The notes beneath the pieces were generated by a model. The model had not been told where the DNA came from. It worked only from the letters and a program-made list of their open reading frames with translations, and did not search any database. From Methylotuvimicrobium buryatense 5G (GTDB lineage Bacteria; Pseudomonadota; Gammaproteobacteria; Methylococcales; Methylomonadaceae): a stretch of 64,000 bases of DNA. The position numbers and the translations under genes were made by a program. Numbering within the stretch: position 1 is the first letter of the stretch; each line of letters begins with the position of its first letter. The stretch covers positions 1,146,399-1,210,398 of the forward strand of contig NZ_KB455575.1 in assembly GCF_000341735.1 (NCBI RefSeq), read 5' to 3'. Below are positions 1 through 64,000 of this stretch, one piece after another.

Positions 1-746
1 ATTTTGAGCACAGCGTCTTGGTCGTAGGATTGGACCGAACCGCCGAATACCGGCGATTGTTTGACTGCGGCATACAGCAGTCCATCGGCCTTGATATCGA
101 TACCAAATTCGGCTTCTCCGGTGGCTTTAACCCTGTTATCGGTTCGCTTGATCGGTTTACCGATCAGCCGGAAAGAGGCATCGTCTTTTAACGGCACGTC
201 TGCGGGTATATCCAGTTTAGCCGCCAAGGGCGCCAATTCGCCGTATGTCATTATTTTTCCGCTCTCGCGATGAATCACGACACCAGGTTCTGTCTTACAT
301 TCGCCGGGAGGTACGCGCCAAGTGCCGGCGGCGGCTTCGATCAACATTGCCCGTGCGGTCGCACCGGCTTTTCGCATGGTCATATAAGACGAACGCACGC
401 TGAAACTGCCGCCAGTAAAACGCGTCGTATTGTTGAACATGATGCGGTATTCCGGCCCATGCGGCGCCTGCACGACCTTGAGCATGGCCATGTCGGCATC
501 CAGTTCTTCGGCCATTATAGCCGGTATCGAGGTGTAGGTCCCCTGCCCCATTTCGATGAAAGGATTTTGAAAAGTCACGACGCCGTTTTCATCGATTCCG
601 ATAAAGGCATTGATCACGCCTTCGTCTTGTTCGTCAACCTTGGCGCAACCGGGCAAGGATATCCCTAACACGAATACGCCGGCGCCGGCCGCGGCGGCTC
701 CGAGAAATTGCCGGCGCGTCATCGACAGATTCGATAAAGTGCTCAT
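1..746 (-). CDS. Molybdenum hydroxylase large subunit, isoquinoline 1-oxidoreductase beta-type (partial)
   Basis: Only the first 248 codons are in the window; the gene runs off the left edge. The start ATG (746) overlaps the stop of the small-subunit gene as ATGA. Near residues 10-15 is a twin-arginine motif (TRRQFLG) followed by an Ala/Gly-rich hydrophobic stretch and LPGC, so export by Tat, perhaps as a lipoprotein, is likely. Downstream are family motifs: EMGQGTYTS and TGGSFSVR followed by a conserved RKAGATARAM stretch, as in IorB-like enzymes that oxidise aldehydes or N-heterocycles at a molybdenum-cytosine-dinucleotide centre, passing electrons to the 2Fe-2S partner. The substrate cannot be read from the sequence. 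Aldehyde dehydrogenase of the same fold is the main alternative. Confidence 0.85.
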   Translation of the reverse strand, partial: MSTLSNLSMTRRQFLGAAAAGAGVFVLGISLPGCAKVDEQDEGVINAFIGIDENGVVTFQNPFIEMGQGTYTSIPAIMAEELDADMAMLKVVQAPHGPEYRIMFNNTTRFTGGSFSVRSSYMTMRKAGATARAMLIEAAAGTWRVPPGECKTEPGVVIHRESGKIMTYGELAPLAAKLDIPADVPLKDDASFRLIGKPIKRTDNRVKATGEAEFGIDIKADGLLYAAVKQSPVFGGSVQSYDQDAVLK

Positions 747-1207
747 GACTGCTCTCCTTGAAGTTGCGCCGCTTGTTTGACCGCTTCGAATATTTGCAAA
801 TAGGTTCCGCAGCGGCAATAGTTGGTCATTTTTGTCCGGATTTCATCTTCGCTCGGATTCGGATTCTCCCGCAGCAAAGCGGCAGCCGCCATGATCTGGC
901 CGGGCTGGCAGTATCCGCATTGCGATACATCTTTATCGATCCAAGCTTGTTGTACCGGATGCAGACCTTGCTCGGAACCAAGACCCTCGATGGTCGTGAT
1001 CGCTTTATCCTTAGCCGCACCGAACGACATCATGCAGGACCGCACCAGCTCGCCATCGAGATGGATGGAACAGGCGCCGCACATCCCGATACCGCAACCG
1101 AATTTGGTTCCGGTTAAACCGGCGATATCGCGGATAACCCACAGTAAGGGCATATCGTCCTCGGCGTCTAACTCGTATTGCTTACCGTTGATCATCAAGG
1201 TCGTCAT
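743..1207 (-). CDS. Molybdenum hydroxylase small subunit, 2Fe-2S protein (isoquinoline 1-oxidoreductase alpha-type)
   Basis: A 154-residue protein with the two [2Fe-2S] clusters of the xanthine oxidase family: a plant-ferredoxin type site (C38, C43, C46, C58) and the alpha-helical domain site (C97, C100, C131, C133). It carries electrons from the molybdenum subunit encoded directly downstream, with a 4-bp ATGA overlap that implies translational coupling. A strong ribosome site (GGGGAG) precedes the ATG at 1207. No FAD subunit gene lies nearby, as in the two-subunit isoquinoline oxidoreductase and periplasmic aldehyde oxidase types that donate to a cytochrome or other external acceptor. Confidence 0.93.
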   Translation of the reverse strand: MTTLMINGKQYELDAEDDMPLLWVIRDIAGLTGTKFGCGIGMCGACSIHLDGELVRSCMMSFGAAKDKAITTIEGLGSEQGLHPVQQAWIDKDVSQCGYCQPGQIMAAAALLRENPNPSEDEIRTKMTNYCRCGTYLQIFEAVKQAAQLQGEQS

Positions 1208-1210
1208 CGT

Positions 1211-1819
1211 TCACTCCCCGGCATCGTAATGGCCGCTTAGGTGGTCGAAATCTTCCCTGGTATCGATATCGAGTTCCGCTTCGGGTAAAAGAATTTTCTG
1301 AAGTTTATCTTCAAATTGCAACAACAGGCTCTTCGCGCCTCGGTCGCCCCGCAGGGAGCGCAACGCACCGAAAAAAGCCGACGGAAATAGCGCCGGAACG
1401 CCGACCGTATCATGGTACTGACTTGCGGCGATACGGGACGGTTCAATTTGCCACTGTGTTAACAAGTTCTGCATCGCCCTGTAACCGACCAAAGGTTGAT
1501 CGGATAATAACATCAATACGCCGTCGGCGTTAACCGGCAGAGAGTCGATGCCGGCTCGAATCGACGAAGCAATACCTGTTTGCCAGTCCGGGTTAACAAC
1601 TGCGATAACCTCGCCCAAATCGACCTTTTCTTGTATCGTTTCTGCTTGCGAGCCCAAAACAACAATGACACGCTCGTTTAGTAATGAACGAGCGTTTTCG
1701 ATTGTATTGCCGAGTAAGGTTCGGCCGCGCCATTCGAGGAGTTGTTTGGGACTACCCAGTCGGCGCGATGCGCCGGCGGCTAAAATTATTGCATATACAT
1801 TCTCAAAATCACGAGTCAT
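1211..1819 (-). CDS. mocA: Molybdenum cofactor cytidylyltransferase (MocA/MobA family)
   Basis: A 202-residue nucleotidyltransferase. The N-terminal LAAGASRRLGSPKQLL loop (about residues 13-28) is the nucleotide-binding signature, and the LSDQPLV segment near residue 105 carries the metal-binding aspartate. MocA converts molybdopterin-Mo to the cytosine dinucleotide form used by xanthine-oxidase family enzymes. Its place, 3 bp upstream of the 2Fe-2S subunit gene and 13 bp downstream of xdhC, fits maturation of the adjacent enzyme. Guanylyltransferase (MobA) activity is less likely given the neighbours. No clear Shine-Dalgarno sequence precedes the ATG, so translation may depend on upstream genes. 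Confidence 0.9.
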   Translation of the reverse strand: MTRDFENVYAIILAAGASRRLGSPKQLLEWRGRTLLGNTIENARSLLNERVIVVLGSQAETIQEKVDLGEVIAVVNPDWQTGIASSIRAGIDSLPVNADGVLMLLSDQPLVGYRAMQNLLTQWQIEPSRIAASQYHDTVGVPALFPSAFFGALRSLRGDRGAKSLLLQFEDKLQKILLPEAELDIDTREDFDHLSGHYDAGE

Positions 1820-1832
1820 AGTGAATGCAACT

Positions 1833-2918
1833 TTAAATGCCTAATTGTCCGCCGGTTCGACCCTTCATTGCGGCATGAATACCGGCCATGATCGATAAGG
1901 CAATTTCCTCGGGCGTTTCGGCGCCGATGTCCAAGCCGACCGGGCCGAAGACCTTAGCGGCAATCTTCGGTGCATCCGCGCCTAAACTATCGAGGAGTCT
2001 ATCTCTGCGATGAACAGGGCCCAGCAAACCAATGAACGGGATTCGGCTAGTCGCTATGACTCTTAAATAGCGTTCATCATATTCGATACTGTGAGTCATC
2101 AACACGAGCGCATCGAATCGATCCAACGACAAACGCTCCTGCAAGTCCTCGGGCATTAAATGCAACAAGGCATCGACTGCGGGAAATCGTTCGGGCTTGA
2201 CATAGCCCGGCCGATGATCGACGATCGTAACACGCCAACCGAGCGCTTTGGCGAACTGCACGACCGGAAGCGCATCGACACCGGCTCCCAACACCAGCAG
2301 TTGAGCTGGCGGCCGGATTAAGTCGAAAAACAATTTAACGGCATAGCAATCGATCTCGCAGGTTTTTAAACAAGCTTTGTGCTGCATCCAAGTTTGTTTG
2401 GCCGCCTCGGCGACCGATTCGGGAGTATTGCCCTGTTGGCTAAGAACGTCTAATTCGGATTCAGTCAAAAAATAACTATCGCCGTTTGAATAATCGGGAT
2501 GGTCCGATTCATAAATAGTCGCCAAAATGCCTGCCGTATCGCTTTCAGATGCCTCGACAATTCGGTTCAGCGGATGGAAATCATTGTTGGCTTTCAATAA
2601 TTGCAACAATACCCTTACTGCCCCATTGCAGCCTAAACCCAGCCCCCAAACCGCATCGTCGGGAGAACGCATATCGTAGAATAGCGTTTTGGGATTTTCG
2701 GTTTCGAAAACCGTATGCGCCTGTTCTATCAAGTCTCTTTCAAAGCAACCGCCGCCCAACAGACCGCTCGATCCGCCATTGTCGGCTATCAGCATTCTGG
2801 CACCGGCTTTTTGATAAGTTGAACCAAGGGTTTCGATGATCGTCGCCAGAACAACATTTTCCGTGTTATTCCGAAATCGCCTATAAGCGTCGATCAAATG
2901 ATGGGTATTACGAGCCAT
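1833..2918 (-). CDS. xdhC: XdhC/CoxI family molybdoenzyme maturation factor
   Basis: A 361-residue protein with an N-terminal XdhC/CoxI domain (LGGGCFE near residue 55) and a C-terminal Rossmann domain with a VLGAGVDALP dinucleotide-binding loop near residue 212. XdhC proteins bind molybdenum cofactor and insert the sulphurated form into xanthine-dehydrogenase family enzymes. It is the second gene of the operon, 18 bp after the Fur-family gene, followed by mocA and the two enzyme subunits. The ATG at 2918 is the first in-frame start with a GGGAT-type ribosome site upstream. Confidence 0.9.
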   Translation of the reverse strand: MARNTHHLIDAYRRFRNNTENVVLATIIETLGSTYQKAGARMLIADNGGSSGLLGGGCFERDLIEQAHTVFETENPKTLFYDMRSPDDAVWGLGLGCNGAVRVLLQLLKANNDFHPLNRIVEASESDTAGILATIYESDHPDYSNGDSYFLTESELDVLSQQGNTPESVAEAAKQTWMQHKACLKTCEIDCYAVKLFFDLIRPPAQLLVLGAGVDALPVVQFAKALGWRVTIVDHRPGYVKPERFPAVDALLHLMPEDLQERLSLDRFDALVLMTHSIEYDERYLRVIATSRIPFIGLLGPVHRRDRLLDSLGADAPKIAAKVFGPVGLDIGAETPEEIALSIMAGIHAAMKGRTGGQLGI

Positions 2919-2936
2919 GGCAGCGATCCCGGGCGG

Positions 2937-3440
2937 CTATGCCGCGCCATCGGCGCAATGCTTGCAGATACCGTGAATTTCAAGCGTTTTACGGCGCGCG
3001 GTAAATCCTGCTTGCTCGAGTTCATCCGCCAAACTGTCCATGACCGGCGTCGCCGGCCTTTCTTCGATCTGCCGACAACCTTCGCAAATCAACAGCAATA
3101 AATCGTGTTTGCCTTCAACATGATTGCAGCCGATAAAAGCATTCATGCTTTCGACGCGGTGAATTAATTTCTGTTCGATCAAAAAATCCAACGCGCGATA
3201 AACGGTCGCCGGTTTTGCCGAATCGTTGAACGGCTTGATGCGGTCCAATAAATCATATGCCTTGACGGCCTCATGACTATCCCAAATCAACTCAAGAACC
3301 TTATGACGTATCGGCGTCAATTGTGCGCCTCTCTCCAAACATAGCTTTTCCGCTTTTTTTAAGGCTTCCTGCTTACAGATTTTATGATCATGGTTAAAGG
3401 TTTCGGCACAGGCCTGTTTTGAATCGCCGGTTTGAGACAT
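2937..3440 (-). CDS. zur: Fur-family transcriptional regulator, Zur-like
   Basis: A 167-residue Fur-superfamily repressor. It has a winged-helix region (about 35-100) with the KPATVYRALDFL recognition helix, then a dimerisation domain with two CxxC pairs (C119/C122 and C159/C162) that make the structural zinc site in Zur and many Fur proteins. The HDLLLLICEGC segment resembles Zur more than Fur. Extra N-terminal cysteines (C11, C22, C34) are notable. A GGAG ribosome site precedes the ATG at 3440. It heads the molybdoenzyme operon, an unexpected position for Zur; whether the downstream genes are zinc-controlled is not known. Perception of another signal (PerR- or Mur-like) is possible. Confidence 0.82.
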   Translation of the reverse strand: MSQTGDSKQACAETFNHDHKICKQEALKKAEKLCLERGAQLTPIRHKVLELIWDSHEAVKAYDLLDRIKPFNDSAKPATVYRALDFLIEQKLIHRVESMNAFIGCNHVEGKHDLLLLICEGCRQIEERPATPVMDSLADELEQAGFTARRKTLEIHGICKHCADGAA

Positions 3441-3459
3441 TAATTAACTCCGATTTTTT

Positions 3460-3480
3460 GCGGGAATTATACATTATCAA
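3460..3480 (-). promoter_or_regulatory. Possible -10 box and Fur/Zur-like operator of the zur-led operon
   Basis: On the minus strand TATAAT (3471-3466) lies about 25 bp upstream of the zur start. It overlaps the AT-rich stretch GATAATGTATAATTC, which resembles repeated Fur-box hexamers. Zur-family genes are often self-repressed, so this is a plausible operator. No good -35 hexamer was found, so the call is weak. Confidence 0.3.
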
Positions 3481-3503
3481 TCCAGTCTTTGCGGCACCGG
3501 AGT

Positions 3504-3713
3504 TATACTCATCGCAGATCAAAATTCGGCGCCGGGGTGCCCGTCAAAGGACGCCGTGAATACGTCTATGTAGGCTCTATGCCAGCTCCATGCTGGCAAA
3601 GCCTTTGTGAGCGCCATGGATGGCGTGAATGTCGATTTTGCAGGAGCGAAAATCGACCGGACACCCCGGTGGCTCCTTAGTCACCTGCCGAATTTTGAAG
3701 TACGAAAGGTATA
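3504..3713. repeat. Family A intergenic repeat, long form (copy A1)
   Basis: A 210-bp element bounded by TATACTCATCG and AAGGTATA. It contains the core GGACGCCGTGAATACGTC and the extra hairpin module TCGATTTTGCAGGAGCGAAAATCGA that defines the long form. It separates the divergent zur and pap genes and holds no credible gene. Related copies are listed through the window. Confidence 0.9.
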
Positions 3714-3822
3714 GAACAAGCTTTAACGATAGTGTCGATATGAACTATAGTAGTTCCAAAATGCCTCCATCCCTTAGATTGACACATAATATAGAAATCT
3801 AACGCTAATACGAGAAACATCC

Positions 3823-5307
3823 ATGTTTGAAATTGCCGAGCTGGGTCATACCCTAAAAAAATCAGAATACAACGAACAAATTCCGGAACTCAGAACCCAG
3901 TTGTTGCTGCTGCAACAACAGCTCGGCACTTGCGATTTCCCTGTCATTATTCTTATCTCCGGAGTGGACGGCGGCGGCAAGGGTCAAGTCATTAATTTAC
4001 TGAACGAATGGCTGGATGCGCGCTACATGGAAACATTCGCCTTCGACGAACCCAGCGATGAGGAAAAAGAGCGTCCTAAATATTGGCGCTATTGGCGTTC
4101 TCTGCCTCCAAAGGGAAGAATAGGCATCTATGTCGGTTCTTGGTATAGCGACCCGATATCGCACAGAGTTTATGGAGACATCGACGATAGTCAATTATCG
4201 GTGGAGCTAAAGCACATCAACGAAATGGAACAATTACTAATAAACGACGGCGCATTAATCATAAAATGTTGGCTGCATTTGAAAAAAGAAACGCAGAAAA
4301 AACGTCTCAAGGAACTTGAAAAAGATCCGGAAACCAGTTGGCAAGTCACCGAACGCGATAAAAAACATTTGAAACTGTATGACGAGTTCGTTGAAATCGC
4401 CGAAAATGTATTAACGACAACCAGCACAGGAATATCGCCTTGGCTAGTTGTCGAAGGAGCCGATATTCGTTACAGCAGCTTGACAGTCGGGCAGCATGTT
4501 TTGCATAGAATTCGTCAACATATCGAAAGCCGCAATGGAAAATCGGAAAACATAAACGGCCTACCCTTCGTCAATATTAACCAGCAAAGCTTACTCGACA
4601 CGTTGGACTTATCGCTCGAACTCGACAAAAAAGACTACAACGATCAATTACTACACTATCAAGGTAAATTGAATAAATTGGTCAGAATGGCACGAGAACA
4701 AAAGCGTTCCACAATACTGGTATTCGAAGGTTGGGACGCCGCCGGCAAGGGCGGAGCGATACGGCGCACTACATCGGCAATCGACGCCAGAAGCTACCGA
4801 GTCATTCAAACCGCCGCGCCGACCGACGAAGAAGCAGCGCATCATTATCTATGGCGATTCTGGCGACATATACCGAGAGCCGGCAAGGTCACCATTTACG
4901 ACAGAAGTTGGTACGGCCGCGTCTTGGTCGAACGCGTGGAGGGCTTTGCCCAAGAAAAGGAATGGATGCGCAGTTACTCGGAAATCGTCAATTTCGAGGA
5001 AGCATTGATCGAACATGGCATTCTATTGTTGAAGTTTTGGCTGCACATCGATAAAGACGAGCAACTAGAGCGTTTCAAAGCCCGCGAGCAAATCAGTTAC
5101 AAAAAACATAAAATCACCGAGGACGATTACCGTAACCGGGAAAAATGGGATGACTATAAAATCGCGGTCAACGAAATGATTGCACGAACAAGCACCCGCG
5201 CCGTTCCTTGGCTAATGATAGAAGCGAACGACAAACGCTATGCGCGCATCAAAATCTTGAAAACCGTTTGCGAGAAACTGGAAGCGATGCTGGAACCTGA
5301 GAAATAA
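3823..5307 (+). CDS. pap: Polyphosphate:AMP phosphotransferase (two-domain PPK2, class II)
   Basis: A 494-residue protein made of two tandem PPK2 domains. Each has a P-loop: SGVDGGGKG at 46-54 and FEGWDAAGKGG at 301-311. The second domain is followed by the lid/catalytic motif IYDRSWYGRVLVERV (357-371); the first has a diverged version (IYVGSWYSDPI), so the C-terminal half is the catalytic one, as known for class II PPK2. The enzyme moves phosphate from polyphosphate to AMP, making ADP. The length matches the Acinetobacter Pap type. It stands alone on the plus strand, and its last 59 bp overlap the 3' end of the convergent acyltransferase gene. Confidence 0.93.
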   Translation: MFEIAELGHTLKKSEYNEQIPELRTQLLLLQQQLGTCDFPVIILISGVDGGGKGQVINLLNEWLDARYMETFAFDEPSDEEKERPKYWRYWRSLPPKGRIGIYVGSWYSDPISHRVYGDIDDSQLSVELKHINEMEQLLINDGALIIKCWLHLKKETQKKRLKELEKDPETSWQVTERDKKHLKLYDEFVEIAENVLTTTSTGISPWLVVEGADIRYSSLTVGQHVLHRIRQHIESRNGKSENINGLPFVNINQQSLLDTLDLSLELDKKDYNDQLLHYQGKLNKLVRMAREQKRSTILVFEGWDAAGKGGAIRRTTSAIDARSYRVIQTAAPTDEEAAHHYLWRFWRHIPRAGKVTIYDRSWYGRVLVERVEGFAQEKEWMRSYSEIVNFEEALIEHGILLLKFWLHIDKDEQLERFKAREQISYKKHKITEDDYRNREKWDDYKIAVNEMIARTSTRAVPWLMIEANDKRYARIKILKTVCEKLEAMLEPEK

Positions 5308-6061
5308 TCGTTTCTGCACGAAGCGCCTCAATGATGCCTGTGTGCGCCTCATAACTTAAAGCTGACCGGCTTTTATCGGCCATTTCGAGAACAGGCAATA
5401 TTTTGACACGGACCTCTATCTTGCCGAGTTTCAGCATTTTCAACAAATGCGGTATAAATTCGTCATTGCCGATAAATGGCGCTAAAAACTTTGCCTTGCC
5501 TTCGTATCGTATAGCGACAGGTTGGATCGCCGAACGCGTCAACAAAGCGGGCTGCAGCAAAGACGAATGAAACGGCAAAACTTGCGATCCGTCCGAAGTC
5601 GTACCTTCCGGAAACGCAAAGACCTTGCTGTTTTGTTTCAATAACCAGCTCATTTGTTCGGTCGTGGCATGAATCTCCTTCTTGTCTCCGCGTCGAACAA
5701 ATATTGTCCCGGCCTCTTTCGACAAATAACCGATGACGGGCCAATCGAGAATGTCGTTTTTGGCGACAAAATAACCCGGTAAATGTTGACCCAAAACGAT
5801 GATATCGAGCCAGGATACATGATTACTAACGACTAAAACGGGCCCATCGGCCGCCCGCCCTTCGATAATGACTTCGAGGTTTAAGATTCGCTTGAAGGCT
5901 TTGAGCCAACTCAGTTTGATCCGGTTGATTCTTTCGCGAGCTTTAATCGGCCGGCTTGACTGGTTAATAACCGGAAACACGCCGAGAGCGATCACGAAAC
6001 CGGATAAGAACAGTAACACAATCAGTTTTATTTTATAAAGCTGGCGAAAGGCTGCGATCAT
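5249..6061 (-). CDS. olsA: 1-acyl-glycerol-3-phosphate-type acyltransferase, OlsA-like
   Basis: A 270-residue PlsC-family enzyme with one N-terminal membrane helix (residues 12-32), the catalytic HX4D motif NHVSWLD (H81, D86) and the substrate-binding FPEGTTSDG block (150-158). Directly upstream, with a 29-bp overlap, is an OlsB-like N-acyltransferase. This pairing argues that the protein makes ornithine lipid from lyso-ornithine lipid (OlsA) rather than phosphatidic acid, though PlsC activity is not excluded. The C terminus overlaps pap on the opposite strand by 59 bp. Confidence 0.85.
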   Translation of the reverse strand: MIAAFRQLYKIKLIVLLFLSGFVIALGVFPVINQSSRPIKARERINRIKLSWLKAFKRILNLEVIIEGRAADGPVLVVSNHVSWLDIIVLGQHLPGYFVAKNDILDWPVIGYLSKEAGTIFVRRGDKKEIHATTEQMSWLLKQNSKVFAFPEGTTSDGSQVLPFHSSLLQPALLTRSAIQPVAIRYEGKAKFLAPFIGNDEFIPHLLKMLKLGKIEVRVKILPVLEMADKSRSALSYEAHTGIIEALRAETIISQVPASLPVSRKRFSRF

Positions 6062-6824
6062 CGGTAAATAAATGGGGTTTTAAATAATGTTTCGAATATC
6101 GGTCTTCCAGTTGCGCCAACGGCAACAGGATAAACAAATCCATGACGTTGAAATCTTCGTCCCAAAACGGGCGGCCGCAAATTTGCACGCCGAAGCGTAA
6201 ATACGCTTTCAACAAAGGCGGAATCCCCGACTCGTCGCGTTCGCAGCGTAAATGTTCAGGCACTTCGATTAAGGGCACTACCGACAACGCGTCCGAAGCC
6301 TTGTTTTTTGAATCGATCGATCGATAAACCGCATCGACCGCATAACCGCTCGGCCCGGGCGAAATACTCGCGCACCCGATCAAATAATGGTAATCGCCCA
6401 ACTGCGCATAGTTTACTAACGCCGACCAGAGCGTGGTTAATACCGTACTGCCCCGGTATTTCGGGTCCACGCAGGTACGGCCTATTTCGAGAAAGCGCCC
6501 AGGTAAAGCCAGCACTCGGTCCAGATTAAATTCTTTTTGCGAATAAAAATATCCCAATTTGCGGGCTTGTTCTTGATTTAGCAAGCGTGTATAGCCTACA
6601 ATTTTTTCATTAGTCGTATCGACCACGACCAAATGATCGCAAAAATGGTCGATTTCGTCATAATCTAAGCCTTCTTTGTCGGTTTTGAGTCTCGCCCCCA
6701 TTTCCTTGGCGAAAACCTGATATCGAAGACGCTGCGCTTGTTCGATCAAAGCCTGATCGTGTGTGACAAAACAATCCAGTCGGCGTGTAGGACTAACTCT
6801 TATCTGTGTGTCGATTAATTTCAT
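6033..6824 (-). CDS. olsB: L-ornithine N(alpha)-acyltransferase, OlsB-like
   Basis: A GNAT-fold acyltransferase of about 263 residues. Family features include YQVFAKEMGA, YDEIDHFCDHLVV, the FLEIGRTCVDPKYRG acyl-ACP-binding region and a C-terminal PLLKAYLRFGVQICG stretch. OlsB puts a 3-hydroxyacyl chain on ornithine, the first step of ornithine-lipid synthesis; the next gene encodes the second acyltransferase. The start chosen is the ATG at 6824 (MKLIDTQIRV), where family similarity begins. An upstream ATG at 6878 would add 18 hydrophobic residues; neither has a strong ribosome site. Confidence 0.85.
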   Translation of the reverse strand: MKLIDTQIRVSPTRRLDCFVTHDQALIEQAQRLRYQVFAKEMGARLKTDKEGLDYDEIDHFCDHLVVVDTTNEKIVGYTRLLNQEQARKLGYFYSQKEFNLDRVLALPGRFLEIGRTCVDPKYRGSTVLTTLWSALVNYAQLGDYHYLIGCASISPGPSGYAVDAVYRSIDSKNKASDALSVVPLIEVPEHLRCERDESGIPPLLKAYLRFGVQICGRPFWDEDFNVMDLFILLPLAQLEDRYSKHYLKPHLFTDDRSLSPAL

Positions 6825-7183
6825 GATGTTGGCTGCAAATGCTTTACTTATCGATAAGATAAATAAGTAATATTTCAATTTCGCGTCGTTTCGATGAAAA
6901 ATTGGTGACAGAAAAAGATCTTTCCCTCAAGTGAGGATCAAACAATCGATTCACGGACCACTGATAAATCCTGGCAATAACAGTTGTTGAAGTTATTTCA
7001 TGCTCGTTCCTAACTTTACAAAGGTGTGCGGTATGTCTAACGAGAATGACGGCAGCAGGGCAGATTTTTACTACACGCTATTCCTTGGCGTTCGAGTTGC
7101 CGTCAAGCCTCATAGATGGATCCACGTCATTTTGAAACTATCAATCCAGCCGTTAGATACTTCGCAACTTTTTCCTGAGACTT
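6825..7183. repeat. Intergenic region with a decayed family B repeat
   Basis: Roughly 7010-7130 resembles family B: GGTGTGCGGTATGTCTAACG, GGCAGCAGGGCAGATTTTTA and CTTGGCGTTCGAGTTGCCG can be aligned with the intact copy at 27497. The inverted ends are lost. A short frame of 65 codons across it is not thought to be a gene. The promoters of olsB and of the diguanylate cyclase must lie here, but no clear hexamers were seen. Confidence 0.55.
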
Positions 7184-9166
7184 ATGGCAACCAATAAAGT
7201 TTACGACTCAAGGGGGCATGGATGGTCGACTAGAAAAAAAGTCGTTTTCATTATCGGCCTGTTCGGACTTATTTCGGTATCCCTGGTCGGCATGATTTAC
7301 TGGAACGGCAATATCTTTGAGGGAGTTCGTTCATATGTTAGAGGAGAAGGCCTCTGGGCCAAAGCGCAAAAAGATGCGGTTTTTTACTTAACTCAATATT
7401 CCTACAGTCATGCCGAGGCGGATTATCTAGCTTATTTGGAAGCCCTCGAAATCATCAGCGGCGATAGCACGGCTCGAACGGCTTTATCCCAATTTCCACC
7501 CGATAAGCAAACAGCAAGAGAAGGTTTTCTTCAGGGACAAAACCATCCGGACGACATCGGTGCGCTGATCCATTTTTTTCTAAAATTTAACCGCATTTCC
7601 TATATGCGCGAAGCGATCGAGATATGGCAGTCTGCCGATAAAAAAATCGATGCATTAAAAGATATCGGCGAACAAATACGAAATGAAATTACCGATTCGC
7701 GCCGCGACAGCAAAAAAATCGCCGATTTAAGGCAACGTATAAGACAACTCAATGATGAGCTTCATGAGCTAGAAAACCTATTTTCGTTGAAATTAAGCGA
7801 AGGTGCCCGATGGGTTAAACTTATTGCATGGCAAATTAGCGTGTTGATATTAATAATCTTTGTCGGTATCGGACTCTTAGTCAGCAGGCAAATTATCAAG
7901 AGTATCGAAAAATTCGAAAAGCAACTAGCTCTCAGCGAATCGCGTTTTCGAAGTCTGAAGGAGTCTAATACCATCGGTATTATTTCATGGCGCCTCGATG
8001 GTATGATCGACGAAGCAAACGACCTTTTTTTGAACATGCTGGGTTTTGTCCAGGCCGATATTGAAAAAGCAGCGGTCAATTGGCGAGATATTACTCCAAT
8101 TGCGTTTCATGCCAAGGATCAAAAGGCTATCGACGAGCTTTTAATTCAGGGCCGATGCGAGCCTTATGAAAAAGCGCTGATCCATAAACAAGGATATTGG
8201 GTACCTGTATATATCGGCGCGGCACTGCTTAGCGGTAATCGTGAACAAGGTATTGCTTATGTAATGGATCTAAGCGAACGCAAGAAGGCCGAACAACAAT
8301 TAAAACTTGCGGCTACGGTTTTTGACTTCACTAGCGAAGGCATTATGATTACTGACCCATCGGTACGCATCGTATCGGTCAATCAAACACTGTGTAAAAT
8401 GACCGGATACGATCAAGAAGAATTATTGGGGAAGCCGCCTTCGATCTTGCAATCGGGTTATGTGTCTACCGAGCAATATCAATATATGTGGGATTCTCTA
8501 AACCAAAACGGTCAATGGCAAGGCGACATTGTCGATCGCACCAAAAATGGCGCATTATTACCGATGCGGATCAGCATTAGCCAAGTTAAAGACAGTGATA
8601 ATCAAATCACGCATTATGTGGCAATACTTTCGGATATTTCGGAACGCAAAGCCGAAGAAGAGCATCTCCGACATATCGCACATCACGACCCGTTGACCGA
8701 TTTGCCTAATCGAATTTTGTTTAACGACCGGTTGGAAAGGGCCATAAAGAAAGCCGCGCGAAGCAATACCAGTCTGGCGGTTTTGTTTCTGGATTTAGAC
8801 AAATTCAAACCGGTTAACGATTTGTTCGGTCACAAGACCGGTGATCGCCTATTGCAGAGCGTGGCGCACCGAATCGCCCGGAGTGTTCGAGAAACGGACA
8901 CCGTTACTCGATTAGGTGGCGACGAATTCGCGATATTACTCGAGGATGTGACCGATTTGGAAATGGTCGATAAAATTCTTAAACATACGGTCGATGTCAT
9001 CAGCGAAACCTATCTTATTGATGACCGAATGATCGATATTGGCGTCAGTGCCGGAATGAGCATTTATCCCAACGATGGCACCGACATTAAAACGCTGCTG
9101 GACCGCGCCGATAAAGCCATGTATGAAAATAAAAAAAAGGCAACGGCAGCTAATATCAACCGTTGA
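7184..9166 (+). CDS. Membrane diguanylate cyclase with two PAS domains
   Basis: A 660-residue protein: transmembrane helix 1 (about 19-41), a periplasmic helical sensor region (about 45-213) with no domain I can name, transmembrane helix 2 (about 217-237), two PAS domains (about 250-365 and 375-495) and a C-terminal GGDEF domain. The active site is intact (GGDEF, 578-582), and the RETD inhibitory site lies five residues upstream (569-572), so product-inhibited synthesis of c-di-GMP is expected. The second PAS has the common YDQEELLGKPPSILQSG pattern. The gene is a single transcription unit, followed at once by repeat K1. Confidence 0.92.
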   Translation: MATNKVYDSRGHGWSTRKKVVFIIGLFGLISVSLVGMIYWNGNIFEGVRSYVRGEGLWAKAQKDAVFYLTQYSYSHAEADYLAYLEALEIISGDSTARTALSQFPPDKQTAREGFLQGQNHPDDIGALIHFFLKFNRISYMREAIEIWQSADKKIDALKDIGEQIRNEITDSRRDSKKIADLRQRIRQLNDELHELENLFSLKLSEGARWVKLIAWQISVLILIIFVGIGLLVSRQIIKSIEKFEKQLALSESRFRSLKESNTIGIISWRLDGMIDEANDLFLNMLGFVQADIEKAAVNWRDITPIAFHAKDQKAIDELLIQGRCEPYEKALIHKQGYWVPVYIGAALLSGNREQGIAYVMDLSERKKAEQQLKLAATVFDFTSEGIMITDPSVRIVSVNQTLCKMTGYDQEELLGKPPSILQSGYVSTEQYQYMWDSLNQNGQWQGDIVDRTKNGALLPMRISISQVKDSDNQITHYVAILSDISERKAEEEHLRHIAHHDPLTDLPNRILFNDRLERAIKKAARSNTSLAVLFLDLDKFKPVNDLFGHKTGDRLLQSVAHRIARSVRETDTVTRLGGDEFAILLEDVTDLEMVDKILKHTVDVISETYLIDDRMIDIGVSAGMSIYPNDGTDIKTLLDRADKAMYENKKKATAANINR

Positions 9167-9170
9167 TCCT

Positions 9171-9332
9171 AAAAAGAGCAGTTGGCATGTGTTGTAGACC
9201 GTTCGTGCTGAGTAAAGTCGAAGCATGAAGGGTCTACAACACTTTCACCGACCTGGTGAAGCCTCAAACTCCCGTTCACCCTTCGACAGGCTCAGGGCGA
9301 ACGGGAGTTTGAGGCTCTCAACTGCTCTTTTT
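9171..9332. repeat. Family K inverted-repeat element (copy K1)
   Basis: A 162-bp element with perfect 14-bp inverted ends, AAAAAGAGCAGTTG and CAACTGCTCTTTTT. Inside are the hairpin arms TGTTGTAGACC...GGTCTACAACA and CCCGTTCACCC...GGGCGAACGGG. It begins 4 bp after the diguanylate cyclase stop codon and could act as its terminator, because the right end has a T run. It directly abuts a family C repeat, an arrangement seen again at 49 kb. Confidence 0.85.
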
Positions 9333-9760
9333 ACTGTGAAAGTTCGTAGATTTGGACTCTTTATCTAATTGTTCGATATGCAAAAGCTCAGCAACGAAAA
9401 TGCCGGTTCCGAAGAGGGTGCGGTTGCTCGACTGACAGGCGTCGGCGGCAGGGACAGCCGCCGTCGAGCCTACAAGGACGTATTCACGGCGTCCTGTCGG
9501 GCGAGTAACCGTACCCTCCCCACGCCCATAAGTATCTACACATCCTTATCATTTAAAATCATGCTGTTATAAAGTTTCTTCTGGTTTTTTATGAAGATAG
9601 GGATTAAAAATTGAAGTTTTTAGTCTACTTTTTTATCTTAGATTACAGAAGAATTAACTTAACTAATTGTTTTATAAAGCTGAAAACTTGTGTAGATACC
9701 TATGCCCCACGCCCGAACTTTCATTTGTTGGGGCGATGGCCGGGCCTTCATGAACGTTAG
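9333..9760. repeat. Family C repeat split by an insertion (copy C1)
   Basis: Bounded by ACTGTGAAAGTTCGTAGA and TTCATGAACGTTAG, as in the copies at 50800 and 51027. The central part holds GGTTGCTCGACTGACAGGCG and CCTACAAGGACGTATTCACG. The element is interrupted between 9526 and 9705 by a separate short inverted-repeat element; removing it gives a repeat of about 240 bp, the usual C length. Confidence 0.85.
9527..9704. mobile_element. MITE-like insertion with 16-bp inverted ends and 9-bp target duplication
   Basis: A 178-bp AT-rich element with ends CATAAGTATCTACACA (9527-9542) and TGTGTAGATACCTATG (9689-9704), inverted repeats with one mismatch. It is flanked by a direct duplication CCCCACGCC (9518-9526 and 9705-9713). 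It has no coding capacity. It sits inside repeat C1, so it arrived after C1. The transposase family that moved it cannot be named from the ends alone. Confidence 0.85.
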
Positions 9761-9790
9761 GTTGATATATAGTCGTAGACATTAATCCCT

Positions 9791-10525
9791 GTGAGTCGAG
9801 TTTATTTGCGTTTCTACGAAGAATTAAACGATTTTTTACCCATCGAGCGGCGTAAAGTCGAATTTGAACATACGCTTAATCGTAGAACTTCGATCAAAGA
9901 CTTGATCGAATCCGTAGGTATTCCGCACACCGAAGTCGAAATTATTTTGGCCAATGGCCGCTCGGTCGATTTTGATTATATTGTTCAAGAGAATGATCGA
10001 ATTAGCGTCTATCCGATGTTTGAGTGTTTCGATATCGCGCCGCTTCTGCGCCTACGCCCTAAACCGTTACGAGACCCTCGCTTCATTCTCGATACTAATC
10101 TTGGCCGGCTAGCGCGATATCTACGTTTATTGGGCTTTGATTGTTTGTACCGAAATGATTATGAGGATGGCGATGTTGCCGAGATAGCGGGTCAGCAGCA
10201 TCGGATAGTTTTGACTCGGGATCGCTTTTTATTACGACGAAAAATAATCACTCACGGTTATTTCGTGCGCTCGGTTCATCCTAGAGAGCAAGTCAAAGAA
10301 ATCCTGCAGCGTTTAGATTTATACCGGTTCATCGCACTGTTCACACTCTGTTCACGTTGCAACGGCGCGTTGATAAAAACAAGCAAAGACGCCCTCATCG
10401 ATCGACTAGAGCCTTTAACTAAGCTTTACTACGACGACTTTCGGATCTGCCTCAGTTGCGATCAAATTTATTGGTCCGGCAGTCACCACAGCAATTCCCA
10501 GTTTGAGCAGTTTCGCCGATTTTAG
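9791..10525 (+). CDS. Mut7-C RNase domain protein with N-terminal ubiquitin-like domain
   Basis: A 244-residue protein starting at GTG. Residues 1-80 look like a ubiquitin/MoaD-like domain (Ub-Mut7C); 95-180 is the PIN-like Mut7-C nuclease domain with DTNLGRLARYLRLLGFD (D101) and LTRDR (D144); the C terminus has a zinc ribbon with C187, C190, C220 and C223. Mut7-C proteins are predicted RNases of unknown target. The last 11 residues and the TAG stop come from the left end of repeat B1, which starts at 10490, so the natural C terminus after YWSGSHH has been replaced. Confidence 0.88.
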   Translation: MSRVYLRFYEELNDFLPIERRKVEFEHTLNRRTSIKDLIESVGIPHTEVEIILANGRSVDFDYIVQENDRISVYPMFECFDIAPLLRLRPKPLRDPRFILDTNLGRLARYLRLLGFDCLYRNDYEDGDVAEIAGQQHRIVLTRDRFLLRRKIITHGYFVRSVHPREQVKEILQRLDLYRFIALFTLCSRCNGALIKTSKDALIDRLEPLTKLYYDDFRICLSCDQIYWSGSHHSNSQFEQFRRF

Positions 10526-10652
10526 GGTCTGGGGTATGCCTGTCGAGGAACGCCGTAAACCCATCCATGGGGGCTTGGCGGCAGCTCCCTGCTGCCGACA
10601 TCCTCGCCAAGCATACCCCACACCCTTTTTGATCTCCAAATTGGGAATTGCT
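10490..10652. repeat. Family B intergenic repeat, short form (copy B1)
   Basis: A 163-bp element with inverted ends AGCAATTCCCAGTTTG and CAAATTGGGAATTGCT, in inverse orientation to the copies at 22719 and 27497. It lacks their module of about 49 bp containing the TTTTGCTCCATGCAAAA hairpin. Its left 36 bp code for the end of the Mut7-C protein. Confidence 0.9.
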
Positions 10653-10728
10653 GCAGTCACCAAGACCATGCCAGGCAATTAATTAACGAATTAACCTCTC
10701 AAAACGATCAAAGGTCGAAAAATTGAGT

Positions 10729-11376
10729 TTAATCGGATAAAAGGTTTTTTTGATGACGTCTTACTCGCCGCATGACTCCTCTCGCAGTAAGTGCGAGTGG
10801 ACTATCTGTCGCGACATCGGCTACGTTCAATGCCTCCATAACCCAAGTATTGCAATTGTTAAAAATATGATAGGAGCCCGTGGCGCTGTAAAAACGGCTA
10901 TAAGCATACAAGCCTCGTCCTAGATTAATTAAATCGCCCTGCCCATCCCTCACGAACGCCTGATTGATAAAGCCCAACATTGCGACCACCTGACTTTTTG
11001 ACAACAAAATACGCTCGATGTCACTGTGCCGAAAATAATGCTCAGGATGGTGCCGAAGCCCAGCGACATGCATGACTGAGCCGGTCGGTAAAAACAACGC
11101 CTTTATGGCCAACCACAACGAAAACGACTCGGCTTGATAAAAAGCGCGATCGCCCCAACCGAACTCGATAAAACCGATTTCAGTCAAATCGAACGCCAGT
11201 CCGGAAATACTGTCCGCCGCTGTTTGAGCATCGACCACGATACCGGTATGCAATCCGTGATCGATGACATGGATAATCATTTGTTCGCTGCCATTTGCAT
11301 AAAGCGCCGATGGCGATGAACCGCAGCCACTGCATAAAAAGCAGGTTATCCAAAAAACGATCGTTCTGATAAACAT
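10729..11376 (-). CDS. DUF2459 (TIGR02117) family putative lipoprotein
   Basis: A 215-residue protein with an N-terminal hydrophobic signal ending in CSGCGSS, a weak lipobox. Family features are HVIDHGLHTGIVV (about 36-48), EFGWGDRAFYQ and the C-terminal NNCNTWVMEAL block. The conserved His and Cys would suit a papain-like or NlpC-like hydrolase, but no activity has been proved for the family as far as I know. It lies 29 bp downstream of the GDH gene on the same strand and may be read through from it. Confidence 0.75.
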   Translation of the reverse strand: MFIRTIVFWITCFLCSGCGSSPSALYANGSEQMIIHVIDHGLHTGIVVDAQTAADSISGLAFDLTEIGFIEFGWGDRAFYQAESFSLWLAIKALFLPTGSVMHVAGLRHHPEHYFRHSDIERILLSKSQVVAMLGFINQAFVRDGQGDLINLGRGLYAYSRFYSATGSYHIFNNCNTWVMEALNVADVATDSPLALTARGVMRRVRRHQKNLLSD

Positions 11377-11405
11377 TTCGGCACACTCGTCGATTCAACA
11401 AGTAA

Positions 11406-14400
11406 TCAAATTAAATTTATCAATGCTTTGTTCAAGGTTAAATAAGGCATCAAGCTGTTTGTCGGACTTCTTGAAACTTCTTGAAAAATTCGTTGATAAC
11501 GGATCAGCTTTTGCTTGTTAACAGAGCCCGCGAAATAAGTTTTGCAATCTTGTGCATCCGAAACCAAAACGGCTTGCACGAGTTTACCTTGCGTTTGTTT
11601 GATTTCGGCCTTGAGATTGTTAAAAACCTTTCGCTCCCAATGATTTTGTACGGTTACAGCCGATAGTTGCTCAAACAACTTGCCCAAGTCCAAATATTTC
11701 GAAACGTCGATAAACGTCTTGCGAACTGCACTGAAGACTTGCCCGGATTCAGTAGCCAATAGTGTAATTTGTGGAAAGTCGCTCAGTGAATTGATAAATG
11801 CGATACGCTTTGCCAGGTTGACGGGTAAACCATTAGCCGGGTCATTCACGGAATCGGGTGGAATAAACTCATTGGCGAAAGCGGTTAAGCAAGATCGATA
11901 ATTTTCCAATGTCAGCGGATCCGGGCGCACAACCTGTCCGTTCATCAATACCCATTGACTGAATTCGGCAAGGACATTTTCCAATTCCAATAGCAAACCG
12001 TATTGTTGTTCCGCCGAAATGCGATTATCCAAACTAAAAACTTCTCGGCGAAAGTCAGCGGCTTCGAGCACTTGATCGAATGTCAAGTAACTTGTCACGC
12101 TATCGATGACGGCTCCGCCGTTGTCGTTATGCCAATTCAAAAAGCCGCATCCGGCTTGATTGATAATCGTATTACTCATCACGGTCGCTTTTATCGCCGG
12201 CGCGAGAGGGTGACTGGCTAAATGTTCGGCGTAGCTTTGCCTTATCGGTCCTGGAAAGTAGCTATGCAAGTAAATATCGTAATCGGGAGCCGATATCGAT
12301 TCGCTTCTATCCATGATGTCTTGTGTCAACTGAATCTTACTGGCGGCCATCAACACGGCAAATTCCGGCCGCGTAATCATTTGCCCGGGCCTAGCCATAA
12401 CTTCTTTATAAGATGGAAAAGACTCAACATTGCGATCAAGCACGCCGGCGCTTTCCAAGCGTTCCGAGAGCAACAAATATTGTTCGGCATTCCCTTTCAC
12501 GCGTAATTGCTCAAGCGATAGACACAAACTCTGTTTGTAATTATTGGCCAAAACCGCATCGCATACTTCGCCGGTTAAAGCATCAAAAGTTTGCCGATAA
12601 TCGCTTATTCCTTGTTTTTTCTGAAGCCCCGTTAGCAATATTTTGAGATTGACTTCATGATCGGAGCAATCGACCCCGCCCGAGTTATGAACCGCATCGG
12701 TATCGATACGCCCGCCTGCCAAGGCGTATTCGATTCTCGCTTTTTGCGTGAAACCGAGATTAGCACCTTCACCGACAACCGCTGCACGCAATTGCAGCGC
12801 ATCGATACGTACATCGTCGTTATTTCGGTCGCCTACGTCTTCATGTTTTTCGATTGATGCTTTCACATATGTGCCGATACCGCCCAACCAAAGCAACTCA
12901 ACCGGAGCTGTGAGTAACAGACGAATCAGTGTGGCGCCATCGAGGTTTTTATAACGAATACCCAACCATTGCCGAAGTTGCGGAGAGACGGCTATGTCTT
13001 TCGCATGACGGGGATAAACACCGCCGCCTTCGGAAATCAAGCTTCGGTCATAATCGTCCCAGCTCGACCCAGGCAATTCGAATAAGCGCTTACGTTCTAA
13101 ATAAGATTGCTCGAGGTCGCTTGGATTCGGATCGATAAAGATATGGCGCCCGCTGATCGCGGCTAGCAGGCGGGTGCTATGAGACAACAACATTCCGTTA
13201 CCGAATACATCTCCATCCATGCTGCCGACACCGACTACGGTAAACGGTTCGCATTGAATATCCTTGCCAAGTTCGCGAAAATGCCGCTTGATGCATTCCC
13301 AAGCGCCTCGGGCAGTAATCCCTAACGTTTTGTGGTTATATCCGTTAGAACCGCCGCTCGCGAAGGCATCGCCAAGCCAAAACTGGTATTGAGCCGAAAC
13401 CGAGTTAGCCAAATCCGAAAATTGCGCTGTCCCCTTGTCGGCCGCAACAACCAGATAGGGATCGTGATCGTCATAGCTCACGATACCGGGTAAAGGCACA
13501 ACCTGATCTTCGACATAATTGTCGGTCAAATCGAGCAAACCCTGAATCAGCTTGACATAAGCCTTGCGGCCCGCTTCTCTAAAGCCGGGATCGGCAACCG
13601 GCGCCTTGACGATAAACCCGCCCTTTGCGCCTTTCGGAATAATCAGCGCGTTCTTGCTCATCTGAGTTTGCATCAGATCTAAAATTTCGGTTCTGAAATC
13701 GTCGGGACGGTCCGACCAGCGAATGCCGCCGCGAGAGATTTTACCGCCGCGCAAATGAATCCCTTCCATATCGACGGCATGCACATATATTTCATTTTGA
13801 GGTTTAGGGGCCGGCATATCGATGATGCCGAGACTATTGATCTTGAACGCGATAAAAAAATCGTCCCGATTTTGTCTGATATGGAAATTACAGCGCATCG
13901 TTGCATCAATTAAATTAAACAACGTACGCAATATTCTGTCGTGATTGATATCAGTTACGCTATTAAGATTCTCCAGCAATTTAAGACGTAACGGAAACAA
14001 CAACTGTTCCTCGCGCTGCATCGGCTCCCCTAAATTAGGGTCGGGCCTGAAACGGGCCTCGAAATACTCAAGCAAGGCGTAGGAGGTACTAGAGTTGGCG
14101 AGTAATGCCTGATTGAAACTGCTAGTAGTGGTCGGATAGCCCAATTGCAGATAATAGTTGCGATACGCACGCAACACATCGATCTGCTGCCAAGTCATAC
14201 CAGCCAATACTAGTAAGCTATTCAATTCGTCGTTTTCGGCTTTTCCGTTAAATACCGCACCGATACCGGATAACAAGCGTGACTTTAACTCCGTAAAACT
14301 GTCATGTTGAGACTTCGCAGCCGAAATCGTAAAGCTTTTAATAAAAACCGAGCGGCCGGATACCGTCAATGGAAATTGAACCTGATCCAAGACTCGCAAG

Positions 14401-16100
14401 TTAAAGTTTTCGAGAATTGGAATATATTCGTCCAAATAGCGTTCTTGCCGGCTGCAAAAATGTAAACGATACTGACGAACCAGGCCACATGGTCTCAACA
14501 GACCGATTGTCATCGGACTATCATCCTGCAACGATTCGATTAAGCCAATATCCTTGACGGCATGACGCGGAGGCATCAATGCTTGATAGCCGGGCGGAAA
14601 AACCATGCGGTATTTTTGCCATAATTTGCCGGCCTTGTATTTACCGTAGGCGCGCTCCAGAGTTCGGCACAAGGATGCAGACCAGGGCCTGACCTGTTTG
14701 TTGAGATCCCGGTCCAACTGATCGACATCAATCGTTATGGTTTCGGCACTCGGCTTCAGCAAAAAATGCAACCCCAAATAAGGGCCGCTAAGCATAATTT
14801 TACGGACTAATTCGGCACTGCTATCGAGATTTGACGACAAGCGCTCTAACAATAGGTATTCAATCTCTTCGTTATACAATTGAATCGGGACGATAATCAG
14901 AGCGGACAACGATTCCAGACCGAAACCGCCTAAAACCACTAGTTTGATGCCTTCCGGGCGATACAGGTAACGCCTGAGCGACCGAATCAACAAGTCCAGT
15001 TGAGGTATTTCGAGCAAAAATAAGTCGACTTTCGGAAACAAATTGAATATCTCTTTAAGCTGCAGATATTCATAACTATTTTCAGGGGTTTTATGATGCG
15101 CTAATGTTTGTTCGATTTTACGTTGTAAAAACGGAATATTGCTGCATGCTCCCCCCATTTCCGCCTCATCAAAAACGCCGAAAAAACCGTAGTCGCAAAA
15201 ACCGCCTCCATTCGGCAACGTGAGTTTGAACCCTATGTAAATCAAGGATTGGTCGTGAATCAATGGGCTTCTTATCGGTAAGTATTGGATGATTAGAGGA
15301 TAATCGCGCGCCCAAACAGCCTGCATCACTCGGAGAAAGTCCGATATTGCTGTAGGATTATTGTCATGACAAAATTCTGAACCCAAGGCTTTAAGCGCGG
15401 TCACCGAGTCTTGATCCTCGGACGAAAATCGATATGTCCTAAAAGGGATAAAAGCCTTTTGCTCAAGCCAATCGATCAAGGCGCTAAATTGAGAAAACTC
15501 GGAAATTTCATTAAGCGCAAGCAAGCTTTCCTTCAAGGCTATGCGATCTCGATCAAGGGTTTCGGCCCACTCGATGATTGCCGTTATCCTTTCGAAAAAT
15601 GCATTTTTGACACCTGAATCAACCGCTTCAAGACGCAATACGATCAACAGTTGCTTGGTTCCGGACAAACCATTACTTTCCAAATCAGTTATCATTGTTC
15701 CCTGACGCTTAATGGTCAAAACGGGATGTGCCAATAATTGAAACGGAAGTTGTTGATCGCTTTGTAACGCCAATAAAGAATCGACAACATGCGTTAAGTT
15801 GCGACAGACAATCACGATGAATTGTTGAGGATCGTTCGGTATCGTCAGTGCTTTCACGATATGCGTTTCGATATCGTTAGTGAAGAGTTCAAATATCTTG
15901 GCAATCAGCGATGACGATATATGGGGGGGCAATGAAACAAAATAGCTGTCCGGGAATAACAGCATTTCCGCCAATTTAATTAAAAATCGCCGGTTTTGAT
16001 TGTCGCCTTGTCCTTCGAGGATGTGTTGTACCGCCTTTAATTTTCGGCGTTGACGCGATGCCTTTAGAGCAAGGTTACCGGCTCTCAGATATACTTTCAC
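11406..16100 (-). CDS. gdhB: NAD-specific glutamate dehydrogenase, large type
   Basis: A 1564-residue protein of the large (about 180 kDa) NAD-GDH class. The N-terminal half has the ACT-like regulatory and helical regions of the class; the catalytic core near the middle carries IIPKGAKGGFIVKAP with the substrate-binding lysines, and the Rossmann part includes WLGGIGTYVKAS. It deaminates glutamate to 2-oxoglutarate and ammonia using NAD+. The start is GTG (16100) with an AAGGAG ribosome site. Length is normal and no frameshift is seen. The flanking genes are not functionally related. Confidence 0.95.
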   Translation of the reverse strand: MKVYLRAGNLALKASRQRRKLKAVQHILEGQGDNQNRRFLIKLAEMLLFPDSYFVSLPPHISSSLIAKIFELFTNDIETHIVKALTIPNDPQQFIVIVCRNLTHVVDSLLALQSDQQLPFQLLAHPVLTIKRQGTMITDLESNGLSGTKQLLIVLRLEAVDSGVKNAFFERITAIIEWAETLDRDRIALKESLLALNEISEFSQFSALIDWLEQKAFIPFRTYRFSSEDQDSVTALKALGSEFCHDNNPTAISDFLRVMQAVWARDYPLIIQYLPIRSPLIHDQSLIYIGFKLTLPNGGGFCDYGFFGVFDEAEMGGACSNIPFLQRKIEQTLAHHKTPENSYEYLQLKEIFNLFPKVDLFLLEIPQLDLLIRSLRRYLYRPEGIKLVVLGGFGLESLSALIIVPIQLYNEEIEYLLLERLSSNLDSSAELVRKIMLSGPYLGLHFLLKPSAETITIDVDQLDRDLNKQVRPWSASLCRTLERAYGKYKAGKLWQKYRMVFPPGYQALMPPRHAVKDIGLIESLQDDSPMTIGLLRPCGLVRQYRLHFCSRQERYLDEYIPILENFNLRVLDQVQFPLTVSGRSVFIKSFTISAAKSQHDSFTELKSRLLSGIGAVFNGKAENDELNSLLVLAGMTWQQIDVLRAYRNYYLQLGYPTTTSSFNQALLANSSTSYALLEYFEARFRPDPNLGEPMQREEQLLFPLRLKLLENLNSVTDINHDRILRTLFNLIDATMRCNFHIRQNRDDFFIAFKINSLGIIDMPAPKPQNEIYVHAVDMEGIHLRGGKISRGGIRWSDRPDDFRTEILDLMQTQMSKNALIIPKGAKGGFIVKAPVADPGFREAGRKAYVKLIQGLLDLTDNYVEDQVVPLPGIVSYDDHDPYLVVAADKGTAQFSDLANSVSAQYQFWLGDAFASGGSNGYNHKTLGITARGAWECIKRHFRELGKDIQCEPFTVVGVGSMDGDVFGNGMLLSHSTRLLAAISGRHIFIDPNPSDLEQSYLERKRLFELPGSSWDDYDRSLISEGGGVYPRHAKDIAVSPQLRQWLGIRYKNLDGATLIRLLLTAPVELLWLGGIGTYVKASIEKHEDVGDRNNDDVRIDALQLRAAVVGEGANLGFTQKARIEYALAGGRIDTDAVHNSGGVDCSDHEVNLKILLTGLQKKQGISDYRQTFDALTGEVCDAVLANNYKQSLCLSLEQLRVKGNAEQYLLLSERLESAGVLDRNVESFPSYKEVMARPGQMITRPEFAVLMAASKIQLTQDIMDRSESISAPDYDIYLHSYFPGPIRQSYAEHLASHPLAPAIKATVMSNTIINQAGCGFLNWHNDNGGAVIDSVTSYLTFDQVLEAADFRREVFSLDNRISAEQQYGLLLELENVLAEFSQWVLMNGQVVRPDPLTLENYRSCLTAFANEFIPPDSVNDPANGLPVNLAKRIAFINSLSDFPQITLLATESGQVFSAVRKTFIDVSKYLDLGKLFEQLSAVTVQNHWERKVFNNLKAEIKQTQGKLVQAVLVSDAQDCKTYFAGSVNKQKLIRYQRIFQEVSRSPTNSLMPYLTLNKALINLI

Positions 16101-16532
16101 GAACTACTCCTTGAGTTTCTGTTGATAAAAGTCACGGCTAAGAATTGCACACGAAATAAGTTTATCAAGACTTTTAGGCGGCCGTTCCTTTCAAAGAGGA
16201 ATCAGGGGAATCACTTAAGGCTATTATTTCATGCACGGTTATTACTCTACCACGCTAAAAATGTAGTGCATGAAACTAAATTTGGCAGTTTAACCATGAA
16301 GCACATGAATTTCATGAAGGATTTCAAGAAATTACCTAAACATTCTCGCTAACCTTTTTGGTGAGCGAAAGTTCTATATAAACGAATACCAAGCTATTGA
16401 ATAAACTTCTTGTTCTTCATTATCTTCATGGTGAAATGCTTTTTCTAGGATGAAGATTTAGTGATAAAGGTTGGCTATATAGCAAGGAGATGATCATCAA
16501 ACAAAAATTTGATCAACAATTTGGGGCGATCA
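16101..16532. repeat. Intergenic region with family D remnants
   Basis: The stretch 16205-16470 contains TTTGGCAGTTTAACCATGAA, CATGAATTTCATGAAGG and ATCTTCATGGTGAAATGC. Related pieces occur at 25365-25515 and 63070-63350, so this is a decayed repeat (family D) built of short ATGAAG-type words. No convincing gene is present. The GTG start and ribosome site of the GDH gene are at the left edge. Confidence 0.5.
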
Positions 16533-16958
16533 TTATCGTAGGCTTTTTTTAATTTCTAAAACGTTTGCTTCTTCCATTCGTGTATAAGTAACCGAGTCCA
16601 TCAGTGTCTTTATAAAATAAATCCCCATGCCGTTTTCCTTCGGATTATCGAAATCCGGAATCGGCACAGCTTCGATATCGAAACCTTGTCCATGATCGAA
16701 AACTTTAATATTGAGCTCGTCTTCCTGAATGTGAATCGTAATTCTGACACAGTCCTTCGGCCCTTTATAATTGGAATGCTTAATTGCGTTTGTTGTCGCT
16801 TCGGTTAACACAAGGTTCAATTGATAAGCCAAGGCATCTCGATCGCCGGAATAAAGGTCCAGCTCTCTTCCGATCCGCTCCCCGATGCTACCGATCAAAT
16901 CCAGATATTTGGTTTGTGTCGGGATAATTACATCAACCTGAATATCCGCACTTTGCAT
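16533..16958 (-). CDS. RsbW-like anti-sigma factor / serine kinase (HATPase_c_2)
   Basis: A 141-residue single-domain GHKL ATPase. The N box is LVLTEATTNAIKHS (about 50-63), the G1 box VFDHGQGFD and the G2 box NGMGIYFIKTLMD. Such proteins bind a sigma factor or another partner and phosphorylate a STAS antagonist. The STAS gene lies 8 bp upstream in the same operon. No sigma factor or PP2C phosphatase gene is adjacent, so the partner is unknown. Confidence 0.87.
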   Translation of the reverse strand: MQSADIQVDVIIPTQTKYLDLIGSIGERIGRELDLYSGDRDALAYQLNLVLTEATTNAIKHSNYKGPKDCVRITIHIQEDELNIKVFDHGQGFDIEAVPIPDFDNPKENGMGIYFIKTLMDSVTYTRMEEANVLEIKKSLR

Positions 16959-16966
16959 AAAAGCCC

Positions 16967-17305
16967 CTACGATTCGCTGGTGGTTGCTTCGTTCAAATCA
17001 TTATAAATTTCGAATACCCGATTCAGTCGGGTTAATTCAAACATAGACATCACTTGCGGCTGCAAATTCGACAAAGCCAATTTCCCCGATTTGGCAGTCG
17101 CATGTTTAAATCCCGCCAACAACGCACCCAGACCCGAACTATCGATAAACTTGACCTGTTGTAATTGTACGACGATATTAGGCTCACTTTCTTCTATCAT
17201 ATCGATAATAAATGCCTTTAAATCGCCCGAATTGTGAGCATCGATCCTCTCTTCATTGATGAGAAGCACATTGAAACCGTCTAATTGTTGCTGCGTTAAT
17301 TTCAT
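16967..17305 (-). CDS. STAS-domain anti-anti-sigma factor, RsbV/SpoIIAA-like
   Basis: A 112-residue STAS protein with the conserved FIDSSGLGALLAGF loop (D55, S56, S57); one of these serines is the expected phosphorylation site. In partner-switching systems the unphosphorylated form captures the RsbW-type kinase and frees its target. It is the first gene of a two-gene operon with the kinase. The ribosome site is weak (AAAGAT). Confidence 0.9.
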   Translation of the reverse strand: MKLTQQQLDGFNVLLINEERIDAHNSGDLKAFIIDMIEESEPNIVVQLQQVKFIDSSGLGALLAGFKHATAKSGKLALSNLQPQVMSMFELTRLNRVFEIYNDLNEATTSES

Positions 17306-17358
17306 ATCTTTATATATTTATTAATCAAAAGTAGTCGAAAGTGGCCGATTGTAGTAGT

Positions 17359-17520
17359 TATACCCATCGCACTTCAAATTTCGGCATTGACGCGTGGAGG
17401 TGCCGGGGTGTTCGGCAAAGGCTTTGACAGCAGGGATGCTGTCACAGAGCCTACATGGACGTATTCACGGCGTCCTTTGACGGACACCCCGGCACCGAAA
17501 TTTGACCAGCAAAGGGTATA
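17359..17520. repeat. Family A repeat, short form (copy A2)
   Basis: A 162-bp element with ends TATACCCATCGCACTTC and GACCAGCAAAGGGTATA, core CCTACATGGACGTATTCACG, without the extra hairpin module. It is nearly identical to the copy at 63484, about 46 kb away, which suggests recent spread or gene conversion. Confidence 0.92.
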
Positions 17521-17717
17521 TACTCATCGTAGATCAAAATTATGCATCGGGGCAGCAATTCTCAGTTTAAGAAATTTTGCCTTATTCAGGGTGCGGAGCC
17601 TGTCAAGCGAGCGACCGACCCTTCAACAAAGCGCATAGTTCTAGGAAGTTATTATAACGACATCCTAATCTGAAGCACTTTGCAAATCAAGAAACTCAAT
17701 TCACCTCGGCAATCACA
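17521..17717. repeat. Mosaic of A, B and G repeat fragments upstream of chrA
   Basis: Begins with a second family A end (TACTCATCGTAGATCAAAAT), passes into a family B-like end (CAGCAATTCTCAGTTTAAG) and then GTGCGGAGCCTGTCAAGCGA through CTTCAACAAAGC, shared with 42215-42260 (called G here). It shows nesting and deletion of repeats. The chrA promoter should lie in or after it. Confidence 0.55.
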
Positions 17718-19052
17718 TTGAACAAGAATATGGATACGATTCCTTTTAAACAAGCACTTTGGTATTGGTTTAAACTCGGTTTTATCAGTTTCGGCGGTCC
17801 GGCCGGCCAGATCAGCATGATGCATCAGGAGTTGGTCGAAAAAAGAAAATGGATTTCCGAGCACCGCTTTTTACATGCCTTGAATTATTGCATGGTTCTA
17901 CCCGGTCCGGAAGCCCAACAATTAGCCACATACATCGGTTGGTTGATGCATGGTGTAAGCGGCGGTATTGCCGCCGGCGTTTTATTCGTACTACCCTCGC
18001 TGTTTATTTTAATAGCCTTAACATGGAGTTATCTGGTATTCAACGATGTTCCCGCCGTTTCCGGCATACTCTACGGTATTAAACCGGCTGTCACCGCCAT
18101 TATCGTTTTCGCCGCCTATCGAATCGGCTCCCGAGCGTTAAACAACCGTTATCTTAAACTGATTGCAGCACTTTCCTTCTTCGCCATTTTCGCATTGAAT
18201 ATTCCGTTTCCCTTGATCGTGTTCGGCGCAGGTATCCTCGGTTGGCTCGGCGCGCATTATTTTCCGAATCAATTTCATATGCATGAACATCCTGCGAGCT
18301 CCATAAAATCCTATGGACCTGCCGTTATTGACGATCATACGGCCATGCCTGAGCACGCTAAGTTTAATTGGTCAAAAATCTATAAAACCGGTTTGACCGG
18401 TTTGGGGATTTGGGCAAGCCTGATCATGGTTTTACTGATCAATTTCGGTCGGCACGGCTTATTGGCACAAATGGCCTGGTTTTTTACCAAAGCCGCGCTT
18501 TTGACCTTTGGGGGTGCTTATGCCGTGCTGCCTTATGTTTACCAAGGAGGAGTCAGGGACTTCTCTTGGCTCACCGGAACGCAAATGATGGATGGTTTGG
18601 CATTGGGCGAAACGACTCCCGGACCGTTGATTATGATCGTTGCGTTCGTCGGATTCGTCGGCGGTTGGAATCATCCGGTGTTTGAGACTAACAGTTTAGT
18701 TTGGTCCGGCATCGCCGCGGCAAGCATCGCAACGTTATTCACTTTTTTACCGTCGTTTTTATTTATATTGATCGGCGGACCTTTAGTCGAAGCCACTCGC
18801 GACGACCTAAAAATGACTGCACCGCTCAAAGGTATTACTGCCGCCGTGGTTGGAGTAATTTTAAATCTGGCGGTATTTTTTGCTTGGCATGTTCTTTGGC
18901 CGCTAAACTTCAATGGCCCTTTCGATGTATTTTCCGCATTGACCGGCACAGTCGCTTTCGTATTGCTGTTTAAATTTAAACGTGGCATGGTAACAGTGAT
19001 CGGCTTAAGCGCGATACTGGGATTGCTTTATTCGTTGCTCATCACGAACTGA
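17718..19052 (+). CDS. chrA: Chromate transporter, two-domain CHR family (ChrA)
   Basis: A 444-residue membrane protein with two homologous CHR halves. The first half has FGGPAGQISMMHQE and LPGPEAQQLATYIG; the second has FGGAYAVLPYVYQ and LGETTPGPLIMIVAF. About ten hydrophobic segments are visible. ChrA proteins export chromate using the proton gradient, although several members are not proved to act on chromate. The ATG at 17718 is used; a second Met is four codons in. The 3' end overlaps the convergent NlpC/P60 gene by 11 bp. Confidence 0.9.
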   Translation: MNKNMDTIPFKQALWYWFKLGFISFGGPAGQISMMHQELVEKRKWISEHRFLHALNYCMVLPGPEAQQLATYIGWLMHGVSGGIAAGVLFVLPSLFILIALTWSYLVFNDVPAVSGILYGIKPAVTAIIVFAAYRIGSRALNNRYLKLIAALSFFAIFALNIPFPLIVFGAGILGWLGAHYFPNQFHMHEHPASSIKSYGPAVIDDHTAMPEHAKFNWSKIYKTGLTGLGIWASLIMVLLINFGRHGLLAQMAWFFTKAALLTFGGAYAVLPYVYQGGVRDFSWLTGTQMMDGLALGETTPGPLIMIVAFVGFVGGWNHPVFETNSLVWSGIAAASIATLFTFLPSFLFILIGGPLVEATRDDLKMTAPLKGITAAVVGVILNLAVFFAWHVLWPLNFNGPFDVFSALTGTVAFVLLFKFKRGMVTVIGLSAILGLLYSLLITN

Positions 19053-19545
19053 GCACACGCACCGATTTCCAATATCTATCGGACCAGTATTGATTATCTA
19101 AACTGGAAATCGCGACTCCTTTGATCGTCGAGACATGCAAGAATCTTCTTTGCTCGATATAGATGCCGACATGATGCTGTTGGGGACCCGTATTAAAAAA
19201 TACCAAATCTCCGGTTCTCAATTGCTGCTGCGGTATAGGCTTCCCAGTCTGCGCTTGGCGGTCGGATGTTCTAGGCAAATGAACACCTAACTTTTTCGCG
19301 AAAGTCAGATAAACGAAACCGGAGCAATCGATACCGGATTTCGAAAGCCCGCCATATTGATAAGGAATCGACGCCCATTCGCGGTAATGGCCATAGAGCG
19401 TTTGCTTTAATGCCGCTTCGGAACCGGACAAACTTATTGAAGCAGTTCTCTTCTGCCCTCCGGAACAAGCAGTTAAAAGCGCGAGTGCAAAAACTAAAGC
19501 AATAATTTTTAAATCACCGATTAAAAAACGCATAGGCAAACTCAT
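19042..19545 (-). CDS. NlpC/P60 family lipoprotein, murein endopeptidase (Spr/MepS-like)
   Basis: A secreted cysteine peptidase of about 167 residues from the ATG at 19545 (MSLPMRFL); an in-frame ATG at 19611 would add a non-signal-like extension. The signal ends in LLTAC, a good lipobox (Cys27). The catalytic triad of the NlpC/P60 fold is visible: Cys74 in GIDCSGFVY, His125 in QHHVGIYI and His137 in FLHVS. Enzymes of this type cut D,L-peptide bonds in peptidoglycan at the outer-membrane face. Confidence 0.88.
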   Translation of the reverse strand: MSLPMRFLIGDLKIIALVFALALLTACSGGQKRTASISLSGSEAALKQTLYGHYREWASIPYQYGGLSKSGIDCSGFVYLTFAKKLGVHLPRTSDRQAQTGKPIPQQQLRTGDLVFFNTGPQQHHVGIYIEQRRFLHVSTIKGVAISSLDNQYWSDRYWKSVRVLSS

Positions 19546-20024
19546 ACTGATCACAACAAAATCATTATATTTCCGTAAATTATAGCGCAAACTTAAAAAG
19601 ATATTTTGCAATATAAAATCCGCTAATCGTCAAGCGCGCCAAGATTTTTCGCGAAAGCTGAAATGGGGTCCGTCCGATTTCAGCAGCGAAAAATGACTTG
19701 GCGATTATTGCCTTCGGCGGCCCCGATTCGCCCTGCGTCCGTGCCACTACGCCACATCATCGTATACTCGATGCGGCTCCGTAGCACTCCCACAAATGGC
19801 TTTACGCCGTGTCGCGATGCCTTGTATTTTGCCTCCGCCTGCGCTATTCGCGCAGACTCCGGCAAAACACCCGGCGCTACGGCTATCGGGGACTAAAAAT
19901 CTTCACTTCGCTAACGCTCCGTTTCCAAGATTTTCAGCGATTGAAGGCTTTCGATTGCGCTCAAGACGAACGGAATTCGGAGGGATTCAGTGGCACATTA
20001 TTAACATCAAGATTTCTAAAGGCT
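19546..20024. other. Intergenic region of degraded repeat sequence
   Basis: From about 19625 to 20000 the sequence is rich in short words such as GTCCGATTTCAGCAGCG, GGCAAAACACCCGGCGC and CCAAGATTTTCAGCG. It has frames on both strands but none looks like a protein. GC content is higher than in flanking intergenic DNA. It looks like a decayed repeat or mobile element remnant, but no ends or full copies are recognised in the window. Confidence 0.4.
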
Positions 20025-20388
20025 ATGATCAACAATTATTCTAAAGAAGGTTAAACGCGAGTTACGAGAATTAGCCGCGCAAGCCTATGAACATGAACTT
20101 GCTCTTGAGCTCAAAAAACTGGATAAAAGTTTTGCTGAATGGCGTAATGGTTCGATTAGCAGTATCGAATTGAGTCATCGCGTGCATCGGCATGAAACAG
20201 GCGCGTCAAAATCTCTCTATAGAAAATATAACTACGGAGATATTCATTTTAACGTTGCTTATGCGATCGTGGCAGGCATTGTTGATGAACAAGCGGCATC
20301 GGAAGACTTAAAAAAAACCATTGCCTCATTCATTAATTTCTGCCAATTTGCGAAAAACGATGGTGATATTAAGACACCGGAGCATTAG
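20025..20388 (+). pseudogene. Small conserved hypothetical gene with a probable 1-base frameshift near its start
   Basis: An open frame from 20029 to the TAG at 20386 encodes KRELRELAAQAYEHELALEL and about 90 further residues ending FAKNDGDIKTPEH, with strong protein-like character (heptad-rich helices, then RKYNYGDIHFNVAYAIVAGI). The only upstream ATG with protein-like continuation (20025, MINNYSKE) is one base out of frame; dropping one G at 20049-20050 would join them. A non-ATG start (ATT at 20035-20040) or the internal ATG at 20170 are alternatives. The family is an uncharacterised small protein; no function is proposed. Confidence 0.6.
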
Positions 20389-20410
20389 ACCGGTTAGCGG
20401 AGGATAAGAC

Positions 20411-20456
20411 TAATGATTAAAAATCAACCAAGGCAGAAAGGTTTCTGCCTTGGTTG
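20411..20456 (-). terminator. Rho-independent terminator of the rpsF-rpsR-rplI operon
   Basis: A perfect 15-bp inverted repeat, CAACCAAGGCAGAAA and TTTCTGCCTTGGTTG with a 2-nt centre (20425-20456), followed on the minus strand by ATTTTTAATC. It lies just after the rplI stop and ends the ribosomal operon. Confidence 0.9.
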
Positions 20457-20470
20457 ACCGAACTTGAGAT

Positions 20471-20917
20471 TTATTCGGCTGCGACTGTCAACTTAACGGT
20501 TGCAACAACATCCGAATGCAGGTCGATATCGATTTCATAATCGCCGACTTGACGAATCGCCCCTTCAGGCAATCGAACTTCGTGCTTTTCAACCTTAGCA
20601 CCGGCTTCAGTTAGTGCATCGGCAATGTTTTGAGTACCGACGGAACCGAACAATTTTCCTTCGTCGCCGGCTTTATGCGTAACGGTTATCGACAGATTAT
20701 TCAATACTTGCGCTCTCGCTTGAGCTGCTAATAATTTCTCGGCGGCCGCTTGTTCTAGTTCGGCGCGGCGAGCTTCGAATTCGGCTATTTTTGAAGCTGT
20801 TGCAACAACCGCTTTACCTTTCGGCAATAAAAAGTTTCTGCCGTAACCGGGCCTTACGCTAACTTTGTCGCCTAGATTGCCTAGGTTTGCAATTTTTTCA
20901 AGAAGAATCACTTCCAT
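20471..20917 (-). CDS. rplI: 50S ribosomal protein bL9
   Basis: A 148-residue protein with the L9 N-terminal signature [32 protein letters not shown] (positions 1-32), a long connecting helix rich in Ala and Glu (about 40-75) and the C-terminal rRNA-binding domain. bL9 binds 23S rRNA near the L1 stalk. It is last in the operon, and a strong hairpin terminator follows at once. An AGAGG ribosome site precedes the ATG. Confidence 0.98.
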
Positions 20918-20974
20918 CGTTATATACCTCTGTTTCGGCTATCGCCGAATTATTTTGCGCCGTCAGGCGCCGGA

Positions 20975-21874
20975 TTATTTGGAAAATTTATTTCGTAAGT
21001 TCAACCACGCATCAGCCAGGCCTATACCGGCAACCGGAAACATGACATGAGGTATTATCAATAACGTGACGTAAAACATCGGCACCAAAAAACGCCCGGA
21101 GCTCATCCTTGATAGCATCAAATGTAATACCGCAGCCCCGATGAAGGTATAGAGCACAAACAATAGAATTGTGATATTCCACGCGACTTCCGAAAATATG
21201 CCGCTACCGAACCACGCAACTGCTATTACTATGATGCTGCCTATAGCTAAACGCGGATGAGTACTCAAGGACAAATACTCAGCCCTAAAGCCGCCGGGAT
21301 TATAGAGCATCGATTGCCACCATCTGCCTAAAAAAAGCCCGAATAGAAGACTAAATATAGTGCCTGCAGCTACGACCCCCGTCATATAATGAGCCATGGA
21401 CTGAACCGATTGCTCGATATTGTCAACAGGTACATCCGGCGATGACTCAAGCATTGGCTTTATCATCTGTTCCAGCATCGGTCGCCAAAATTCGGACGGA
21501 GAGGCTTGATAAAGATAAAACCCTAGCACTCCAAGCGCACCGAGTAATATCGCTATTTCAACCGCAAGAGACAAATGTCTGCCTTCTCTCAGAACGATTG
21601 AAATAATCCATATCGGTGACCACATCACCAAACCGTATAGCAATGCAAATTGATATCCGCCCAAGACCAAAAGGCCCAATGCAGCAGCTGCGGCACTGGC
21701 AAATAATAGCACCCATAGCCCTTCATGCGCGCCTCGGCGCAATGTCACCAAAGCAACGGTAGCCGAACTTACAATACTTACCGGGGGAATGATCAGCGAT
21801 ATTAAAGCTAGGGTCGATGCAATCATGATGGCTTGCATCCTCCCTCGCATGATGTATTCCGCTAAAAATTTCAT
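20975..21874 (-). CDS. DUF2232 membrane protein between rpsR and rplI
   Basis: A 299-residue protein with about eight hydrophobic segments, for example near 14-45, 50-75, 100-120, 165-190, 215-235 and 245-285. DUF2232 proteins of unknown role are often encoded in this very place between rpsR and rplI in gammaproteobacteria. It begins 16 bp after the rpsR stop, so it is co-transcribed with ribosomal genes. A transport or envelope role is possible but unproved. Confidence 0.8.
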   Translation of the reverse strand: MKFLAEYIMRGRMQAIMIASTLALISLIIPPVSIVSSATVALVTLRRGAHEGLWVLLFASAAAAALGLLVLGGYQFALLYGLVMWSPIWIISIVLREGRHLSLAVEIAILLGALGVLGFYLYQASPSEFWRPMLEQMIKPMLESSPDVPVDNIEQSVQSMAHYMTGVVAAGTIFSLLFGLFLGRWWQSMLYNPGGFRAEYLSLSTHPRLAIGSIIVIAVAWFGSGIFSEVAWNITILLFVLYTFIGAAVLHLMLSRMSSGRFLVPMFYVTLLIIPHVMFPVAGIGLADAWLNLRNKFSK

Positions 21875-21890
21875 ACGCCCGGTTTAAATT

Positions 21891-22118
21891 TTATTTATGT
21901 GCGTCGCAATACGGCAATAATGCGATAAAACGCGCGCGCTTAATTGCCGTCGACAACTGTCTTTGATGCTTGGCGCTAGTTCCGGTGATGCGGCTAGGGA
22001 CGATTTTTCCGGTTTCGGTAATATATTCGCTCAAGGTATCGATATCTTTGTAATCAATTTCGTTTGATCCATCCGTACTAAAGCGGCTTAGTTTTTTACG
22101 TCTCATGTTACGTGCCAT
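21891..22118 (-). CDS. rpsR: 30S ribosomal protein bS18
   Basis: A 75-residue S18 starting at ATG 22118 ([13 protein letters not shown]), chosen because family similarity starts there and GAGAG lies upstream; an ATG at 22136 would add six unlikely residues. It contains the [15 protein letters not shown] and [19 protein letters not shown] family blocks. bS18 pairs with bS6 on the 30S platform, and the two genes are adjacent here (24 bp apart). Confidence 0.97.
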
Positions 22119-22142
22119 AATATTCTCTCGATTCAATAACGG

Positions 22143-22580
22143 TTATTCTTCGGATACAGTTTCGTCGGCCTTATCATCTTCTGCCAAGTCTAAAGCTTCG
22201 TCGGCATCGGAATCATCAGCGTCGGCTCTAGTTTTCAATTCAGCCGCTTTATTTTCATCCGCTGTCGAAGTCGCTATTTTAGAAGGCTCGGTAACTGCTT
22301 CTTTTCTCAGCAGCGTCATGCTACGCAAAATCGCATCGTTAAAACGAAAACCACTTTCCAGTTCTTCGAGAGTCGGCTGATCGCATTCGATGTTCATCAG
22401 AACGTAATGAGCTTTATGGATTTTGTTGATGGGATAAGCTAAATGCCTACGACCCCAATCTTCAAGACGATGAATTTTGCCGGACGCAGCTTCAATAGTC
22501 GCTTTGTAACGATCAAGCATCGCCGCAACCTGAGCACTTTGGTCGGGATGGACTAAAAAGACAATTTCATAATGTCGCAT
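22143..22580 (-). CDS. rpsF: 30S ribosomal protein bS6 with acidic C-terminal tail
   Basis: A 145-residue S6 starting at ATG 22580 ([15 protein letters not shown]) with a consensus AAAGGAG ribosome site. Residues 1-95 form the S6 domain. The tail of about 45 residues is very rich in Asp, Glu and Ala ([18 protein letters not shown]). In Escherichia coli RimK adds glutamates to the S6 C terminus; here an acidic tail is already encoded. First gene of the operon. Confidence 0.97.
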
Positions 22581-22718
22581 GATTACTCCTTTCGGGAAAA
22601 AGCCTTCCATCTCTAGTCTTAAGAAAGATGGTAAAGCAAGGATATGGCACGGAATGCGCCAAAACCGGCGATTATAAATGTTTTACCAATACTGGGCAAG
22701 CGATTGCTCATTCTCTTC

Positions 22719-22929
22719 AGCAATTCCCAATTTGGGGATCAAAAAGGGTGCGGGGTGTGCTTGGCGAGAATATCGGCAGCAGGGCAGATTTTACTCCATG
22801 CAAATCTGCATTCACGCCATCCCTGGAGCTCGAGCCGCCGTCAAGCCCCCATGGATGGGTTTACAGCGTTCCTCGACAGACATACCCCACACCCTAAGAT
22901 CGGCGAAAATGCTCAAACTGGGAATTACT
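22719..22929. repeat. Family B repeat, long form (copy B2)
   Basis: A 211-bp element with inverted ends AGCAATTCCCAATTTG and CAAACTGGGAATTACT. It contains the hairpin module GCAGATTTTACTCCATGC...ATTCACGCC and the core ATGGATGGGTTTACAGCG. It lies upstream of rpsF and downstream of the dienelactone hydrolase promoter side. Confidence 0.92.
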
Positions 22930-22984
22930 ACATTCTCTTATTTGTTGAATCCAAAATACAGATTGGCGCTATGGGAGATATAAC

Positions 22985-23707
22985 TTATCGCGCGAAAGCT
23001 TCTTGCAAAAACGCAAGCAAACTTTTCCAAGAACGATTGTCGGCAAGAGAGTTATAGACGGTTCCGAAACCAGGATCGTTAGCCAGCGGATTTGTAAACG
23101 CATGCACGGTATTACCGTAAACATGTATTTGCCAATCAGCACCTGCATCGGTCAACTCTTTTTCCAGCGCCACGACATGGTCGACCGGCGCCATCGGATC
23201 GTCATTACCGTGCATCACCAATACTTTAGCTTTAATATCAGTAGCAACCAGATTACCCGGCGGAATCAGCAAGCCGTGAAAACTGGCCACGCCTTTTAGA
23301 TCGGCACCGGTTCTAGCCAAATCGAGCACACACAGACCACCGAAGCAAAAACCGATCGCCGCAATCATTTGATCGTCGACCCAAGGCAATAATTTAACCG
23401 CCGATAATGCTGCAGCAATGCGCCTTTGCAACATCGCGCGATCATCCATAAATGGCTGCATCAATTGAGAGTTTTCCTCGATACTGTTCCCTCGTTTGCC
23501 TTTACCGTAAATATCCAATGCGAAACCGACATATCCCAACTCTGCAAGCTTTTTTGCCTTATCGGCAACAAATTCGTCTCGCCCACCCCAAGCATGACTA
23601 ATCAACACGGCAGGCCTCCGCCCATCTAATGCATCGTCATAGGCAAAAAAACCTTCTAAAACCGCATCACCATCCAGGTAGTCGACAGTATTCGACACAA
23701 TTGCCAT
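22985..23707 (-). CDS. Dienelactone hydrolase family alpha/beta-hydrolase
   Basis: A 240-residue hydrolase of the DLH family. The nucleophile is a cysteine (C121 in AAIGFCFGG), with Asp170 (HGNDDPMAP) and His202 (NTVHAFTNP) completing the triad; the SHAWGGRDEF segment (37-46) supplies the oxyanion hole. Classic DLH opens dienelactone in chlorocatechol breakdown, but chromosomal relatives outside aromatic operons hydrolyse unknown esters or lactones. No aromatic pathway genes are nearby, so the substrate is unknown. Confidence 0.88.
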   Translation of the reverse strand: MAIVSNTVDYLDGDAVLEGFFAYDDALDGRRPAVLISHAWGGRDEFVADKAKKLAELGYVGFALDIYGKGKRGNSIEENSQLMQPFMDDRAMLQRRIAAALSAVKLLPWVDDQMIAAIGFCFGGLCVLDLARTGADLKGVASFHGLLIPPGNLVATDIKAKVLVMHGNDDPMAPVDHVVALEKELTDAGADWQIHVYGNTVHAFTNPLANDPGFGTVYNSLADNRSWKSLLAFLQEAFAR

Positions 23708-23836
23708 AATTCTCTCCTCGTTTATTGGAATTTTTATAGATTATACTTTTAACACATACATGTCGGCACCGACTGTAGGGAAAAACCCGAATATTCGGTG
23801 GATTTTTGCTCAATGCAAAATCATTTCCAATCATTA

Positions 23837-23985
23837 TATACCTTTTGCACTTCAAGTTTCGGCAATGCCCAAGCTTGCCGTTCGAGCTGCCGCCAAGCCC
23901 CCCCCCATGGATGGGTTTACGGCGTTCCTCGACTGGCATACCCCACATCCTAAACTCGGCGAAACTGCTCAAACTGGGAATTGCT
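23837..23985. repeat. Chimeric repeat: family A left end joined to family B right half
   Basis: Starts with a family A end (TATACCTTTTGCACTTCAAG, with TTTCGGCAATGCCC following) and from about 23876 becomes the family B right half (TTCGAGCTGCCGCCAAGCC through CAAACTGGGAATTGCT). The join falls at the similar TTGGCG/CTTGCCG words. It points to recombination or slippage between the two families. Confidence 0.75.
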
Positions 23986-24081
23986 GCCAAGGAGGAGGCG
24001 CTAGGGCTCGACAAAGTCTTTGTCGACTCCGCGCCAAGCCTAAACCAGCGACGACTCGCGGGAGCATTCACGGCATCCTTT

Positions 24082-24290
24082 TATACCTTTCGCACTTCAA
24101 ATTTCGGCAGTGCCAGAGGAGGCGCCTGGGTGTCCGGTCGATTTTCGCTCCTGCAAAATCGACATTCACGCCATCCATGGCGCTCATAAAGGCTTTGCCA
24201 GCATGGAGCTGGCATAGAGCCTATACGGACGTATTCACGGCGTCCTTTAGCGGACACCCAGACGCCGAATTTTGATCTACGACGGGTATA
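24082..24290. repeat. Family A repeat, long form (copy A3)
   Basis: A 209-bp element with ends TATACCTTTCGCACTTC and GACGGGTATA, including the hairpin module GTCGATTTTCGCTCCTGC and the core CTATACGGACGTATTCACG. It is separated from the chimeric copy by about 95 bp that encode nothing recognisable. Confidence 0.92.
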
Positions 24291-24431
24291 ACAAATCTTT
24301 GAGCCCAAATTCGATTAGCAAAAAAGATATTTATGCCTTATTTATTTCGACGAATTGCTCACTTATCGCCTAACCTTCTCAATTCTTTAGCCGACCTGAT
24401 ACAGCACAACGCGGCTTTTAAACTTTCCACG

Positions 24432-24914
24432 TCATACCTTCCCTTGCTCTTTTAACATATTCAAAAAACCCACTGCGGCTTCCTCAACTAGATCCAACAC
24501 GCGCTCAAAACCGTACCGGCCTCCATAGTATGGATCCGGCACCTCGCGTGTAGCGAGATGCGGCGCATGATCCAACAAATAACTTATCTTACCCCGGTGA
24601 TTTTCGGGACAAGCTTCGAGCAGAATCGAATAATTGTCGTCATCCATCACCAGCAAATAATCATAGCCCTCAAAATCGGCATAAATAACCTTTCTTGCTT
24701 GCAAATGTCGCAATTCTATACCGCGTTCTCTTGCGGCTTTTTGAGCCCGTAAATCAGGCTGTTCGCCAACATGATAGGCATGCGTTCCGGCTGAATCAAT
24801 TTCAAATAAATGACTAAGCCCCTCCTCTTCAATTAGCTTAGTAAAGACTCCTTCGGCGGTCGGGGAACGGCAAATATTCCCCATGCAAACAAAAAGAACT
24901 TTGATTTTTTTCAT
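24432..24914 (-). CDS. Low-molecular-weight protein tyrosine phosphatase
   Basis: A 160-residue LMW-PTP. The N-terminal P-loop VCMGNICRS has the nucleophile C10 and R16 of CX5R, and the general acid is D127 in VPDPYYGG. Family length is normal. Related bacterial enzymes dephosphorylate tyrosine kinases of exopolysaccharide export, but no kinase or polysaccharide gene is adjacent, so it may be a housekeeping phosphatase. Single gene. Confidence 0.93.
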   Translation of the reverse strand: MKKIKVLFVCMGNICRSPTAEGVFTKLIEEEGLSHLFEIDSAGTHAYHVGEQPDLRAQKAARERGIELRHLQARKVIYADFEGYDYLLVMDDDNYSILLEACPENHRGKISYLLDHAPHLATREVPDPYYGGRYGFERVLDLVEEAAVGFLNMLKEQGKV

Positions 24915-25674
24915 AGCTGTTCGATCGATTTTGATTAAAAAACGACCGATAGTTTACATCAGCTTAATCGCAATTGAAGGATTGAATCTATGGAGTAAAT
25001 TCAAATTTGCGTTTACGCGCCTGATGATACAGGTTATTTTTATGATTTAATTCATAACTTCGCTTTTTTTAGGGATATAACCTTATACAATTAAAGTAAA
25101 ATACTCATCTGCCGATTTATAAGCTATCCTAATTAACGAAATAACCTGCTGATTGCTCGACTAAGCGATGGAAACGAAACATCCCTTTTCGTACTTCAAA
25201 TTTTGGTAGGGCTTAAGGATTCGCAGGGGTGTTAGGTCATTTTGCTCAGTGCAAAAAAAAGCCATTCCGGCCGTTTCCGGCGATTGGATTTGCAATCAGC
25301 ACGTAATTAATTTTGGATCTATTTGGGTACAGACTTAGAACGCAGCTTCGCCTCATTAATCCGAAAAAAGCATTTCACCATGAAGAATAAGAGGTTAATT
25401 CAATAGCTATGCATATGCATAGAACTCTCGTTAATCCAATAGATTAGTGAGAATGTTTACCTAATATCTTGAAATACTTCATGAGCTTGATGGTTAAACT
25501 GCCGAATTCAGGTTAATACGCAGGGACTCGAAATATTTATGAATTGATTAACGATTAACCAAAGCCAAACATTTACTTTTTAACAACTATATCCGTAACC
25601 AGACTTGAGCTGTACGGCCAATTGACAATGCATATCGCATATAATATTCACTCAGGATATGCCGGAGAACAAAT
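24915..25674. other. 760-bp intergenic region with A and D repeat fragments
   Basis: A family A fragment is seen at about 25187-25260 (TTTTCGTACTTCAAATTTTGG and GGTGTTAGGTCATTTTGCTC). A family D stretch runs from about 25365 to 25515 (AGCATTTCACCATGAAGAAT to GGTTAAACTGCCGAATTCAG). The rest is AT-rich without a credible frame. The chemoreceptor ribosome site GGAGAAC is at 25662-25668. Confidence 0.5.
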
Positions 25675-27426
25675 ATGATAATGATGAATTGGAATTCTGT
25701 TGGCGTTAAAGTAGTGGCTATCACCCTTACGGGACTGGCAATTATAGCTTGCGGCTTATTGATAACTTACGGCGTATCGGAAAAACAAAAACTAATCGAA
25801 TCCGAAATTCAAAATGCCAAGAACCTGCTGCTGGTTTCCGAGTCGGTTAGGGAAAACACCAATCAAAAATGGGAAAGCGGTATTTTTTCTGTCGAGCTTG
25901 TAAAAATAATGGCCGGCGACAGCATCAATCCGGCACGAAGAGCAAAAATATTGGCGACGGTCCCGGTCATGAATGCAATGGATGTCGCCGAAGCCAAAGC
26001 TAAAGAAGGGAACTTCCGATTCAAAGCACCTCGAGTCGGCGCGAGAAATCCTGCTAACGAAGCTGATGCGCTGGAACAAAAAGCCCTTCAGTTTTTTCAA
26101 AATAATCCCCAGTCCACCGAATATTCCTACATTGATGAAGAAACCCAAGAAATCCGTTACTTTAGACCGGTAAGACTGGCCAAGCAATGCGAACTCTGCC
26201 ATGGCGATCCGGCTACATCTAGCGAACTATGGGGTAATTACACAGGAAGCGATATTCTTGGTTATCGAATGGAAAACAAACGCGCCGGCGACCTTCATGG
26301 CGCTTTTGAAATCATCACCCCGTTGAACCGAGTCAATGAACAACTAAGAACCCATGTTCTGTACGCAATAGGCTTTACGGTTATCACGTTGATCGTAATA
26401 GGTGCTGCCGGTTATATTTCGATGAACCGCATCATCATTGCACCGTTAACCGATCTGGCACTAAAATTACAAGATATTGCCAGTGGAGAAGGCGATCTCA
26501 GAGCCAGGCTGAAAACCGAAGGAAAGACCGAATTTGCTTGGGTTGCGCATAGCTTCAACAATTTCGTAAAAAAAATAGCCAAGACTGTCGACCATATCAG
26601 CACGACCAGCGAGCAACTGACTCAAGCCTCGCAACGCCTTGCCCATATTTCCGAGGAAACCGAACATGGTGTCGATAGGCAGCAATCCGAAACCACACAA
26701 GTAGCCACGGCAATGGAAGAGATGACAGCCACCGTTCAAGAAGTCGCCCGCAATGCGGTTAAAGCTTCAGAGGCCGCATCAAAAGCAGACGCCGAAGCGC
26801 TGACAGGCAAAAATGTTGTGACGGCCGCCGTTGCAGACATTAACCGATTGGCATCCGAAGTGGAAAATGCCGCGCATGTCATTCATGAACTTCAATCGGA
26901 TAGTAATAGCATCGGCGAAGTACTGGGCGTCATTCAAGGTATCGCCGAGCAAACCAACCTTCTGGCATTGAATGCCGCAATCGAAGCAGCCAGAGCCGGA
27001 GAACAAGGTCGTGGCTTCGCGGTTGTCGCCGATGAAGTCAGAACGCTTGCCAGCCGCACGCAAAATTCAACGCTGGAAATCCAAAAAACGATAGAACGCT
27101 TACAAGCACGTGCGGAACAAGCAGTCAAAGTTATGGAAAACGGAAAAAAACAAGCCACGACCAGTGTCGAGCAAGCCGCATCGGCCGGCGAAGCAATCGC
27201 CAGCATTAGCGACAAAATCGATACGATCAACGACATGAACAATCTAATCGCAAACGCCGCCGAACAACAAAGCATGGTTGCCGAGGAAATCAACCGCAAC
27301 ATTAGCAACATCAGTTCCGTTTCCAACGAAACATCGATCGGCGCTAGAAATACAACAACCGCATGCCGAGAATTGTTGACCTTGGCCAGCCAATTGAAAG
27401 AAATGGTTGGCCAATTTAAAACATAG
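25675..27426 (+). CDS. Methyl-accepting chemotaxis protein with c-type haem (DUF3365/Tll0287-like) sensor
   Basis: A 583-residue chemoreceptor: transmembrane helix 1 (12-33), periplasmic domain (35-226), transmembrane helix 2 (228-250), HAMP (about 251-303) and a cytoplasmic signalling domain with the hairpin tip [20 protein letters not shown]. The periplasmic domain has a haem c attachment motif, CELCH (172-176), in the QCELCHGDP context of DUF3365 domains. This predicts covalent haem and sensing of redox state, oxygen, NO or a similar ligand. The start has a GGAG ribosome site. No other che genes are near. Confidence 0.93.
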
Positions 27427-27496
27427 GAGGCCAGCAATACCCTAGACAGGTTTCGGTGGCAGGGATAGCCTCCGTCAAGCCATGGACATATTTACC

Positions 27497-27709
27497 AGCA
27501 ATTCCCAATTTGGAGATCAAAAAGGGTGTGGGGTATGCTTGGCGAGGATGTCGGCAGCAGGGCAGATTTTTGCTCCATGCAAAATCTGCATTCACGCCAT
27601 CCTTGGCGTTCGAGCTGCCGCCAAGCCCCCATGGATGGGTTTACGGCGTTCCTCGACAGGCATACCCCACACCCTAAAATCGGCGAAACTGCTCAAACAG
27701 GGAATCGCT
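27497..27709. repeat. Family B repeat, long form (copy B3)
   Basis: A 213-bp element with ends AGCAATTCCCAATTTGG and CAAACAGGGAATCGCT, containing the full hairpin module GCAGATTTTTGCTCCATGCA and the core ATGGATGGGTTTACGGCG. It is the best reference copy of family B in the window. It begins about 70 bp after the chemoreceptor stop codon. Confidence 0.92.
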
Positions 27710-27730
27710 GGGTTGAATGCAAATTTTGCA

Positions 27731-27889
27731 TATACCTTTCGTACTTCAAATTTCGGCAGTGCCTAAGGAGGCACCGGAGTGCCTGGCAAAGGCTTTGCCA
27801 GCATGGATGCTGGCATAGAGCCTACATGGACGTATTCACGGCGTCCTTTGCCGGGCCCCGGTGCCGAATTTTAATCCACGATGAGTATA
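27731..27889. repeat. Family A repeat, short form (copy A4)
   Basis: A 159-bp element with ends TATACCTTTCGTACTTC and CACGATGAGTATA, core CCTACATGGACGTATTCACG. It follows B3 after only 21 bp. The remaining bases to 28021 carry another fragment (AATTGCCGAGGAGCAAAATC, TCGAGCAACCGAACC) with similarity to families C and G. Confidence 0.9.
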
Positions 27890-28021
27890 GCCAAGAATAG
27901 CGTGTAGCAGGACAATGCAAGAGCAATTGCCGAGGAGCAAAATCCGCCCTACCGTCGACACCTATCAATCGAGCAACCGAACCTGACTACCCTATACATA
28001 AATATCGCAGACTCGTCTAAG

Positions 28022-29854
28022 TTAACCCGGATTATCGACCGATTTATACAAACTCTCTATTTTAGCGAGTAAATCGTTATATTCGGCTGAACGCCAAACC
28101 GCATAATTTAGATTTTTGAAGTGTCCGGTCAGACGAGTAAAATAATCCCGCACATGGTTTTGGTCGGTAAAGCGATACTCCGCATCGACCAACTTGATAA
28201 TCAGCATAAATATTTCTTTTTGCCGCTCAAGCGGAACCGACACGTCAACAGCGTCGAAAGCATCCTGTTGCAGATAGATCATATCGACGAACAAGGCTTG
28301 CTGATACAGCACAAAATCGTCCAAAGTCACGCCTTCCTCGCCGGCGACTTGTATCATTTGATAGACACTGTCGCCCCGAACAAGCAAGTCTAAAACTTTG
28401 GATACGCGTTCAGTCCACCCTGAAATAAGCTCACGATCATACCAAGACCTAAGCTGCTCTAAATAACGAGACCAGGATAGCAACGGATCGACAGCCGGAT
28501 AAAAACGTTTATAGGCCCGGTCGGCACTCAGTCCTAAAAAAGTCTTGACCGTGCTCAAGGTCGATTGCGTAACCGGTTCCTCGAAATTACCGCCGGCCGG
28601 CGAAACGGTTCCGATCATCGTCAGACTTCCGGTTCCTCCGTCACGGTTTTTTATTACGCCGGCTCGCTCATAAATATTTTTGATCGCCGAGTCTAAATAG
28701 GCCGGAAAAGCCTCTTCGCCCGGAATCTCCTCGAGCCGCGCCGACGTTTCGCGCATCGCCTGCGCCCAACGAGACGTCGAGTCGGCCAGCAACAGCACAT
28801 TCAAACCCATTTGCCGATAATATTCACCGAGCGTGATTCCCGTGTAGATCGACGCCTCCCTGGCCGCAACCGGCATCGACGAAGTGTTACAGATAATGAT
28901 CGTGCGGTCCATCAACGATCCGCCGGTCTTCGGATCGATGGTCATCGGAAATTCGGTGATGGTCTCGACGACCTCGCCGGCTCGCTCCCCGCAAGCGACC
29001 ACGATGACAATGTCAACCTCCGAATTTCTCGATATCAAACTCTGTAAAACCGTCTTACCTGCGCCGAAAGGCCCGGGGATACAGCCGGTGCCGCCTCTGG
29101 CAATCGGAAAAAAAGTATCGATCAAACGTAAATGCGTTATTAAGGGGTCAGATGGATATTGGCGTTGCACCACATTATTGCGCAGCAATTGTTGCGATAA
29201 CGGCAAGCGAATCGGCCATCGCTGTTTGAGCGTAATGATTCGCTCTTTGTCGTTGGCCAGTTTGATTTTTGCGACGGCCTCATCGACCGTAACATTACCT
29301 TCCTGAATCCAAGTCACCTCGATCTCGCCATTGATGTCGAACGGCACCATGATCTTATGACTGAATCGGCGCTCCTGAACGGCCCCGATCGCACAACCGG
29401 CATAGAGTTTTGCACCGGCTTGTACGCACGGTGTGAATGCCCACTTGGTATTTTGATCCAACGCAGGCAAATCGACTCCACGAGGCAAAAAATAGCCGTA
29501 TTCGGTCGCCAATAAATCGAGGGGATTTTGCAAGCCGTCATAGACTTGTCCCAAAAGCCCGGGCCCAAGTTCGACCGACAGTAATTCGCTGGTCAACACA
29601 ACCGGATCGCCAACACCGACTCCTGTTGTGTTTTCATAAACTTGCGCATCGGCACGATTGCCGTAAATACGCAATATTTCTGCTTTAAGCCGCTCTTTAT
29701 GTTTAGCTTCGCTTCGGCTCGGCAAAATGTAAATGACTTCATTCTTCGTCAGCGGCGTGTCAGCAACCGATTCGATCGATACAATATCGTCCTGAACAGA
29801 GACGACTCTCGCCGAAGCCTGATCCAAACCCGTTGTCAATGTGCTTTCATTCAT
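28022..29854 (-). CDS. atpA: V-type ATPase catalytic subunit A
   Basis: A 610-residue catalytic subunit. The P-loop GPFGAGKTV is at 261-269, the catalytic glutamate is in ACGERAGE (E290), and LLLADSTSRWAQAMRE forms the Walker B and arginine region. The non-homologous insertion typical of V-type A subunits lies between about 110 and 200. It is the last gene of the seven-gene operon, 9 bp after the DUF2764 gene; in chlamydial and Bacteroides-type operons A normally precedes B, so the order here is permuted. Confidence 0.96.
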   Translation of the reverse strand: MNESTLTTGLDQASARVVSVQDDIVSIESVADTPLTKNEVIYILPSRSEAKHKERLKAEILRIYGNRADAQVYENTTGVGVGDPVVLTSELLSVELGPGLLGQVYDGLQNPLDLLATEYGYFLPRGVDLPALDQNTKWAFTPCVQAGAKLYAGCAIGAVQERRFSHKIMVPFDINGEIEVTWIQEGNVTVDEAVAKIKLANDKERIITLKQRWPIRLPLSQQLLRNNVVQRQYPSDPLITHLRLIDTFFPIARGGTGCIPGPFGAGKTVLQSLISRNSEVDIVIVVACGERAGEVVETITEFPMTIDPKTGGSLMDRTIIICNTSSMPVAAREASIYTGITLGEYYRQMGLNVLLLADSTSRWAQAMRETSARLEEIPGEEAFPAYLDSAIKNIYERAGVIKNRDGGTGSLTMIGTVSPAGGNFEEPVTQSTLSTVKTFLGLSADRAYKRFYPAVDPLLSWSRYLEQLRSWYDRELISGWTERVSKVLDLLVRGDSVYQMIQVAGEEGVTLDDFVLYQQALFVDMIYLQQDAFDAVDVSVPLERQKEIFMLIIKLVDAEYRFTDQNHVRDYFTRLTGHFKNLNYAVWRSAEYNDLLAKIESLYKSVDNPG

Positions 29855-29863
29855 CGTAGAAAT

Positions 29864-30550
29864 TTATCCAAATTCAATCGAAACGCCGTCTAATCCGGCC
29901 GAGACTAATTCGTCAAATCGTAAAACGGCCTGCTCTTTGTCGTAATGGGTCCAACGGTTAATGACATCCCATTTCAATACATAAATGACGACTGCGGGAA
30001 AATCGAAGTAATGCCCCTGCCCGACTCTCTGATAATGCCGCCAAATCAACTCGAGAATCAGTCTTTCCAACTCCAGCGGCCGATCTTGTTCAATCAATTC
30101 GCTGGCTTGTCTAACCCAAGGCAATAAGGCATCCATTCCGAAAGCCGATTCACGCCAATGTTTTTTGATAAAGCGTAAACGCTCGCCAAAACCGTCAAAA
30201 GGCGCGCCCAAGGTTAAACTCTCGCCGTCGCGCCTTCTTCTGAGCGCCGTCAAAATAGTCCTTAATTCCAAACGCCACATGACGATATCTTTTAGAAACG
30301 GGTTCCTGATTGCACGCCACATGACCATCCCTTGTTTAACGACGGCTTCGTCATCGAGTTCTTTCATTTTCGACCAATGCAGCAAGGCTTCAATTCTTGC
30401 CAAATCGTCGGCATCTTCGTTATCTAGCAAGGCCAAACGCTTATCCAACTGAATGCGCGAAATCGGCGGCTGACGGGTCTCGAATAGTTCCGTCGGATGG
30501 ACAGGAAGGCTGCTAAGTAAAAGCGTATATTTATAATTTTCGCCGCTCAC
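29864..30550 (-). CDS. DUF2764 family V-ATPase-associated protein
   Basis: A 228-residue protein starting SGENYKYTLLLSSLPVHP and matching the DUF2764 proteins encoded between atpE and atpA in bacterial V-ATPase operons (for example chlamydiae). It likely fills the place of a stalk subunit of the C type, but I know of no direct proof. It is rich in charged helices (MKELDDEAVVKQGMVMWRAI region) and lacks membrane segments. The start overlaps the atpE stop as ATGA. Confidence 0.82.
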   Translation of the reverse strand: MSGENYKYTLLLSSLPVHPTELFETRQPPISRIQLDKRLALLDNEDADDLARIEALLHWSKMKELDDEAVVKQGMVMWRAIRNPFLKDIVMWRLELRTILTALRRRRDGESLTLGAPFDGFGERLRFIKKHWRESAFGMDALLPWVRQASELIEQDRPLELERLILELIWRHYQRVGQGHYFDFPAVVIYVLKWDVINRWTHYDKEQAVLRFDELVSAGLDGVSIEFG

Positions 30551-31236
30551 TTGACGATGCCTTGCAAGAGCGCTCTAAAACGCGGTTGTAAATGCTCCAA
30601 AAACAAAGTGGCAACGGCTTCATCGGTAAAATCGATGACCATGTTGTTCTCTTCAAGCTTGATTACGATACCCGATTTGATTTGATCCGAAACTTCAAAG
30701 GATACGCCATCGCGCAACAAATCCGATGCGATCGCGGCGGTCAGATGCGATAAGGCTCCTTGCTTAAGCTCCTCCGGGTTTCTTCGCAAATCCTCGACGC
30801 CGACGATATCCTCGGGTAATTGAAAAATGATTTTAGAATTTTGATCGAGCCCGGTTTTTTCTCGGACTCGGCCCGCCAATGCCAGTATCAATTGCTCGAT
30901 AAATTCGGATTTGGCCATTTGTTTACCGACCACGCGCATGACTTCCTGACTAAAGCTACCGAGCAATGTATCGCGTAATTTAAGTAACGCATCCCGCCCC
31001 GCCAAGCGCAACGCATCGACACCGGAAGATTTAAGCGCTTCGGCTTCGGCTCGTGCTTTTTCAAGCAATAATTGCGCCTCTTGCTCGGCTTCCTCGACAA
31101 TCCAAGCGGCTCGTTTTTGTGCGTTAAGGACGATATCCTCGGCTTTAGCTTGTCCGGCATTAATCGCTTCCTCTCTCAAGCGCTCGATCAATTTCTCGAC
31201 GCCGCTCGATGCAACTTCCGCTTTTTCCGCTTTCAT
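30547..31236 (-). CDS. atpE: V-type ATPase peripheral stalk subunit E
   Basis: A 229-residue protein. The N-terminal 80 residues are a long Ala/Glu/Lys-rich coiled helix (LNAQKRAAWIVEEAEQEAQL), and the C-terminal half is a globular domain that contacts the A3B3 head, as in subunit E. A GAGAG ribosome site precedes the ATG. No separate G/H subunit gene that would pair with E is visible in the operon. Confidence 0.87.
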   Translation of the reverse strand: MKAEKAEVASSGVEKLIERLREEAINAGQAKAEDIVLNAQKRAAWIVEEAEQEAQLLLEKARAEAEALKSSGVDALRLAGRDALLKLRDTLLGSFSQEVMRVVGKQMAKSEFIEQLILALAGRVREKTGLDQNSKIIFQLPEDIVGVEDLRRNPEELKQGALSHLTAAIASDLLRDGVSFEVSDQIKSGIVIKLEENNMVIDFTDEAVATLFLEHLQPRFRALLQGIVK

Positions 31237-31247
31237 ACTCTCGACTC

Positions 31248-31697
31248 TTAAGATTGAGGAATTCCGCCGCTAATTACTAGGGCGAAAATAAATGCAAAGA
31301 CGGCAAAGCCTTCGACGATCGCGGCGGGGGCTACCGATAAGCCGAAAATCTCGGGTTTGGCCTTCGAGGCATGAATCGCCGAGGCGCAGCATTGCCCTTG
31401 ATAAATCGCACTGAACATCAGTGCGAATCCGGCCAAGACGCCAACGGCAAAAATACCGGAAGCATTCGCTTCGGTAATCGGCCGATTCAGCGTAAACATC
31501 ACGACAATGCCATAAATCACCTGAGAAGACGGCATCGCCGAAACCCCGACATAGCGACCGTGCCCGGTTTCGGTATCGAGCATCGCGCCGATCGCGGCTT
31601 GGCCTGCAACCGCACAACCAATAATGCTGCCGATCGCACCCAAGGCCATCGGCGCATATAAACCGATCCATCCTAAAATCACTAATACCTCAGCCAT
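31248..31697 (-). CDS. atpK: V-type ATPase membrane rotor subunit K (c), with Na+-type ligand residues
   Basis: A 149-residue proteolipid with four membrane helices from a duplicated hairpin. The ATG at 31697 overlaps the atpI stop as TGATG and has a GGAG ribosome site. Ion-site residues line up with the Na+-translocating Enterococcus hirae NtpK: S58-Q59 and Y62 in MPSSQVIYG, Q100 in AIYQGQ, and E129 in AAIVEGF. This supports Na+ coupling; it is inference, since the backbone ligand and exact geometry cannot be checked here. Only the second hairpin carries the essential acid. Confidence 0.92.
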   Translation of the reverse strand: MAEVLVILGWIGLYAPMALGAIGSIIGCAVAGQAAIGAMLDTETGHGRYVGVSAMPSSQVIYGIVVMFTLNRPITEANASGIFAVGVLAGFALMFSAIYQGQCCASAIHASKAKPEIFGLSVAPAAIVEGFAVFAFIFALVISGGIPQS

Positions 31698-33493
31698 CAA
31701 CGGACTCCTTTTTTGGAAAATGCTTTAAAGGGATAACCTTCATCGGAAACGCTCCAGTTATAAAATTCGATAAAATTCAAACGTAAACCATGTACCAAGC
31801 CACTCATCAAACATAACATCAGATTCAAGACATGACCGACGATTAAGATCAAAATACTGAACAACAACCCGGGACCGGGTAAGGCATGATAAACCTGCAC
31901 CGCCAATTGATTAAAAGTCAGCGCCAACGATGCGCTAGCCAAACCCAATGCGAATAGACGCATATAACTGAGCACATCACCGAATAATTGAGTAATGCCG
32001 ATCAAGCTCTTGACACCGTCCAGCAAACGCCAAAACAAGTCGCTCCAGCGTTTTAAACCTCGTTCGCTGCTGAACAGCAACAACAAAACGCCGCCCGTAG
32101 CCGGCAAAATAATGCCTACTTGACGCAACCCGTCATTATCCGTTGTCGCCGAAAGCCAAAAACAAAAACCGCCGACTACTGCCAACAGCCAGCCGATAGA
32201 GGCCAATGCCGTTAAGGAAGGGTATCGGCGATAGGCTCGAATCGCATTGGCCAAGGCAATATGCCCGACGCCGACCGCGATCGACAAGCGCATCATCCCG
32301 TCGAAATCGTTAATATCGATAATCTTTAATGCAGAAATAAATCTTTCTTCGGATGGACTGTAGCCGAAATAACCGCCCGATAAAACTCCCCAAACAAGCG
32401 AAACAAACACGGTGTTAGCAGCCAGGACTCTAAGTCTCCGATCCTTGATGCTCTGCCCGAGACTGCGCCATTTGAACATCAGTATTAACCCGAAAACCGC
32501 GGCATAACCTGCGTCGGACAGAATCATCGCAAAAAAAACGCTAAATGAAAAAAACACGACAATAGACGGATCCCAACCGTAATAATTCGGCGTTTGATAA
32601 AAATTGACGATATCTTCGCCGCCGGCCAGTTGCCGAGGATTATCGAGCAAGGTCGGAGGATTGTCGCCGGGATCCGGGTCTTCGACCAATACGGCCAAAC
32701 CATGATGTTCGGCAAAACGAAGAAATTTTTCGGTATGTGCTTCCGGCAACCAGCCTTGCAAGGCGAACACGCCGGCCTCGTCGCGTGTAATTGTTTGCGC
32801 CTTGGCCAAATCGGCCTGATCCAGCGCCTCACTGAAATGCACCGTCATCAAGGTAATCCAGCGAGTCAAGGACTCTCGTTCGGCCTGTAAATCCTCGAGC
32901 GTCAATTCGACCTGGCTTCGCTGAGTTTTCAATGTCGAAAGCGGTATCGAGCCGGTATGAGTTCTTACCACCGGCATGCTGTTTTCGGGCGGCTCGGATT
33001 CGGCAACGACGACGACATAGCAATATAAATTATTCTGATAAACCGTCTGCCAAACCCAGTCGCAGTCCTCGAGCTTTTTCATCATTCTTTTGGGAATAAT
33101 GTAAAACCATAATCGGTAACCGGCCAATTGCGCGGTTTCCGGTAACTGGAAGTCGCCCCACGGTTCAACCTCATCGATTCGTTTCGACAAGGCGTCGTAA
33201 ATATCGGTCAACTCGCGAACTTTCGCCTTAATGGCCAAAACTTCCTCGGTAATCCTTTCAAGATCGAAACGCGTCGCGTCTTTGATTTGATGTCTTTTGT
33301 TCGCGCAGGCATTAAGATACTTAAGCGCTTCGACCACGCCTTCGGTATTTTTAGGCGCGCCGAACTCCTGCCCAGGCGGTTCGGCTAAAGGAATCAAGTG
33401 CAGACCGCCTAAGGCTTGCACTTGCTCCAATATCCGACGCTTATCGGACAACATGCCGCAAAAAGTAATCTTTTTCAGCTTGACGATTGCCAT
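31697..33493 (-). CDS. atpI: V-type ATPase membrane subunit I (a-type stator)
   Basis: A 598-residue subunit with a cytoplasmic N-terminal half (1-290) containing coiled segments and a C-terminal membrane half with about seven hydrophobic helices from residue 310. Conserved R-containing sequence near FGDVLSYMRLFALGLASASL matches the ion-channel region of the family. It starts directly after the atpD stop (TAAATG) and is translationally coupled to atpK. Confidence 0.93.
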   Translation of the reverse strand: MAIVKLKKITFCGMLSDKRRILEQVQALGGLHLIPLAEPPGQEFGAPKNTEGVVEALKYLNACANKRHQIKDATRFDLERITEEVLAIKAKVRELTDIYDALSKRIDEVEPWGDFQLPETAQLAGYRLWFYIIPKRMMKKLEDCDWVWQTVYQNNLYCYVVVVAESEPPENSMPVVRTHTGSIPLSTLKTQRSQVELTLEDLQAERESLTRWITLMTVHFSEALDQADLAKAQTITRDEAGVFALQGWLPEAHTEKFLRFAEHHGLAVLVEDPDPGDNPPTLLDNPRQLAGGEDIVNFYQTPNYYGWDPSIVVFFSFSVFFAMILSDAGYAAVFGLILMFKWRSLGQSIKDRRLRVLAANTVFVSLVWGVLSGGYFGYSPSEERFISALKIIDINDFDGMMRLSIAVGVGHIALANAIRAYRRYPSLTALASIGWLLAVVGGFCFWLSATTDNDGLRQVGIILPATGGVLLLLFSSERGLKRWSDLFWRLLDGVKSLIGITQLFGDVLSYMRLFALGLASASLALTFNQLAVQVYHALPGPGLLFSILILIVGHVLNLMLCLMSGLVHGLRLNFIEFYNWSVSDEGYPFKAFSKKGVR

Positions 33494-34096
33494 TTAGACA
33501 CCTTGTTTAATACGGAGTTGTTTGGTCATTTTTGCCCGAACAACATCGGCTCGTTCGGCATCGGACAGATAAATACGGATTTTGCGTATATTGCGCTCCG
33601 TTTTAGGAATCAACACCTTATCGAACAAATTAACCTTTTGTGTCACTTTTTTGACCGCCGCTTCCAAAATCGTCAATCGACGCCTGTCGACCTGTTGCCG
33701 CAACTTCAACTCCAGCATAAGTTTCAATTGCACGACCAACGCATCGACCCAGTGCGGCTTCAGATAAGGCGAGTAGGTCATCGTCACTAGGTCAACCTTC
33801 CTTAGTATCGGTACCGTAATACCGACAATATTCTCCTCGCCTATTTCGACCGCCGAGACTTTAACCAGATCGTTTAAATTAATATCCCGATAGGACACCA
33901 TCGGTAATGTTTCGCTCACTTTTTGCCGGCACTGTTCAATTTGCAGTTCGGTAGTTTTGAGCTGCGCCAAGCCTTTGGCCCGCTCGGCCATCAACTGTCT
34001 TCGTTTGAGATCGAGCGAAGGCAAATATTGCCGGTAGCGTTTAAGTTTGGCGCTTTCCTTATGCAATGAAGCCTTGTTAAGCGAGAGTCTGGCCAT
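33494..34096 (-). CDS. atpD: V-type ATPase central shaft subunit D
   Basis: A 200-residue, mostly helical subunit. The N terminus LSLNKASLHKESAKLKRY and the C-terminal long helix ending KMTKQLRIKQG are typical of the D coiled-coil shaft that turns inside the A3B3 head. It overlaps atpB by 20 bp. No subunit F gene, the usual shaft partner, was found next to it. Confidence 0.9.
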   Translation of the reverse strand: MARLSLNKASLHKESAKLKRYRQYLPSLDLKRRQLMAERAKGLAQLKTTELQIEQCRQKVSETLPMVSYRDINLNDLVKVSAVEIGEENIVGITVPILRKVDLVTMTYSPYLKPHWVDALVVQLKLMLELKLRQQVDRRRLTILEAAVKKVTQKVNLFDKVLIPKTERNIRKIRIYLSDAERADVVRAKMTKQLRIKQGV

Positions 34097-35438
34097 GACT
34101 TTTCTTCGGGAAATATTTATCGATCAAGGCTTGTTTCATTAATAACTCGCTTTCCTCGAAACATTCGGCCAAGGTTTGCCATCCTAAATCCAAGGCCTGT
34201 TCCAATGAAATAGAGACATTGATGTCCATGAAACGTTTTTTAAATAATTGCCCGAATCGAAGCAATTTTTTATCGTAATCGGACAAATCGAAAGCCATCG
34301 CCTGCTTTTGTTCGGCGTCGACCGAGCCCGCGTAAAAACGGATCATCGTATTCATGATTTGCGCATGATCCTCGCGCGTGACCTTACCGATGACATGTTG
34401 CTTCAACCTAGACAACGAACCGAAAGGATCGAGCATGCCGTCGTGCAAATAAAACTGGCCCTCGGTAATATAACCGGTATTGTCCGGAACCGGATGCGTC
34501 ACATCGTTACCCGGCATCGTTGTCACCGACAAAATCGTAACGGAACCGGCACCTTTATAATCGCAGGCTTTTTCGTATCGGCGCGCCAACTGCGAATAGA
34601 GATCGCCCATATAGCCGCGGTTCGACGGAACATGCTCCATTGAAATACCGACTTCCTTCATTGCATCGGCGTAAGCGGTCATATCAGTCATCAACACCAA
34701 CACCCGCTTGCCCTCTTCTACTGCAAAGCGTTCCGCGACCGCCAATGCCATATCCGGCACCAATAGCCGTTCGACGATAGGATCGGAAGCCAGATTGCAA
34801 AACATCACGGTCCTCGCAAATACTCCCGCTTCCTCAAATTGCGATCTAAAATAATGAAAATCATCGAAAATCAGGCCAAGCCCTGCAAAAACCACGATAT
34901 CGGCATCAGCCTGAATGCCGATTCTAGCCAAAAATGCGTTAAACGGTTCGCCGGAAATAGAGAAAATCGGTATCTTCTGACTTTCCACCAGACAATTGAA
35001 CAGGTCGATCATCGGCACTTGCGTTCGTATCATTTTCGAAGCTAAAACTCGTTTCATCGGGTTCACCGATGCACCGTTAATCGTCACTTTCGGGTCGGGC
35101 TTAAGCGTCGAACCACCGTCCATCGGCTCCCCCGTACCATTAAAAATCCGGCCAAGAATATTCGCAGAATAAGTCACTCGCATCGAATGACCTAAAAAAC
35201 GCACCGACGCCGCAGTCGAAATGCCCCGAGTTCCCGAGAAAACCTGCAAAGCCACCTTGCTACCGTCGATTTTGATAACTTGTGCCAAAGATTCGCTGCC
35301 GTTGCCGTCTTCGACTTCGGCTAAATCCCCGAACCGGGTTGTGATTTCTTGGTTTGCGAAGGTATTGTCAACTTTCACAGTAATGATATTACCGACAATG
35401 GACAAAATATTGTAATGTCTGACCATATGTTCGATCAT
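34077..35438 (-). CDS. atpB: V-type ATPase regulatory subunit B
   Basis: A 453-residue B subunit. It is related to subunit A but lacks the glycine-rich P-loop; instead there is FSISGEPFNAFLARIG. Typical B motifs are MDGGSTLKPDP and NTGYITEGQFYLH. It is the first gene of the operon. An in-frame ATG four codons inside the start is an alternative. No other ATPase genes precede it, so the operon starts with B rather than with E. Confidence 0.95.
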   Translation of the reverse strand: MIEHMVRHYNILSIVGNIITVKVDNTFANQEITTRFGDLAEVEDGNGSESLAQVIKIDGSKVALQVFSGTRGISTAASVRFLGHSMRVTYSANILGRIFNGTGEPMDGGSTLKPDPKVTINGASVNPMKRVLASKMIRTQVPMIDLFNCLVESQKIPIFSISGEPFNAFLARIGIQADADIVVFAGLGLIFDDFHYFRSQFEEAGVFARTVMFCNLASDPIVERLLVPDMALAVAERFAVEEGKRVLVLMTDMTAYADAMKEVGISMEHVPSNRGYMGDLYSQLARRYEKACDYKGAGSVTILSVTTMPGNDVTHPVPDNTGYITEGQFYLHDGMLDPFGSLSRLKQHVIGKVTREDHAQIMNTMIRFYAGSVDAEQKQAMAFDLSDYDKKLLRFGQLFKKRFMDINVSISLEQALDLGWQTLAECFEESELLMKQALIDKYFPKKSHGQTLA

Positions 35439-35693
35439 GCGTAACCCCGGAAATTAGCCTAAATATAAGCGGATTATAATATTGTAAGATGACGTTATGA
35501 TAACAAGTCAAGCCGATATAGAGTCTTATTTTTGATATACGGCTCGGAATAGAGAAGTTAAGCAGTAGTTTCGCAATTGCGCGCTACCAAAACAATCGGC
35601 GATATCAGATTACCTATAGGCTTTTTCTTAATTAATCCTTTACTAGCCAATTTTCAGCACTGAGATGCCTATCAAAGGCTGTACGATGGAATC
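35439..35693. other. Promoter-side spacer of the V-ATPase operon
   Basis: 255 bp between the V-ATPase operon start and the stop of the diguanylate cyclase gene on the same strand. It is AT-rich (ATTATAATATTGTAAGATG near 35474). No repeat of the main families and no small gene was recognised. Confidence 0.4.
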
Positions 35694-36842
35694 TTAATAG
35701 GATGCAGCACTGTCGATCGACGTTCGGTCAATAATAAAACCATTATTCTCAATCCGATTGCGGCCGTTGTGCTTGGCTTGATATAGCGCGGCATCGGCCG
35801 ATTCAATTAGCCGCATCGCAATATCGGCTGCGCTCGAAAGTATATGCTTAGGCGCCGAATAAGATGCTGCGCCTATCGAAATAGTCACCTGAATCGGTTT
35901 ACCATCGAAAACCATATTAAGCGCTTCAACCGTACATCTTATACGTTCGGCGATAGCTATTAATTTACTTTCGTCAAGGTTCGACAACAAAGCCACAAAC
36001 TCTTCGCCACCGTATCTAGCCAAAACGTCGTTGTTACGTAGCAGATTTTTTACCGATCCTGACACTTGTTTAAGCACATAATCTCCGGCTTGATGTCCGT
36101 GGGTATCGTTGATTGACTTAAAATAATCGATATCGAGAAACAAACAGGACAATGGCTCGCCGCTTCGTTGGCAGCGGTCGATTTCTTCTCCAAGCCTTTG
36201 CTCAAGAAAACGTCTGTTGTTGACGCCGGTCAGTGTATCGATCAAACTGGTCCTGCGCATCATCTCGAAATTGAGATTATTTTCCAAACAAATACTGACC
36301 ACCGAAATCATATGTTCGATAAAATCGGTCGCCATTGTATCGATAAAACGTTCCTGCTGAAAGCTACCGAAATTCAACGACCCTAGGTATTTTCCGCGTC
36401 GGATTAGCGGAATCAATGCGACACTAATAGGCTTTCGATCGGTATAGCTAAAGAATTCTGAACATTTTGGATGATAGGCGCCGATATAGGGTTTTACTGC
36501 AAAACCGAACAAAGTTTTCAACTGATGACGGTCTTTAAGCAGAGTTAATTGCTTTGTGGTCTTGATATCGAAACCGTCTTGTATCAAATACTCCGATAAT
36601 TCGTTTTCTTTATCGACCAAACATAGACTGATAACATCAAGGTCGAAAAATGCCTTACCATCTTCAAGAATATGAACAATCATTTCGGATAAAGAATTTA
36701 AGTTAAGCAAGCGTCTTTCAAAAGCTTGAAATCGCCTTAAGGCGTTACTGTTATGCTGAACCCGATTGATCATGCCATCTAAATGACTTTGCAATATCGA
36801 CAAATCGGTCGTTAAATCTTCTTCCAAAGCTAAATCTCTCAT
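35694..36842 (-). CDS. Soluble diguanylate cyclase with GAF-like (DUF484-type) sensor domain
   Basis: A 382-residue protein without membrane segments. Residues 1-50 look coiled, about 50-200 form a GAF-like domain resembling DUF484 (LIPLIRRGKYLGSLNFGS), and the C-terminal half is a GGDEF domain. The active site is GGEEF (278-282), and an RNND inhibitory site (269-272) lies five residues before it, so active, feedback-controlled c-di-GMP synthesis is expected. Single gene. Confidence 0.9.
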   Translation of the reverse strand: MRDLALEEDLTTDLSILQSHLDGMINRVQHNSNALRRFQAFERRLLNLNSLSEMIVHILEDGKAFFDLDVISLCLVDKENELSEYLIQDGFDIKTTKQLTLLKDRHQLKTLFGFAVKPYIGAYHPKCSEFFSYTDRKPISVALIPLIRRGKYLGSLNFGSFQQERFIDTMATDFIEHMISVVSICLENNLNFEMMRRTSLIDTLTGVNNRRFLEQRLGEEIDRCQRSGEPLSCLFLDIDYFKSINDTHGHQAGDYVLKQVSGSVKNLLRNNDVLARYGGEEFVALLSNLDESKLIAIAERIRCTVEALNMVFDGKPIQVTISIGAASYSAPKHILSSAADIAMRLIESADAALYQAKHNGRNRIENNGFIIDRTSIDSAASY

Positions 36843-37164
36843 TAATAAAAGTCCTACTCCCTTACCAATATACTGATCAATTTTTTAGCGAAATTCGATC
36901 CAACGATAAAGATGGATGGCATTTAAGAGCTGGAAAAATCCATCCTTAGGGAACTTGACGGCTGATCTCGACCGCAAAGGATGACGGAAATCCCGATTTT
37001 GATGAAGCAAAATCCGATCCACTTCCGTCATCGCCGCCAAACACACCACAAACCCACCTAAGGATTAGGCGTTTTCCAATCAGATAAGGAGTAACAATCA
37101 TCGCTACAGTTAGCCTTTAAAGATTAGCAGTAAAATAAAAATTTACGAATGCCGCAGTCTTTCT
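36843..37164. other. Intergenic sequence with a long imperfect hairpin
   Basis: Contains TGACGGAAATCCCGATTTTG (36983) facing CAAAATCCGATCCACTTCCG with TCA following, and CCATCCTTAGGG near CACCTAAGGATTAGG. The arms can pair over about 25 bp. It may be a decayed repeat module related to the A/B hairpin. No gene found. Confidence 0.4.
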
Positions 37165-37326
37165 TATACCCTTTGCTGGTCAAATTTCGGCGCCGGGGGG
37201 TCCGTCAAAGGACGCCGTGAATACGTCCATGTAGGCTCTGTGACAGCATCCCTGCTGTCAAAGCCTTTGCCGAACACCCCGGTGCCTCCTTAGTCACCTG
37301 CCGAATTTTGAAGTACGAAAGGTATA
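37165..37326. repeat. Family A repeat, short form (copy A5)
   Basis: A 162-bp element with ends TATACCCTTTGCTGGTC and GTACGAAAGGTATA and the core GGACGCCGTGAATACGTCC, in reverse orientation relative to A2 and A10. It lies only 3 bp from the family F element. Confidence 0.92.
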
Positions 37327-37329
37327 CAT

Positions 37330-37572
37330 AAACTTTCCTGATTAGCAAGATGCTTCAGCTTGCTGAAGCCAATTGTCCGAGCAGTGGCCAGTCGTAGCCA
37401 CTTCTGCGGGACGGGTTATTTAACCCGTCCCCAACGTTTCGGTTTGCCCTAAACATTTCGGCTAACTTCGGCCAAAGTCAAAACGTTTAGGACGGGGTTG
37501 CAAACCCCGTCCTGCTAGGGATATGCTGGTTTTTGGCCTTTAGCTGAAGAAACTTGCTAATCAGGTAAACTT
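37330..37572. repeat. Family F inverted-repeat element with nested palindromes
   Basis: A 243-bp element with imperfect inverted ends, AAACTTTCCTGATTAGCAAG and CTTGCTAATCAGGTAAACTT, with TTCAGC/GCTGAA next inside. It contains two nested palindromes: GGGACGGGTTATTTAACCCG (then TCCC) and AGGACGGGGTTGCAAACCCC (then GTCCT). No coding capacity. It looks like a MITE; only one copy is in this window. Confidence 0.8.
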
Positions 37573-37672
37573 TTTCACTAAGCAACTTGTTCGTTGAAAC
37601 TTTGATGGTATTCTTTTGAGGTAAGCTTTATTTGACCACTCTCCGTTTAACCCTTCTTGTGGAGTATGCAAA

Positions 37673-38212
37673 ATGAATCGAGAAACAGACAATTCAGCTA
37701 ATCGTCCGGACGAAAACGTAACTAAAATGGTTGAGTCCATTGATCGCGATGTTGAACGTGGAGAGGACATTGTGATGGCAGGCTTATGTATCGTAATGAT
37801 GTCGACTTTTTTTGCACCGGTGGCTCCTCCGGCAGTATTATTGCCTTTTGTCGCTGTTACTTTCGCCGTATCGGCGGGACTGGCAAGGTTAAATTACCGA
37901 AAAATCGAACGGAAATTGGCGAATTTCCTAGTGATGATTGAAGAACCGGAACAATCCAAACTCAAACCGCTTGAAGCGGTGTTTAAAGCATCCCCCTATG
38001 AATCGCTAAGTCAATCTTTTAATCCTTTTAAAAATATCAAGCGTACCGCTAAATCAATACTCGGCGGATTATTGATCAACCCGTTGTGGATGCCTATTTT
38101 CTATATGATTGGCCTACAAATCGATGAAGAAAAAAAATTGATCGCCCTGAATCAAGCCGTCATGTCTATCGAACAAGAACCAGTCGATAAGGCATTTGAG
38201 TTTTACGCGTAA
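37673..38212 (+). CDS. Hypothetical membrane-associated protein
   Basis: A 179-residue protein I do not recognise. It has a hydrophobic hairpin (about residues 33-66: GLCIVMMSTFFAPVAPPAVL then LLPFVAVTFAVSAGLARL) followed by basic YRKIERK, and a second weakly hydrophobic segment near 140-155 (NPLWMPIFYMIGLQI). The termini are charged. A GGAG ribosome site (TGGAGTATGCAAA) supports the ATG. It stands between repeats and the convergent degenerate GGDEF-EAL gene, so context says little. Confidence 0.7.
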   Translation: MNRETDNSANRPDENVTKMVESIDRDVERGEDIVMAGLCIVMMSTFFAPVAPPAVLLPFVAVTFAVSAGLARLNYRKIERKLANFLVMIEEPEQSKLKPLEAVFKASPYESLSQSFNPFKNIKRTAKSILGGLLINPLWMPIFYMIGLQIDEEKKLIALNQAVMSIEQEPVDKAFEFYA

Positions 38213-38232
38213 ATTGCAAGGCAAGAAAGCGA

Positions 38233-41028
38233 TCATACCACTCGATTCGCTTTAATGAAGGGTGTTTCGCTTGGCTTACCGATTAAGTCTCCAGCAACCT
38301 TATTAACTCCCATCTTTTTAACCACATCAAAAACCCGGCGCGTACTCACCGACTCAACAACCGTAACTTTATCAAACGCTTGCACGGCTTCGACCATCAA
38401 CTGTAAATTTTTGCTGCTGTCTTTGTGCTTTTCAATTTGATCAACGAAGTATCCACCGATTTTGACAAAGTCGACCGGCAAATGTTTAAGGTAAAAAAAC
38501 GATGAAAATTCAATCCCGAAATCGTTTAATGCGCACCGGCAGCCGTATTCTTTAATGCGCCTTACAAAACGTTGAGCGATAACGAACTGCCCAATCACCG
38601 AAGATTCACTAATTTCGAATATGATTTGACTCGGATCAACCGCGTTTTTGTTTAATAATTCTGCCATATCCGAGCAAAAATCGGGGTCTAAAAACAAAGC
38701 GCCGGATAAACCGATCGAGATGCTAATCCGATTCCCTGATTGATTATAGAAAGCAAGTTCATTAATTGCCGTAACGACCAGAAGACGCTCTAATCGAGGC
38801 GCGAACCCTAGTTGCTCAGCATAAAGCCAATATTCATCCGGCGGAATCAAACTACGGTCATCTCGCCGTATACATAAGCGGACGTTAAAATAACTTTCGC
38901 AACGCTGATCGATATCCCAAACCGGCTGATAACTCAACACGAATCGGTCCCTATCGAAAGCGATATCAAATAAAACTTGCCATTCACTCCGCCTTTTGCC
39001 ATTACCTTGACTATTACGCTCCCGATCAAAAAATAAATAGAAACCGTCTTTTTTTGCATGATGCATCGCCGAATGAGCATTAGCCCTTAATTGATCGACA
39101 GTATTGCCATGCTGCGGATAGAGCGCTATACCGATACCCGTTGATAAGAAAAGGTTTGGCGAATCGATTTCCACATTGTGTGATTGGACTTCATCAATGA
39201 TTTTATTCGCTAATACAATAATCCCTCGCTGTTGACAATTCGGCATTATCAACGCAAAACGATTATCGCCAATACGATACAATCGATCGGAAGATCTCAG
39301 AATGGGCTTAAGTCTGCTTGCGACACGAAGCATGTAAGATTTATCGAAACGTAAATCGCCGGTACCACGCGGAGTCACATCAAATACCAGCAAGGCCAAC
39401 TTGCCGCCATGTCTTTTAGCCGATGCGAGACGATCGGCTAATTCGGATTCAAAGCTTCTCTGATTGCCCAGACCGGTAACCGGATCGAAATTTGCCATGG
39501 TTAATAACTTTTGCTCAACGATATGTTCGACACTCATATCGACGCCCATCGAAAGCACAAATGCTTCTTGGTTTTCACCATCCTGATAAAACGGCGCATG
39601 AATCCAAAATATGTCGCGACTTCCACCTAGCTTCGATACTAAACGTCCTTCAATTTGCAGTCGCTGCGCATACCTGTCGTTTCTTAGCCTCGCTAATTGA
39701 GCCCGATGATGTTCCTCGGAAGACGGCAAATAGAGATCGAATAACTTACCGATAATCGAATCCCTTTCTTCACCCAATACATCCGCCGCCGCCTGATTCG
39801 CACACGCAATCAACCCATTCATCCGTTGCGTAATCATTATGACGGGGGCGGTACTCACCATACGATTAATAAAATCTCTTTCATCGGCTAAATTCCGGTT
39901 ATGCTCTATGATTTCAAGGGTATTGGTATTTACGATTTGCTCCGCCAACTCAAGCTGTTGAGCCAATCCTAATACGGAATGATTCAGTTGATCTATTTCG
40001 TCATGAAAAAATGGAAACAGTCTTTTAGTCTTTACTTGCTGTCTGAATGCCGGAAATTGCCGACCGGCCAATAACGGAATCGCTCTTGACAGTCGGACCA
40101 CGCGACCAATGAAAAACCAGAGGACAGTCGATAATACCAATAGCGATAAGAAAAAGCTCAGCAATGTTTGAATCCAAATTGATCTCCGCTTGGCATTTAA
40201 AACATCAATATCGTGAGTGATATCGTTAACAAAGACAAAAAATGGCGCACGATTTGTCTCCGAGTGATTCATACGTCTCATACCGAGCTCATAGTAGCGG
40301 TCTCCGAAAGATAACCGTTCGTTACGGTCGGCAAAACGGCTGACTGCGTCGCTCTTGGATAAAATACCTAAGATATCGAAATCCAAACCGGAAAATGTTC
40401 TAGCGGTTAATTTGACCGTATAATTCGGGTCTTCAGACGTGAGGGAATCTTCGACTAAAATGCCGATATCGTTATTCGTTAGCTTTTTGTATTTGATGAT
40501 AATGTCTGCAAAAGACTGAGATACGCTCAATACACCGGCCGACTTTGACTGCCCCAACATTGGAACTATCGCTTGTTGAAAACAAGCATCGGGACATACA
40601 ATCCTGTGAACCGGTTCTTCGGAATTTAAAACCTGATGCACATCAGCATTGGATATTGCCAGTTTACGTCCCCATGCACCAATGAGTCGCCCACTCTGAT
40701 CGAATAAGGTAACATTTTCAATATCCCAAATTAATTGTAATTGCTCTCCATTACGCTCCAACATTTCGGACAGTTTTTTTTCTTTATCAGCATCTTCTAC
40801 TGAGAATGCTAAACCTTCGGCGAGCTGGTCCAAAGTTTGGAATGCTTCGTTGGATAAAACCTGAGCGGTGTCGAATTGCTTGCTTTGAATATGTTCGCGT
40901 TCGAGCTTGAAAACCCGGTTCACTTCGTTATAAGCATAATAGAAATAAGCGCCATACACGAACAACATTCCTATGCCGAATAAAATCGATAATTTCCAGC
41001 GCAAACTGAAAAAAGGAGATTCATCCAT
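38233..41028 (-). CDS. Membrane sensor with degenerate GGDEF and EAL domains
   Basis: About 931 residues from the ATG at 41028 (a TTG at 41040 is the other choice). It has a first membrane helix (about 10-32), a periplasmic Cache-like domain (about 35-275), a second helix (about 283-310), HAMP-like linker, PAS (about 390-500), GGDEF-like and EAL-like domains. The cyclase site reads GDNRF instead of GGDEF. In the EAL part, EALLR is replaced by FNVRLCIR, DDFGTG by NDFGIEF, KID by KIG and AEGVE by VESVS. Both activities are probably lost, so a c-di-GMP receptor or scaffold like LapD is likely. Confidence 0.87.
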   Translation of the reverse strand: MDESPFFSLRWKLSILFGIGMLFVYGAYFYYAYNEVNRVFKLEREHIQSKQFDTAQVLSNEAFQTLDQLAEGLAFSVEDADKEKKLSEMLERNGEQLQLIWDIENVTLFDQSGRLIGAWGRKLAISNADVHQVLNSEEPVHRIVCPDACFQQAIVPMLGQSKSAGVLSVSQSFADIIIKYKKLTNNDIGILVEDSLTSEDPNYTVKLTARTFSGLDFDILGILSKSDAVSRFADRNERLSFGDRYYELGMRRMNHSETNRAPFFVFVNDITHDIDVLNAKRRSIWIQTLLSFFLSLLVLSTVLWFFIGRVVRLSRAIPLLAGRQFPAFRQQVKTKRLFPFFHDEIDQLNHSVLGLAQQLELAEQIVNTNTLEIIEHNRNLADERDFINRMVSTAPVIMITQRMNGLIACANQAAADVLGEERDSIIGKLFDLYLPSSEEHHRAQLARLRNDRYAQRLQIEGRLVSKLGGSRDIFWIHAPFYQDGENQEAFVLSMGVDMSVEHIVEQKLLTMANFDPVTGLGNQRSFESELADRLASAKRHGGKLALLVFDVTPRGTGDLRFDKSYMLRVASRLKPILRSSDRLYRIGDNRFALIMPNCQQRGIIVLANKIIDEVQSHNVEIDSPNLFLSTGIGIALYPQHGNTVDQLRANAHSAMHHAKKDGFYLFFDRERNSQGNGKRRSEWQVLFDIAFDRDRFVLSYQPVWDIDQRCESYFNVRLCIRRDDRSLIPPDEYWLYAEQLGFAPRLERLLVVTAINELAFYNQSGNRISISIGLSGALFLDPDFCSDMAELLNKNAVDPSQIIFEISESSVIGQFVIAQRFVRRIKEYGCRCALNDFGIEFSSFFYLKHLPVDFVKIGGYFVDQIEKHKDSSKNLQLMVEAVQAFDKVTVVESVSTRRVFDVVKKMGVNKVAGDLIGKPSETPFIKANRVV

Positions 41029-41341
41029 CGGACTTACCAATCAAACCATGACATAAACACCTCTATAACCTGAATATTATGGCTCCGCATAGGGTGAACG
41101 ACATAAAAAATGTGCCGTCGAATTCAACTGAAATAAATACTCTATTCGAGAGCAATCTGACCATTGCAGAAAAAACTATTGCTTGGCTTATCGTAGCCGG
41201 CCACACAAGACAATACCGACCGAATTACTTAAATTAAGCGATTAAAACATTAGGAATATAACTATTTTCAAATAGTTAACTGATAAGTTTTAACAAAAAA
41301 TCGGCAGTTTAGCGCTTTCACCCCAATTAACCCTACGATGT
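41029..41341. other. Intergenic region, no gene seen
   Basis: Upstream region of the degenerate GGDEF-EAL gene. AT-rich, no repeat copy and no credible frame. Its promoter must be here. Confidence 0.35.
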
Positions 41342-41504
41342 TATACCCGTCGTAGATCAAAATTCGGCGCCTGGGTGTCCGCTAAAGGACACCGTGAATA
41401 CGTCCATGTAGGCTCTATGACAGCATCCATGCTGCCAAAGCCTTTACCGAACGCCCCGACGCCTCCATACGCTAATGCCGAAATTTGAAGTGCTATAAGG
41501 TATA
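41342..41504. repeat. Family A repeat, short form (copy A6)
   Basis: A 163-bp element with ends TATACCCGTCGTAGATC and GCTATAAGGTATA, core GGACACCGTGAATACGTCC. More diverged than A2 and A10. Confidence 0.88.
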
Positions 41505-42310
41505 CTTCACGCTTTCCGTATCTTCTGTTTCCAGGATTAAAGACAATTGAATTGGTTTAATTTATTTTCGAAATAAATAAATATTATAAATCAATTAATT
41601 ATAAAATAATTTATGTGTAATCTCGGAACACTATGATAACAGGCTATTCGAAGCAATAAATTCTAACGGATGAAGTATAACCTTTTTATTCAATCAAGCT
41701 ACTACTAATTTATCGGAAACCTATAATTCCGGCATGAATTGACGAAATCGATTCTAAAAATGGACTTAGGTTTTGGTCGTAAATAACTCGTTGACAGGTA
41801 AGCCACTGGTTTGACCAGTGAGACTATCAAGGCTTTGCCTTTAGATTTAGTTTTTAAAGACATTTGAATTGCTCGTCGAGGCTTAGCGAAATAAACATCA
41901 AGCTAAAAACGGCCAACCCACACCACTCTTTCCCAAGTTGCTATTAAAACATGTAGCCCGTATGCGGCTTAGCGGAATACTGGACTGGCGTGGCACCGAA
42001 CTTCCCGGATTGTGCTGCGCTCCATCCGGGCTACGCTGTTTAGGGTTGCCGGAGGTTAGTACTGGTCGGATACATCACAGGGAAAAGTGCGAGATCGAAC
42101 GCATAGCAACGGCAGCCCTTGGGGCTGCTAATAACCGTCAAACCCCCGCTTTGCGGGGCAATATGACTACCCTATTTTTCGGAGGGTCCGGTTGCTCGAT
42201 TGGCAGGTGTCGGCAGCAGGGCCTGTCAAGCGAGTTGCCGAACCCTCAACAAAGCTCATATTTCCAGGACGTTATTTATGACAAAATCTTAAGTAAGCGC
42301 TCGCACTCCA
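41505..42310. repeat. Long AT-rich spacer with REP-like and family G repeats
   Basis: 41540-41640 is strongly AT-rich. At 41951-42050 is a REP-like pair (GTAGCCCGTATGCGGC and GGATTGTGCTGCGCTCCATC with CGGGCTAC). At 42095-42160 are two small hairpins (GCAGCCCTTGGGGCTGC, CCCCCGCTTTGCGGGG). From 42180 to 42290 is a family G/C-like stretch (GGTCCGGTTGCTCGATTGGC, CAAGCGAGTTGCCGAACCC) also present near 17590. No gene was found in these 806 bp. Confidence 0.6.
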
Positions 42311-42823
42311 TTAATGCCAGCCACCATATTGCTTAGTCGGGTCACCTTTAAAGCCGGTAGACGTTCCCTTTCCACTCGACTTTTTATTTTGTCGAATCGC
42401 ATTGATAGCGGCCTGAGCCATGTTTTGCTTAGTCACCCCCCCCAAATTTCTAGCCGATTCGACGACCAGCGTCGACATCGTCGAAATATCCTGCATCGCC
42501 AATGCCGAATCCATCACAACCGCTTCCAGTAATGTATTCTCGTCTACGGCAATCTCGAGCGTCACCGGATAAGCGGATCCAGGCGGCAATGCTATCGAAT
42601 AGTGGGCTTCTTGATCGGGTTCGGCAGTAGCAATCGTCGATCCATTTTTGTCCTTCGCGAGAATTTTTCCACTAACAATCAATTCGTCTCGATCGGTCAC
42701 GGTGCCCTCAATAACATGCGTAGAGCTGATCCCGACTTGTTTCGCGCTACTGGAAGAATCACCGCAAGCCACGACTACCGACACAATGGTCGCACAAAAA
42801 ATAAGCTTAAATAAATTATTCAT
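42311..42823 (-). CDS. Small lipoprotein co-translated with the copper ATPase
   Basis: A 170-residue protein from the ATG at 42823, which overlaps the ATPase stop as TGATG and has a strong AGGAGGAAGG ribosome site. The signal peptide ends in VVVAC (lipid Cys20). The mature part has a beta-rich region (VIEGTVTDRDELIVSGKILA and YSIALPPGSAYPVTLEI) like a transthyretin or carboxypeptidase-regulatory fold, then a helical region and a Gly/Lys-rich tail ending QYGGWH. I do not recognise the family. No metal-binding Cys/Met/His cluster is obvious, so its link with copper is by position only. Confidence 0.8.
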   Translation of the reverse strand: MNNLFKLIFCATIVSVVVACGDSSSSAKQVGISSTHVIEGTVTDRDELIVSGKILAKDKNGSTIATAEPDQEAHYSIALPPGSAYPVTLEIAVDENTLLEAVVMDSALAMQDISTMSTLVVESARNLGGVTKQNMAQAAINAIRQNKKSSGKGTSTGFKGDPTKQYGGWH

Positions 42824-45078
42824 CACCTTCCTCCTAATTTCACCCACCGAAGCCGGTTGGCATTCATCACAACAGTGACCGACGACATTGCCATCGCGGC
42901 ACCAGCAATCATCGGGTTCAATAAAATACCGAACAACGGATACAACAAGCCGGCCGCGACCGGAATACTGATTGTGTTATAAAAAAACGCGCCCAACAAA
43001 TTTTGTTTAATATTGATGACTGTCGCCTTGGACAATTCGATGGCTTCGGGCACTTTCATCAACGAACCTTGCAAAATAACGACATCCGCGCTTTCGATCG
43101 CGACATCGGTGCCGGTACCGATCGCGATACCGACATCGGCTTGCGCCAGAGCCGGCGCATCGTTAATGCCGTCACCGACCATGCCGACCTTTTCTCCTCT
43201 CTCTTGTAATTCCTTGACGACGGCGGCTTTGTCCTGCGGCAACACTTGCGCCCTAACTTCCGAAATACCGGCCTGGCCGGCAATTGCTTTTGCCGTAACT
43301 TCGTTATCGCCGGTCACCATAATAATGCGTATGCCTTGCTCTTTAAGCTGTTTAATCGCTTGTTTAGAATCTTTTTTAATCGGATCGGCCACCGCGACAA
43401 TTCCGGCGATTTCGTTATCGACCGCCAACAGCATCGGCGTTTGGCCCTGCTTCGATAATGCTTGCATTGGCTCCGAATAAGCCGCGCAATCGACGTCTTT
43501 TTGCGCCATTAGCGCAGTATTGCCGAAATAAACCTGACGTTTATCGATTTCAGCGCAAACTCCGTGGCCTGCAACGGCTTGGAAACGCCGTGCCCGTGAC
43601 GTCTTGATACCGCGTCGCTCCGCTTCGGCCAAAATAGCTCCCGCCAAAGGATGCTCGGAACCCGACTCGATACTGGCAGAGATTTGCAGCACTTGTTCTT
43701 CGGAAAAACCGTTCACAGCCTCGATTGTTGAAACCGAGGGTTTACCTTCGGTAACCGTGCCGGTTTTATCGAGAATCACACAAGTCATTTTACCTGCCGT
43801 CTGCAAGGCTTCCCCGTTACGAATCAAAATCCCCATTTGTGCCGCCCGTCCGACCGAAACCATGACTGAAATCGGCGTTGCCAAGCCCAATGCGCATGGA
43901 CACGCGATGACGAGTACCGTCATCGAAGTCACGAAGGCATACCCCAGGGACGGCTCGGGACCGAAGCCTAACCATATAAGAAATGTCAATACAGATAAGG
44001 CGACTACGGCCGGCACAAAAATACTCGAAATTCTGTCGGCCAAACGCGCGATATCGGGTTTGCTGCCTTGCGCCTGACGCACGCTTTTAATAATCTGAGC
44101 CAATGCGGTGTCGCGGCCGATTCGCGTCGCCTTAAAAATAAAACTCCCTTTTTGATTCATCGTGCCCGCGGCAACCGATGAACCTTCGGTTTTTTCGACC
44201 GGCAAGGGTTCGCCTGTCAACATCGATTCATCGACGGACGAATGCCCTTCGGTCACTGTTCCGTCCACCGGAATTTTTTCGCCGGGGCGGACCCGCAAGA
44301 TTTCGCCGAGCCCGACATCGTGAATCGGAATATCGATTTCCTTGCCTTCACGGATGACTCTCGCGGTACGCGGTTGAAGCCCGATCAACTGACGAATCGC
44401 ACCCGACGTTTTGCCGCGCGCTAAGGTTTCCAAACCGGAACCTAAATTGATGAACGCCAAGATAATCACGGCCGCTTCGAAATAAGCATGCTTGGCGAGC
44501 GACGGCAAGGCATCGGAATAATCGATCACGATCGACGAATACAACCAAGCCGAACCGGTTCCCAGCGCGATTAAGGTATCCATATTGGCCTGACCGTGAG
44601 ACAGCGACTTGATCGCGCCGCTATAAAAATGCCAGCCTGAATAAATCAAAATACCCAAGGTCATCAAGGAAAGCTGCGGCCAAAACCATTGACCGGCTTC
44701 CGAACCGATTTCGGGCAGCCAGTTGAAATGATCGCCCAACATCAACGGAATACCCAACGCGGCAGCCGCTGCTGCTTTTTTCATCAACGAACGATAGCGT
44801 TTGAGCTCGAGTTCTTCCTGTTCGGAGGGATCTTCATCCAAACCTTCCATGACGGCCGCATCGTAACCCGCCGCTTTTACCGCCTTGGTCAATGCGTCCG
44901 GATCGGCATCGCCTTTGACTTGAGCCGAATGATCGGCAAAATTGACCGAAACCTCGGCCACGCCTTCAACTTCCGCCAAGGCGGTTTCAACGGCTCCAAC
45001 GCACCCGGCACAACGCATGCCCAAAATCGACAGGCGCAGTTCGGGCATCGTCATCTCGGATTCGTTTTGTGTGCTCAT
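42823..45078 (-). CDS. copA: Copper-translocating P1B-type ATPase (CopA)
   Basis: A 751-residue P-type ATPase from the ATG at 45078 (MSTQNESEM) with a GGAG ribosome site; an ATG at 45132 would add 18 unlikely residues. It has one N-terminal metal-binding domain (GMRCAGC, C23 and C26), the membrane CPC motif (393-395, IACPCALG), the phosphorylation site DKTGT (D437), SEHPLA, and the Cu(I) P1B-1 signature residues YN and MSS in the last two helices ([20 protein letters not shown]). It exports Cu(I) from the cytoplasm. Confidence 0.95.
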
Positions 45079-45249
45079 AATAATCTCCGAATAGAAGTGA
45101 ATAAGGTTAAAGGGGCAAGGCTTAAGGTGCAAGGGGCAAGGAGCTTAAGGGGCAAAGCACCTTTCATCTTTCACCTTTCATCTTTCACCTTTCATCTTTC
45201 ATCTTTCATCTTTCATCTTTCATCTTTCACCTTGAACCTTATTAATCCC
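45079..45249. other. Leader between copper chaperone and copA
   Basis: 171 bp containing AAGGGGCAAGG/TTAAGG words repeated several times (45107-45158) and the heptamer array listed separately. On the minus strand it forms the spacer between the chaperone stop and the copA start. Confidence 0.6.
45161..45230 (-). repeat. Ten-copy heptanucleotide tandem repeat upstream of copA
   Basis: Ten consecutive units of CTTTCAT or CTTTCAC (70 bp) on the plus strand. On the coding strand of copA each unit reads ATGAAAG or GTGAAAG, so it holds a string of start codons each with a weak AAAG ribosome-like word. Copy number 10 with a 7-bp period is not a multiple of three. Such arrays change length by slippage. 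Confidence 0.95.
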
Positions 45250-45459
45250 TCATTCCACAGAAAAACCCGCATCGATCACGGCATCTTCTATTTCTTCGAC
45301 CTCGATCTTAGCCGGATCGTAGCCCACCTCCACTTTATTGTCTTTATGGCTTGCGGAAACCGATAACACACCATCCAGTGTTTTTAATTTATCGCTGATA
45401 TTGGTTTCGCAACCGCCGCATTTCATACCTGTTACCGTCAGCACAATTGTCTCGCTCAT
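45250..45459 (-). CDS. copZ: Copper chaperone, heavy-metal-associated domain (CopZ-like)
   Basis: A 69-residue HMA protein from the ATG at 45459 (ribosome site GGAGAGGAC). The metal site is C14 and C17 in GMKCGGC. The rest follows the ferredoxin-like fold (VGYDPAKIEVEEIEDAVIDAG). It should carry Cu(I) to the ATPase encoded 171 bp downstream. Atx1/CopZ proteins of this size are normal; MerP-like mercury binding is possible but the neighbour supports copper. Confidence 0.92.
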   Translation of the reverse strand: MSETIVLTVTGMKCGGCETNISDKLKTLDGVLSVSASHKDNKVEVGYDPAKIEVEEIEDAVIDAGFSVE

Positions 45460-45611
45460 GTCCTCTCCACTGATTCTAGTCATAATATTAAATTAAAACG
45501 CACTATGCACCGCTCGACGCATATTTGTTAAACATGATATAAACTAATTCAAAAAAATAGTCTAACGCTCAAATACAATACAACCAAATACAATGCTTTC
45601 ATACTTTGTTT

Positions 45612-45660
45612 TATACTCGAATTTTGGCGCCGGTTTAAAGAAGCACCGGGATATTCAGCA
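45612..45660. repeat. Family A end fragment before the EAL-HDOD gene
   Basis: TATACTCGAATTTTGGCGCC and AAGAAGCACCGGGATATTC resemble a family A end, with the rest deleted. It ends 15 bp before the start codon of the EAL-HDOD gene and so forms its leader. Confidence 0.5.
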
Positions 45661-45674
45661 ATGGGCATATCTAA

Positions 45675-46874
45675 ATGACAAACTTTTTGATTGGTCGTCA
45701 ACAAATTTTCAATAGAAAACTTGAAATCTATGCCTATGAAATTCTTTTTCGAGGTCATGAATACGACTTGGCGCAAGAAAGCCAAGCCACGCAAGCGACC
45801 AACCAAATCGTTACCGATACGATACTCGAACTCGGCATTAATCAATTGGTCGAAAGCCACAGGGCTTTCATTAACTTTACCGGCCAAAATATCCTTGAAA
45901 AAACACCGTTAAGCCTTCCCAAAGAACGCATTGTTATTGAGCTACTAGAAGACATCAAAGTCGATTTAAGAATCATCAACAACATTAAAGAGCTAAAGCA
46001 ACTCGGCTATACCTTAGCACTGGATGATTTTGTGTTGACTGACGAATGGCGGCCTTTACTAGAGTACGTTGACATCATCAAACTCGATGTCTTGCAAATG
46101 TCCGAGCAAGAAACCCTCGACATAATCAAACAACTCAAACATTACCCCGTTAAGTTATTGGCCGAAAAAGTCGAAAGCCACCAACAATACGAACAACTAC
46201 TCGAACTTGGCTGCGACTATTTTCAAGGTTTTTTTCTCAGCAAACCGAACATCGTCGAAGGCCGGCGTTTGGGTATAAACCAAACAGCGGCAATCAGATT
46301 GTTGGCTGCAGTCAATAATCCCAACGTAGAATTTCTCGAACTAACACAAATCATTTCGCAAGATGTCACATTAAGCTTTAAATTATTGCACTACATTAAC
46401 TCGGCTTTTTTTGCGATTCCACGACGCATCGAATCGATCCGGCATGCCGTCTCTTATCTTGGCCTGAATGAAATCAAACGATGGTGTAATATTCTAACTT
46501 TCGCCTCATTATCGAATAAACCGAAAGCCCTACTTCAAACAGCCTTGATTCGAGCTAAAATGTGCGAACTATTAGCCCGGCACCTTAGCGAAGAACCCGA
46601 ACATTACTTTTTAATCGGTATACTATCGAGTCTCGACAGTATTCTAGATTTGCCGATCGATGAAGCGCTCGGTCAATTACCATTGACGGCCGATGTCGCG
46701 ATTGCTATTTTGGAAAAGAATGGATTAGGCGGAGAAATTCTTCAATTCGTGCTCGGTTTCGAGCAATGGTTGCCGCAATCGATACACTTCAAAGCTTTAA
46801 CTCCGGCGATGATTAACACTGCGTATCTGGAAAGCATCGACTGGGCGAATCAAATCATGAACAACATCGAATAA
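45675..46874 (+). CDS. EAL-HDOD (YuxH-type) signalling protein
   Basis: A 399-residue protein. Residues 1-195 are an EAL-type domain in which the EAL word reads EIL (YEILFRG) while LALDDFV and IKLDVL are partly kept; phosphodiesterase activity is doubtful. Residues 200-395 are an HDOD domain (ISQDVTLSFKLLHYINSAFF, IRHAVSYLGL). EAL-HDOD proteins affect motility or virulence by unknown partners. It is the first gene of a four-gene cluster, 8 bp before the rhodanese gene. Confidence 0.9.
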   Translation: MTNFLIGRQQIFNRKLEIYAYEILFRGHEYDLAQESQATQATNQIVTDTILELGINQLVESHRAFINFTGQNILEKTPLSLPKERIVIELLEDIKVDLRIINNIKELKQLGYTLALDDFVLTDEWRPLLEYVDIIKLDVLQMSEQETLDIIKQLKHYPVKLLAEKVESHQQYEQLLELGCDYFQGFFLSKPNIVEGRRLGINQTAAIRLLAAVNNPNVEFLELTQIISQDVTLSFKLLHYINSAFFAIPRRIESIRHAVSYLGLNEIKRWCNILTFASLSNKPKALLQTALIRAKMCELLARHLSEEPEHYFLIGILSSLDSILDLPIDEALGQLPLTADVAIAILEKNGLGGEILQFVLGFEQWLPQSIHFKALTPAMINTAYLESIDWANQIMNNIE

Positions 46875-46882
46875 CCGATTCC

Positions 46883-47323
46883 ATGAACAAACTTTTATTT
46901 TTATTTTCATTGATGATCCATACGCAGTTACTATCGGCAAATGAGCTTGGGGCTATCGATATACCGCAAATGCTCGAAATGAAAAACAAGCAAAATGCTT
47001 TGATCATCGATATCCGTACCGAAAAAGAATGGGCCGAGACTGGAACGATACCTCACAGTGTAAGGCTTCAATTTTTCGATAGTCGAGGCAGCTACGATGC
47101 AGAACAATGGCTAAGCGAAATGGAAAAATTACGCACTTCACCGAATCAACCCGTCGTGCTGGTATGCCGATCCGGCAATCGAAGTGAAAAAGCCGGTAAT
47201 CTCCTAGTACAAACATTCGGTTTAGACAATATTAACCATCTACAAAACGGTATTCAGCCTTGGATTCAAGCCGGCTATGCCACCACTCAACATTGCCCCG
47301 GTCTATTGGCTTGTAAACAATGA
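46883..47323 (+). CDS. Periplasmic rhodanese-domain protein
   Basis: A 146-residue single-domain rhodanese with an N-terminal signal (MNKLLFLFSLMIHTQLLSA). The active-site loop is CRSGNR (C95-R100), typical of small sulfurtransferases. DIRTEKEW (43-50) is the matching N-terminal motif. The C-terminal HCPGLLACKQ adds two cysteines outside the active site. Export points to thiosulphate or persulphide handling in the periplasm. It overlaps hflD by 4 bp (ATGA). Confidence 0.88.
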   Translation: MNKLLFLFSLMIHTQLLSANELGAIDIPQMLEMKNKQNALIIDIRTEKEWAETGTIPHSVRLQFFDSRGSYDAEQWLSEMEKLRTSPNQPVVLVCRSGNRSEKAGNLLVQTFGLDNINHLQNGIQPWIQAGYATTQHCPGLLACKQ

Positions 47324-47949
47324 CAAAAAATCTCAACACCATCACCAACCAAGCAATCGCACTCGCAGGCATCGCCCAAGCGGCCGCGCTGGTCAGGCAA
47401 TTGGCAACAACCGGCAAATCGGATCCCGATGCAACCGAAGCCAGTATCGCCAGCATTCTTAAAATCGACTCGGATACGGTTGAAGACATTTATGGCGGCC
47501 TAGCCGGTATCAAATTCGGATTGGAACAACTCAACCGGCAAATGACCGGTTTCGATATCGCAGATCCCGAACAAGCACGATATGCGGCATCGCTAGTATT
47601 TTTAGAAAAACAGGTATCAAACCGTCCCGATTTAATGGAAGTCATCGGTAAAGGCATCGAAAAAGCCCAACACCAAAGCGAAACTTTCGGGCTTTTGCAC
47701 GAAAACGTATTAGCCAACCTCGGCGACATTTATCACAACACGATCAGTACGCTACAACCGAGGATCATGGTCAACGGCGAACAACATTATTTATCGAGAC
47801 CCGATACCGTCAATAAAATCAGAGCCCTGCTGCTAGCTGGCATACGCTCGGCAATCCTATGGAAGCAATGCGGCGGATCGCGTTGGAAATTTTTGTTCTT
47901 CCGGAAAAAACTACAAACGGAAGTCGAAGCACTGCTACAAAGAATCTAA
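47320..47949 (+). CDS. hflD: HflD homologue (YcfC family)
   Basis: A 209-residue all-helical protein with the HflD pattern: NQAIALAGIAQAAALVRQLA at the N terminus and RIMVNGEQHYLSRPDTVNKI RALLLAGIRSA near the end. In Escherichia coli HflD is a membrane-linked factor that affects lambda CII stability and is encoded next to mnmA. Here it sits between rhodanese and ABC ATPase genes; mnmA is not in the window. Its host function is not well known. Confidence 0.88.
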   Translation: MTKNLNTITNQAIALAGIAQAAALVRQLATTGKSDPDATEASIASILKIDSDTVEDIYGGLAGIKFGLEQLNRQMTGFDIADPEQARYAASLVFLEKQVSNRPDLMEVIGKGIEKAQHQSETFGLLHENVLANLGDIYHNTISTLQPRIMVNGEQHYLSRPDTVNKIRALLLAGIRSAILWKQCGGSRWKFLFFRKKLQTEVEALLQRI

Positions 47950-47961
47950 CCGAATTGCGTT

Positions 47962-48897
47962 ATGAGTCATCTGATAATAGCCGAACATTTATACCGTTAT
48001 TACGGCAAACTTTGCGCGGTCGACGATGTCAGTTTTACCCTGTCTAAAGGCGAAGTACTAGGCTTTTTAGGACCGAACGGCGCCGGTAAAACCACGACGA
48101 TGCAGATGCTCTGCGGCAATCTCGCTCCCAGCGCCGGACTCATTACTATCAACGGTTACGACATACTCGATAAACCGAAATCGGCTAAGTTGAAACTCGG
48201 CTATTTACCGGATACACCTCCGCTATACCGTGAATTGACCGTCGATGAATTTTTGCATTATTGCGCGCGACTCCATCGTCTAACGCGCGGCCATATTTCA
48301 AAAGCCATCGCAACAGCCAAGGAGCGCTGCGGCTTAAGAGAAGTCGCGAGCCGGCTCATCGGCAATCTTTCCAAAGGCTTTCAACAACGGGTCGGCATCG
48401 CTCAAGCCATCTTGCACAATCCTGACGTCGTTATTCTCGATGAACCGACCGTGGGTCTTGACCCGATACAAATCCGAGAAATTCGAAACCTGATCCGTGA
48501 ACTGGGCCGAGACCACGGCGTCATTCTGTCCACTCATATTCTGCCGGAAGTCCAAGAATCCTGCACACATGTACAAATTATTCAGCACGGCAAATTGATT
48601 TTTCACGAAACGATCGAAGGGCTCAATCGTCAGTTAAAGACAAGTACGCTACAAATCAAAACGCGACTACCGGCCGATTTCAATAGCTTGAAAGCGATAC
48701 CCGGCATATTGTCAGTCGAAGGCTTACCCGGAAACATTACGCGATTACACCACGATAATACGCAAAATCTTAACGAACATATTACCGAAACTGCCGTTCG
48801 CCTAGGTTGGGGACTACTGGAAATTACCGAAATGAAACAATCGCTTGAAGACGTTTTTGTCAAACTGACTGAATCGAGCCATCGTAACGCAGTTTGA
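47962..48897 (+). CDS. ABC transporter ATP-binding protein, GldA/ABC-2 type, without adjacent permease
   Basis: A 311-residue ATPase with Walker A GPNGAGKTT (37-45), signature LSKGFQQR (136-143), Walker B VVILDEP (156-162), the STHIL switch and a C-terminal extension (about 215-311) typical of ABC-2 family ATPases such as GldA. Such genes usually precede a permease gene. Here only repeats follow, then a gene on the other strand, so the partner is elsewhere or lost. It starts 12 bp after hflD and is the last gene of its cluster. Confidence 0.9.
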   Translation: MSHLIIAEHLYRYYGKLCAVDDVSFTLSKGEVLGFLGPNGAGKTTTMQMLCGNLAPSAGLITINGYDILDKPKSAKLKLGYLPDTPPLYRELTVDEFLHYCARLHRLTRGHISKAIATAKERCGLREVASRLIGNLSKGFQQRVGIAQAILHNPDVVILDEPTVGLDPIQIREIRNLIRELGRDHGVILSTHILPEVQESCTHVQIIQHGKLIFHETIEGLNRQLKTSTLQIKTRLPADFNSLKAIPGILSVEGLPGNITRLHHDNTQNLNEHITETAVRLGWGLLEITEMKQSLEDVFVKLTESSHRNAV

Positions 48898-48970
48898 TAA
48901 TAAGAAATTTATTAACGGTATCCAGTTACTTTCTGAACAGAGTCAATATGTGTCAGCTCTAAGCTTTATC

Positions 48971-49210
48971 CTAACGTTCATGAAAGCCCGGCAATCACCC
49001 CGGCAAATGAAAGTACGAGACGTGGGGAGGGCGCGGTCACTCGCCCGACAGGACGCCGTGAATACGTCCATGTAGGCTCGATGGCGGCTATCCTGCCGCC
49101 AACGCCTGTCGATCGAGCAACCGCACCCTCTCCGGAACCGGCATTGCCAGAACAGAGATTTGTATATCGAAAAATTAGATAATGAATCCAAATTTACGAA
49201 CTTTCACAGT
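48971..49210. repeat. Family C repeat (copy C2, reverse)
   Basis: A 240-bp element with ends CTAACGTTCATGAAAGCCC and ACGAACTTTCACAGT, core GGACGCCGTGAATACGTCC and CGATCGAGCAACCGCACCC. It is reversed relative to C1, C3 and C4. The family K end follows without a gap. Confidence 0.9.
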
Positions 49211-49476
49211 AAAAAGAGCAGTTGAAATGTGTTGTAGACCGTTCGTGCTGAGCTAAGTCGAAGCATGAAGGGTATACAACACTTTCACCGTCGTGGTGAA
49301 GGGTACGATCACTCACCCGACAGGCCAGCTCCATTCTGGTCCCTCACCGGGCGTTAGATGATGGACCGCACACACCGATGCCTGCTCAGGCGCTGCCGAA
49401 ATTTGAAGCATGAAAGGTATAATTAAATACTTTCGTGATTTTCGTGTGTTTCGTGGACAAAATGCTTTTTATGGAT
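49211..49476. repeat. Truncated family K repeat (K2) followed by C/A fragments
   Basis: 49211-49305 matches K1 (AAAAAGAGCAGTTGAAATGT, GACCGTTCGTGCTGAGC) but the right inverted end is missing. It then runs into C-like (CACTCACCCGACAGGCC) and A-like words (TGCCGAAATTTGAAGCATG, AAAGGTATA). This is a mosaic at the end of the sensor gene, with no frame. Confidence 0.7.
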
Positions 49477-50754
49477 TTATAACGGAGCCTCAGCTCCGGC
49501 CTCTTTATTGACCGGCAAATAGACACGGAATTTTGTTCCTTTACCTAATTCCGATGTCAAATCGATCGTCCCGCCATGCTCCTTGATGATCTTATAGGAC
49601 AGCGATAAACCCAAGCCCGTCCCCTTACCGACCGGCTTAGTCGTAAAAAACGGGTCGAATATTTTCCGCCTAACCTCCTCGGACATGCCGCAACCGGTAT
49701 CTTCAACCTCTATCCATACCCTATCGTTACCTTGACCGCCCGTTCTTATAATTATTTTTCCTGATTTTTCGATGGCTTGGGCGGCATTCACCAGCAAATT
49801 CATCACGACTTGATTGATCTGTGAGCCGACGCAGTTAATCGGTGTAAGCCCCCCATATTCCTTGATAATTTCCGCCTTATATTTTAATTCGTTATTCACG
49901 ATGTTAAGTGTGGCATCGATGCCCGACTCAAGGTCATGCAGACCGCTTTCGTTCTCATTCATATGCGAAAACTCGCGAAGATTCTGAATGATTTTTCTTG
50001 CTCGCACTGCCCCTTCGATCGACTCCTCGATCAAATCGCCTAAATCGGCTTTAAAATCATCGTAATCCAATTCTTCTTTAAGCTTCTGGAAAAACAACAC
50101 ATCGGGGTGGTCTTGCGGCAACTGCCGGGAAAATTTTTCGGCCAATTCGAAAATAGACAACACCGACTGTAAGCGATCTTTTAAGCCTTCCAAATTCGCA
50201 TATACATAACTCAGCGGGTTATTGATCTCATGAACAATACCGGCCGCCAACAAGCCTAATGATGCCATTTTTTCGGATTGAAATAAAAACGCCTGAGCCT
50301 CTTTTAATTCGCCCATGCGGCGTTCGATTTCGCTTTTTAGCCATACATTTTGACTTTCCAGTAAGTCGCGCTCGTTTTTTAGCGCCAATTGGCTTTTAAC
50401 TCGAGCCATGACGATGCCCGGCACAATCGGTTTAACGATATAATCGACGGCCCCCAATTGCAAACCGAACGCCTCATCGGCTTGATCGTCTAGCGCCGTC
50501 ACGAAAATCACCGGGATTTCACAACATTCCGGTTCGGCTTTCAGTCGACGGCACAAATCGTAACCGCTCATCCCCGGCATCATCACATCAAGCAATATCA
50601 AATCAGGCATATACTCGCGCGCCAATTTCAAACCTTTTTCACCGGATGTAGCAACTTGAACACTATAATCATCTTTTAAAACTCCAGCCATCAGTTCAAG
50701 ATTAGCCGGCATATCGTCGATGATCAGTATCTTTTTTTTATTATCCATGCTCAT
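49477..50754 (-). CDS. Response-regulator/histidine-kinase hybrid (REC-HisKA-HATPase)
   Basis: A 425-residue soluble protein. REC domain 1-120 with phospho-acceptor D56 ([13 protein letters not shown]) and K109; a coiled linker; a kinase domain with H175 ([15 protein letters not shown]) and HATPase with DTGCGM and [18 protein letters not shown] receiver followed by a kinase in one chain suggests that phosphorylation of the REC controls the kinase, a form common near chemosensory or HD-GYP genes. Single gene between repeats. Confidence 0.92.
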
Positions 50755-50799
50755 TTCTCATACTTATCAAGCCGCGCATTAATCGAATACCGAACGCTT

Positions 50800-51027
50800 A
50801 CTGTGAAAGTTCGCGGATTTGAAATCTTAATCTAGTTTTTCGATATTCAACACAATGCCGGTTCCGAAGAGGGGGCGGTTGCTCGATCGACAGGCGTCGG
50901 CGGCAGGGAGCCGCCGTCGAGCCTACATGGACGTATTCACGGCGTCCTGTCGGGCGAGTGACCGCACCCTCCCCACCCCAGAGAGCTTTCATTTACCGGG
51001 GCGATGGCTAGGCCTTCATGAACGTTA
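50800..51027. repeat. Family C repeat (copy C3)
   Basis: A 228-bp element with ends ACTGTGAAAGTTCGCGG and TTCATGAACGTTA, core CCTACATGGACGTATTCACG. It is tandem with C4, sharing the base at 51027. Confidence 0.92.
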
Positions 51028-51270
51028 CTGTGAAAGTTCGTAGATGTAGACTCTTTATCTAATTTTTCGATATACAAAAGCTCAGCAACGAAAATGCCGG
51101 TACCGAAGAGGGTGCGGTTGCTCGATCGACAGGCGTCGGCGACAAGAATAGCCGCCGTCGAGCCTACATGGACGTATTCACGGCGTCCTGTCGGGCGAGT
51201 AACCGTACCTTACCCTTACCCCTCGCGCTCTCATTTTCCGGTGTAATGACGGCTTCTTCATGATTGTTAG
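51027..51270. repeat. Family C repeat (copy C4), tandem with C3
   Basis: A 244-bp element with ends ACTGTGAAAGTTCGTAGAT and TTCATGATTGTTAG. Its right end contains the TAA stop (51267-51269, minus strand) of the hybrid kinase gene. C3 and C4 point the same way. Confidence 0.92.
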
Positions 51271-54200
51271 GATTTAGACAAACCGTCATTATCCTTATCC
51301 GATACACTTCTCAATATCCGTAAAGCCTCATCATAATCGAACCGGTCAATATACCGATTAAATATCGCATAACGATCGCCCAAATAGACCCGCAACATCG
51401 CCGCCGATTCACGGCTTAAACTGCCGGCTTTAACATTGCTCTCATCCAGTAAGCGCTCAAGGTCTTGGATGAGGCTCCTCAAACGCTCTGGATCGATATC
51501 AATCGACTCGAGATCATCCTGTTCGGTTGCTTCGGGCAAAGACTGAATTGCCTCGACCAACTGTATTAATTCATGTTCGCATGCAAGCGCCAATTTCATA
51601 CAATCGTCCGGCCCGGCATCCGCACGTAAGGCATTGTCCAATGCTGCCGCACAATCGGCGACAACCCTAGCGCCTAAAGTCGCGGCTACGCCTTTCAGAC
51701 CATGCGCTAAGCGACGAACGGCTTCGTTATCGCCGGAAGCTAATTGTTTCCGTGCCAGACTCATGTCTTGTCGATGCGATTGCGCAAACATGCGTAGAAG
51801 CCGTCGATACTTACCAATATCGCCGTTGACCATTTGCAGGCCCTTAACCGTATCCACGCCCGGTATATCCCCTAGCTCGCTTTGGCTATTCGATTGATCG
51901 AACACCATTCGAGACTCCTCAGACCGATTATCGAGCTCCGGCAAGTCATGTTTTTCGCGCGCCAACCAACGCAACACCACGGTATAAAGTACCTCCGGAA
52001 TCACCGGCTTGGCGATGAAATCATTCATTCCGGCGTCAAAACAAACACGACGATCTTCGTCGAAAGCATTAGCGGTCATCGCCAAAATCGGCAACCGCAC
52101 ATACTCCGTTTGAGAACGAATCGCCCGGGTAGCCGCCAAACCGTCCATCTCGGGCATCTGCATATCCATCAATATCAAATCGTACTGTTTCGACCGGACT
52201 TTATCCAATGCCACACGGCCATTTTCGGCCGTATCCACCGACAAACCGACACCATGTAATAACTCTAAAACGACTTCTCGATTAATCGGGTTGTCTTCCG
52301 CCACAAGTAAACGCGCCCCCGCATATCGGCGACGCAATAGATCATCGACAGCTCTAGTTGTTTCAACTTGTACCGCAGGCATCACTCCACGCCCGCGCCG
52401 AAGCCAAGCGGTAAACCAAAATGTACTACCCTGCCCAATCCGGCTTTCAACGCCAACGTCCCCGCCCATCATGGTCGCAAGCCTTTTGGTAATCGCCAAC
52501 CCCAAACCGGTACCGCCGTATTTTCGGGTAATCGACACATCGGTTTGAGAAAAAGATTCAAACAATAACGGCAAGTGCTCTTCGGCGATGCCGATTCCCG
52601 AATCCTGAACTTCAAAACGTACTAACAAGCCTTGCTCGTTCTCTTGTAACAGTTTGGCGCGCAAGACAATCGAGCCTTTCTCGGTGAATTTCACCGCATT
52701 GCCCGCATAGTTCAACATCGCTTGACGCAGACGTGTCGGATCGCCTCTAAGCCAATGAGGAACGCCGTCGCTACCCGAACTAACCGACAAGCCTTTGAGC
52801 TTGGCTTGATCGGAAACCAATGACTTAATATGATCCAATACGGCCTCGAGCGCGAAGTCGGTTTGCTCTAATTGCAAACGTCCAGCCTCGATCTTGGATA
52901 AGTCCAAAATATCATTAATAATCGACAACAAGTGTTGAGCGGAAACCTCGATTTTAGTCAGGCGTTCGCCTTGCACGGGCGACAACGGGCTTTGTTTTAA
53001 TAAATATGTCAATCCCAGAATCGCATTCATCGGCGTACGGATTTCATGACTCATATTCGCTAGAAACGAGCTCTTAGCCTTGTTTGCCGCATCCGCCGCG
53101 GCACGCGCTTTTTCCAGCTCCGCCGTTCGATCGGCGACCAGTTCTTCCAAATGATGACGGTAGCGATCCAATTCCTCGCCGTTATGTTTTTTGTCGGTAA
53201 TATCCTCTTTGACCGACACATAATGCGTAATACGACCATCCGGTTGACGGAGCGGCGAAACGATCGCGAACTCGATATATTCGCTGCCGTCCTTGCGCCG
53301 GTTAATAAATTCGCCTTTCCAAGTTTCACCGCGCCTCATTGCATCCCAAAATTGAATGAACGTCTCAGGCGGCGTCTTACCGGAGTGTAAAATTTTAGGA
53401 TTACGACCGATTACCTCGTCAAGGCTAAAGCCTGTAATGGCCAAAAATGCTTGATTGACATATTCGATCTCGGCATCCAAATTGGTGATCACAATGCTTT
53501 CGGGACTCTGCTCGACAGCCTGAGCGAGCTTGCGCAACTGCTCCTCGGTTCGTTTACGCTCAGTAATATCGCGGACAATACCAGCAGCATGCCAATGCCC
53601 GTCCAATTTGACCGACGACAGGGAAAGCTCGACCAAAAACTCCTCGCCGTTTCGGCGAACGGCCGGCAATTCCAAAGTACGGCCGACAACAGGTCCCTCC
53701 CCTGTTTGTTTGAAATACGATAACCCGGCTGAGGCCGCGTCATGTAAACGGGAAGGCGCAATCAAAGAATGCAGCGTTTTCCCCTTCACATCGTCTTGCG
53801 TATAACCGAATATTGCCTCGGCTCCGGGATTCCAAATAATTATTTGTTCGTTTGCATCCATTAAAATAAAGGCATCCCGAATGTTCTCCACCGCCACCCG
53901 GAAACGCGCTTCACTATCGCGCAACTCTTGCTCCATCAATTTTTGCGCAGTAATATCGCGATGGTATCCATGCTTGCCTAGATAAGCCCCGTTCTCGTCA
54001 TGGATAGCCTTATTCTGATGACTGATCCAACGGATAGTGCCATTCTTGTGTACGATTCGAAATTCCAAATAGCCCTTTTTGTCTTTGCTATCGCTCATCA
54101 GATAGTGCCAATATCTATCCCGATCCTCTTCATGCACAAGCTCGTCCATGAGCTTGGCATTTTCAAGAAACGCATCGGCGGGGTAACCTGTTATTTGCGC

Positions 54201-54827
54201 ACACCCCGGCGAAATATAATTGAATTGCCCATCAGGATTGAGCCAAAAAATACAATCTGAAGAATTCTCGGCCAACAACCGAAATTTGGCTTCCGACTCC
54301 AACAATGCGGCATGCGCCTGTTCAGCCCTGGTTTGCGCAACGATCGCATCCTCCATTAAGTTCAACGCGGCCAGACGCGCTTGGCGTTGCTCCTCGAGGG
54401 CTTTCGCCTGGCTTTGCTTTAACGCGACTTCGGCATGTTGCAGAGCTCGATGCTCTTTGACTTCATTTAGAGCGCGATGGATGGACGAAGGCAAGCGGGC
54501 AAGATTATCCTTGAGTACGAAATCGCTGACGCCTTGCCATAACAAGTCCACGGCGACTTCTTCGCCGATCGCACTCGTCACTAAAATTACCGGCAAGTCA
54601 TCCCGGTACGATTTGATAGATTGGAGGGTCGAACGAAAATTCATGCCGGGTACATTATAATCGGAGAGCACCACATCCCATTCGTTTTGCAAGGCCCGCT
54701 GCAACTCCGCATTGGAGTTTACGCAATAACACACAGATGCGAGTCCATGCCTTCGCAAATAGCGCTCCAACAACAAAAAATCTGCCGCACTATCCTCAAT
54801 AACAAGAATTTTTTGCACATCATTCAT
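51267..54827 (-). CDS. Hybrid sensor histidine kinase (REC-PAS3-HisKA-HATPase-REC-HPt)
   Basis: A 1186-residue protein: REC (1-125, D56 in LSDYNVP), a coiled segment (125-180), three PAS domains (about 183-300, 305-425, 432-550), HisKA with H594 (NMSHEIRTP), HATPase with SGIGI and [11 protein letters not shown], a second REC ([13 protein letters not shown]) and a C-terminal HPt ([15 protein letters not shown]). It can run a full phosphorelay inside one chain. Start and the upstream gene's stop overlap as ATGA, so it is coupled to the ethylene-receptor-like kinase. Its TAA stop lies inside repeat C4. Confidence 0.95.
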
Positions 54828-56440
54828 GACGACTTGTTTCCTTCGACTGCAATTTCAGGCAATGAAAAGCAAAACTCAGCGCCTTTACTCGGTTGGCTAT
54901 CGACTTCGATTACGCCGCCATGCCGATTGATGATGCGTTTAACGGTAGCCAAACCGATACCAATTCCGGGAAATTCATTTTGATGATGCAAGCGTTGGAA
55001 AGGTTGAAATAAGCGTTCGGCATTTGCCATATTGAAGCCGACGCCATTGTCGGCCACACAAAAATAGCGAACGCCTTCTCGATCTTGGGCAAACACGCGA
55101 ATGCTCGCCGCTTTTTGTTTAGCCGTATATTTCCAAGCATTTTCGAGCAAATTTGATATGACCGACTCGATCATGCGTTTATCACAACTGGCATTCAGAC
55201 CTTGTTCGACCCGCACATCGACATGACGCCCCGGATTACTATCGGAGAGTTCGGCGAGCACGCGAACCGCCAGCGAAGAAATATCAACCCGATCACGGCT
55301 TAGCTCGCCGCGGGTATTTCGCGATAACGATAATAAGCCGTCGATCAAATCATTCATACGGCGGGTCGCAACACCGATCTGCTGCAAATATTCTTTTGCC
55401 TGGTCTTGCAGTTCATCCGCATAGTCTTCGATTAAGGCCCAACTAAAACCATTCAATGCTCGGATCGGAGCCCGTAAATCATGGGAGACCGCATAAGCGA
55501 AGCTGTCTAATTCCTGATTCGCCAAGGTCAGTTCTTCGGTTCTTTCCTCTACGCGCCGCTCTAAATCGGCATTGAGTCTGAGTATCTCTAACTCGTAATG
55601 CTTCCGCTCGGTTATATCCCGAGCAATCGTGGAAGAAGCCACCACTTTTTTCTCTTTATCGAAAATAGGTGAAATAGTCATCGCCACATCGAACAAATTG
55701 CCATTCTTATGTAAACACTGTAATTCGTGCTGCCTGACCGATTGCCCCCTGCCGACCGCTTCGACTAGCATCTGCTCTTGATTACGCTGTGTGGGTGCCA
55801 TCAGCGAGAGCAGCGATTGCCCTAAAACTTCCTTCGAGGTATAGCCAAACATCGCCTCAGCCGCCCTGTTCCAATCCGTTATGATTCCATCGGCACTGCC
55901 GCCAATAATCGCATCATCGGAAAACTCGACAATAGCCGCACGAAGTATTCGTTCCTTATGCAAGCTTAGTTCGATTTCAGACTTTGCTTGCCTTAACTGT
56001 TCTTCGACCCTTCTTCGTTCGATGATTTCAGCTTGTAATTGCTCATTGACTCGACGCAATTGCGAGGGACTGGGTAATCTAAGAGCATCGGGAAGTACAT
56101 ACCAGAGTGACACGGCGGCGCCGATCGAAATCAGAGCGGTAGCCGACTTGAAAATAACATCCAAGCCATACCAAGGTTGCCACAGTAAGACGGCCCCGAG
56201 CAGATGAGTCATTCCGCAAGCCATGATAAACGTGGCGAACATCCACAGCACCCATTGATAAGGAAAGTCCTTGCGTCGTCTCGCGAAATAAGACAACGCG
56301 GCCGGCATGGAAAAATAAGCGAGAAAAATCAATGTTTCGCTGACGACATAAGCCATCACCAAGGGCGGCGACCAACTTAAACAATAACCGTGAGGAAGCA
56401 AACCCTTTGTTGACAGAAATTGGCTCAGTTCATCGATCAT
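54824..56440 (-). CDS. Ethylene-receptor-like membrane histidine kinase (ETR1-type sensor, PAS, HisKA, HATPase)
   Basis: A 538-residue kinase. The first 120 residues have three membrane helices that match the plant ETR1 ethylene-binding domain without a gap: Y42, P46, C75 and H79 correspond to ETR1 Y32, P36, C65 and H69, each offset by 10, in [10 protein letters not shown] and [23 protein letters not shown]75 and H79 are the copper ligands in ETR1. ETR1 D25 is replaced by E35. Then come a PAS domain (about 165-278), HisKA with H320 ([16 protein letters not shown]) and HATPase ([20 protein letters not shown]). It is first in an operon with the hybrid kinase. Confidence 0.92.
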
Positions 56441-56596
56441 GACGCCACCGAATCAAGGCTAAAAAATGGATTGTATTTAACATATTTCAATAGATCCTGA
56501 GACTCAAATCTAAACTGGGTCGTTAAAGCATGGCGTAGGCTACGCAATCGGGCATGGGCTTGAATAGACTCTTCAAATGGTTCCCACGCTCTGCCC

Positions 56597-56738
56597 CACT
56601 GCCATTAAGGAACGGGTAACCCGTCATTCCGCCATGGACTGGCGGAATCCAGTGCCATGGATGGCAAGCTGTTAAAGTACATTAGAGCCTGAATGCAAGA
56701 AGTACTTATTTTTATGACGGCTTAACTTAATGGCAGTG
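56597..56738. repeat. Family E inverted-repeat element (copy E1)
   Basis: A 142-bp element with perfect 13-bp inverted ends, CACTGCCATTAAG and CTTAATGGCAGTG. Inside is CCGTCATTCCGCCATGGACT and its imperfect mirror GGCGGAATCCAGTGCCATGG. A second copy is at 60717. Confidence 0.9.
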
Positions 56739-56758
56739 ACTCTCTGTCCTCGTCCTTA

Positions 56759-56969
56759 TATACCTTTCGCACTTCAAATTTCGGCATTAGCCTATGGAGG
56801 TGCCGGGGTGTTAGGTCGATTTTTGCTCCTGCAAAATCGACATTCACGCCATCCATGGCGCTCGCAAAGGCTTTGATAGCATGGATGCTATCATAGAGCC
56901 TACATAGACGTATTTACGGCGTCCTTTGACAGGCACCCCGGCACCGAAATTTGACAAGCAAAGGGTATA
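56759..56969. repeat. Family A repeat, long form (copy A9)
   Basis: A 211-bp element with ends TATACCTTTCGCACTTC and GACAAGCAAAGGGTATA. It has the hairpin module GGTCGATTTTTGCTCCTGCA, absent from the otherwise similar A2 and A10, and the core CCTACATAGACGTATTTACG. Confidence 0.92.
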
Positions 56970-57253
56970 GATATTGTAGGATACGCTGCGCATACCTTCA
57001 TGCCGTTAAGTATCGAATCTCTACCTAGATCGAACCATAAGGTCTTGTGTCGAAATTGGCAGGGTTACCCTGGTACGCACAGCGTACCCTACAGAGTTCC
57101 AGCGCTTGCATGATTTTGCCATCGCGCTGGATGGCCGGCAGCGTATCGAAAAAGAAATGTGCATAACGAAAAGCACGGAGCGTGGCGACGATGAATACAC
57201 TACAAGTCCTCCGGGAGCGTATTGGGGTATCAAAAGCTTAAGTTATTTCACGC
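56970..57253. repeat. Small inverted repeat and unresolved sequence
   Basis: 56975-57100 has inverted ends GTAGGATACGCTGCGCATACC-like (57 nt apart words GTAGGATACGCTGCGCATAC and GTACGCACAGCGTACCCTAC). From 57110 a plus-strand frame without start (RLHDFAIALDGRQRIEKEMC) could be a gene relic, but it is too short to assign. Confidence 0.45.
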
Positions 57254-59509
57254 TCATTCCTTACCGCTTTCGTTGAATTGTATATCTTGCTGAGAATTAT
57301 CGAGAAAAGCTAGCGGATAAGGCGGACTCTGCCCTAGCCGCTTAGAAAGTTCATTGATTTTCTGCTTTAATGCAATCATATCGAGCTCACGCCCAACCGT
57401 CGCGCGATTAAAGCGCTCCAATTCCTGATTACGATCCTCTAGCTCTTCGGTTTGCCGGCGAAGCGTCTCTTCAACGGCCTTACGAGCGGTGATATCGGTA
57501 TGAGCGATGACCACGCCGTGTTCCTCAGTCTCCAATGGAGTGGCAGTCATCATAAACCAGCGCTGCCGTTCCGGCGAATGGCAGGCATATTCCAAGTAAA
57601 AAACTGGAACACGGCCTTCCAAAACCGCTAAAATTCCGTCTCTTGCCGTCATCGCGCCTTCGGACGATGGGCCGGTGCTTCTTTGACAAACGTCCAAATA
57701 ATTTACGCCGACATCAACTGAATTAAACGCCTCTCCGGACGCCAGTCCGTTGTCATGAGCAAAGCGCCGCCACGGTTGATTGACCGCTACAACGATTCCC
57801 TGTTTATCCAATACAGCGATATGCGCATTAACCGAATCCAAAATCGCACGCTTAAACGCTTCGCTTTGCCGCACAGCCAATTCCGCTTGCTTTCGTTCCG
57901 TGATATCTTGATCGAGGCCTCGAAAACCGAGCAATTGACCACCATCATCGAGAATCGGCGTACCGTGAGACATGATAAAACGCAAGGCGCCGTCTTTGTG
58001 ACAATTTATGCTCTCAATGTCACGAAACGATTTACGATGGGTCTTAATGCCTGCAAACCATTCACGTAGCTTGTCGGCTTCTTCGGAAGGCATAAAATCG
58101 AAGGGTGTCTTACCTAGCACTTCTTCGGGCGCATATCCAAGCATTTCGAATACGCCGTCAGATGAGTAAATGTAACGCGCGTTTGTGTCGATTTCCCAAA
58201 TCCAGTCCGCAGAAACATTTGCGATATCGTAAAAACGCCGCTCGCTTTCACGAAGCGCGTCTTCGGCGGCTTTGCGCGCGCTGATGTCGAGAAAGAGCCC
58301 TATGACGGCCGGCCGGCCTTGATAGTCGAAGGCACTGCCATGCGCTTCGATATACACAGGACTTCGGTCGCGGCGTAATGCGGTAAAACGGTAATTACTG
58401 ATCGAGGATACCGTTCCATTGATCAAGCTAGCGATGTTATTGGTGACTTCCTCAAGATACTCAGGGCTGATTAAATCGTCGACCGCCAATGTGTCGATAA
58501 TATGCTGTGTAGAGTCATATCCTAAAATCGATGCAAACGCCGGGTTAATGTAGCGAAATCGATTATCCTGAATGATATAAATACCGGCTAGCGATTGCTC
58601 CACCAATGCCCGAAAACGCTCCTCGCTATTTCGTAACGACCGTTCCGCTTGTTTTAGCTCGCTAATGTCGCGGGAAATCCCGAATATCCCGATGACATTA
58701 TTGTCGTTATCGAACAAAGGCCCCTTAGTGGCAAGAAATGTGCGTTTTTCGTTCGAAACTTCGAGATCCTCGTAGTAAGTAATGACTCGACCTTCTTCCA
58801 AAACAGCCCTATCGTTCGCGATAAGCATTTCGGCCTGTTCGGGTGAAAAAAGCGCCGTATCGTCAAGCCCCAGAACATCGACGGCCTTTTTTCCGGTAAA
58901 ACGCTCCGAAGCGGGATTAAAAAGCGTATAACGACCTTCCAAATCCTTTGCGAAAATCGCATCGTTTGAACTATCGGCGATTGCGGCTAATAAACCGAGG
59001 GCCTTTAACCGCTCCGCTTGAGCCCGTTGTATTGCTTGAGACTCGGCTAAACGTTCCTGTTGGCGTAACAGATAGAATCCCGTCCCAATTGTAAATATCG
59101 AGATTAAACCGGCAAGTCCCAACCAAGCCGAGTCTTGCATCGTTGCCGATCGTATTGGCGATAATTGCAATGGTTGATTGCCGAAAGATCCATATTGGCT
59201 ATAAGCAAATACGAATAAGAAAACGGCGACAATCAATAACGTCCAATGCACGCCTGTGCCGAAACGATTTTTTTCGGTATTTTCTGCAATGGCTTCCCGG
59301 TCCACCAAGCGGTGCATTAATTGAAACAGCAGCAACGATGTGACAATAACGAAGCCCCCCCCCTTAATGGTGCTAATTAACGCTATGTTATCCGACTCAT
59401 CAATAAGACTTGATAACAAGCTATCGGAAAAGAATATCCACAACGCGGCGTACAACGCATAAGTCAATACGACACGGATGATTTCCGCCCGAGGGTGTCG
59501 ACGAGACAT
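57254..59509 (-). CDS. Membrane PAS sensor protein without output domain
   Basis: A 751-residue protein. Hydrophobic segments lie at about 12-30, 40-62, 90-108 and 131-150. Four to five PAS domains follow (about 165-290, 295-415, 420-540, 545-680), each with the usual DITERK-type ends. The C terminus is a coiled coil (RRQTEELEDRNQELERFNRA) and ends without a kinase, GGDEF or other output. It is encoded 4 bp downstream of an HD-GYP response regulator and may act on it by direct contact. Confidence 0.9.
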   Translation of the reverse strand: MSRRHPRAEIIRVVLTYALYAALWIFFSDSLLSSLIDESDNIALISTIKGGGFVIVTSLLLFQLMHRLVDREAIAENTEKNRFGTGVHWTLLIVAVFLFVFAYSQYGSFGNQPLQLSPIRSATMQDSAWLGLAGLISIFTIGTGFYLLRQQERLAESQAIQRAQAERLKALGLLAAIADSSNDAIFAKDLEGRYTLFNPASERFTGKKAVDVLGLDDTALFSPEQAEMLIANDRAVLEEGRVITYYEDLEVSNEKRTFLATKGPLFDNDNNVIGIFGISRDISELKQAERSLRNSEERFRALVEQSLAGIYIIQDNRFRYINPAFASILGYDSTQHIIDTLAVDDLISPEYLEEVTNNIASLINGTVSSISNYRFTALRRDRSPVYIEAHGSAFDYQGRPAVIGLFLDISARKAAEDALRESERRFYDIANVSADWIWEIDTNARYIYSSDGVFEMLGYAPEEVLGKTPFDFMPSEEADKLREWFAGIKTHRKSFRDIESINCHKDGALRFIMSHGTPILDDGGQLLGFRGLDQDITERKQAELAVRQSEAFKRAILDSVNAHIAVLDKQGIVVAVNQPWRRFAHDNGLASGEAFNSVDVGVNYLDVCQRSTGPSSEGAMTARDGILAVLEGRVPVFYLEYACHSPERQRWFMMTATPLETEEHGVVIAHTDITARKAVEETLRRQTEELEDRNQELERFNRATVGRELDMIALKQKINELSKRLGQSPPYPLAFLDNSQQDIQFNESGKE

Positions 59510-59513
59510 TTTG

Positions 59514-60626
59514 TTATGCCATTACCGAATCGCTATATCGGTCGGCTATTTCGCAAAAGACATCGAAATGCTTCAAAAACACATCGACCATGACCGGATC
59601 GAAATGACTGCCGCGCCCCAAAGCAATAATATCCCTGGCTTCACCGTAACTCATCGGCGCCTTATAAACACGCGGAGAAATCAAAGCATCGAAGACATCG
59701 GCCAGCGCCATGATGCGCGCCGAAACCGGTATGCTTTCGCCGGACAAGCCATCCGGATAACCGGAACCGTTCCATTTTTCATGATGCCAATGGGCTATTT
59801 CCTTAGCCAACGACAAAAATTCGACTTGCCCCGCGGCATCTTGTTCAGCCATTTCAATCGCTTCGCTACCGATACGGGCATGCGTCTTCATCACGGCCCA
59901 TTCGGCGGATGTCAATGGCCCCGGCTTGAGCAAGATGGCATCGGGAATACCGACCTTGCCGATATCGTGTAACGGCGCCGAACGACTCAATAGTTTGATA
60001 AATTTATCGGTCAGCATATCGCAAAATCCAGGGGAATCGCGCAAAGCCAAGGCCAACTCTTGCACATAACCTTGGGTTCGCAGAATATGATTGCCGGTTT
60101 CAGGATCGCGCGCTTCGGCCAGATGAGCGAGAGCCCTGATACTGACCTCTTGTATCAGCTCGTTTTCCGCCATACGCCGCGCAATCTCGGCTTCCAACCA
60201 AGAATTTTGAGCCGACAAGCGATCGCGCGCTTGTTTAAGCTCTAATTGAATTCGGACGCGCGCCATGACGATCGGGGGCGAAATCGGTTTGGTAATATAA
60301 TCGACAGCACCGAATTCCAAACCCTGGAATTGCGCTTCGTCACTGTCCATCGCGGTGACGAAAATAATCGGAATATCTTTCGTGGCCGAATCGGCACGCA
60401 AATGCTCGAATACTTGATAACCGTCCATACCCGGCATCATCACATCGAGCAAAATTAAATCGGGATGCGGCGCAGTGCCGGCAATACGCAAGGCCTTTTC
60501 TCCAGACGTGGCGACGCTCACTTGAAATTGAGTTTGCAGTAAATCGCTGAGAACGCACAAATTTTCCGGCGAGTCGTCGACGATCAGTATTTTAGCGTTA
60601 GAGTTTTCCGGCATTGATAGGCTCAT
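59514..60626 (-). CDS. Response regulator with HD-GYP c-di-GMP phosphodiesterase domain
   Basis: About 370 residues from the ATG at 60626 (MSLSMPENSN). A TTG at 60665 and an ATG at 60614 are other choices. REC domain with D61 ([13 protein letters not shown]), a coiled linker, then an HD-GYP domain with HD at 220-221 (PLHDIGKVGIPD) and HHEKWNGSGYPDGLSG (281-296), all residues for a metal-dependent c-di-GMP hydrolase being present. It is first in an operon with the PAS sensor. Confidence 0.93.
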   Translation of the reverse strand: MSLSMPENSNAKILIVDDSPENLCVLSDLLQTQFQVSVATSGEKALRIAGTAPHPDLILLDVMMPGMDGYQVFEHLRADSATKDIPIIFVTAMDSDEAQFQGLEFGAVDYITKPISPPIVMARVRIQLELKQARDRLSAQNSWLEAEIARRMAENELIQEVSIRALAHLAEARDPETGNHILRTQGYVQELALALRDSPGFCDMLTDKFIKLLSRSAPLHDIGKVGIPDAILLKPGPLTSAEWAVMKTHARIGSEAIEMAEQDAAGQVEFLSLAKEIAHWHHEKWNGSGYPDGLSGESIPVSARIMALADVFDALISPRVYKAPMSYGEARDIIALGRGSHFDPVMVDVFLKHFDVFCEIADRYSDSVMA

Positions 60627-61092
60627 GGATGAGTGGAAATGGAGTAGAGCGCTAAAAACTTCCAAGCACCTGAAATTTTGTAATTATTCCCGCCCTATCA
60701 TTCCCATGCTCTGCGTCACTGCCATTAAGTTAAGGGATACCCGTCATTCCGCCATGGACTGGCGAAATCCAGCGCCATGGATGGCAAGCTTTTGAAGCAC
60801 ATTCGAGCCCGAATGACAGCATTACTTATTCTGTGGCGGCTTAACTTAACGGCATTGATGATCTAAGTGGGAACGAGAATTAAAGGGGACTAAATAGCTA
60901 CGAAATTTTCACCAAATCTAACATACAAAAGCAAGTGCCGCACAACAATTATGGATATATTTTTGATCTGAGAGGAAAATTGCTTCAACCTATGCCTTCC
61001 GCATACCGCTCGCCAGCCATACAGGCGCCATGTGGAGATTTCGGCTATAATTTCGTACTTATCCGCATAAAAATTATCAAATCATTCCGCAG
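60627..61092. other. Divergent promoter region containing repeat E2
   Basis: Lies between the HD-GYP gene and the ligase gene, which diverge. Apart from the family E copy at 60717 there is no recognisable element; sequence from 60900 to 61090 is AT-rich and must hold the ligase promoter. Confidence 0.4.
60717..60857. repeat. Family E inverted-repeat element (copy E2)
   Basis: A 141-bp element with ends CACTGCCATTAAGTTAAG and CTTAACTTAACGGCATTG. It matches E1 across its full length (CCGTCATTCCGCCATGGACT, CGCCATGGATGGCAAGCTT). Each of the two copies lies 5' of a divergent sensory gene. Confidence 0.9.
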
Positions 61093-63042
61093 ATGCTAAC
61101 CGATAATCAAAAAGACATTCTCGAGCGCTCAAATGTTCAATTAAAACAACTGAGCGAGGAAAAACTCATAGCAATTGCCTCGCGAACGACCGACGAAGAG
61201 AAACTCAACGACAAGGAACTCGTCGAATTCATCGAGATAGCCAATGCCTTGTATCGAGGCGGCGATGCGCTGATTAGCGATGCCGAATACGACTTTACTT
61301 TTATCGCCGAACTGAAGCGCCGTCATCCGAACCACCCTTTCGTAACGCGCGTCGAACCGGAATCGGCTTTCGCCGGTAAAACGGTTGAATTACCGGTTAG
61401 AATGCTATCGACCGACAAGGCCTATAGTCAAAGCGAAATCGAGAATTGGGCCAAACGCATTAAAAAAGCGGCCGACGAACTAAACATAGCCTTCGATTCT
61501 CTTGTTTTCAAGGTAACGCCGAAACTGGACGGCTATGCGGCCTATGACGACGGCGAACGGCTTTATACGCGCGGCGACGGCAGAAAAGGCACCGACATCA
61601 CACGCGTCTTCGAGCGCGGCTTACAAGTCGCGGATAATGGTTCCCGCGGCCTGGGTGCCGGCGAAATCGTCGTCGGCAAAACCTATTTTCAGCGTTATCT
61701 GTCCGAGTTTTTCGATAACACACGTAACTTTCAGGCCAGCGTCATCAAGGAAAAAGATCTGGAGCAACACGCGGAACAGGCGATTAAGGATCAAGCTGCG
61801 GTATTTTTTCCTTTTACGAAACTGCCCGCTTGGCAAGGCAGTTGGACGGAACTTGCCGAGCGCTTCGATGAGATCGTAAAACAAATCTGGCATGCGGTAG
61901 ATTATGACGTCGACGGCGTAATACTCGAAATTACCGACGAGCGAATAAAAACCCATATGGGTGCCACCCGCCATCATCATCGTTGGCAAATCGCCTACAA
62001 GGAAAATGTCGCGACCGCCGAAGTCAAGATCCTCCAAGTCGTACCGCAAACTTCGCGCTCAGGCCGCATCACACCGGTCGTCGAAGTCGAACCGATCCGT
62101 CTGAGCGGCGCAATGTTGCAACGGGCGACCGCTCACCATTATAAGATGGTCGTCGACAAAGGGATCGGTCCCGGCGCGGTGATCAAGCTCGCCCGAAGCG
62201 GCGAGGTCATTCCGAAAATCGAGGAAGTCATCACACCGGCCGAACCGGATCTTCCGGAACAATGCCCAAGTTGCGGCAGCGAGTTGGTTTGGGACGGCGA
62301 CTTTTTGTATTGCACGAACAATTTCGACTGCCCCGCCCAGGTCAGTCATTCGATAGAACATTTTTTTCGGGTACTCGGCAATAACGACGGTTACGGCCCG
62401 GCGACGATCGCCAAACTTTACGATAACGATATCCGAACGATCGATAAAATCTACCAACTCAACGCATCGGATTTCGAAGCAATGGGTTTCGGCCCGAAGC
62501 AGTCGCAAAATTTGGTCGATCAATTGCAGCGTAGTTTATCCGAACCGATCGAGGACTGGCGGTTTCTGGCCGCGTTCGGCGTATTCCGAATGGGGCTTGG
62601 CAACTGCGAAAAACTGCTCGCACACTACCGTTTACCGGAAATCTTTTCGTTGAGCGAAGCAGAAATCGTCGCGCTCGAAGGCTTCGCCGAGAAAACTGCC
62701 GATATCGTACTGAAAGGTTTGAAAAAAATCGAACCGTTGTTCAACCAATTATATCGTTTAGGCTTTGTATTGAACGAAACCAAAACCCAGGAAATGCCTG
62801 CGGGACAAAGCCCCATAGCCGGCAAATCCTTGGTGTTCACCGGCACGATGCAACAAGGCTCGCGCGAGGATATGATTCGCGAAGCCAAAGCAATGGGCGC
62901 GAAAGTCGGTAGCGCGGTTAGCGGAAAAACCGACTATTTGGTCATAGGGGAAAAGGTAGGGGCAACCAAATTAAATGCCGCCGAAAAACACGGCGTACGC
63001 ATACTGAGCGAAGCCGAATATCTGGATTTGATCGGTCGATAG
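61093..63042 (+). CDS. Diverged NAD-dependent DNA ligase (LigA-like)
   Basis: A 649-residue protein with full LigA architecture: Ia-like N terminus (ISDAEYD, 61-67), adenylation domain with the lysine nucleophile K144 (TPKLDGY), TRGDG (159-163), GE (E191) and AYK (K303), OB fold, zinc finger (C391, C394, C407, C413), helix-hairpin-helix and a BRCT domain (about 575-649). Two usual active-site residues differ: the Glu before the nucleophile (ELK in E. coli) is Thr (TPK), and motif IV DGVVIK reads DGVILE, losing the lysine. The protein is probably a second, specialised ligase. The ribosome site is weak. Confidence 0.85.
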   Translation: MLTDNQKDILERSNVQLKQLSEEKLIAIASRTTDEEKLNDKELVEFIEIANALYRGGDALISDAEYDFTFIAELKRRHPNHPFVTRVEPESAFAGKTVELPVRMLSTDKAYSQSEIENWAKRIKKAADELNIAFDSLVFKVTPKLDGYAAYDDGERLYTRGDGRKGTDITRVFERGLQVADNGSRGLGAGEIVVGKTYFQRYLSEFFDNTRNFQASVIKEKDLEQHAEQAIKDQAAVFFPFTKLPAWQGSWTELAERFDEIVKQIWHAVDYDVDGVILEITDERIKTHMGATRHHHRWQIAYKENVATAEVKILQVVPQTSRSGRITPVVEVEPIRLSGAMLQRATAHHYKMVVDKGIGPGAVIKLARSGEVIPKIEEVITPAEPDLPEQCPSCGSELVWDGDFLYCTNNFDCPAQVSHSIEHFFRVLGNNDGYGPATIAKLYDNDIRTIDKIYQLNASDFEAMGFGPKQSQNLVDQLQRSLSEPIEDWRFLAAFGVFRMGLGNCEKLLAHYRLPEIFSLSEAEIVALEGFAEKTADIVLKGLKKIEPLFNQLYRLGFVLNETKTQEMPAGQSPIAGKSLVFTGTMQQGSREDMIREAKAMGAKVGSAVSGKTDYLVIGEKVGATKLNAAEKHGVRILSEAEYLDLIGR

Positions 63043-63483
63043 AATGCCTGAGGGCATATGCCTAGAACAAGCATTTCACCATGAAGATCATGAAGAATTA
63101 GCGTCTTCGTTCATCTAAGAGGTTAGAAAGTAAACTTAAGAACGAGCATGAAATAACTTCTACAAATGGTTCCCATGCTCTGCGTGGGAACCTGGACGGG
63201 GACGCTAGAGCGTCCATCTTTTTATTCACTGAGAGAGGATTGGATGCGGGAATCAAAAGTCTAATTTATTTTGTGCTTATTTTTTAGGTAATCTCTCGAA
63301 ATACATCATGAACTTCATGCGCATCATGGTTAACCTGTCGAATTTAGGATAGGAGCTTTTGTCACCAAGTATTAATCTCGCTGAACAGAGGTTATCGAAT
63401 ATTTTGGAACGAAGTTGTTTGATAAATCCGCGGATATTGAACGTCAGCGGCTTTCCCTCACCTAGCGTGAGGTGAGGGAATCA
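63043..63483. repeat. Intergenic family D remnants
   Basis: 63070-63120 (AGCATTTCACCATGAAGATC) and 63290-63350 (TCATGAACTTCATGCGCATC, GGTTAACCTGTCGAATTT) resemble the family D stretch at 25365-25515. Between them is GGTTCCCATGCTCTGCGTGG, a small palindrome also present before E1 and E2. A perfect hairpin CCCTCACCTAGCGTGAGGTGAGGG sits near 63455-63478 (written as its two arms CCCTCACC and GGTGAGGG). Confidence 0.5.
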
Positions 63484-63645
63484 TATACCCATCGCACTTC
63501 AAATTTCGGCATTGACACATGGAGGCGCCGGGGTGTTCGGCAAAGGCTTTGACAGCAGGGATGCTGTCACAGAGCCTACATGGACGTATTCACGGCGTCC
63601 TTTGACGGACTCTTCGGCGCCGAAATTTGACCAGCAAAGGGTATA
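63484..63645. repeat. Family A repeat, short form (copy A10)
   Basis: A 162-bp element with ends TATACCCATCGCACTTC and GACCAGCAAAGGGTATA, almost identical to A2 at 17359. It lies just after the gpmI stop codon and could serve as a terminator. Confidence 0.92.
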
Positions 63646-63669
63646 ACTCAGTTATTTCATACTCATTCC

Positions 63670-64000
63670 TCAACCGACTTTCACGAGGCTTGGAACATAA
63701 TCTTCCGGCGGCTCGAACCCTAACAACGAGATACAAGTCGCCGCCAGATTCGCAATACCGGGGTTTGGCACATCGGCCAAACTGGCATGGGCCTCCCCTG
63801 AAGGATCGTAAATAATTGCCGGCACCGGGTTCAATGAATGAGCCGTTTTGGGCTTGAACTTGCCTTCATCGTCAAGAACCAGCTTACCTGTCTTTTTATC
63901 CAGCTCGCACATGTCGTCCGCATTGCCGTGGTCTGCCGAACATACTAGAATTCCGCCTGTCTTTTTCAGTGCTTCGATAATCCTGCCGACCCCTTGATCG
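63670..64000 (-). CDS. gpmI: 2,3-bisphosphoglycerate-independent phosphoglycerate mutase, C-terminal part
   Basis: Only the last 109 codons are in the window; the gene continues past the right edge. The SADHGNADDM block is the metal-binding motif of the alkaline-phosphatase-like domain, and HSLNPVPAII follows with the expected spacing; the end GFEPPEDYVPSLV is typical of the family. The enzyme interconverts 3- and 2-phosphoglycerate with manganese. An insertion (LDKKTGKLVLDDEGKFKPK) between the two motifs is seen in some bacterial members. Confidence 0.9.
   Translation of the reverse strand, partial: DQGVGRIIEALKKTGGILVCSADHGNADDMCELDKKTGKLVLDDEGKFKPKTAHSLNPVPAIIYDPSGEAHASLADVPNPGIANLAATCISLLGFEPPEDYVPSLVKVG

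Follow-up and report, generated by a model that had tools for sequence, protein, structure and literature searches.

The window, a stretch of 64,000 nucleotides of the Methylotuvimicrobium buryatense 5G genome, contains a minus-strand gene for a histidine kinase with an N-terminal ethylene-binding domain (EBD), together with several signalling genes on the same strand (Table 1). The coupling to a large phosphorelay hybrid kinase claimed in the preliminary description is supported, as the domains of the hybrid were found by Pfam and the start of its gene overlaps the EBD kinase gene by four bases. The window genome shares the order ligase, REC-HD regulator, multi-PAS protein, EBD kinase, hybrid kinase and REC-HK protein with genomes G002-G005 of the genus; in an extra stretch of the window genome (L118), the REC-HK gene is cut at the stretch end. 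No RNA element reaches the gathering score in 49000..61200. The scans for promoters (8 against 7.9 expected) and for terminators (10 against 7.6 expected, standard deviation 2.7) returned numbers close to chance. Upstream of the EBD kinase gene lies a gap of 813 bases (56441..57253), in which the region around 56600-56670 looks by eye like an inverted dispersed repeat element. Elsewhere in the window (28022..35438), this proteobacterium carries a V/A-type ATPase-like gene set with two ATP-synt_ab subunits, V_ATPase_I and DUF2764.

Table 1. Features of the EBD kinase locus, in window coordinates.
Feature	Position	Strand	Basis or remark
EBD histidine kinase, ETR1_N-PAS-HisKA-HATPase_c, 538 aa	54824..56440	-	ORF and Pfam
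Ethylene-binding-type domain (ETR1_N; residues 27-122) with helices predicted at 25-55, 62-84, 91-121	56075..56362	-	Pfam PF25487, AlphaFold2
E35 codon, position of ETR1 D25	56336..56338	-	Glu in 5 genus orthologs
M45 codon, position of ETR1 I35	56306..56308	-	second changed key residue
C75-x-x-x-H79, equivalent to Cu(I) ligands C65/H69 of ETR1	56204..56218	-	alignment
K98 (ETR1 K91), proposed polar-bond partner of Asp/Glu	56147..56149	-	role from PMC11819568
PAS domain, residues 167-278	55607..55942	-	Pfam
HisKA and HATPase_c	54854..55507	-	phospho-acceptor H320, codon 55481..55483
Hybrid kinase, 1186 aa, REC(D56)-PAS-PAS-PAS-HisKA-HATPase-REC(D888)-Hpt(H1042)	51267..54827	-	Pfam
Multi-PAS protein, 751 aa, upstream neighbour	57254..59509	-	conserved at all five genus loci examined, those of the window genome and four more
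REC-HD_5 (HD-GYP type) response regulator, two genes upstream of EBD kinase	59514..60665	-	kept in 5/5 genus loci examined

The window protein is a genuine member of the EBD family in a methanotroph. Its N-terminal part matches the Pfam profile PF25487 (ETR1_N) with an E-value of 5.6e-33 and 113.5 bits, against a cut-off of 27, over profile positions 2-97 of 97. Another three-helix family, the alternative raised in the preliminary description, is rejected, since ETR1_N is the sole Pfam family in this stretch at E <= 0.001. The alignment to residues 1-128 of ETR1 contains 36 identities in 98 positions (37%, 66.6 bits), and its Smith-Waterman score is 163, where 2000 shuffles gave a mean of 29.7, a standard deviation of 5.4 and a highest score of 67; the key residues of the ETR1 query sit at the expected numbers. 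The profile match and the shuffle-tested alignment thus bear out the ethylene-receptor-type membrane domain, and the offset of 10 noted earlier holds for Y42, P46, I72, C75 and H79, which fall on ETR1 Y32, P36, I62, C65 and H69. The C-terminal half has the parts of a two-component histidine kinase: H320, an NLLENA box and a HATPase_c match of 80.4 bits.

The EBD is predicted to form three transmembrane helices. An AlphaFold2 model of the domain as a monomer, computed from a 61-row alignment, has three long helices, a mean pLDDT of 94.0 and a pTM of 0.78. For ETR1, an AlphaFold model fits the EPR data worse than an ab initio model (PMC13012798). The domain has no sequence relatives in the PDB at E <= 1, and Foldseek returned no match among solved structures at E <= 0.001.

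Within the genus, residues E35, M45, C75, H79 and K98 are fixed in five of six genomes; the sixth (G001, 79% complete) is without the EBD kinase gene. The Glu35 codon is GAA in four of the five orthologs and GAG in one. The dN/dS ratio of residues 1-130 ranges from 0.035 to 0.174 over ten genome pairs, which are not independent, and in nine of these non-independent pairs it is lower than the ratios of residues 131-300 and 301-535.

Seven amino acids are needed for ethylene binding by ETR1 (PMC11819568), and I35, P36 and I62 have been named as essential (PMC6586836). At the seven positions the window protein reads EYMPICH (E35, Y42, M45, P46, I72, C75 and H79) where ETR1 reads DYIPICH, so that five of the seven are identical. 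Y32, one of the matches listed in the preliminary description, is taken here as one of the seven. The Cu(I) ligand positions C65 and H69 of ETR1 are kept as C75 and H79 in the sequence, in agreement with the earlier claim, and the counterpart of ETR1 K91 is present as K98. The claim that the exchange of D25 for E35 is the only key change has to be corrected, because ETR1 I35, essential for binding (PMC6586836), is also replaced, by M45.

Position 35 deserves attention because of what is known of its aspartate in characterized receptors. Mutation of D25 in ETR1 abolishes ethylene binding, and the D35A variant of AzoEtr1 from Azospirillum brasilense does not rescue biofilm formation (PMC11819568). 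Exchange of the conserved transmembrane Asp, taken here to be D25, for Asn lowers the affinity approximately 100-fold (PMC13012798, citing other work), and the same paper describes this Asp as a residue that largely determines the affinity of ethylene receptors. A literature search for Glu at this position found no report; the natural-variant lists of Azhar 2023 and Aman 2025 lay outside the search.

The variation at the site was surveyed in 80 EBDs, which are distinct sequences, each 90 residues or longer, drawn from the searches of relatives and of the phylum, chosen without regard to site residues and weighted to relatives; the set excludes two short matches (G012:C251 and G327:C1:1045533) and three rows that fall below 90 residues. 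Position 35 is Asp in 60 EBDs, Asn in nine, Glu in six, Gly in three, His in one and a gap in one. Cys75 is kept in 78 of the 80 and His79 in 76, Met occupies position 45 in eight, and the full seven-residue set is present in 36. Met45 occurs together with Asp35 in L083, L088 and L093, and therefore seems to predate Glu35 in the branch of the window protein. Positions 35 and 98 covary across 93 rows (Fisher p 3e-7), which we treat as a lead only; on independent pairs the covariation is not significant (same direction in two of four, opposite in none). In rows with Asn35, position 98 is never Lys, and it is Asp in seven of ten distinct rows. The Asn35/Asp98 combination may reflect exchanged charges in the bridge proposed between D25 and K91. 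The abstract of Azhar 2023 reportedly speaks of Asn variants.

Glu35 is rare, and five of its six occurrences among the 80 unselected EBDs are the ortholog set of the window protein. A scan for a motif of fixed spacing (PHG, Glu35, Y42, P46, C75 and H79) in the contigs of one genome per species, 84,980 species in all, found 17 stretches. The EBD profile matches 16 of them but not the remaining one (L075); two of the 16 belong to the window genus. EBDs that lack PHG or P46 escape the scan, which may also omit records near the window genome. Since the rows found in this way were picked for Cys and His, they cannot show that Glu tolerates copper binding.

A tree of 99 of the 102 distinct EBDs, calculated with columns 35 and 98 excluded, has Glu in three places: the window genus (five rows), a group of 13 rows that includes Rhodocyclales, Sulfuritalea and Gallionella, and one Rhodospirillales MAG. 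With five long or odd rows removed (94 rows), a single origin of all 19 Glu rows has an AU p of 0.018, and a single origin for the window genus and the 13-row group has an AU p of 0.051, which is no clear rejection. Glu35 thus seems, from this tree, to have arisen three times. K98 is kept in 13 of the 19 Glu rows. The rows in which Lys98 is lost are from proteobacterial MAGs (L062, L066, L068, L072, L073 and L078), with Leu in four and Asn in two. Closeness to the cyanobacterial clade, which the preliminary description proposed to examine, finds no support on this limited tree: the window protein lies in a 29-row branch (SH-aLRT 95) with the cyanobacterial rows L059 and L060 outside it, the rows are mostly from Pseudomonadota, the tree was built without ETR1 and SynEtr1, and 45 of its 96 inner branches are open.

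The closest characterized counterpart is AzoEtr1, which binds 14C-ethylene and whose gene overlaps that of a response regulator (PMC11819568). Its sequence (L056) was taken from plasmid NZ_CP012915.1 of A. brasilense Sp7 and has 525 residues, as in PMC11819568. AzoEtr1 and the window protein align over their full length with 28% identity (E 5e-50), ungapped in the first 160 residues, and D35, C75, H79 and K98 of AzoEtr1, equated in PMC11819568 with ETR1 D25, C65, H69 and K91, share columns with positions 35, 75, 79 and 98 of the window protein. The two proteins have the same EBD-PAS-HK order, similar lengths (525 and 538 residues) and the same C75/H79/K98 numbering, and in both cases the overlapping downstream gene starts with a receiver domain. 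However, AzoEtr1 has Asp35 and Ile45 where the window protein has Glu35 and Met45, and its partner is a single receiver of 135 residues (PMC11819568), whereas that of the window protein is the 1186-residue phosphorelay hybrid. SynEtr1 of Synechocystis, compared here by description and not by alignment, is likewise a bacterial receptor that combines an EBD and a histidine kinase (PMC11819568, PMC10452086), but responds also to light, via a phytochrome-like domain. Arabidopsis ETR1 resembles the window protein in the 98 aligned domain residues, the Cys/His pair and five of seven binding residues, and differs in Asp25 and Ile35 and in having no PHG..C segment before the first helix. ETR1 carries a GAF domain, in contrast to the PAS domain of the window protein, and a fused receiver domain.

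Among the nearest Asp-type rows on the tree (fork SH-aLRT 84) are L041 and L042, both from genome G060, and L083 and L088. All four have Asp35, and L083 and L088 share Met45 with the window protein; L041 differs in its two PAS stretches and its fused receiver domain. The Glu-type proteins L063, L064, L065, L074 and L076, as well as L067 and L077, from MAGs of Rhodocyclales, Sulfuritalea and Gallionella, share Glu35 and K98 with the window protein, but have Ile45 and belong to a separate tree branch. L064 and L065 have no room for a PAS domain between the EBD and the kinase, and a kinase query found no histidine kinase in the EBD ORFs of L067 and L077.

As at the window locus, a downstream partner gene with a receiver domain is present in L064, L065 and L077. 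The next gene encodes a REC-PAS-GAF-PAS-HD protein with a four-base overlap in L064, by eye a lone receiver protein with REC-PAS repeats after it in L065, and a 1235-residue hybrid with Hpt in L077; in L063 and L076, tblastn gave similar matches. Because a receiver gene lies directly downstream in AzoEtr1 and in the Glu-type loci, the natural reading here, by analogy, would be that the EBD kinase phosphorylates the receiver encoded by the following gene. Of the 68 EBD ORFs whose end lies within their locus, 14 have GGDEF or GGDEF-EAL domains (five of these are orthologs within the window genus), 36 have a histidine kinase with or without a receiver, and one has a receiver alone; these are rough lower bounds from a hand-picked set, in which 17 ORFs, including AzoEtr1 itself and some fragments, received no class by simple query. 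A second EBD protein of the window genome (856 residues; L034:4406-6976, G000:C1 near 3383616-3383897, outside the window) combines PAS and GGDEF-EAL domains with N35 and D98. AzoEtr1 and SynEtr1 influence biofilm (PMC11819568). As a reasonable guess from gene neighbourhood, the REC-HD regulator is a candidate route to a c-di-GMP output.

Considering the homology, the conserved residues, the overlapping and ordered genes and the selective constraint, we lean on balance towards a relative of AzoEtr1, SynEtr1 and ETR1 that would work as a Cu(I)-loaded dimer, bind ethylene or a similar ligand, and relay the signal to the hybrid kinase. The three membrane helices would provide the input to a histidine kinase dimer in which each site holds Cu(I) via C75 and H79, and the copper would bind ethylene or a similar small pi-ligand. 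In place of ETR1 D25, E35 could position H79 and bridge to K98, and E35 together with M45 would probably change the affinity. The signal may pass through the PAS domain to H320, from there to D56 in the N-terminal REC of the hybrid kinase and onward through its HisKA-REC-Hpt modules, and perhaps reach the neighbouring REC-HD-GYP regulator, with a change in c-di-GMP and surface behaviour. The absence of the bridge from part of the Glu group, in which six of the 19 rows are without K98, speaks against this mechanism. Because two of the seven binding residues differ and changes of D25 hurt binding, ethylene perception by the window protein is plausible, not more, and the label "ethylene receptor" outruns a sequence with five of the seven residues. 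The window protein is probably a relative of known receptors with a shifted sensitivity or ligand.

The genomic setting bears on the ligand. The window genome (5,067,278 bases in two contigs) contains one AMO/pMMO-family gene (PF02461, E 1.6e-134), and the host is therefore very likely a methanotroph. The copper chaperone and ATPase that the preliminary description regarded as a possible metal supply are both present: a CopA-type ATPase at 42823..45132 (TIGR01511, 622.6 bits against a cut-off of 397) and a CopZ-like protein at 45250..45483 (best NCBIfam model 60 bits, below its cut-off of 91). Their proximity is rejected as evidence because they lie 9-12 kb from the EBD kinase gene, with plus-strand genes in between, and belong to another transcription unit. 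No ethylene-making or ethylene-using genes were recognised among the annotated neighbours, and of the three papers found to mention both methanotrophs and ethylene receptors, none is by its title about receptors of this kind.

At E <= 0.001, 29 of 61 relatives have an EBD, as do 29 of 398 genomes of the phylum, own genome included, with one match per set below the curated cut-off; the contrast is inflated by the common descent of the relatives. The 29 relatives comprise 24 of 37 genomes of the own family and five of six of family f4, and EBDs are missing from all 18 genomes of six other families of the order. Thirteen of these 18 have an AMO-family gene, so that EBDs do not simply follow the monooxygenase and a tight link between the two is unsupported within the order. 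The AMO cut-off is passed by three of the 398 phylum genomes (G000, G162 and G247), of which only the window's own (G000) has an EBD. G247 belongs to another class, and EBDs occur in 14 of the 39 genomes of its genus but not in G247, the one genome of that genus in which AMO was examined. One genome of the same order (G060) has five EBD matches, one of them weak at 67 bits.

Particulate monooxygenase of methanotrophs needs copper, and a copper sensor, if true, would be of obvious use to an organism with such an enzyme. The EBD could then report Cu(I) occupancy, with E35 and M45 tilting the site towards metal sensing. The kept copper ligands, the AMO/pMMO-family gene and the use of Met as a common Cu(I) ligand fit this reading, as does the CzcA/CzcB/TolC-type (CzcA/CusA-type) efflux set that adjoins the gene for the second EBD protein in all five genus loci examined. 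However, that efflux set neighbours the second EBD protein and not the window protein, and queries for it gave no match in six loci from outside the genus (L117, L120, L121 with only 6.2 kb, L126, L127 and L128). M45 is also found with Asp and seems older than Glu, the local CopZ/CopA genes are unlinked, and within the order the AMO-family gene is no simple predictor of EBDs (EBD in 0/18 genomes of six families, 13 with AMO). We know of no copper-sensing EBD, and regard this reading as unlikely.

The changed pocket around unchanged copper ligands could also suit another small molecule that binds Cu(I), such as acetylene, CO, propylene or a by-product of methane oxidation. The enrichment of EBDs among relatives and their presence in the genus of AMO-bearing G247 agree with such a receptor, but the distribution is patchy, G247 and G162 have AMO without an EBD, and kinship inflates the contrast. 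We regard this reading as distinctly unlikely. It is improbable that the domain has degenerated into a ligand-free membrane anchor with input through the PAS domain: two of seven key residues are changed, but the copper ligands and K98 are fixed in the genus, and residues 1-130 have the lowest dN/dS in nine of ten pairs, albeit not independent ones.

Bacterial ethylene receptors are already known, and novelty of the Glu35 site is claimed only as far as the literature searches above reach. Going further than the receptor reading favoured above, it is conceivable, if doubtful, that the Cu(I) ethylene site has repeatedly been retuned in nature by Glu35 (with Met45), and that methanotrophs keep retuned sets of EBDs (E35/K98, N35/D98 and D35/K98; up to five per genome, as in G060) to read ethylene, other substrates or inhibitors of the monooxygenase, or copper, and to steer c-di-GMP. 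The copper enzyme of methane oxidisers oxidises ethylene, which raises the question why many of these organisms hold EBDs. Glu at the Asp site apparently arose more than once and has been kept in the genus, and thus provides nature's own test of side-chain lengthening. The window protein is suited to reveal the effect of Glu on ethylene binding, be it retuning, retargeting or loss.
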